A DNA stretch of 28,121 nucleotides from a virus. This document shows positions 1-28,121 of the stretch, one piece after another; the stretch's first letter is position 1; every line of letters begins with the position of its first letter. The notes below the pieces were generated by a model. That model ran no database searches, was not told where the DNA came from, and saw nothing but the letters and a program-made list of their open reading frames with translations. The stretch lies in the IMG/VR virus record IMGVR_UViG_3300032053_000403, positions 1 through 28,121 of that record; one strand, given 5' to 3'. Made by a program: the position numbers and the translations under genes.

Positions 1-869
1 AAAGTTTTGGATCAACATCTAAAACATTTGATCAAATAAAACACGAGCTTGTTAGAAATCTAATCAAAACACCAGACGAAGTTGAGCCATGGATGGAAGT
101 AAAAGGTAGATCAGCAATAGTTTATGCCGACATGACCAACAGAGGAATAATGTGGGGACCACATTTGATGCATCCGGCATATAATACAGGGACATTGACT
201 GGAAGGTCTAAGACACCAGGATTCAATATCCAAGGAACCACAGAACGAGATCCGATCAAACATGTAGACCCCAACAGAGATTATTTTGTGTGTTTTGATT
301 GGGTTTCGGCTGATATAAGAGTAGCTGGATATTTATCCGGAGACCAATTCATTAATAATAGTTTCAAGGAATCTGATCCGTATATTGAGATAGAAAAATT
401 ATTAGGCGCCAATGACATCACTAGAGACGATTGTAAATTAGAAGTGTTAAAAAGCATATATAGTGTAAATATAGAAAATCCACTGTTTGATATAATGTCA
501 CAATTAAAGGCGTGGATTGCCAACAAACAATTAGAATATGAAAGTGGGATGGCCGTTAAGACAATATTAGGAATGCCAATTCCGCGCGAAGATATCAAAA
601 GCTCGCTTAGTGGAATAATACAAGGATCGGTGGCTGAGGCAATTCAAAATACTTTAATCAAGATCACTGAAACCATTGGGCCAGAATGTATTTTAGCCGA
701 AGTGCATGATTCGTTGGTTGTGGCGTGTTCCGAAAAGAAGATCAAAGACACAATTGGAGCCATTATACCATTAGTTACTCGTCCGTTAAATATCGATCTG
801 ACATTCCCAGTTAAGGTGAGTATTGGTAGGCAATGGAAACAATGGAAACCATATAAGATATATAGATGA
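1..869 (+). CDS. polA: DNA polymerase family A (PolA), C-terminal part, 5' end outside window
   Basis: Replicative DNA polymerase of the Pol I family, seen from the end of the thumb through the palm and fingers. The reading frame is open from base 3 with no stop, so the gene starts upstream; the ATG at 93 is internal. Counting residues from that ATG: GTLTGRSKTPGFNIQGTT (33-50) is the conserved pre-motif A block. Motif A is DWVSADIRVAGYLS, with catalytic Asp69 and Asp74 in place of the usual Glu. Motif B can be aligned as R111-x3-K115-x3-L119-x3-Y123. Motif C is EVHDSLVVA, with the catalytic His-Asp. T4 itself uses a family B polymerase, so this is a mosaic feature. The stop overlaps the next start (ATGA), implying translational coupling with the UvsY-like gene. 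Family assignment is certain; the Leu at the O-helix position depends on my alignment. Confidence 0.93.
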   Translation, partial: SFGSTSKTFDQIKHELVRNLIKTPDEVEPWMEVKGRSAIVYADMTNRGIMWGPHLMHPAYNTGTLTGRSKTPGFNIQGTTERDPIKHVDPNRDYFVCFDWVSADIRVAGYLSGDQFINNSFKESDPYIEIEKLLGANDITRDDCKLEVLKSIYSVNIENPLFDIMSQLKAWIANKQLEYESGMAVKTILGMPIPREDIKSSLSGIIQGSVAEAIQNTLIKITETIGPECILAEVHDSLVVACSEKKIKDTIGAIIPLVTRPLNIDLTFPVKVSIGRQWKQWKPYKIYR

Positions 870-1348
870 ACGATTCGATCCTCGACTTGCCAGATGATAT
901 TAAAGAAGCTTTGATGTCCGTAAAGGTCAAGTTTAACGGACAGACTAAACAATTTATAGTTAGAGATGAGTTAGTGATAGATTATGATAATATAGAAAAG
1001 GACATGGAGGAGTTTCCAAATAAATTTCACATGTGGGCTATGCTATATAGTGAAATCAAAGAGCAAAGAGAAGTCCTCGACAAAAAGATCAGAAAACGTA
1101 AAGGAATCATCTATAAAGGAATCCAAGAAGTCGATGGTGGTAAGAATCTTAGGCGTAGTGATATTTCTGACCTCATGGAAACCGATGATGTGTTAGAAAA
1201 TCTAGAGGCGCAAATGATCATCACAGAAAAACAATGCCAGAAATTATGGTTTACCCTGGAGTCGCTTCGCATGAAAAACGATAATATGCGATCGCTATCA
1301 GGATTTAAGAAACAAGAATTGTTCCAGGCCAGCCAATCAAACTCTTAA
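866..1348 (+). CDS. UvsY-like recombination mediator (tentative)
   Basis: A 160-residue protein overlapping polA by ATGA. Its architecture resembles T4 UvsY, which loads the UvsX recombinase on gp32-coated single strands. A short acidic N-terminus is followed by a central helical stretch with KFHMWAMLYSEIKEQREVL and a very basic KKIRKRKG. Next comes a D-x-L-rich segment (TDDVLENLEAQMI), then LWFTLESLRMKNDNMRSL and a terminal GFKK. This parallels the UvsY order of 'YSKWLNKH', basic region, 'DKDVLKVD' and 'YWGILLD...AIKSRGFAIKHIQDMRAF'. It lies directly upstream of gene 32, the partner of UvsY, which supports the call. T4 UvsY is slightly shorter (137 residues). No recombinase (UvsX/RecA) lies in the window. 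It could instead be an unrelated helical accessory protein; no catalytic motif is visible. Confidence 0.45.
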   Translation: MNDSILDLPDDIKEALMSVKVKFNGQTKQFIVRDELVIDYDNIEKDMEEFPNKFHMWAMLYSEIKEQREVLDKKIRKRKGIIYKGIQEVDGGKNLRRSDISDLMETDDVLENLEAQMIITEKQCQKLWFTLESLRMKNDNMRSLSGFKKQELFQASQSNS

Positions 1349-1446
1349 AGGAGGACATTGCAACCCACAAAAAACTACAAAAACTACGATGTGCACAATT
1401 TGCAACGCAATATTTCAATCCTACATTCTTACGAAAGGAAACACAA
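1349..1446 (+). promoter_or_regulatory. Gene 32 leader: orphan Shine-Dalgarno plus A-rich, G-poor tract
   Basis: The 98 nt between the UvsY-like stop and the gp32 ATG hold a strong AAAGGAGG (1347-1354) only 3 nt before a TTG. That spacing is too short for good initiation, and the real start lies about 90 nt further on. Then comes an A/C-rich tract containing the tandem aaaaactac/aaaaactac. The actual gp32 ribosome site is AAAGGAA at 1434-1440, 6 nt before the ATG. T4 gp32 represses its own translation by binding an unstructured A/U-rich leader nucleated at a pseudoknot. The base composition here fits such an operator, but I found no convincing pseudoknot, only a weak TTGC-aac-GCAA hairpin. 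Confidence 0.35.
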
Positions 1447-2427
1447 ATGGCAGATCTTCTGTATGACCTCGAAGCAATCAGAAGCAAGATGCGGCAAAAG
1501 AAGGGTAGTGGGAGAAAGGATCCAAATGAGTGGCGTCCTGACAAGGCTGAAGCCGGAAAGACTCTCAAATGGAAGTTCTTTATCCTACCGCCGCTCGACG
1601 GCATGGATATGTGGTATTATGAGCATGGCAACCATTTCATCGAGAGCAAGGTTCTTGAATGCCCGAGAATCCACGATGATGGTGTGACCTGCCCGCTTTG
1701 TCAGTTTGGGTTCGATCTGATGAAGGACACCGACGAAAAAGAAGAGAGAAGGGCAATCGCCAAGAAATACTTATCATCTTCCCGCTATTCAGTCAATATT
1801 TACTTTCCAGCGATTGAAACTACGCCGGCCGATTTGAGAGGTAAGGTGATGTGGTTTTCGATGCCAAAGAGCGTCTATGACATTTGCGAATCCGTAATTA
1901 TGCGTGACCCGCCGGCCGCCGATGCGGTAGAGCCAGAACCATATGGTATATTCTTTGATCCAAAGAATGCCATGCCTTTTGTCCTTGAAGCAAGGAAAAA
2001 GGGTGAGTATAACAGCTATGAATCGAGTCATTTTATTGGCAAAAAGATGCCGATAACCAAGAATGACATCGATGAAGTTCTTGCTCAGAGACACAACATA
2101 CCAACGTTGTTCTCGGCGAGAGACGCTGATGCGCTTCAATCGATTGTTGATAACCTGACTGGCACAGCAAAGATTCCAGTTAAGTCAGAAAAGAAGCCAG
2201 AAAAACACTCTGAACCAGCAAAATCGGTAGTGTCTGAAGCGGCTGACCTCGAAGAGGAAGAAGAAAAGGCGCCCGAAAAAACCAAGGCACCAATAGTCGA
2301 GAAGGCGACAGCCAAAGCTCCTGCAGTCGAAAAAGCTCCTGAGAAGAAGCAGGAAGAGGCCAAGATTGAAGAAGAAGATGAAGATCTCGCTTCGCTTCTC
2401 AACGAATTGAACAGCGCCGACGAATAA
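1447..2427 (+). CDS. 32: gp32-like single-stranded DNA-binding protein
   Basis: A 326-residue homologue of T4 gp32. It coats single-stranded DNA in replication and recombination and recruits partner proteins through its acidic tail. The core carries a zinc site: H63 (or H60), C72, C82 and C85, with 10 and 3 residues between the cysteines exactly as in T4 (C77, C87, C90). The zinc knuckle reads DDGVTCPLCQFG. Downstream, GKVMWFSMPKSVYD and FVLEARKKGEYNSYESSHF match the T4 OB-fold blocks ([34 protein letters not shown]). From about residue 225 there is a low-complexity Lys/Glu/Ala/Pro linker. It ends in the acidic tip DEDLASLLNELNSADE, comparable to T4 DDTDLDDLLNDL. The start is set by AAAGGAA at good spacing. 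Codons look more C-ending than in neighbouring genes, consistent with high expression. A hairpin terminator follows. Confidence 0.93.
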   Translation: MADLLYDLEAIRSKMRQKKGSGRKDPNEWRPDKAEAGKTLKWKFFILPPLDGMDMWYYEHGNHFIESKVLECPRIHDDGVTCPLCQFGFDLMKDTDEKEERRAIAKKYLSSSRYSVNIYFPAIETTPADLRGKVMWFSMPKSVYDICESVIMRDPPAADAVEPEPYGIFFDPKNAMPFVLEARKKGEYNSYESSHFIGKKMPITKNDIDEVLAQRHNIPTLFSARDADALQSIVDNLTGTAKIPVKSEKKPEKHSEPAKSVVSEAADLEEEEEKAPEKTKAPIVEKATAKAPAVEKAPEKKQEEAKIEEEDEDLASLLNELNSADE

Positions 2428-2449
2428 CGGGTTGTAGGGACCTGTAAGG

Positions 2450-2483
2450 CGGATGGGGCTCCCAAGGGAGCCCCATCCGTTTA
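2450..2483 (+). terminator. Intrinsic terminator after gene 32
   Basis: A perfect 14-bp inverted repeat pairs 2450-2463 (cggatggggctccc) with 2466-2479, with only AA between the arms. It is followed by GTTTA on the + strand. The U-tract is short, but stem stability is high. It sits 22 nt after the gp32 stop and directly against the stop codon of the convergent minus-strand gene, so it may block read-through from both sides. On the minus strand no U-tract follows. Confidence 0.75.
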
Positions 2484-3533
2484 GGCAGGTGACTTCTTTT
2501 CGAACAATCTGAATGCTCCAGATAATTCTTCTGCCGATGTTGTTAGTAATTTGCTGTACAAAATACCGGGCATAAAGTCGCTATCTATTAGTTCCGCAGA
2601 TATTTCATCGCCTATTTTCTCTTCCTGAACGTCTGCTAACTCTCCTGGTTCATCGGACATCATCGCCCTGTTGAATGCGTCTGGTGACATTATTTCATGT
2701 GTTTGTTCTGGAGTTGGTGCTTCTTCAGTTTTCTTTGGTCTGTCTTCTGGATCATATGCCACCGCAAATTCTTGCTCTAGCTCAGACACTTTTCCATCTA
2801 AATCATCATATGTGTTTTGTTCTTCGTCCTTCACGCGTTCCCATTTTCCTTGTGTCTTCTTTTTGGTCTTCAACCCTTTGTTGTCAACAGTTTCTGTTTC
2901 TGACACAGCATTTGGATCATATCTATAAATAAAACCATCATCCCTCAATTGAACTTTACCATGTGTGTCCTGTAAATCTTGCATAAATTGATCACGTTCA
3001 TTTCTGGCTTGATCAAGAGCCAAATTCTCATCCTTCGATTCTTGATCATTTTTAGATAGTTGTTTTCTTTGATCTTCTTCTTCAGCCTCTTGTCTAATAC
3101 CAGAGGCAAATTCCTTGTGGGCTTGGATCAATCTTTCTTTGGTATACCCAGCAGCTTCAAGTTCTCCAAACACCATCGAAGATTCACCCTCGAGCGTTTT
3201 GATATCTGACAGGTGCTTATCGCGTTGGTCAACCAATACACTACGTTTTGCTTGTATCCTGTCGACATCTATATCCGTAATTTCTGGGTCTTCTGATCGT
3301 TTTGATAATTTATTTATCGCTTCATTTTCTTTATTGACTGTCGCATATAACTTCGACAGCTTAACCGAAATAACACTAAGTCTGGCTTCTTGAGCGGCCG
3401 TTAATTTTCTTTGTTGTTCTTCATTTATAAGATCTTTTGGTGATTTAATGGATATTGTGTCTCCTGATTCAAATAGGTATTTGTTCCCGTTGATTATGAC
3501 CTCAGCAGGAGAACTTAGTTTAATACGTTCCAT
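2481..3533 (-). CDS. Acidic coiled-coil protein of unknown function
   Basis: A 350-residue protein, alone on the minus strand between gene 32 and the 5' nuclease. The N-terminal 30 residues (EVIINGNKYLFESGDTISI) look like a short beta hairpin. Residues ~38-175 are strongly helical and charged, with heptad-like spacing (QRKLTAAQEARLSVISVKLSKL, interrupted; then IQAKRSVLVDQRDKHLSDIKTL), so coiled coil is likely. A middle segment (RDDGFIYRYDPNAV) is followed by a Lys-rich patch KGLKTKKKTQGK and a long acidic, proline-containing tail. There are no signal peptide, membrane segments or catalytic motifs. GGAG lies 6 nt before the ATG. I do not recognise the family. A structural, scaffold-like or assembly role is possible but only a guess from the composition. 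Confidence 0.75.
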   Translation of the reverse strand: MERIKLSSPAEVIINGNKYLFESGDTISIKSPKDLINEEQQRKLTAAQEARLSVISVKLSKLYATVNKENEAINKLSKRSEDPEITDIDVDRIQAKRSVLVDQRDKHLSDIKTLEGESSMVFGELEAAGYTKERLIQAHKEFASGIRQEAEEEDQRKQLSKNDQESKDENLALDQARNERDQFMQDLQDTHGKVQLRDDGFIYRYDPNAVSETETVDNKGLKTKKKTQGKWERVKDEEQNTYDDLDGKVSELEQEFAVAYDPEDRPKKTEEAPTPEQTHEIMSPDAFNRAMMSDEPGELADVQEEKIGDEISAELIDSDFMPGILYSKLLTTSAEELSGAFRLFEKKSPA

Positions 3534-3574
3534 GATATCTCCATAGTATTTAATTTATATTTGAAGAGGATGAC
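3534..3574. promoter_or_regulatory. Divergent intergenic region with T4-late-like box on minus strand
   Basis: These 41 AT-rich bases separate two divergent starts, so promoters in both directions are expected. Read on the minus strand, 3559-3552 is TATAAATT, seven of eight matches to the T4 late promoter TATAAATA. It lies about 20 nt upstream of the minus-strand start. On the + strand the region supplies AGAGGA as ribosome site for the 5' nuclease. The promoter reading is inference; no -35 box is evident. Confidence 0.3.
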
Positions 3575-4441
3575 ATGCACCTTCTCATAGACGGCAAGAA
3601 TCTATTATATAGGGGCATTTATGCTTCGTTAAATACAGCGACAGCAGACCATTTCGTAGCTATCAGTAGAATGATGCATTCTTATCTTCATAAATTTGGA
3701 TATGGTAATGTGCATGTGTTCTGGGATGACAAAAAAGAGAATTTATGGAGGAGAGAGATACTACAAAATTATAAAGATTCAGAATGTAGAGATAAACCAT
3801 CTGAGGTAGAGGAAAAGCTCATAAGATATCAGGAGATATGTGAAGACACATGGAAGCACATGAACATAAAGCAGTACAAAAAGAGCAGAATGGAAGCTGA
3901 TGATTTAATATTTGCATTTTGCCATTTAATTCACGACGAAACCGTAATAGTATCAAACGATGGTGACATGACACAAATATCATATAGATATGATCACGTT
4001 AAAATTTATAACCCATTGCAGAAGATAGTTTGCAATAGACCATCTATTGATCCGGTATTGATGAAATGTCTGGATGGCGACAAGTCAGATAATATCCATG
4101 GATATTATGGTATAGGACCAAAAAAGGCCACAAAATGTATCGAAAACACAAAAATGTTATGGGAATTAATTTCTAGGGATAATGCTAGCGTGTATATAAC
4201 CAATAGGAAACTTATAGACTTATCATTATGTCCGTATTTAAATGATAATATGGTATATATTATTGAACACATCAACCAGGCAGTTCATTTCGACAAAAAG
4301 GCAATAATAGAGTTAATATATAGCAAACATAAAATTAAGGGAATAATGGCGGAATTTAAATCTTTGATCTCGCCATTCATGATGATCGGAGAAACTAATG
4401 GCAATTCATGTTGTGTACACGAGACCGCAGTCGGCGGTTAA
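3575..4441 (+). CDS. FEN/PIN-type 5'-3' exonuclease (RNase H-like)
   Basis: A 288-residue 5' nuclease of the FEN-1 / T4 RNase H / Pol I 5'-exo superfamily. It probably removes RNA primers and flaps during lagging-strand synthesis. The metal-binding acidic residues all appear in the expected order: D6 in LLIDGKNLLYRG, D51/D52 in FWDDKKE, E107-D109-D110 in MEADDLI, D129 and D131 in SNDGDMTQ, and D168 and D172 in CLDGDKSDNIHG. The last is followed by the helix-hairpin-helix YGIGPKKATKCI. The polymerase fragment seen here does not reach a 5'-exo domain, so this separate protein may supply that activity, as in T7 and T4. AGAGGA precedes the ATG. Its 3' end overlaps the next small gene by 44 nt in another frame. 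Family confident; precise substrate inferred. Confidence 0.88.
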   Translation: MHLLIDGKNLLYRGIYASLNTATADHFVAISRMMHSYLHKFGYGNVHVFWDDKKENLWRREILQNYKDSECRDKPSEVEEKLIRYQEICEDTWKHMNIKQYKKSRMEADDLIFAFCHLIHDETVIVSNDGDMTQISYRYDHVKIYNPLQKIVCNRPSIDPVLMKCLDGDKSDNIHGYYGIGPKKATKCIENTKMLWELISRDNASVYITNRKLIDLSLCPYLNDNMVYIIEHINQAVHFDKKAIIELIYSKHKIKGIMAEFKSLISPFMMIGETNGNSCCVHETAVGG

Positions 4442-4637
4442 TGGAACAGTGCTAAATCAGGCTTCTGCCACGATAGCTCAGAGGATGGCGGCCACTTTAG
4501 AAATGCGGGTGATGGAGGATTCGGGCGTGACAAGTTCTGCCGGTAACCCAACCATCAAAGATTATCTTACGTTAGAGGCTGCTGCTGGGTTTAAATTGCA
4601 GCACATGGACAATAATATTATTGTCACATACTCATGA
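4398..4637 (+). CDS. Small protein of unknown function (79 aa)
   Basis: A 79-residue frame that overlaps the end of the 5' nuclease by 44 nt and the start of the resolvase-like gene by 4 nt (ATGA). GGAG sits 7 nt upstream of the ATG. It is rich in Ala, Thr and Met and has no membrane segment, signal or cysteine pattern. Residues 18-35 (LNQASATIAQRMAATLEM) could form an amphipathic helix, and the end (FKLQHMDNNIIVTYS) a beta strand pair. I do not recognise the family. Tight packing between two nuclease genes and a good ribosome site argue that it is real. Confidence 0.65.
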   Translation: MAIHVVYTRPQSAVNGTVLNQASATIAQRMAATLEMRVMEDSGVTSSAGNPTIKDYLTLEAAAGFKLQHMDNNIIVTYS

Positions 4638-5221
4638 CAGACTTTTCTAAAATAGGCAAAAGCAACAGAAGCCGTGGCGCAGCTTATGAGCGAAAGATAG
4701 CTCATAAGCTGACGGCAGGATTAAAAGTCGATTTCAAGAGATCGCCGAGATCGGGCGCCCTGCTGAGACAAGGCGCATTCAATGGCACATTCCTTGGTGG
4801 TGATCTTTCAAGTGAAAAAGATTTTTTATTCAGTATAGAATGTAAAAACTGTAGAGATATAAATATAGAATCGGTCATTAAAAACCCAAACACGGCACCC
4901 CTAGTAAAATATTGGTGCCAATGTATATATGACGCAAAAGCAGCCAGTACACCAGAGAAAGTAAAATTGCCGTTGATGCTTTTCAATCTTAAATCGGTCA
5001 GAGAGGATTATGCATGTCTATCACACGATGGTGTGACATATCTCAGAAGTTGGTGTACCTCTCCGTTACCGTTGCATATATTTATTCCATCAATTAAGGG
5101 ACCTGTAAAAATAGACATTGATAATAAAATTGTTGAAATGGTAGACATACCACCCATGAACATAATGTTAATGGACTTTTTTATTAAAGATCTAATGATT
5201 GAATCAGTATTTAAGGGGTAA
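4634..5221 (+). CDS. PD-(D/E)XK nuclease resembling Holliday-junction resolvases
   Basis: 195 residues. The N-terminal half has the archaeal-Hjc-like layout. E19 lies in RGAAYERKIAHKL, a Ser in KRSPRSGA (38-41), D57 in LGGDLSSEKD, and the catalytic pair E69 and K71 in FSIECKN. Together E19, D57, E69 and K71 form a complete PD-(D/E)XK site, and the basic RSPRSGA patch matches the junction-contacting loop of this group. The expected role is cutting branched DNA before packaging, the job done by gp49 (endonuclease VII) in T4, or another repair nicking step. The C-terminal third (HIFIPSIKGPVKIDID onward) is unassigned. It is coupled by ATGA to the gene before. Nuclease family is well supported; the exact substrate is inferred. 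Confidence 0.75.
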   Translation: MTDFSKIGKSNRSRGAAYERKIAHKLTAGLKVDFKRSPRSGALLRQGAFNGTFLGGDLSSEKDFLFSIECKNCRDINIESVIKNPNTAPLVKYWCQCIYDAKAASTPEKVKLPLMLFNLKSVREDYACLSHDGVTYLRSWCTSPLPLHIFIPSIKGPVKIDIDNKIVEMVDIPPMNIMLMDFFIKDLMIESVFKG

Positions 5222-5224
5222 GAA

Positions 5225-5455
5225 ATGGCGTGTGGCGGATGTGGACACCGAAGAGGCATCCAAATCAAGAGGCCAGAACCATTTACGCCTCCTCCACCTC
5301 CCACGCATTCAATGTCCGGTAGCATGAAGTTATGTCCAGTTTGTAGATCAATGATGAGAAGCTTACATAAGTATGACAAAGGTATTAGGAAGGTTATAAG
5401 AAGTTGGTATTGCACCAAACCCAATTGCCCGAATTCAAGGGGATCAATACAATGA
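5225..5455 (+). CDS. Small zinc-ribbon-like protein (76 aa)
   Basis: A 76-residue protein with two cysteine clusters. CGGCG lies at the N-terminus (C3, C6). CPVC (C37, C40) pairs with CTKPNC (C63, C68), a C-x2-C ... C-x4-C zinc ribbon. A proline run (FTPPPPPTH, 20-28) separates the clusters. The ribosome site AAGGGG overlaps the preceding stop. The next gene starts within its stop codon. No specific function can be assigned; small zinc ribbons of this type often bind nucleic acid or polymerase. Confidence 0.7.
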   Translation: MACGGCGHRRGIQIKRPEPFTPPPPPTHSMSGSMKLCPVCRSMMRSLHKYDKGIRKVIRSWYCTKPNCPNSRGSIQ

Positions 5456-5793
5456 CACCACAAACGCCGGCTTGCCCCAAGAACATAGACGAGATTAATA
5501 AGCTCATTAAACAACACCAACTTGGCCCAGAAAACGGATCTTATCATCGCAAGTTGCTCATGGAGGGCCTAGAAAACATCAGGTCCAGAATTGAATACAA
5601 TCAGAAACTGGCTGAGGCTGGCAATATTAGTCTTGATGTCAACAATATGGGTGGGTGGGTTCACAACCTAATAAGAGATACTGTCGGTGGTAAGATAAAT
5701 TGCTCAAATATGACAATAGAATGGATAATCAATGGGAAGAAAATTGAGTTCAACCCATATGATGGATCTGTAAAATATGCAAGCGAATCTTAA
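5452..5793 (+). CDS. Protein of unknown function (113 aa)
   Basis: 113 residues from the ATG at 5452, which overlaps the previous stop as ATGA. A longer in-frame version from the GTG at 5404 would run deep into the zinc-ribbon gene and has no better ribosome site. The N-terminal half is helical and charged (IDEINKLIKQHQLG, LLMEGLENIRSRIEYNQKLA). The C-terminal half looks beta-rich (MTIEWIINGKKIEFNP). No known motif is visible. It overlaps the following gene by 17 nt. Confidence 0.65.
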   Translation: MTPQTPACPKNIDEINKLIKQHQLGPENGSYHRKLLMEGLENIRSRIEYNQKLAEAGNISLDVNNMGGWVHNLIRDTVGGKINCSNMTIEWIINGKKIEFNPYDGSVKYASES

Positions 5794-6064
5794 CATATCA
5801 TTAGCAGAATACAAACCAATCACCACATATAAACCAAAGGTCGGAGACTTTGTGGTGTGGCACGGATTTTTTACTCATTTTTATGGCATAATTAATGGTT
5901 GTGATGAATCCAAAATTAGGGTAATAACAGCGGGGTTACCAGCGCTGTTGTTCACGATGGAACAAGACGAAATGGATAAGAATTTGCGGGTAATCAACAT
6001 AAGCGAACTTAGAAGATCAAGAGGGGCATATGCCATCCAACAAGGCGGTATCTGGTTCGTGTGA
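5777..6064 (+). CDS. Small beta-barrel-like protein of unknown function (95 aa)
   Basis: 95 residues, overlapping the previous gene by 17 nt and the next by 35 nt. The segment KPKVGDFVVWHGFFTHFYGI (19-38) followed by KIRVITAGLPALLFTM has the 'VGD-V-' opening and alternating hydrophobic pattern of a small SH3- or KOW-like barrel. There are no cysteine clusters or membrane segments. Family not recognised; the fold suggestion is by eye only. Confidence 0.6.
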   Translation: MQANLNISLAEYKPITTYKPKVGDFVVWHGFFTHFYGIINGCDESKIRVITAGLPALLFTMEQDEMDKNLRVINISELRRSRGAYAIQQGGIWFV

Positions 6065-6542
6065 TATAGAGTGTAGAGCCTTTCCACCATTTTCCCAGAA
6101 TAAAGTTCTGTTGCACGGCAAAACGTGCCACATCATTGAGCCATATGACTCGGGAGTTTTAGTGTCGACGTTCACGCTTAGAACCGGCGAAGGTTTCATT
6201 GTAAAGGTATTAGACCAAAATGGCGCGCATCTTGATCCTAATGAATTGAAAGACGCAAAGATGCGTGAGACGCTTGTTGCAGCTATTAATATTCAGAAGT
6301 TAGTCGGCGTAAGACAAACACAATTGTTCTTTTCTGTAACATCAGAGCCAATTTTGGTGGATATGTTTGATGGGTCTAAATTTGCTAGTCCAGGAATGTT
6401 AATGGACATTTATGGGAAGCGAATCAAAGTCCAGAGCGCTAAATCTGTTGAAAAGTACGATCAAAATAAAACATATAATGCGATTATCAAGCCCGCCATT
6501 GTCTGTTATGATAATAACGAGCCGGTCTATTTGAAATCATAA
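6030..6542 (+). CDS. Protein of unknown function (170 aa)
   Basis: 170 residues. GAGGGG lies 4 nt before the ATG, and the first 35 nt overlap the preceding gene. The protein looks beta-rich (KVLLHGKTCHIIEPY, GVLVSTFTLRTGEGFIVKVL), with one helix in the middle (MRETLVAAINIQKLVG). There are two Cys near the N-terminus and no metal-site pattern. No recognisable family. It is the last gene of the co-directional group before the epimerase and is separated from it by only 8 nt carrying the epimerase ribosome site. Confidence 0.65.
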   Translation: MPSNKAVSGSCDIECRAFPPFSQNKVLLHGKTCHIIEPYDSGVLVSTFTLRTGEGFIVKVLDQNGAHLDPNELKDAKMRETLVAAINIQKLVGVRQTQLFFSVTSEPILVDMFDGSKFASPGMLMDIYGKRIKVQSAKSVEKYDQNKTYNAIIKPAIVCYDNNEPVYLKS

Positions 6543-6550
6543 GGAAAACC

Positions 6551-7564
6551 ATGTCGAAAAGCGATTTAATCGTCGTTGGCGGCGCGGGTGGTTTTATTGG
6601 TGGATCACTTGTTCGCTATTTTCAAAAAAAAGGTTTTACCAAAATTCGAGCCGTCGATCGCAAGCCAATACCAGATTGGTATCAGATTTCTGATGTAGAA
6701 AATTTATGTCTTGATCTTTCTATAGAAGATAATTGTAAACGGGTTTGTGAAGGAGCGGTGGAAGTATATAATCTTGCTGCTGATATGGGCGGAATGGGTT
6801 TTATTGAGCGGTTTCGTATCATGTGCTTACGCAGCATTTTAATTAATACTAACCTCATTGAGGCAGCATATCAAGCTGGCGTTCAAAGATATTTCTTTGC
6901 AAGCTCTGCATGCGCCTATAATACTGATTTGCAGAAAAACCCGAATGTTGTTGCTTTGAAAGAGACCGATGCGTATCCGGCCATGGCTGAGCGCGGGTAT
7001 GGCTGGGAAAAACTAGTATCCGAAATGTTCTGTCAGGAATATTGGGCAGAAAGAGGCATGAAAACGGCTATTGCTAGGTTTCATAATGTCTATGGTCCCA
7101 ACGGAACGTGGGACGGTGGACGCGAGAAGGCCCCGGCTGCGATTTGTCGAAAGGTGATTGAGGCAAAAGACAACAAAGATCTTAGTATCACAATTTGGGG
7201 TGATGGTAGTCAAACTCGTAGTTTTATGTTTATTGATGACTGCACACACGGCATTGATCAAATAATGCATTGCGATAAATTGACTGCAACACCAATCAAT
7301 CTCGGGTCGAGTGAATTAGTTTCGATCAATGAGTTGGTCTCAATAGTTGAAAACATTGTTGGTATAAAATTAGGTCGTAAATATGACTTAGGCGCACCTA
7401 AGGGCGTTGCTGGTCGAAACAGTGACAACACCATGATTCAGGAATTTTTGGGTTGGGAACCATCAATATCTTTACGAAATGGCTTAGACGTTACTTACGC
7501 TTGGATTGAACAACAGTATTATGATCGCAAAGCCGGCAGGCGTACGGTCAGAGATGTGTTGTAA
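6551..7564 (+). CDS. GDP-mannose 3,5-epimerase (SDR superfamily)
   Basis: 337 residues, full length for the family. It converts GDP-D-mannose to GDP-L-galactose (and GDP-L-gulose) with bound NAD. The NAD-binding glycine loop is VVGGAGGFIGGS. The family signature NLAADMGGMGFI (74-85) is nearly identical to the plant enzyme. The catalytic set is complete by alignment to Arabidopsis GME: S119 and C121 in FASSACAYN, Y150 and K154 in GYGWEKL, and K193 in GGREKAPAA within RFHNVYGPNGTWDGGREKA. AAGGA precedes the ATG. It lies head-to-head with the 3' end of the minus-strand glycan block, overlapping the last gene by 46 nt, so the two transcripts are antisense to each other there. The sugar product probably feeds those glycosyltransferases. 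Substrate identity is strong by signature; use in a virion glycan is inferred. Confidence 0.92.
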   Translation: MSKSDLIVVGGAGGFIGGSLVRYFQKKGFTKIRAVDRKPIPDWYQISDVENLCLDLSIEDNCKRVCEGAVEVYNLAADMGGMGFIERFRIMCLRSILINTNLIEAAYQAGVQRYFFASSACAYNTDLQKNPNVVALKETDAYPAMAERGYGWEKLVSEMFCQEYWAERGMKTAIARFHNVYGPNGTWDGGREKAPAAICRKVIEAKDNKDLSITIWGDGSQTRSFMFIDDCTHGIDQIMHCDKLTATPINLGSSELVSINELVSIVENIVGIKLGRKYDLGAPKGVAGRNSDNTMIQEFLGWEPSISLRNGLDVTYAWIEQQYYDRKAGRRTVRDVL

Positions 7565-8253
7565 AAATAATGATATTCAGCCAGATTCAACCCAAACAAC
7601 AATTGCACGACATTGTCGCGGTTATTGATATTAAATTCAAGATACGTAAAAATTATTTCTTTTCTTTGTTCGTCTAAATGGGCCAAATAAAATAGCGTCA
7701 GTTCAACAGTTTTCTCTGAACCAAACAACAGTAACCACGACACGGCCATTGTCATCTTATGACCCACACAATCAACATCAATTTCCAGTGGTTCAAGTAA
7801 TTCAACTAACTCTGGTTCGATGTTCTTTGAGTACATTGCTTTAAAAAAGTGGCCGCTTGCCACCCATCTGTGAGCACCCTGATTTTTTGCTCTTTTGATA
7901 GTTTCATCAAATAATTCCATAATTAAAGGTGTATATCCGTGTTTGTCATGTGTTCTATGACAAAGCAATTGATACATCACCATAGACACGGGATGTGTTG
8001 TGTTGTTCCATATAAAATTGCAATATTCTATGTTTTTCTGTTCGTTGTCTAAAAAAGCTAAATAATGATGGCACTTGATGCTGTTAGTGGTTATTAATGT
8101 GTCAGCATCCCACGCATAAGACAACAGCACCATGTTGTTATGCCACATATAATTGTTATAATTATTATTTAATATTTGTGTTAATTTGTTGATCTCAAAT
8201 CCGTCTGGCAACAACGGCATAGAGACCCACCCATGTAATTTAGTTCTGATCAT
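7519..8253 (-). CDS. Protein of unknown function, last gene of glycan block
   Basis: 244 residues from the ATG at 8253, chosen because GGTGGAAG lies just upstream and the start overlaps the previous stop as TAATG. An ATG 15 nt earlier (8268) has no ribosome site. The protein is rich in Leu, Asn, His and aromatics, with many predicted helices (MVMYQLLCHRTHDKHGY; LFDETIKRAKNQGAHRWVASG), somewhat like an alpha-helical repeat protein. There is no signal peptide. I see no glycosyltransferase DxD or methyltransferase glycine motif. Its last 15 codons are antisense to the end of the epimerase gene. Function unknown; position suggests a link to the glycan genes. Confidence 0.65.
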   Translation of the reverse strand: MIRTKLHGWVSMPLLPDGFEINKLTQILNNNYNNYMWHNNMVLLSYAWDADTLITTNSIKCHHYLAFLDNEQKNIEYCNFIWNNTTHPVSMVMYQLLCHRTHDKHGYTPLIMELFDETIKRAKNQGAHRWVASGHFFKAMYSKNIEPELVELLEPLEIDVDCVGHKMTMAVSWLLLFGSEKTVELTLFYLAHLDEQRKEIIFTYLEFNINNRDNVVQLLFGLNLAEYHYFYNTSLTVRLPALRS

Positions 8254-8897
8254 TAAACTTCCACCCATGGACGGTTTTGGGTGTCGTGTGGGTGATATTG
8301 ATTGTGTGTATATGTTATATTAAAGGACATGTTTGGTATGATATCTGATCTGACGAAAAACATGTTTAGTGCATGGCATTGGTGGATCAGCGTATAATCT
8401 TTGCTTTCTCCTAGTTTTTTCAAAGCCCCAAAACTCGCTCCATAATAATCTGTACCATCACACGCGAACGTCGGATTATATGGTATTGTCCTGTTCAGGC
8501 CAACATGGATTGTCCCATTCATTTCGATAATGACAACTCTTGGCCTATAACGCAGGGCATTCCATAACCAATAATCATTACCATCAACATCTATCGATAG
8601 CAAATCAAATTCTGTCGGAACGCCATATTTGCAGAAAACAGCATTGATGTTTTCTACGGTCAAAAATTCACAATGCACACCAGAAGCCGGGGGAGTTTTC
8701 CCATCAAACATGATGGCTTTCCACCCAAGATCAACAAAATATCTAGTATTACTCAACGAGCTACCATCAAGTGCCCCAAATTCAACCGCTACTTTGTTCG
8801 TTGTGCCAATTTGATTGAAGATGTGTTCTAAAATTCCTTCTTCACCGGTCTGGCTGTATTTCTTCTTAGAATATGTGTTTAAATTAACGAGATCCAT
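8253..8897 (-). CDS. FkbM-like SAM-dependent methyltransferase
   Basis: 214 residues. The N-terminal YSQTGEEGILEHIFNQI leads into a SAM-binding motif I, VAVEFGALDG (37-45), with NT at 50-51. FDLLSIDVDGNDYWLW (97-112) and RVVIIEMNG (120-128) follow. This order, with 'FGALDG...NT...FDG...DVDG...E-N', matches the FkbM-type and related methyltransferases that O-methylate sugars or small molecules. GGAGA precedes the ATG at good spacing. It sits in a minus-strand operon with glycosyltransferases and a second methyltransferase, so O-methylation of a glycan is the simplest reading. The target is not determined by sequence. Confidence 0.75.
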   Translation of the reverse strand: MDLVNLNTYSKKKYSQTGEEGILEHIFNQIGTTNKVAVEFGALDGSSLSNTRYFVDLGWKAIMFDGKTPPASGVHCEFLTVENINAVFCKYGVPTEFDLLSIDVDGNDYWLWNALRYRPRVVIIEMNGTIHVGLNRTIPYNPTFACDGTDYYGASFGALKKLGESKDYTLIHQCHALNMFFVRSDIIPNMSFNITYTHNQYHPHDTQNRPWVEV

Positions 8898-8907
8898 GTG
8901 TTCTCCG

Positions 8908-9513
8908 TTAAACTTTCTTGAGAAAATATTGTGAAGCGTAAATCAAAAGTTCATTAACATCGCCGGTCCTGTGGTCGAGATCGTCAATTATCTTAGACAG
9001 CAGCGAATCCATTTTCTCCCTACGATTATGTGGGATGTCTTTATTATATTGCATTCCTGGCCACGCGCTGTGTGCGTCATAATATGTACATAACATATCT
9101 TCCATAACATACCACCCACCGCTCATCACATGTGACCACAGATATTTATACGACGTAAGCATATGATCCACCACATGGCTACCGTCATCAATGATAATAT
9201 CAAATGGTGCAAATTTATCAATTACATAATTTAATATTTGTGGGTCGTCTTGACTGCCTGTGACTAAAACAATATCGTCATCAACCTTAACTTCTGGATT
9301 GATGTCAAGACCAATTATTTTAGCATTTGGGAAATATGACTTCCACATTTTGACTGATTTACCACCCAACACCCCTATTTCTAATAAAGTTAATGCCTGC
9401 GATCTAAGAGGAGAAAAAATCTGATCATATATATCGAGATAACTTCTCTTGTTGAAGGTGTGTTCGTGGTCACCTTTATCAGATCCAGGATTTAATTCTT
9501 TAAGAGTTTTCAT
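8908..9513 (-). CDS. Class I SAM methyltransferase, sugar O-methyltransferase-like
   Basis: 201 residues. The start GSDKGDHEHTFNKRSYLDIY is typical of the macrolide/rhamnosyl O-methyltransferase group (MycE-like). Motif I is LLEIGVLGGKSVKMW (43-57), the acidic ribose-binding residue is D70 in IIGLDINP, and FDIIIDDGSHVVDHM (104-118) holds the metal/active-site Asp and His residues of that group. AAGGAAA lies 7 nt before the ATG. The gene overlaps the upstream glycosyltransferase by 14 nt. It probably methylates a sugar hydroxyl on the glycan built by its neighbours. Methyltransferase fold is confident; the sugar substrate is inferred. Confidence 0.78.
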   Translation of the reverse strand: MKTLKELNPGSDKGDHEHTFNKRSYLDIYDQIFSPLRSQALTLLEIGVLGGKSVKMWKSYFPNAKIIGLDINPEVKVDDDIVLVTGSQDDPQILNYVIDKFAPFDIIIDDGSHVVDHMLTSYKYLWSHVMSGGWYVMEDMLCTYYDAHSAWPGMQYNKDIPHNRREKMDSLLSKIIDDLDHRTGDVNELLIYASQYFLKKV

Positions 9514-10312
9514 CTGGTTTCCTTATTATAAAAGAAGCATTGTCGCGGGCGTCACCCCTACTGTGATAAATCATAGTGGCACCATCAACTTGAGAAGCGG
9601 TGTCGGTAATATAAATGCGCTCGCCAGTCGCTAATGTTATGTTAGGACCACACGGTGTCATATTGTTGCGGGCCGCAAAAACACCAAACAAACTCTGATC
9701 ATGGCGCCCACACAGCACACCACCAAAAGCCGTGCCGTCATCAATAAACATATTCATATCTTTACTGCATTCATAAGCCGGCAGCACATAAGTGTTATAA
9801 TATTTATGATTGAGACATTGCATGGCTGCATTAATACCTACCGTTTCTAGTTCCTCTTTTGTAACTTGCAAGATCTGTTTCGGATATTGGTTCAACCACA
9901 AGCCAATTTCTGACACTCCCAATAAAAAATATCCAGTTAAGGTTGTATGGCGGAATATTGGTTCTAATGATCTTAAAATAGTGACACCAGCATCAATCCA
10001 GAAAACAGTCTCGTGCATATCCAAAGCCTGTTTGATAGCCACTGGCTTCCACGCGTAATTTCCGATGACCCTGGTTGGGTTCTGCGAGCCAGGATGTTTC
10101 AATACCGATTTTAATATGTCAGGGTGGGTCTTTTCTACCTGTTTAATTGTTACTTTTTGCATATGATCAAGATTGCTACGTTCTGAACTGGACAGCCCAA
10201 TATCATAGACATAAATTTGCGATATATTATCATAATTGCTTTTATGTAATGATCCAATTAGCGACAGCACTCGCGGAAAATATGCAGAATCAGATGCGGT
10301 GACAATAAACAT
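9500..10312 (-). CDS. Glycosyltransferase (GT-A type, DUF1647/GT8-like)
   Basis: 270 residues from the ATG at 10312, chosen because GGAG lies 5 nt upstream; a GTG at 10318 overlapping the previous stop is a less likely start. The N-terminus FIVTASDSAYFPRVLSLIGSL is the first strand-helix of a nucleotide-sugar-binding GT-A fold. YAWKPVAIKQAL (86-97) and VFWIDAGVTIL (103-113) follow. The WIDAG segment occupies the metal/DxD region, as in related 'nucleotide-diphospho-sugar' transferases. Near the end, IDDGTAFGGVLCGRHDQSLF resembles the acceptor/donor pocket of that group. No signal or membrane segment is present. Donor and acceptor are unknown. Confidence 0.72.
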   Translation of the reverse strand: MFIVTASDSAYFPRVLSLIGSLHKSNYDNISQIYVYDIGLSSSERSNLDHMQKVTIKQVEKTHPDILKSVLKHPGSQNPTRVIGNYAWKPVAIKQALDMHETVFWIDAGVTILRSLEPIFRHTTLTGYFLLGVSEIGLWLNQYPKQILQVTKEELETVGINAAMQCLNHKYYNTYVLPAYECSKDMNMFIDDGTAFGGVLCGRHDQSLFGVFAARNNMTPCGPNITLATGERIYITDTASQVDGATMIYHSRGDARDNASFIIRKPDENS

Positions 10313-10314
10313 AA

Positions 10315-11316
10315 TCACTCCATTTTGTTGATGATTTCTTGCACTTTCATTGATTCTTCTACAAACCCAAACCCAGCTAGAAAGGTCATTATCCTATTCA
10401 TATATGTATGGTTCTTAATAACATGCCTGTGCTGCTTTGACACCAATTCCAACCTTTTGTCTTCATTTTTCAAATAATAACCCACTAAATCAACATATTC
10501 ATCTGGAGTCGACGCCATCGGCATAATATCATATGGGAAATAATCTCGCATTGTTGGCACTGGATCGCTGATTGCCGCCAATCCACAAAGAGGTACCTTA
10601 AATATTCGCTCTGGAATATCTATACCATAAACAGTAGTGTGCGGTTCACTAACACATGGCCCGATTTTAGCAGAAGAAAACAATTTTAATATATCATTGT
10701 CGTCTATTGCACCTCGGCTTCTACCATCCCAACCACCCCACCCATATATGATCGTGTTGTGTTTCTTGCGCACTGGTTCTAGATATTTGTCTATATTAAT
10801 CGCTTTATATGGCCAGTATCCACCAACAAATGCAACATCACATTCCATGCTTGGGTCTGGTTTGACCTTTTTGAAAGATAAATGATCTCCAGCTGTTGGC
10901 TCTCCGTATACTCGTATACCAAGATCGTTGGTCCATTTGTCCCAATGTCTATTAATAGCCCCACGGCAAGCAAAACCAAACACAAAGTTCGGTTCTTGGG
11001 CAACAACCCACTCTATTGTACTACGTGGTTCATTAATGTCTGGCCAGGTTTCCTCTTTTTTTTCTAGAGGAGAACTGCTATATGGGTTGACATGATAGGC
11101 TGTTTTCGTTCCATATTCTTGTTTGGCCCACTTTGGAAAATTTTGTTTGTGGCCAGAGCACCCTATATATACATCTGGTTTAAACGACTTGATGTGTTCA
11201 TCAGTGCCATCCCAATAGGCAACTTTGTGTCCAGCAAATTCAAATGCTTTATATATGCCGCGTATGCCGTAAATATATGCACCACCATTGATGATTGGCA
11301 AAAAGATGTGTTTCAT
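10315..11316 (-). CDS. Glycosyltransferase (GT-B type, CgeB-like)
   Basis: 333 residues. The N-terminal half (GHKVAYWDGTDEH, PDVYIGCSGHKQN) is a Rossmann-like acceptor domain. The linker carries CDVAFVGGYWPYKAINIDKY (159-178). The C-terminal half contains IIYGWGGW (189-196), KIGPCVSEPHTTVYGIDIPE (218-237) and FKVPLCGLAAISD (239-251). That is the nucleotide-sugar pocket pattern of the family-1-like transferases that include the spore protein CgeB. The start overlaps the previous stop as ATGA, with only a weak, distant ribosome site, so it is probably coupled to the dual transferase. Donor sugar unknown; GDP-L-galactose from the nearby epimerase is a candidate. Confidence 0.8.
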   Translation of the reverse strand: MKHIFLPIINGGAYIYGIRGIYKAFEFAGHKVAYWDGTDEHIKSFKPDVYIGCSGHKQNFPKWAKQEYGTKTAYHVNPYSSSPLEKKEETWPDINEPRSTIEWVVAQEPNFVFGFACRGAINRHWDKWTNDLGIRVYGEPTAGDHLSFKKVKPDPSMECDVAFVGGYWPYKAINIDKYLEPVRKKHNTIIYGWGGWDGRSRGAIDDNDILKLFSSAKIGPCVSEPHTTVYGIDIPERIFKVPLCGLAAISDPVPTMRDYFPYDIMPMASTPDEYVDLVGYYLKNEDKRLELVSKQHRHVIKNHTYMNRIMTFLAGFGFVEESMKVQEIINKME

Positions 11317-13211
11317 AAGCTATACTTGCCTTTCAATATACCAATGAGAGTTTTCAATCTTACCGGCATTGGAGTGCTTATTAATTTTTTATTGATTTCT
11401 ATGTTTTTATTGTGTAATGATTCCCACCCAGTAGTTCTTCCATGATTAAGATGCACAAAATCGACATATCTTTCATCATACATGCTGGTGTTGTTTTTAA
11501 GTCTTTCAAAAAATTCGCAGTCTTCCATACCATATCCAACGAAACTTTCATTAAAACCGCCGATGCCTATATAAGTATCTTTATAGCAGGCTAATGAGCC
11601 ACCCTCAAAATATCCTACAACCCTATCGCAATCAAGGTTGTTGCTCACCACCCCGCTAGCTAGAATAGTGTCGGTGCCTGCTTTGTTGACGTACATTACG
11701 CTCTTTCCTATGTGGCACGATTTAAAATTTCTAAGAACTTTATAAACTTCCGATGTGTAATTAATAGGAACCATAATATCAGCATCATGCAAAATAATAA
11801 TACCATTAGGTGCTGACGCCACGCCATAATTAAACGCTTCTGCTTTGTTGAATGGAGTGTTGCTGTGAGCGAATTTATACAGACATGGGGCTATGGAGTT
11901 TATTGTCTGAGCCGAAGACTGTTCCACCAATATTATATCTACGGCTGGGAAATGCTGTGATTTGATATTGTTGATTATTGAATATACCGCCGCCCGCCCA
12001 TCCTGTTCTCTGTATGGAACAACATAAGTAACGAACGGTACTATAGACTCAGCATCTGGATCTACTTTGACCCTTGAATTTTTGACTTTATCAAACAATG
12101 ACTTGGCAGTGGCCAAATGTTCAAATCTGTTTTCTACTGCTGATACTTCATCGTGGATTGTAAAAAATTGCTCAGACCCTTCAACATCATGATATCCAGA
12201 TGGTTGTATTCCCGATTTCCAGATCCTATACGACCAATCAACATGTTCCATACCATAGAGACCGAACTCAACGTCAAAAAAACCAACTTTATCAAAGGCC
12301 AAATGATCAAATGCTATCACTGCTCCGTGTGGTTTATCTCTGATGGTTTTAATTCTGTACCCGTTTTTGATTGTTGATTCTGCAGCGTCAGCTGCCCCAT
12401 ATATTCCGGATTGACGATAGCAAAAATGGTGATATCCAAGTTTTTCCATAGCTGTGACGTAGAACGTGTCCCAGCCATTTTGATTAATTGTCACGTCGTC
12501 ATTCAATAGAATTTTATATTTAAACCTCTCGAGGCATCTCAGTAATCTGTTTGAATTTCCAGCTACACCAAGACGTTTATCGTTATCTATTAACACAATC
12601 CAGTCGATCGATCTAAGATATTCTTTGACTGACTGGTTCGTAGATTCATCACTAACAAAGACCGTAGTCTTGCTAAGATCGGTATGTTGTTGTATTGAAT
12701 CGAGTAGTCTTTTGATTGATTCAAGCCTGTTATATGACAAAACACCGATACCTATGTCGTTAGATATAGATGTTTGATTAGCTGCTAAATGTTTTTTAAA
12801 TAGCTTGGTGGCTTCTATGTGCGTCGCTGTTGGTCTACCGACCATTTTTTGTTGATGTCTATTATTCCACGGTGTGTGTTTTGTCTGGGAAGTGTGCTTC
12901 TTCGTTGTAACAATTTTTTGTTGCAGTTGTGGTTGAGGCTGCTGTCTATATCTCTTTGGTGGCGGTAATGCACCTAATGGGGATCTAATTTCTCTAGTTG
13001 CTTTGACTTTGTGTGATATTCCCATACTAATATTCTCAGGTGGATGTGGTTCTGCCTTTATATTTTCTTCGAGCAATATAAATTTAGGACAATACTTCAA
13101 ATAAAATTCAGACAAGATTTTGTAGCTACCGCCCTTCATGACCACAGTTTCTTTGTTTGGTCCAGCAAGGCGGACAATGTGTCTTGATGGATTATAAAAT
13201 CGGCGATTCAT
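11313..13211 (-). CDS. Bifunctional glycosyltransferase with two GT2-like domains
   Basis: 632 residues from the ATG at 13211, which has AAGGGA upstream and overlaps the previous gene by 20 nt; an in-frame TTG at 13280 has no support. Residues 1-55 form a small N-terminal segment. A Pro/Gln/Lys-rich linker (~75-130) leads to a first GT-A domain, GIGVLSYNRLESIKRLLDSI (~154-173), with LLNDDV (D238/D239) as the metal site and FGLYGMEHVDWSYRIWK as the acceptor end. A second domain starts at FVTYVVPYREQDGR (~393) with ILHDADIMVP (D476, D478). It ends in IGIGGFNESFVGYGMEDCEF, the galactosyltransferase/GT7-C-type signature. The two domains may add successive sugars or alternate linkages, as in bifunctional polysaccharide synthases. 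It is soluble, with no membrane segment. Confidence 0.82.
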   Translation of the reverse strand: MNRRFYNPSRHIVRLAGPNKETVVMKGGSYKILSEFYLKYCPKFILLEENIKAEPHPPENISMGISHKVKATREIRSPLGALPPPKRYRQQPQPQLQQKIVTTKKHTSQTKHTPWNNRHQQKMVGRPTATHIEATKLFKKHLAANQTSISNDIGIGVLSYNRLESIKRLLDSIQQHTDLSKTTVFVSDESTNQSVKEYLRSIDWIVLIDNDKRLGVAGNSNRLLRCLERFKYKILLNDDVTINQNGWDTFYVTAMEKLGYHHFCYRQSGIYGAADAAESTIKNGYRIKTIRDKPHGAVIAFDHLAFDKVGFFDVEFGLYGMEHVDWSYRIWKSGIQPSGYHDVEGSEQFFTIHDEVSAVENRFEHLATAKSLFDKVKNSRVKVDPDAESIVPFVTYVVPYREQDGRAAVYSIINNIKSQHFPAVDIILVEQSSAQTINSIAPCLYKFAHSNTPFNKAEAFNYGVASAPNGIIILHDADIMVPINYTSEVYKVLRNFKSCHIGKSVMYVNKAGTDTILASGVVSNNLDCDRVVGYFEGGSLACYKDTYIGIGGFNESFVGYGMEDCEFFERLKNNTSMYDERYVDFVHLNHGRTTGWESLHNKNIEINKKLISTPMPVRLKTLIGILKGKYSL

Positions 13212-13446
13212 TGCATCCCTTCGGTTGTGTTCCGTCGATTCTATCAACCACTCTCCGACGGAGTACTTTTGCGACCTCAACAGCCAGAGCAGTGTATTCT
13301 AATTGATCCCCGTGATAAACAACCACAGGCGTGTCAGAACCTTTTTCGAGGACGCTAATCACCATGCACCTAATATTTGGTTTTTCATCCAGTAGTGTTT
13401 TTCTCAGTTCCAGTATTTTAGCGATCAATTCGGGATGTTCGTTCAT
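13192..13446 (-). CDS. Small protein of unknown function, first gene of glycan block
   Basis: 84 residues from the ATG at 13446, with GGAGG 7 nt upstream; a TTG at 13476 in the same frame would sit inside the divergent gene's start. Helical N-terminus (HPELIAKILELRKTLLDEK), then a beta strand pair (IRCMVISVLEKGSDTPVVVYHGDQLEYTA, continuous but unassigned) and a basic helix (VAKVLRRRVVDRI). No known motif. As first gene after a divergent, palindromic spacer it could have a regulatory role, but nothing in the sequence shows DNA binding. Confidence 0.65.
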   Translation of the reverse strand: MNEHPELIAKILELRKTLLDEKPNIRCMVISVLEKGSDTPVVVYHGDQLEYTALAVEVAKVLRRRVVDRIDGTQPKGCNESPIL

Positions 13447-13474
13447 GTATTCGCCTCCGCTGCGGCTAAAATAC
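13447..13474. promoter_or_regulatory. Imperfect palindrome filling a 29-bp divergent spacer
   Basis: The gap between two divergent ATGs is almost completely an imperfect inverted repeat. The outer arms are GTATT (13447-13451) and AATAC (13470-13474). The inner arms are CCGC (13457-13460) and GCGG (13462-13465) around T13461. The left half also provides the minus-strand gene's GGAGG. It could be an operator or an RNA hairpin. The + strand gene has no evident Shine-Dalgarno here. Confidence 0.3.
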
Positions 13475-13475
13475 A

Positions 13476-14087
13476 ATGGATACTAAAATCAAAGAAATTA
13501 TTGACTTGTATGAAAGATTAACTGGCAGGCAAATCATTCCTAAAGACACAGATTACAAAAAGACCTACCAGTATAGATATGCAGCAAAATTTGTAAACAA
13601 TATGAAATATGTGCCGTGGGATACAGCAAAGAAAATAGCTTATTATGCCATTGAATATGCAAGGAACAATCTTAAAAAGAACAATACGATCTGGACTAGG
13701 GGATTATGGGTATTAACAAAAGCAAATATCGTTGATATAGCATACAGTAGCGCTAAATCTCATGAAGCGAGAATGCAACTGGATTTGGAAAAAACAGTTA
13801 ATAGTAAAAAGTTTGTTGATGCGCAAGAAACTGGCCTGGCTGAGACGAAGGTTGAGGGAGGGTTTCCTAATATAGTGATGTGGTATGAAAACAACAGTGT
13901 CAATTTGACCTACATAGCTATGTCTGAAATTTGCAAGCGGGTCATGGCGCAATTGGATTCATCAAGCAAAAGCATGTTGCCACCACAAGATGAAATAATA
14001 AGAAGAAGAGTGAAATGCTTAATAGATGATGACTACAGCGAGAAACTTAAAAAAGTCCTTGGCGACGATTACATTAAAATTGTGTAG
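13476..14087 (+). CDS. Protein of unknown function (203 aa)
   Basis: 203 residues, mostly helical and basic at the start (YKKTYQYRYAAKFVNN, WDTAKKIAYYAIEYARNNLK) and acidic at the end (LIDDDYSEKLKKVLGDDYIK). There are no cysteine sites, signal or NTP-binding motifs. No ribosome site precedes the ATG: the upstream bases are ctgcggctaaaataca. Start choice is therefore less certain, although the next in-frame Met (residue 43) would remove a well-formed helix. It is first in a + strand run that leads to UvsW. Family not recognised. Confidence 0.65.
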   Translation: MDTKIKEIIDLYERLTGRQIIPKDTDYKKTYQYRYAAKFVNNMKYVPWDTAKKIAYYAIEYARNNLKKNNTIWTRGLWVLTKANIVDIAYSSAKSHEARMQLDLEKTVNSKKFVDAQETGLAETKVEGGFPNIVMWYENNSVNLTYIAMSEICKRVMAQLDSSSKSMLPPQDEIIRRRVKCLIDDDYSEKLKKVLGDDYIKIV

Positions 14088-14118
14088 GTCTCGTATTTCA
14101 TAAACAGAAAGGCATGCT

Positions 14119-14721
14119 ATGTACGAAACAGTCAGTTTCAAAATCAAGGGTGTTATGCCAACAATTATGCACAATGGCCAAACCAGTGACCCGCTCAATG
14201 AATACGCAAAAAGACTCAAGAAAGTAACAAGTAAGAAGACCAAGACCGATCAAGACCACATGGAAATGGCCGAAATAGAATGGTTTGCCGCGTTGTATGT
14301 TGATGAACAAAACAGACCATGTTGGCCCGGAGAGAATATCGAGTCGATGTTGGTCGCGGCTGCAAAGAAGACACGTCTTGGGAACCAGACCAAATCTGGT
14401 TTGTTTGTTGATGGAAACGCCATCGTTATTCATGATGGGCCAAGAACTGCCGATGGGTTATGGAAATATAAGCCACTCGACAAGAACCCATATATTTCTA
14501 GGGTTCCAGTTGTGATCAATAAATCTAGAGTCATGAGAACAAGACCGATTTTCCCGGTGTGGTCTCTTGAATTTGCAGTTAATTACATGCCAGATATTCT
14601 TAGTTCAGAAAATGTGATTGAATTTGTTAAGACTGCCGGCAAAATTATAGGCCTGAGCGATTGGAGGCCAAAATATGGAAGATTCGAAGTAGAGTCTGCC
14701 GAAGTGACCAAGAATCAATAA
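14119..14721 (+). CDS. Conserved phage protein of unknown function (200 aa)
   Basis: 200 residues of a type I have the impression of in other phages as a conserved unnamed protein. It opens with FKIKGVMPTIMHNGQTSDPL and has CWPGENIESMLVAAAKKT (68-85) and a central VMRTRPIFPVWSL (138-150). It ends with AGKIIGLSDWRPKYGRFEVE (173-192). The alternating beta pattern plus the final D-W/Y-R-P-x-[FY]-GRF motif suggests a ferredoxin-like or RAMP-like fold, but no activity is established from sequence. AAAGGC lies upstream. Codon use looks more C-ending than the flanking unknown, hinting at good expression. It lies two genes before UvsW, within the recombination-type neighbourhood. Confidence 0.7.
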   Translation: MYETVSFKIKGVMPTIMHNGQTSDPLNEYAKRLKKVTSKKTKTDQDHMEMAEIEWFAALYVDEQNRPCWPGENIESMLVAAAKKTRLGNQTKSGLFVDGNAIVIHDGPRTADGLWKYKPLDKNPYISRVPVVINKSRVMRTRPIFPVWSLEFAVNYMPDILSSENVIEFVKTAGKIIGLSDWRPKYGRFEVESAEVTKNQ

Positions 14722-14745
14722 TGAACGCGGTCGAATGGAGAAGAC

Positions 14746-15213
14746 ATGGATCACCCAATCAGACCCAAGCCATTGCCGATTGATCTTGACAAATGCCATT
14801 ATGGTATGATCATCAATAATTCGTTGGTTGTCAAGTGTACTGGAGTGCCCGAGGATGATCCAAATTTTTCGCTTGCCCAAATGAAGTTTAAAGCCAGGCT
14901 GGAATTTGTACTGGAAAGCGAAGTGGGAATGCCATGCACGATCTGCATTCGTGATGGTGTGTTGAAAATCTTAACCCACGAGGAAGCCTCAGAATATCAC
15001 CGCAACAGATTCAATTTGTGCATATTAAAGATGATGCAGTCGTTTTATAAGAATCGCCAAGTAAGCGTAGAGGAGTTTGACAAGGAAACAGCCTCAACGC
15101 ACAACAGAACACTCGAGATTCAGAGTAAGGTTCTGCAAGCAACAATCAAGGCACACCCAGACATAAAATTGCAGGCTTATCAGAGAAAAACCCCTCTGCC
15201 AGTCTTTAAATGA
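14746..15213 (+). CDS. Protein of unknown function (155 aa)
   Basis: 155 residues; GGAG lies 6 nt before the ATG and the stop overlaps the UvsW start as ATGA. The N-terminal half is mixed beta (YGMIINNSLVVKCTG), followed by helices (AQMKFKARLEFVLESEVG; YHRNRFNLCILKMMQSFYKN) and a basic tail. Three Cys residues are spread without a zinc pattern. Translational coupling to the UvsW-like helicase suggests a linked role in recombination or replication, but no family is recognised. Confidence 0.68.
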   Translation: MDHPIRPKPLPIDLDKCHYGMIINNSLVVKCTGVPEDDPNFSLAQMKFKARLEFVLESEVGMPCTICIRDGVLKILTHEEASEYHRNRFNLCILKMMQSFYKNRQVSVEEFDKETASTHNRTLEIQSKVLQATIKAHPDIKLQAYQRKTPLPVFK

Positions 15214-16775
15214 AAATTATCATTGCAGACAACAGATGGATATATCTGGATGGTATCACTCCAGATATTAGTGATCTTCTGTATGAGCATTTTTCTGCAG
15301 AAGACCCAAATTCAAAGTATATTGACTCGATACAGGAACAGAGTTGGGATGGGGTGTATAGAAAATACAACAAGCGCGAACAAAAGCTATCCAAAGCATA
15401 TCTCAATGAAGTAATAAAGTTTTGTGGGAAATATGATCTGCCCGTAGAAATAGAGGACAGACGCCCACCATCCAAATACCCAATGTACAAACCAGAAGAC
15501 ATCAAACCAGACCTCTTGGCTGGCATCACTTTGATGGATCATCAAATCGAAGGGATGTTGGCGTGTACCAAACCAGAAAACGAAATAGGTATAATGTTCT
15601 ATATAACAGGCGCTGGTAAGTCGGAGTTGATGTGTGGGATAGCCAAATTGCTTAATTGCCCCACTATCATCATGGCAGAAGAGACAATAGTTGTTGATCA
15701 GCTCAAACGAAGACTAGAGCTTAGAGATGTAGCAAAAGAAGTGGGCGTGTTTTATGCTGGTCAATCACCAACTGGGCAATTGATCTGCGTCGGTAGTTTA
15801 GCCAGCTTGTTGGCGCCACCTAAGCTTGGCGGCAGAAAAGAAGAAGAAACTAAAGAGGATTATGAAAAAAGGATCAAGGCATATAAAACACGCAGCAAAA
15901 ACCATACTATCTATAGGAAGCTCCTTGGTAAATGTGAATTACTCATGGTTGATGAAGCTGATAAAGCCGCCAGCAATAAACAATACAAGAAGGTAATTCA
16001 GAAATATACCAAATCAAGATATATATATGGATTCACTGGCACCCTACCAATGGAAGAAGACAAATTAGATAATCTTAATTTGACGGAGCTTCTTGGCGGC
16101 GTCATTGCTAAGTCAGACAGAAGATATTTAGAAAGCATTGGTAGGATAATACCGGTAAAGTATATAACAACAGTGTTTGGTAATAACAACCGCAACGACA
16201 AATCAGCCTTTGATATTGCAGTAAAGGAATTAATTGAACAAAACGAAGAATTGCACTTAAAGATTAAACAAATAATTGATGCCTTTCCAAACGATAATTT
16301 CTTGGTTCTAGTAGAAAACATTGAACTCGGCAAGGCACTAGAAGAGAAGATACCAGGCAGCGCCTTTATATTTGGCACTACAGCTAGAAACACGAGAAAT
16401 GACGCCCTTAAGAAATTCGAAAAGAAGACCCTCAGAGTCTTAATAGGTAGTAAAATCCTCAAAAGAGGTCTTGACCTCAATGGCGGAGTAGATAACCTAA
16501 TATTATGCGCGAGCAGTAAAAAAGATTCTGATTTAGAACAGAAAGTTGGAAGGGCGGTTAGGATCAATAATAGAGGATGGGCGAGAGTGTTTGATTTTAT
16601 GTTTATCAATAATTTCTATCTTTATAGACATTCAAGACGCAGGCTTGCTCGGATGCTTCAGCTCGGCTATCCAACCATGGTTGTCACACCAAAGAAAACA
16701 TATGATGGCAAGGAAGTCATGAAAAAAGGTTTCAATCTGTTTAGGCCTTGCAATTTCCCGCCCCGCCAGCTGTAG
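15210..16775 (+). CDS. uvsW: UvsW-like superfamily 2 DNA helicase
   Basis: 521 residues, close to T4 UvsW (about 500). UvsW unwinds R-loops and migrates branched DNA, switching T4 from origin- to recombination-dependent replication. An N-terminal ~95-residue domain precedes the Q-like MDHQIEGM (109-116). Helicase motifs: I YITGAGKSEL (131-140), II LLMVDEADKA (244-253), III YGFTGTLP (273-280), V RVLIGSKILKRGLDL (409-423) and VI DLEQKVGRAVRIN (441-453). All key residues (K137, D248, E249, R448, R451) are present. The stop is TAG. It is coupled to the preceding gene. UvsW is a good match because of the small N-terminal domain and the 'GFTGTL' motif; the alternative is a generic restriction-type SF2 helicase. 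Confidence 0.87.
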   Translation: MKIIIADNRWIYLDGITPDISDLLYEHFSAEDPNSKYIDSIQEQSWDGVYRKYNKREQKLSKAYLNEVIKFCGKYDLPVEIEDRRPPSKYPMYKPEDIKPDLLAGITLMDHQIEGMLACTKPENEIGIMFYITGAGKSELMCGIAKLLNCPTIIMAEETIVVDQLKRRLELRDVAKEVGVFYAGQSPTGQLICVGSLASLLAPPKLGGRKEEETKEDYEKRIKAYKTRSKNHTIYRKLLGKCELLMVDEADKAASNKQYKKVIQKYTKSRYIYGFTGTLPMEEDKLDNLNLTELLGGVIAKSDRRYLESIGRIIPVKYITTVFGNNNRNDKSAFDIAVKELIEQNEELHLKIKQIIDAFPNDNFLVLVENIELGKALEEKIPGSAFIFGTTARNTRNDALKKFEKKTLRVLIGSKILKRGLDLNGGVDNLILCASSKKDSDLEQKVGRAVRINNRGWARVFDFMFINNFYLYRHSRRRLARMLQLGYPTMVVTPKKTYDGKEVMKKGFNLFRPCNFPPRQL

Positions 16776-16842
16776 TTATATTATAATTCAAATTTAGATG
16801 ACCCTTAGTATTTTATTCCATTATGGGATATTAGGGGTCAAC

Positions 16843-17610
16843 ATGAAACCACCTCCAGACAAACCGCTCTTAATAATAAACGAAGATAAACCACCAGAAG
16901 ATAAGCCGCCTTTAGTTCCCGACAAATTACCTTCAAATTATTACTTTGATAATGCTCTGGTAGAAAAACTTCTTGTCGAATATCACAAGACTGGATGTAC
17001 CGATGTGGTTTTACGTAATGGCATCATGAAACATGTCGATGAACTCATCATCAACGTTATCAGAACCCACAACCTACACAATATATATTCTGGAAAAGAT
17101 GATTCTTCTTTTAATGATTTACATCAGATAGCGTGGGTGGCAATAGAAAGCTCTTTATATAAATTCAATAATGGACCACATCATCCAAAGGTGTTTAACT
17201 TGTGGTCTCAGGTGTGTCGGACATCTATTCTCGCAGCCATCAAAAAAGACAACAGAGACAAAAAGAACTCAGAGGGGTATAGATATTATCTAGACGAAAA
17301 AGTCATTAAGAGATCTGCCCAGTTTGGGAGATTTTTAGCTGAAGCCAGAGATGTGTGTAAATACGTAGATGATTTCATGAAAATAATAGATGCCCTTGAA
17401 GAATTATATTTTACGGACCCCAAGCCCCACGAAGGACTGATTGGTAAACTTACAAAACAATCTAACATGTCAAGAGCTAAGATTATAAAATTTGTAAGGA
17501 TATTACGTCTGATGAGCTTTGAATTCACCGATTCACCGATCGGTGAAATTGAACACCAAGAAAAAATAATCAAACCTAGCGCGATAGCATTTACTAAAGA
17601 CGAGGACTAA
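16843..17610 (+). CDS. gp55-like late sigma factor
   Basis: 255 residues from the ATG at 16843, selected by AGGGG 6 nt upstream; an in-frame ATG at 16798 lacks a ribosome site. After a Pro-rich leader, residues ~88-145 form a minimal sigma-70 region 2: FNDLHQIAWVAIESSLYKFN, then VFNLWSQVCRTSILAAIKKD. This parallels T4 gp55 'QEMIADGIEASIKGLHNFD...[22 protein letters not shown]'. A second helical part (LTKQSNMSRAKIIKFVRILR, 203-222) looks like a helix-turn-helix. T4 gp55 directs RNA polymerase to TATAAATA late promoters together with gp33 and the gp45 clamp. The typical gp55 C-terminal clamp-binding tip (SLDFLYE) is not evident; the tail here is AIAFTKDED. The gene sits immediately upstream of the packaging genes. 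Sigma region 2 is fairly clear, orthology to gp55 probable. Confidence 0.7.
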   Translation: MKPPPDKPLLIINEDKPPEDKPPLVPDKLPSNYYFDNALVEKLLVEYHKTGCTDVVLRNGIMKHVDELIINVIRTHNLHNIYSGKDDSSFNDLHQIAWVAIESSLYKFNNGPHHPKVFNLWSQVCRTSILAAIKKDNRDKKNSEGYRYYLDEKVIKRSAQFGRFLAEARDVCKYVDDFMKIIDALEELYFTDPKPHEGLIGKLTKQSNMSRAKIIKFVRILRLMSFEFTDSPIGEIEHQEKIIKPSAIAFTKDED

Positions 17611-17645
17611 GGGAAAATATACCATAGGATGTGTATAGGATACCT

Positions 17646-18680
17646 ATGTCATCGAAACAAAAAAGACCAGGTACCACTAGCCCCATGAGGCGTGTAACTG
17701 ACGCTATTGATGAGCGGCTGGCTAATCTAACCAAGAGAAGTGGCACCAGCAAAGAAAGCAACCCAAATCTTAAAACCGGCAGCAAATTTGGCAAAAAAGC
17801 GAGAGGTAGGAGAAATCCAAAGCCGGTTCTACATAGAAAACCCGGAAATAGACAGAGTTTCGGAGAAGGAGTGGACATGAGCAATATAGTCGACACCATT
17901 CGTTATATTATAGAAAATCATGGGGCCGATCCCAAAGAAGTACTGGCTCAGTACCACAATAGGCCAATGCTTGTCGAAGCTGCCAAGAAGTGTATGGCGA
18001 CTTGTTTATCTGGTTGGGAGAGGACAGAGGACGGTATCGTGTCTGAAAACACAAACATGATATTATCCCCTGACAGCTGGAGAATATCTGATGACGGATC
18101 TGTTGAGCTCGTCAACGGATTCAGATTTGATTATGACTGGTTATATTCAATAGCAGCATCAGACACCATCAAAGAAGCAGTTGAAGCTCCGATGTCCTCC
18201 GTAGATAAAGACCAATTCGCAGATGCGTTATCAAACGCTTCCAATCTGCTCAGGAAATTATCTGACAAAGAGGTTAAGAAATATATTTTAAATGCCGCTA
18301 AAAATGACGAGAACGTAGACTTAATGGCCCTCAAAGAGGTATTAGAAGATACCGGAGTCAACTTTAAATTCATTGGCGCAGAAATAGATGGCGATAAAAT
18401 CAATTTGCTCATCAAGGTTAGATATAGCAAAGACGGCACCCAAGAGGGAGTGATGGAAAAGAAATTAAGCATTGAAGTTAAACCATCAGCCGATGTGGTA
18501 GACAGAACGGAAAGTGATATATCCAAAAACGAAGTTGATCTTGATTTTCAGGAGCCGCCGGAACCAGAGTTAGAACCAGAGTTAGAACCAGAGTTAGAAC
18601 CAGAACCAGAGCTAGACATTGAACCCGAGCCAAAAGATGATCTAGAGGGCGGAATGGATCTCGGAATTGATTTGAAATGA
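17646..18680 (+). CDS. Protein with basic N-terminus and acidic Glu-Pro repeat tail, unknown function
   Basis: 344 residues from the ATG at 17646 (AGGA 5 nt upstream); a GTG at 17631 is also in frame. The first ~75 residues are strongly basic (KFGKKARGRRNPKPVLHRK). The middle (~78-280) is mixed alpha/beta and starts with MSNIVDTIRYIIENHG. The C-terminus holds repeated Glu-Pro-Glu-Leu units ending in DDLEGGMDLGIDLK. An internal ATG at 17877 has an even better ribosome site (GAGAAGGAG), so a 267-residue product lacking the basic part is plausible. The gene overlaps the small terminase start (ATGA). A link to head assembly or packaging is suggested by position only. Confidence 0.72.
   Translation: MSSKQKRPGTTSPMRRVTDAIDERLANLTKRSGTSKESNPNLKTGSKFGKKARGRRNPKPVLHRKPGNRQSFGEGVDMSNIVDTIRYIIENHGADPKEVLAQYHNRPMLVEAAKKCMATCLSGWERTEDGIVSENTNMILSPDSWRISDDGSVELVNGFRFDYDWLYSIAASDTIKEAVEAPMSSVDKDQFADALSNASNLLRKLSDKEVKKYILNAAKNDENVDLMALKEVLEDTGVNFKFIGAEIDGDKINLLIKVRYSKDGTQEGVMEKKLSIEVKPSADVVDRTESDISKNEVDLDFQEPPEPELEPELEPELEPEPELDIEPEPKDDLEGGMDLGIDLK
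18561..18614 (+). repeat. In-frame 12-bp tandem repeats coding Glu-Pro-Glu-Leu
   Basis: Three perfect copies of gaaccagagtta run from 18561 to 18596. A half unit (gaacca) and a variant copy (gaaccagagcta) follow. The repeats keep the reading frame and encode the acidic EPEL tail of the preceding protein. Such arrays change copy number by slippage, so tail length may vary between related phages. Confidence 0.85.
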
Positions 18681-19174
18681 CTGCTCTTCCAGAAGATAAC
18701 GAACTAGCATCTTTACTTAGCGATTTAAACGACATTAAAGATGTCGCACCGGTGTCTTTATCTACCCACACCACGCCTCTTGTCTCCGCTGGAGAACAGA
18801 GCAATGCTGGAATACAAGGGCCTCAGGGTAACACTCTGGCATCACAAGAAATCACATTACATCATGAAGGCGACGCGCCGCCGCCAACCACTATAGGTAT
18901 TGATCTTGGTGGGTTATATGATCAATCGATACAAGAATTGTTATTAAATTATAGGAAAGATAGGCAAGATTTAGATTCATATATTAATTTTATATATGGA
19001 AAACTAAATCACGACGGGCCGAGTAGGATTTTCTTCGAAGCCATCGCTATGTCCCTCAGAACCAAATCTGAGGCCAATACCAATCTAATCAAACTCATAG
19101 ACAATATTGGTAGGCGAATAGAAAAACAAACTGGCGTAGAAGATTTAAATCTCGAAGGCCTGTTAGATGATTGA
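18677..19174 (+). CDS. 16: Terminase small subunit, gp16-like
   Basis: 165 residues. The N-terminal ~75 are acidic and flexible (ELASLLSDLNDIKDV, then Ser/Thr/Pro-rich). Residues ~80-155 form the helical core: LYDQSIQELLLNYRKDRQDL, then FFEAIAMSLRTKSEANTNLI and KLIDNIGRRIEKQTG. This resembles the T4 gp16 central helical hairpin ('[23 protein letters not shown]...[29 protein letters not shown]'). gp16 forms rings that recognise DNA and stimulate the large terminase. The stop overlaps the start of the large subunit by 8 nt, the same gene order as T4 16-17. Assignment rests on order plus helical pattern. Confidence 0.75.
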   Translation: MTALPEDNELASLLSDLNDIKDVAPVSLSTHTTPLVSAGEQSNAGIQGPQGNTLASQEITLHHEGDAPPPTTIGIDLGGLYDQSIQELLLNYRKDRQDLDSYINFIYGKLNHDGPSRIFFEAIAMSLRTKSEANTNLIKLIDNIGRRIEKQTGVEDLNLEGLLDD

Positions 19175-21008
19175 TAAAGTAACAAAAATCAAAGAAATCG
19201 TCAGAAAGTGTAAGAAGTCTCCAGAATACTTCATAGATAATTTCTGTAAAATAAAACATCCTCAGGCGGGAATATTGCCATTTAAATTATTCAATTACCA
19301 GAGAAAATGTCTCGGGCATTTTACAAAAAATAGATTCAACATTTTTGGTAAAACGCGTCAATCAGGGATTAGTACCCTGTGTGGAGCATATGCATTATGG
19401 CTCGCAATGTTCTTCAAAGCAAAAACCATTCTAATAGTATCCAAACGTGATCTAGATGCCAAAGACTTTATGATCAAGAATGTTAAGTTCGTATATGAAA
19501 GACTTCCTCAGTGGATGAAAGCAGTGTGGGTTCCGGAAACCGACAACGAACACCAAATTGGGTTTCATAATGGATCTAAAATAACATCGCTACCATCCGG
19601 CCCAGAGACCCTCCGTGCTAATTCATCATCACTCAATATTATCGACGAAGCCGCATTCTGCCCAAACATGAATGCGATGTGGTCCGGTGGCGCGCCAACA
19701 TTGCAGCACGGTGGTTCAGTGCTAGTCATATCAACTTCTAATGGTATTGGAAATTGGTACTGGAAGACATGGACTGATGCTAAAGAGCATTACAACGAGT
19801 TCAATCCAATCGAAATTGATTGGTGGGATATGGATTGGGCTATTGAATATGTTGATGATGTCACAAAGACTCCGACAAGGATAGCTCCGACTGATGGCTT
19901 ACGCAGATGTGAGACTAAAGAAGAAAAAACAAAATATGGTGATTATTGGAGTCCATGGCTTGAGACTCAATACAGATCGTTGACCGAAAAGGGTGATGAT
20001 TCCAAATTCAGACAAGAAGTACTAAGAGATTTTCTTGGGTCAGGAAACACAGTTCTTAGCAGAGAGACCCTGTTAATAATAAGGGCCCAAGCCAAAGAAG
20101 CAGGTAAGACATATAAGACAGTGAATCATGTAGATTACATACAACCAATTACTAACGAAAGTTATGTACTCGAATTTGACAATAGGCTGTGGGTATGGCA
20201 AGAACCGCAAAAAGAACATATATATACAGTTGGGGCCGATATCTCTGGCGGTGAATCTAATGACTGGTCTGCGGCCGAAGTGTTTGATGTAATATCTGGT
20301 GAGCAAGTTGCCGAATTACAGATAAAAGCCAAACCCAAAGATTTTGCGATTATGATAGATTACATAGGTAGATGGTATAATAATGCCTTCTTGGTTCCAG
20401 AAAGAACCGGCATGGGAATTACAGTATGTCAGGACCTTGAAGACATGGCATATCCTAATATATTTAGGAAAAATATGTTACCAACAGCCGCAAACAAGGC
20501 TCTAGCCAATCAATTTAGCGGACCAATAGGATATAACACAACAGGTGTTGGTAAGCCAATCATCAACAAGGCTCTAATAGATAATCTCGGTGAGGGTGGA
20601 TATAAGGTAAAATCACACAGATTAATCATACAAGCAGAAACATATATCCATCTAGGCCCAAACAGAACCGGTGCAGAAAAAGGCTCTATGAATGATGACT
20701 TAATGATCGCTTCTGGTCTGGCTTTTGTGGGTATAAATATGTCTATATGTGCCGAGAATAGTGCCATGGTTCCGTTCTCATCATTGAAGGCAAGTATGAA
20801 TTTTGGAGCACCAGATCCAAATATTGACGTGGCTAAGACCACCGACTACAGGGCAATGTTCCCTATGGGTGTTGGGAAAGGCCAAACAATACAAGAGACA
20901 CAAGAACAGGAGATACAAAGATTTGCCCAATCTTTGATGGTGCCGGTCACCGATAGTCAGTTACCGTCGGTGGTTGTTAAGAAAAGAATATTCCCACCTC
21001 AAAGATAA
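19167..21008 (+). CDS. 17: Terminase large subunit, gp17-like packaging motor
   Basis: 613 residues, the usual length. It pumps DNA into the prohead by ATP hydrolysis and cuts the concatemer. ATPase half: FNYQRKCLGHF (adenine-binding Q motif, 42-52) and a deviant Walker A NIFGKTRQSGISTL (58-71), in which the lysine (K62) sits at the front of the loop and Ile replaces the usual GK lysine. Walker B with catalytic carboxylate is LNIIDEAAF (156-164), and the coupling motif is VISTSNG (187-193). Nuclease half: YTVGADISGGESNDWSAAE (353-371, Asp358), LVPERTGMGIT (409-419) and MNDDLMIASGLA (508-519), the three acidic clusters of an RNase H-type nuclease. The C-terminal ~80 residues are a tail probably docking on the portal. 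Downstream is the portal gene. Confidence 0.93.
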   Translation: MIDKVTKIKEIVRKCKKSPEYFIDNFCKIKHPQAGILPFKLFNYQRKCLGHFTKNRFNIFGKTRQSGISTLCGAYALWLAMFFKAKTILIVSKRDLDAKDFMIKNVKFVYERLPQWMKAVWVPETDNEHQIGFHNGSKITSLPSGPETLRANSSSLNIIDEAAFCPNMNAMWSGGAPTLQHGGSVLVISTSNGIGNWYWKTWTDAKEHYNEFNPIEIDWWDMDWAIEYVDDVTKTPTRIAPTDGLRRCETKEEKTKYGDYWSPWLETQYRSLTEKGDDSKFRQEVLRDFLGSGNTVLSRETLLIIRAQAKEAGKTYKTVNHVDYIQPITNESYVLEFDNRLWVWQEPQKEHIYTVGADISGGESNDWSAAEVFDVISGEQVAELQIKAKPKDFAIMIDYIGRWYNNAFLVPERTGMGITVCQDLEDMAYPNIFRKNMLPTAANKALANQFSGPIGYNTTGVGKPIINKALIDNLGEGGYKVKSHRLIIQAETYIHLGPNRTGAEKGSMNDDLMIASGLAFVGINMSICAENSAMVPFSSLKASMNFGAPDPNIDVAKTTDYRAMFPMGVGKGQTIQETQEQEIQRFAQSLMVPVTDSQLPSVVVKKRIFPPQR

Positions 21009-21035
21009 AATGGTATTTTATGCTCCGGAGTCCTT

Positions 21036-24000
21036 ATGAGTATTCAATTATTTGATAGAATTAGAGCTTTCCTTAAGAGCGGTAATCTATTTAGACACGA
21101 GAATCTTCTCCAGAATCAGAATGATATCAGCCGGGCCATTCAGAACAACGAATTTATAAATTATTCTTCATCTGGTCTTCTCGACCAAACTAATCTCCAA
21201 ATCAACAGAATGGAGAGGTATAAAGATTATGACCAAATGGATGAAATGGGTGAGATATCATTAGCATTGGATTTATATGCAGATGAGTCATGCCTAGATG
21301 GTAATACTAGAATACCATTATTAGATGGTACTTGTCCAACCATATCAGAATTAGCTAAGAATGGCCCAGAATATGAATTCTGGGTATATGCTATTGATAA
21401 TATTACCAAGAAAATGGTCCCGGCTAAGGCAAAGAATGCCAGGATTACAAAATTTAATCAGAACATGGTCACTGTTATTTTGGATGACATGAACGAGATA
21501 CGTTGCACCCCCGATCATAAATTCATGCTTAAGGATGGTACATTTATAGAAGCTAAAGACTTAAAATCTGGTGATAGTTTGATGCCATTATATAAGAATA
21601 GAAGATATAGAAGTAAATCCGGGCCATTTGTAGAGCAAAAACCATATAATACAGCATCAGAATATGATTTTATGTACATCAAAGAAACAAATCATTTCAT
21701 CTCAGTTCACAGGTGGGTATACGAATTTTTCAATAATCATGCCGAAACAATACACCATAAGGATTGGAATGGTATAAATAATGTCCCATCTAATCTTGAA
21801 GGTATGTTATCTAAGGATCATTACAAGTTACATAGCAAATGTGGTGCAGAAAACCATAGTTTTAATAAAATTACATTGTCAGAAATTGAGCAGAAATTAA
21901 TTGATTGTGACAATTTTTCAAATGCCCGATCTGTATGTGCATTCCTATCAATAGGACAAAGGGTATTCAATAGAGTTCTCAAAGAAAATGGTCTGAACTG
22001 GAAGTCATTCAAATCCAAATATCACCATTGCAAATGTGGTATTAAATTAGCCGGTGTCAAGAGACAATGTTCAGAATGCAAGAAAGAATATTTAAAAACC
22101 TGGCATCAATCACACAAGACTGATCCAATTTATATGACTAGAAGGATAAATAGCAAGAGATTATCATATAAAAATAATGAAGCGGTTAGAGATAGAATTT
22201 GTACAAATTGTGGTTGCACCAAGCCGATATCTGAATTCCTCAAAAATTATTGTTCATATAGTATATATTGCAATGATTGTAGACCAATATCAGTTCAGAA
22301 GAGATATTTAGAAAAATCTTTTGTTAATCATAAAGTAATATCGGTTGTTGAATCCGGAGTTGCCAAAGAAGTATATGACATTGAAGTACCTGACCACTAT
22401 TGTTTTGCTGCGGGTACAGATAAATCATGGGTTATAGTTCACAATTGCCAGACGGACCCAGAGAAGAAACATGTCATATCGATTAGAGCTAAAAACGCAG
22501 ATGTTAAAAAGGAACTCGAAAGGTTATTTTACGACATTCTGAACATCGACCACAAATTGCGGCCAATGATTAGATATTTATGCAAATATGGTGATTTTGC
22601 CGCCGAAATAATCCCCAACGAAAACAGAACTGAAGTTGCGTCATATAGACCATTCAATATATTTAGTTTCTTGAGAGTAGAAACTAAATATGGTGATCTT
22701 GTTGGGTTCTTTTTCACCGATGAATTGATGACCGAGCCACTATTTTTACATCCGTGGCAGGTTATGCATCTAAGATTAATGTCATACGAAAACATATACG
22801 CGCCTTATGGACGATCCCTACTAGATGGCGCCCGTAAAGATTTCCGCAGATTGAGGTTGATGGAAGATGCTGCCCTAATATATAGAATCACGCGCGCACC
22901 TGAGAAGCGCATATTCACCATACCAGTTGGTAACATACCAACCAACCAGATCAACCAATACCTGCATCAAATTTCAGATCAATTTAAAAAGCAGAGATTT
23001 TTCGACCCATCCACCGGCGAGGTGAACTGGAGATATGCGCCGCTAATTCAGGAAGATGATTTCTGGATGCCACAGCGCCCAGATGGTACCGGTCCTAAAG
23101 TTGAAACAATGAAAGGTGCTGAGAACCTTGATCAGATCAAGGACATTGAATATTTCAAGAAGAAGATGGTTGCGCCGCTCAAGATTCCGTTCTCAAGAGT
23201 TGGTATAGGAGACGAGGCTGGAGCGAACGCAGATAAATCATTGTCATCGAGTCACACTGATTTTGCGAAAGCAGTCCAGTTTGTGCAACAAGAGGCTAGT
23301 GTTGGATTAAAGAAAATAGCTTTGGTGCACCTGTCTTTGAAGGGGTTCACAACCGATGATATGTCGTCATTTGATGTAATTATGACAGCTTCTTCAGCCA
23401 TTGATGAATTATATAGAATCGAAACTTGGAATTCAAGGGCTGGGGTAATAGGGACTCTCAAAGAAACGCAAATGTTCACCGACAACTGGATATTATCGAG
23501 ATTCACCGACATGACGGATGACGAAATAGAAGAATTGCAAGAACAAAAGCAGGAAGAAGCAGCAAAAAACCCACCAGCGGAGCCAGGCGCGGAACCGGGC
23601 GGAATGGCGTTGCCAGGACTGGAAGAAATCGACAAACTAGAAAGTAAAGTGCTTGTTGAATATGCTAAGATGGTCACCAGTAGGAAGAAGACCATAGAAG
23701 AAGCAAAATCAATCAGATATCCGAATTCCTGGCAAATTATGCTCAATGGTAACGAGTTAAATGGCCTGCCGGCGTCTGGTAAATCAAAGAAACAAGACGT
23801 AATTACAGAAGCCGTTGCGGTTGGGGATAAAGATCCATTCAGTAATCTTATACCCAAAGATGGCGGAACCGAAGAAGTAAAACAAGTTTTGGTCGAAGAA
23901 GACTATATAGTGCAACCTCTAGATGACGAAGACGCTGAGGAAGCAAAAAGTATAATTAAAAAGACATTAATCAACATTAATGGTCACAAAGACACGCAGA

Positions 24001-24047
24001 AAATGAGTTGTGCCATAATGAAGATATCAAATGCAATGGATAAATGA
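21036..24047 (+). CDS. 20: Portal protein, gp20-like, interrupted by an intein
   Basis: 1003-residue precursor. After removal of the 385-residue intein (86-470) the portal would be 618 residues, close to T4 gp20 (about 520) plus an acidic tail. The dodecameric portal is the DNA channel and the docking site for terminase and neck. N-extein: YKDYDQMDEMGEISLALDLYADES, the conserved T4-type clip/wing block (split here as two quoted parts: YKDYDQMDEMGEIS and LALDLYADES). C-extein: RAPEKRIFTIPVGNIPTNQI, PQRPDGTGPKVETMKGAENL and MVAPLKIPFSRVG are characteristic gp20 blocks. From ~residue 840 a Glu/Gln-rich and Pro-rich extension carries VLVEEDYIVQPLDDEDAEE. GGAG lies 6 nt before the ATG. Portal identity is confident from sequence and from position after the terminase genes. 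Confidence 0.93.
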   Translation: MSIQLFDRIRAFLKSGNLFRHENLLQNQNDISRAIQNNEFINYSSSGLLDQTNLQINRMERYKDYDQMDEMGEISLALDLYADESCLDGNTRIPLLDGTCPTISELAKNGPEYEFWVYAIDNITKKMVPAKAKNARITKFNQNMVTVILDDMNEIRCTPDHKFMLKDGTFIEAKDLKSGDSLMPLYKNRRYRSKSGPFVEQKPYNTASEYDFMYIKETNHFISVHRWVYEFFNNHAETIHHKDWNGINNVPSNLEGMLSKDHYKLHSKCGAENHSFNKITLSEIEQKLIDCDNFSNARSVCAFLSIGQRVFNRVLKENGLNWKSFKSKYHHCKCGIKLAGVKRQCSECKKEYLKTWHQSHKTDPIYMTRRINSKRLSYKNNEAVRDRICTNCGCTKPISEFLKNYCSYSIYCNDCRPISVQKRYLEKSFVNHKVISVVESGVAKEVYDIEVPDHYCFAAGTDKSWVIVHNCQTDPEKKHVISIRAKNADVKKELERLFYDILNIDHKLRPMIRYLCKYGDFAAEIIPNENRTEVASYRPFNIFSFLRVETKYGDLVGFFFTDELMTEPLFLHPWQVMHLRLMSYENIYAPYGRSLLDGARKDFRRLRLMEDAALIYRITRAPEKRIFTIPVGNIPTNQINQYLHQISDQFKKQRFFDPSTGEVNWRYAPLIQEDDFWMPQRPDGTGPKVETMKGAENLDQIKDIEYFKKKMVAPLKIPFSRVGIGDEAGANADKSLSSSHTDFAKAVQFVQQEASVGLKKIALVHLSLKGFTTDDMSSFDVIMTASSAIDELYRIETWNSRAGVIGTLKETQMFTDNWILSRFTDMTDDEIEELQEQKQEEAAKNPPAEPGAEPGGMALPGLEEIDKLESKVLVEYAKMVTSRKKTIEEAKSIRYPNSWQIMLNGNELNGLPASGKSKKQDVITEAVAVGDKDPFSNLIPKDGGTEEVKQVLVEEDYIVQPLDDEDAEEAKSIIKKTLININGHKDTQKMSCAIMKISNAMDK
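21291..22445 (+). mobile_element. Intein with HNH homing-endonuclease domain inside the portal gene
   Basis: 385 codons in frame with both exteins. Splice block A starts at Cys86 (CLDGNTRIPLLDG). Block B is IRCTPDHKFMLKDGT, with the conserved Thr and His (T158, H161). Block F is EVYDIEVPDHYCFAAG (445-460). Block G is SWVIVHN followed by extein Cys471. All nucleophiles (Cys1, block B His, penultimate His, terminal Asn, +1 Cys) are present, so splicing should work. The centre carries an HNH nuclease (IHHKDWNGINNVPSNLEGML, with H262 and H266 after it). Two zinc-ribbon-like modules follow: C332-C334/C345-C348 and C389-C392 (plus C394)/C412-C415. The insertion lies within the conserved YADES motif of the portal, where target conservation is high. 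It does not interrupt reading, so the portal can be functional. Confidence 0.93.
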
Positions 24048-24267
24048 ACAGCTAATTGGTGAATATGTTTTATCCGGCGATGCCATAGATGGCACTGTCA
24101 GATTAATCATTCATTTTCCTGGTGGAGAGAAAATATTGCGCGTGAAGCACATGACGCAGTCAGATCTCAATGACGCCACCGTAGACGACATTAGAAGACA
24201 TTTCTCCAGAATAGTAGACAAGATTAAAGCCAAGTCGGAAGACCAGCTTAAGTTGCTATGTACTTAA
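24031..24267 (+). CDS. Small protein of unknown function after the portal gene (78 aa)
   Basis: 78 residues overlapping the last 17 nt of the portal gene in another frame. There is no strong ribosome site (only gaagat upstream), so translation may depend on coupling to the portal. Mixed composition: GTVRLIIHFPGGEKILRVKH suggests a beta hairpin, followed by a basic/acidic helix (DIRRHFSRIVDKIKAKSED). In T4 the gene after the portal is the prohead-core protein 67, which is very acidic; this protein does not show that bias, so I do not assign it. Confidence 0.6.
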   Translation: MQWINEQLIGEYVLSGDAIDGTVRLIIHFPGGEKILRVKHMTQSDLNDATVDDIRRHFSRIVDKIKAKSEDQLKLLCT

Positions 24268-24322
24268 TGCCTGTGTTATAAACCGACCAGCAAACACAAA
24301 GACACCGTTGCTATAATACACA

Positions 24323-24401
24323 TTCGGCCTTAGTTGATGAAGTGTCTATCGGCTAGTTCAACTCCCAACGTGGGACAAGCCGTCCGGTCTTAGTTGATGA
24401 A
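24323..24401 (+). repeat. Two 19-nt direct repeats exactly 60 bp apart in the longest intergenic gap
   Basis: The gap 24268-24549 (282 nt) holds no convincing gene. It contains TTCGGCCTTAGTTGATGAA (24323-24341) and TCCGGTCTTAGTTGATGAA (24383-24401), 17 of 19 identical, starting 60 bp apart. Between them lies a nested hairpin: GGCT...AGCC around CCCA-acg-TGGG (24351-24379 region). The core CTTAGTTGATGAA is identical in both. Both copies contain TAG-TTG-ATG in the same frame as the upstream small gene. The second copy ends 14 nt before the promoter -35 box, so a regulator or structured RNA could act here. Function unknown. Confidence 0.7.
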
Positions 24402-24414
24402 TCAAGAAAAAATA

Positions 24415-24443
24415 TTGACAAAAGCATCTTCTTGTGGTATAAT
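24415..24443 (+). promoter_or_regulatory. Consensus sigma-70 promoter for the RpoD-like sigma gene
   Basis: TTGACA (24415-24420) and TATAAT (24438-24443) are both perfect matches to the bacterial sigma-70 consensus, with the optimal 17-bp spacer. An A-rich run (aagaaaaaat) lies just upstream, resembling an UP element. Predicted start of transcription is near 24450, leaving a leader of about 100 nt. This would be read by unmodified host RNA polymerase, so early expression of the downstream sigma gene is expected. Confidence 0.85.
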
Positions 24444-24449
24444 AAAAGA

Positions 24450-24549
24450 AGATAGAGATCACATAGAGTCGTTAGAGTATACAACCCACAGTATTATCTC
24501 TGGCACACCAATTGCTACCATTATGGTAGGCCTTTGGTAAGGGGAGAAC
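24450..24549 (+). promoter_or_regulatory. Structured 5' leader of the RpoD-like sigma gene
   Basis: Within the predicted transcript, AGAGAT (24454-24459) can pair with ATCTCT (24496-24501). CTACCAT-t-ATGGTAG (24515-24529) forms a second, perfect hairpin just upstream of the ribosome site AAGGGGAG (24539-24546). The hairpin so close to the ribosome site could tune translation, but no known riboswitch fold is recognised. Confidence 0.3.
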
Positions 24550-25656
24550 ATGACAACGATCAGAAAAGATCTCGTCGAAGGTATCAGCTCCCATTTGGTT
24601 GGAGAAGGATTTGAAGTACCAAACGCACCTAGCTTCGGCGCGGAGCTAGAACGCGAATACATCACTAAGATGAAGGAGATAAGAAGCAGAGCCTTCGACG
24701 CGAATGGCAATAAGTATACCGATCAAGCTCATGCCCAGGCAGTGGCTGATTACGAAAATGAACGACATTCTCTTTCCGAGAAGTATGCTTTTGTACCATA
24801 CACAATCGCAAGAGAACTGCACAAACAATGCCACCGTGGGATGGGGTTCGATGACCTCTTCAATGTTGGGTTCGCGGCTATTCTACATTCCATCGACAAA
24901 TGGCCCCCTTTCCTTGGTGCCACAGACAAAGGATATAGATTTCTCACAACCGCGAAAACCGCAGTGCACAATGCTATTTGCAGGTTCCTAGATGACAACA
25001 ATCGTCCGGTTAAGATCCCGGCCTTCAAAATTGAGCAGATCTCTGTAAAGCTCAAAGCCGCCAACCTCCTCTATGGCAAGAAAAAGCAGGTCAGTAAATG
25101 CAGATGCGCCAACTGCCCCTGCGATAAGTTGCACACCGATGGCTGTGGCAGGAAAAAACCAGGTGTTCATGAGCAGGATATCCTCACCTTTCTGAGGAAA
25201 GCCGAATTAACAGTTGAAGATGTCGATGGGAAGAAGTCTCTTGGTGATCTTGCTGTCGACACCAATGACTACAAATCTATAGCTGAAATAGTAAATCTCG
25301 ATGTTTCTTCTTTCATCTCGATCATTCAACCGACTAGCTCAATCGATGTGCCAATGGGAGATGAAAGTGACGACACAATCGCTGACACTGTCATAGCCGA
25401 GAGTTATGACAGTGATAAACAGGCCTTCACCAGAGAAATCATCGAGAAAGCTCTTACTTACATTCCAGAAAGAAACGCAAATATAATCAGAGACCATTAT
25501 TTCAAAGGTTTTAGCATCCAAGAGATTGCGTACCAAAATAAATATAGTGTCACCAGAGCCAACCAGATGATCAAGAAGTCAGTCAATCGGATCATGGCTA
25601 GCGGCGCCGCGATGAATATTCTGGGGCATATTCTGATGGGGAAAAATTCAGACTAG
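24550..25656 (+). CDS. RpoD-like sigma-70 family factor with Cys-rich insertion
   Basis: 368 residues. Region 2 is clear: GFDDLFNVGFAAILHSIDKW (99-118), then GYRFLTTAKTAVHNAICRFL (128-147) and NRPVKIPAF (151-159), corresponding to 2.1-2.4. Region 3 begins with IEQISVKLKAANLLYG. It is then interrupted by a ~60-residue segment (178-238) with a cysteine knot (C184, C186, C189, C191, C199; CRCANCPCDKLHTDGCG) and resumes at SIAEIVNLD. The 3.2 linker SSIDVPMGDESDDTIADTV (263-281) matches the bacterial 'SL-TPIGDDEDSHLGDF' form. Region 4 is ALTYIPERNANIIRDHYF, FSIQEIAYQNKYSVTRANQM, with a helix-turn-helix. It should reprogram host RNA polymerase. It is preceded by a consensus promoter and followed by a terminator, i.e. 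a single-gene transcription unit. It is distinct from the shorter gp55-like sigma. Confidence 0.88.
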   Translation: MTTIRKDLVEGISSHLVGEGFEVPNAPSFGAELEREYITKMKEIRSRAFDANGNKYTDQAHAQAVADYENERHSLSEKYAFVPYTIARELHKQCHRGMGFDDLFNVGFAAILHSIDKWPPFLGATDKGYRFLTTAKTAVHNAICRFLDDNNRPVKIPAFKIEQISVKLKAANLLYGKKKQVSKCRCANCPCDKLHTDGCGRKKPGVHEQDILTFLRKAELTVEDVDGKKSLGDLAVDTNDYKSIAEIVNLDVSSFISIIQPTSSIDVPMGDESDDTIADTVIAESYDSDKQAFTREIIEKALTYIPERNANIIRDHYFKGFSIQEIAYQNKYSVTRANQMIKKSVNRIMASGAAMNILGHILMGKNSD

Positions 25657-25682
25657 CAGACAAAACAGAACGTGGTATTTAA

Positions 25683-25711
25683 CGGGCCAGGCATTTTGCC
25701 TGGCCCGTTTT
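25683..25711 (+). terminator. Intrinsic terminator after the sigma gene
   Basis: A perfect 10-bp stem CGGGCCAGGC / GCCTGGCCCG (25683-25692 with 25698-25707) has loop ATTTT and is followed by TTTTA. It lies 27 nt after the sigma stop and closes that transcription unit. The next gene starts 20 nt downstream, with its own ribosome site. Confidence 0.93.
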
Positions 25712-25730
25712 AATTGGTTAAGGGGATAAT

Positions 25731-25853
25731 ATGGATTCTAATGAAGAAGGCAAAATATCATCAGTCTGGGGTTGTGGCTGCATCGTTGGGTTCGTAATTA
25801 TGTCTGGCATCTTATGGGTATTATACCAATTAATCTTCAACCAGCCATCGTGA
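25731..25853 (+). CDS. Small single-pass membrane protein (40 aa)
   Basis: A 40-codon frame with AAGGGG 5 nt before the ATG. The N-terminal 12 residues are polar (MDSNEEGKISSV). A continuous hydrophobic stretch follows, WGCGCIVGFVIMSGILWVLY (13-32), then QLIFNQPS. It is a typical small inner-membrane protein, orientation uncertain. The two cysteines in GCGC sit at the start of the membrane segment. It directly follows the terminator and is followed 9 nt later by the next gene, with its own ribosome site. A role in lysis or superinfection control is conceivable but not shown. Confidence 0.7.
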   Translation: MDSNEEGKISSVWGCGCIVGFVIMSGILWVLYQLIFNQPS

Positions 25854-25862
25854 AGGAAATAA

Positions 25863-26123
25863 ATGGATACTAATTCAGAACTAGGATTACTTACCAAAGA
25901 CATTAATGATTTACTCAATACACTACTATTATATAAACTTGTGGCGGCGACTTTGAAACAGCATGAAATTGATAGTATATTAGATGAAGGTCAAAAATCA
26001 ATTTGCGTGGTTTTGTCCAAAAATATTGATGGGTATTTTGGCAAAACCGCTCTTGAAAAAATTTCAGCTGATGTTGTAACTAAAATTAAAGAGACCATTA
26101 ATTCTATTAATACACAACAATAA
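25863..26123 (+). CDS. Small helical protein of unknown function (86 aa)
   Basis: 86 residues; AAGGA lies 6 nt before the ATG. It is nearly all helical, with Leu-rich N-terminal part (GLLTKDINDLLNTLLLYKL) and an acidic middle (HEIDSILDEGQ). The C-terminal helix is ADVVTKIKETINSINTQQ. There is no signal, cysteine pattern or recognised domain. An AT-rich spacer with aataattattataaaatt follows. Confidence 0.68.
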   Translation: MDTNSELGLLTKDINDLLNTLLLYKLVAATLKQHEIDSILDEGQKSICVVLSKNIDGYFGKTALEKISADVVTKIKETINSINTQQ

Positions 26124-26172
26124 TTATTATAAAATTATTATTCAATCTATACATAAGGGACAGGAGATCAAT

Positions 26173-26496
26173 ATGGAGACCGACAGGCTCAAGAATAGTA
26201 TTGGCAATCATTTTGTGTTTAGACTTAACAAAGTATTAATGTCTGGGTGCTTCTGTGGTATAGGCGAAATCGACGAAACATATGGTATGGTTTTTATAAA
26301 TGTCAAAGCAGCGGGTGTAGAAATGACAGAAAACATTGCGTTGGTTGTGGCCCCGTCCGCAATAAAATGTACTTTATATTCTGATATGCTTTGGCTCAGG
26401 AGCACTTGTAGGAAAATATTCAGAAATTTAAAACTTAAGGCTCTTACCCAAGAAAAAATTTATTATCCAACCTTCCAAATCCAAGAGGTCACATGA
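26173..26496 (+). CDS. Protein of unknown function (107 aa)
   Basis: 107 residues with CAGGAG 6 nt before the ATG. Beta-rich core (HFVFRLNKVLMSGCFCGIG, MVFINVKAAGVEMTENIALV) and a basic helix (STCRKIFRNLKLKA). The Cys residues (GCFCG) do not form an obvious metal site. The AT-rich spacer before it (26124-26172) has no clear promoter. Its stop overlaps the next start by 4 nt (ATGA). Not recognised. Confidence 0.65.
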   Translation: METDRLKNSIGNHFVFRLNKVLMSGCFCGIGEIDETYGMVFINVKAAGVEMTENIALVVAPSAIKCTLYSDMLWLRSTCRKIFRNLKLKALTQEKIYYPTFQIQEVT

Positions 26497-26972
26497 AACA
26501 GAACTTAAGACAAGAGGATAATATTTGCATAATTTGTAAGAAAGATCTTGGTAAATTTACGGCTGCCAGAGCATCACATCTTAGAACACACGTCAGAGAT
26601 GGATCATTAAAAGAAATAAAAGAAGACGACAAGATTGCATGGATATCCACCGGCAATCCACCTCGAGTAATCGAAAACACACCAGTCACATATAGACAAT
26701 TTCGGTCATTATCTAGTCTAGAATTTCATCCAAGGATTCCGGTGACTGCTAAAAGTGACAAAAAAGGTGATGTATATATTAAGTGTAGAAAATGCGGTCA
26801 GTTTAAATCCGCAATGAGAGAGGTCATCGTGGATGGGAAAAAATCAAAAACGGTATCGCTATTTGCTGACGATAGACTTATATCAATTACATGTTGCGAG
26901 TCGATATCCCCATTCCCCAAGAGACGCGTAGAGGCGTTGCTTATTAGTCCCGGACGTGAATTCACAGAATAA
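26493..26972 (+). CDS. Zinc-finger-like protein with C2H2-type N-terminus (159 aa)
   Basis: 159 residues, coupled by ATGA to the preceding gene. The N-terminus carries C12-x2-C15-x13-H29-x3-H33 in ICIICKKDLGKFTAARASHL followed by RTHV, which matches a C2H2 zinc finger with one extra residue in the loop. A second possible site is C98-x2-C101 (KCRKCGQFK) with C134/C135 (ITCCES). Middle and C-terminal parts are basic. It may bind nucleic acid, as bacterial Ros/MucR-type fingers do, or be a structural zinc fold; no target is shown. Confidence 0.7.
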   Translation: MKQNLRQEDNICIICKKDLGKFTAARASHLRTHVRDGSLKEIKEDDKIAWISTGNPPRVIENTPVTYRQFRSLSSLEFHPRIPVTAKSDKKGDVYIKCRKCGQFKSAMREVIVDGKKSKTVSLFADDRLISITCCESISPFPKRRVEALLISPGREFTE

Positions 26973-26986
26973 ATCAAAAATATAAT

Positions 26987-27547
26987 ATGAATAACATAAT
27001 TAGATTACCAGAAGATCATGTCATCAATTTTGCGACAGAAGTTGGTTTGACTGGGCAAGATCATGACAATTATGCTGAACCCGGATCATATCCGAGATAT
27101 GACTGGATGAGAATGATCGTTCTTGGGTTGTTAGCTAACCAAACTTCAGACAAAACACCAACAGAATTTAGACCAGGAACTTTGTGGTATGATTTAACAT
27201 CATTCTTTTTTAAGTGTTCTCAGGATGGTATCTTCGGTGATCTTTCAAAGAACATTCAAGTAAATATTGATTTAAAATCATGGTCTGAACATATTAATTA
27301 TTTAATGAGATTATTTATTCCGACCGGAACATTTTCTGGGATAGCATATGGTCATTCAACATCAATTAATATCCCAAACAAACTGCAACCATTTGCTATA
27401 CCTCCGAACAAGCCATATCTATTTAAACTTGGCAAAATGATTTCCCCAGATCTGATGCGATTCAACACTGGATGTCCAGTTTGTATTGAACTTACTGGTG
27501 ATGCTATCCTGGCATCTGGCGATCATTTCACGGTATTTATACAATAA
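26987..27547 (+). CDS. Protein of unknown function, possibly structural (186 aa)
   Basis: 186 residues with no Shine-Dalgarno before the ATG (upstream aaatcaaaaatataat); the start is chosen because it opens the frame. Contains DHDNYAEPGSYPRYDWMRMI (24-43), then EFRPGTLWYDLTSFFF (60-75) and a beta-rich remainder (FSGIAYGHSTSINIP, SGDHFTVFIQ). The 'YPRYDWMR' and 'FRPGTLWYDL' pieces look like conserved phage structural-protein segments, but I cannot name the family. Confidence 0.6.
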   Translation: MNNIIRLPEDHVINFATEVGLTGQDHDNYAEPGSYPRYDWMRMIVLGLLANQTSDKTPTEFRPGTLWYDLTSFFFKCSQDGIFGDLSKNIQVNIDLKSWSEHINYLMRLFIPTGTFSGIAYGHSTSINIPNKLQPFAIPPNKPYLFKLGKMISPDLMRFNTGCPVCIELTGDAILASGDHFTVFIQ

Positions 27548-27566
27548 TTATAATTTATGGTTAATA

Positions 27567-27614
27567 TATAAATCACTTGGGTGAAGTGATTGGACCATTA
27601 TTAGGACCGTTATA
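27567..27614 (+). promoter_or_regulatory. Late-promoter-like box, hairpin and 12-bp direct repeat
   Basis: The 78-nt gap holds TATAAATC (27567-27574, seven of eight to the T4 late box). Overlapping it is a perfect 8-bp hairpin AATCACTT-gggtg-AAGTGATT (27571-27591). Next come GGACCATTATTA and GGACCGTTATAA, two 12-bp near-identical units in tandem (27592-27615), ending at the AAGGAG of the next gene. No U-tract follows, so it is not a typical terminator. Operator or late promoter is inference. Confidence 0.35.
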
Positions 27615-27625
27615 AGGAGAATATC

Positions 27626-27832
27626 ATGTTCATTGCGACCACACCCACACCAAAACACGGACTCACAGAAGAAGATGCAACCAAGGATTTTTTGCATTTG
27701 CTTGGTAGGACATGTGAATACATTAAAAATTTAGAAGACCTTGGAAGAATCAAACCAGGTTCATACATGCCACTATACGAACAAATCATTGATTTGGCAA
27801 AGAAGTCGATCAAGGAAAATTGGAATGCATAA
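27626..27832 (+). CDS. Small protein of unknown function (68 aa)
   Basis: 68 residues with AAGGAG 7 nt before the ATG. Starts FIATTPTPKHGLTEED, then two helices (ATKDFLHLLGRTCEYIKNL; YMPLYEQIIDLAKKSIKE). The protein is acidic to neutral with no motif. The next gene starts within its last codons, overlapping by 8 nt. Not recognised. Confidence 0.65.
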   Translation: MFIATTPTPKHGLTEEDATKDFLHLLGRTCEYIKNLEDLGRIKPGSYMPLYEQIIDLAKKSIKENWNA

Positions 27833-28121
27833 TTTTCAACAGACTTATGATAAAATCGAGCGCGCGGAATTTGTTGGGTTCCGCACGTTTAAAAATGGTA
27901 TTATATCTGAAGATGTTGGTGTGCAGGAAGATATATTTTCATTCTATGAAATAAATAATTTTCACCCAATAGATAAATATGATCAGTGTCCTTGGCTAGT
28001 GCTAGCAAATGAACAAGGATATTTAGTAATTGATTCATCAAACCATATATTAGATCGCGTAGATTTGAGTTTGTCCTATAAAGACAAACTCAAATTAGAA
28101 ATTGCTAGAGATTCTATGTTG
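27825..28121 (+). CDS. Unknown protein, truncated by window end
   Basis: The frame is open from the ATG at 27825 to the last base (99 codons, no stop). It begins MHNFQQTYDKIERAEFVG and contains acidic and aromatic patches (DVGVQEDIFSFYEINNF, CPWLVLANEQGYLVIDSSN) that look like mixed alpha/beta. CAAGGAAAA lies about 10 nt upstream and overlaps the end of the previous gene. No family recognised from this fragment. Confidence 0.6.
   Translation, partial: MHNFQQTYDKIERAEFVGFRTFKNGIISEDVGVQEDIFSFYEINNFHPIDKYDQCPWLVLANEQGYLVIDSSNHILDRVDLSLSYKDKLKLEIARDSML

Follow-up and report, generated by a model that had tools for sequence, protein, structure and literature searches.

What is the 385-residue segment that interrupts a conserved motif in the portal gene of this phage, and how did it come to be there? 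The window analysed here comprises all 28,121 bases of an IMG/VR viral record, and it carries T4-type genes (a gp32-like SSB, a family A DNA polymerase, a 5'-3' exonuclease, a helicase and a T4-like large terminase). Right after the T4-like TerL gene (19167-21008) comes an ORF on the plus strand (21036..24047) coding for a precursor of 1003 amino acids, which is identified as a T4-type, gp20-like portal by its Portal_T4 domain in Pfam (PF07230, residues 485-841 of the ORF, E 1.1e-68), its match to the PHROG portal family (E 2.9e-63) and its position adjoining a T4-type terminase. The N-extein (21036..21290, plus strand) has 85 residues and ends in ...LALDLYADES, while the C-extein (22446..24047, plus strand) starts with Cys+1 and continues QTDPEKK...; joined, they make a portal of 618 amino acids. 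AlphaFold2 modelled this inteinless portal with low confidence (mean pLDDT 36), and the profile alignment of T4 gp20 covered it only beyond about residue 206. Between the replication and the head genes, the window also holds a cluster of sugar epimerase, glycosyltransferase and probable methyltransferase genes (6551-13476), which from 7519 onwards lie mainly on the minus strand.

The insert (21291..22445, plus strand; ORF residues 86-470, CLDGNTRI...WVIVHN) is in frame and matches the Pfam domain Intein_splicing (PF14890) with an E-value of 2.3e-18, its score of 66.9 bits exceeding the curated cut-off of 35.8. The residues of a class 1 intein are all in place: Cys1 (TGC at 21291), the block B motif TxxH as T73-P-D-H76, and a terminal His384-Asn385, whose last codon AAT ends at 22445 and is followed by Cys+1 (TGC at 22446). 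Blocks A and B, the latter with T73xxH76, lie in an N-terminal splicing domain (21291..21596, plus strand) that aligns to solved DnaE and DnaB inteins, and blocks F and G in a C-terminal one (22326..22445, plus strand) that closes with ...VIVHN. Y362, D363, F372 and N385 are invariant across 10 of 10 intein homologues, and a profile built from these homologues finds solved inteins in the PDB, those of DnaE and DnaB among them. AlphaFold2 modelled the intein with a mean pLDDT of 76.9, and in this model the splicing blocks and the N-terminal domain mostly reach 88-96 and the C-terminal domain about 86-96. Foldseek aligned this model to DnaB, CDC21 and DnaE inteins at 2-3 Å over about 100 residues, with E-values down to about 1e-7; the best modelled part of the insert is a Hint splicing fold. 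The reading frame runs on without a break, as it also would if the insert were a structural domain belonging to the portal and not an intein. That idea has next to no chance of being right in view of the intein domain match, the Hint fold, the terminal His-Asn/Cys and the exact empty sites described below, and we rejected it as the identity of the insert. A group I intron was rejected as well, the frame being open throughout and the splicing residues being those of an intein.

The insert also contains an HNH nuclease core (21693..21836, plus strand; HHKDWNGINNVPSNLEGMLSKDHYKLH) with an intact motif, H155 H156 ... N164 ... H177/H181. On its own, the window intein matches HNH_3 under the Pfam cut-off (E 0.03, 14.4 bits, cut-off 24.8); the same domain is matched in 7 of the 10 homologues, at best with 3.2e-10, and the insert matches the HNH endonuclease family phrog_7545 (1.9e-06). 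There are no stops or frameshifts in the intein ORF. A four-helix HTH-like segment (21876..22022, plus strand), with helices at residues 196-203, 212-219, 223-232 and 237-244 of the model, is a probable DNA reader. Profile positions 114-234 match, weakly (E 0.025), the HNH homing endonuclease I-HmuI (1u3e), in which the HNH core is followed by helices as in the window intein. I-HmuI itself is encoded by an intron and is not part of an intein. Two cysteine modules, candidate zinc-binding units, complete the set. The first (22029..22079, plus strand; C247, C249, C260 and C263, HCKC...CSEC) lies in a region of low model confidence, about residues 246-259, and reads CxC...CxxC in the window copy as against CxxC...CxxC in L097, L098 and L100; because CxC replaces CxxC, this module may have decayed. 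The second (22200..22280, plus strand; C304, C307, C327 and C330) is a regular CxxC...CxxC, all four cysteines of which are invariant in P0002, L097, L098 and L100.

Viral contigs with a portal free of any insert define the empty site. Such portals are encoded by loci L005, L006, L007/L008, L009 and L010-L012, some of which are copies of one another. The best inteinless relative shares about 70% of all 618 residues. L005-L012 are co-linear with the window portal apart from the insert; the closest of them, L005, L006 and L008, match both exteins on the two sides of the site, and read straight through it as DLYADES|TQIDPETKH, so the exteins of the window are intact. At the DNA level, similarity to L005/L018 ends at 21290 and restarts at 22455, and tblastn and blastn matches to inteinless relatives resume with the C-extein. 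The +1 residue is Cys in the window and Thr in the empty-site relatives, hence window and relatives differ in the +1 codon as well as in the insert. The stretch nt 21908-28044, which takes in the intein's 3' half, recurs at 100% identity in a second contig (IMGVR 3300032516_007092); this makes an assembly error unlikely, and we rejected that explanation. These findings bear out, to the base, a preliminary description that had placed an intein in the portal gene at 21291-22445, with an HNH core, two extra Cys modules and exteins joining at LYADES into a 618-residue portal; to it they add the irregular first module and the Thr of the relatives at +1. No second intein was found in the 28,121-base record.

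The same position, named a2 here, is occupied in some other phages and empty in most. Full inteins with HNH, HTH-like segment and Cys modules are present in the window, L097, L098/L099 and L100, and L113 retains the C-terminal part. Those of L097, L098, L100 and L113, all from IMG/VR uncultured contigs, resemble the window intein in their insertion at YADE[AS]| and in about 50% identity, but they have Ser+1 instead of Cys+1 and sit in host portals of a distinct clade. Endonuclease-less forms occur as well: L124 has a closely related mini-intein of 143 amino acids, and L145, L147 and their copies carry a second, more distant mini-intein lineage of 160 amino acids. Full, mini and empty correspond to the three states through which a homing cycle passes. 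The intein of L001, from the uncultured huge phage LR756511, shares the a2 site and Cys+1 with that of the window but has 232 amino acids, no nuclease and only about 26-36% identity. One scan of GTDB genomes, queried with the family of a2 inteins, yielded no relative.

After the a2 set, the closest relatives of the window intein are those of L068, L069 and L089 at site a1, which lies after Y81 in the same motif, four codons (12 bp) upstream of a2. They differ from the window intein by Ser+1 and by lacking Cys modules; L068 and L069 have the HNH, and L089 is a mini-intein of 145 amino acids. TerL inteins (L125, L126, L136 and L155) belong to the same broad HNH intein family, in another gene. 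A focused intein tree joins a1 and a2 into one clade versus the TerL inteins (100/98), and within it a1 is one clade (100/99); a single clade of the related a2 inteins was not rejected (p-AU 0.57).

The Cys modules are kept in near same-site kin and absent from the kin 12 bp upstream, which lends weak support to a putative role in added target specificity. The distant inteins of L001 and L107 have no such modules although they too sit at a2, and the link between modules and site is thus limited to the near a2 branch, the only one in which the modules were found. The zinc finger of I-TevI is a distance determinant, fixing how far from its binding site the enzyme cuts (PMC2988022), and two zinc fingers are present in an HNH insertion element described from a phage (PMC11855218). 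We raise, as an unlikely conjecture, that YADE could be contested by sibling inteins whose insertion points lie only 12 bp apart, so that the a1 and a2 targets would overlap and each intein would block the other, the Cys modules having reset the distance from cut to binding as in I-TevI. If true, the two sites would preserve a natural trace of how an intein moved to a new position by gain or loss of a DNA-reading module. The a1/a2 pair is a testable case of a homing element shifting its insertion point.

The trees of portals and inteins are discordant. In the portal tree, the window groups with the empty L018-L020 (99/98), far from the other a2 carriers, and its nearest portals, 84% identical over 223 columns, are without intein. 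Well supported branches force at least 4 changes of intein state, and a single clade of portals bearing related a2 inteins was rejected (p-AU 9e-59). The GC3 of the window intein, 0.278, lies below that of every one of the 5046 sliding 385-codon stretches taken from the remaining genes on the plus strand; the inteins of L069, L068 and L098 are also AT-richer than their hosts, while that of L097 is not. Both the discordance between the trees and the foreign codon composition point to horizontal transfer, and taken together they favour a recent arrival in the window lineage over an ancient presence, although one old gain followed by many losses could have produced the discordance as well. The sporadic distribution and the discordance are in keeping with putative cleavage at a specific site of the intein-free allele and with transfer. 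A much less probable account is that splicing has been kept while the endonuclease is inactive, so that the intein is by now a passenger inherited vertically. In its favour, the first Cys module is irregular, and the mini-inteins demonstrate nuclease loss at this very site, yet all HNH residues are intact in a frame free of lesions, the foreign composition suggests a recent arrival, and the closest portals have no intein.

We therefore read the insert as a homing intein of class 1 that occupies site a2 of a T4-type portal gene, just behind the YADES residues, with a probability of about 0.93 for this reading, in which splicing, cleavage, homing and the part played by the Cys modules are inferred. 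Its support is at the sequence level, with intact splicing residues and HNH motif, clean empty sites, same-site mini-inteins and discordant trees, together with the model of the Hint fold. The most likely course would be full translation, autocatalytic splicing, and then HNH-driven homing during co-infection. The whole precursor would be translated first; Cys1 would attack the upstream peptide bond, Cys+1 would take over the N-extein, and cyclisation of Asn385 would release the intein, leaving a 618-aa portal able to enter the portal ring. The HTH-like segment and the two Cys modules would then direct the HNH domain, freed or embedded, to cut insert-free portal genes in co-infecting phages, and repair of the cut gene would copy the intein in. 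The insertion in a conserved portal motif fits the view that, for an intein in such a place, only exact removal is viable (PMC2988022). One could also imagine a conditional intein, whose splicing, gated by redox or stress through Cys1, Cys+1 and the Cys modules, times portal supply and capsid assembly; this is a Cys-rich element in a head gene, and redox-gated inteins of other systems are among the work cited in PMC7156551. We hold this to be very improbable, since most relatives make their portal without an insert and the near same-site kin have Ser+1, so that no shared need for such control is visible.

The preliminary description had suspected that a portal is a rare place for an intein. 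For this clade that is wrong, since a scan that used inteinless portals as queries turned up 79 loci, or 56 clusters once near-copies were removed, and at least one intein was present in 17 of these 56 related T4-type portal clusters, a rough frequency based on peptide patterns in the best 80 matches; inteins occur, moreover, in mycobacteriophage portals (PMC5050341). Several competing inteins have targeted the portals of these T4-type phages again and again, at some nine positions. In L005 numbering, these sites are a1 (Y81|A82), a2 (S85|T86), b (R208|S209), e (I233|T234) and f (after R296); c and d were found in the huge phage LR756508 (L002), and more distant portals add a0 ('EIS|') and g. 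Sites b and e mostly hold LAGLIDADG-type elements, judging by sequence, and the a-sites HNH types or minis. Among the large T4-type phages of this clade, the portal is a frequent intein host, with two or three inteins in some genes. Automatic annotation will misjudge such portals, because their ORFs reach 1000-1600 aa.

Several of these loci deserve separate mention. L097:3590-8494 encodes, in one ORF of 1635 aa, a portal interrupted by three inteins, an HNH type at a2, a mini at b and a LAGLIDADG type at e, the last of which ends in Ala-Asn ('VQAN') and not His-Asn. The portal ORF of L002 (LR756508.1, 4662-8822) also has three, at b, c and d, that at d terminating in Lys-Asn. Site-e inteins of L082 (5076-6353) and L081 (5076-6392) depart from His-Asn too, ending in Gln (THQ|T) and Ala-Asn (LAN|T). 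The a0 insertion (...EIS|SALDIYADD) lies about ten codons upstream of a2 in the distant portals of L137, L149, L168, L170 and L171. L085, with a LAGLIDADG-type e intein, and L057, with none, have 84-88% DNA identity on both sides of the site; their difference marks a recent gain or loss of the e intein, and the two form a natural allele pair for homing.

Portal inteins have been reported in six mycobacteriophages (PMC5050341). Those of cluster C1 (PORT) are, like the one described here, in a phage portal gene, but in another phage group. Maynard, CampHawk and Mic1 have inteins in terminase or helicase, and the portal inteins that we found in the literature were only those of mycobacteriophages. 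No report of inteins in T4-type gp20 portals was found in the searchable literature, which is not proof of absence. The intein itself is of a known kind; what this analysis adds is the number of portal sites and the pair of neighbours 12 bp apart.
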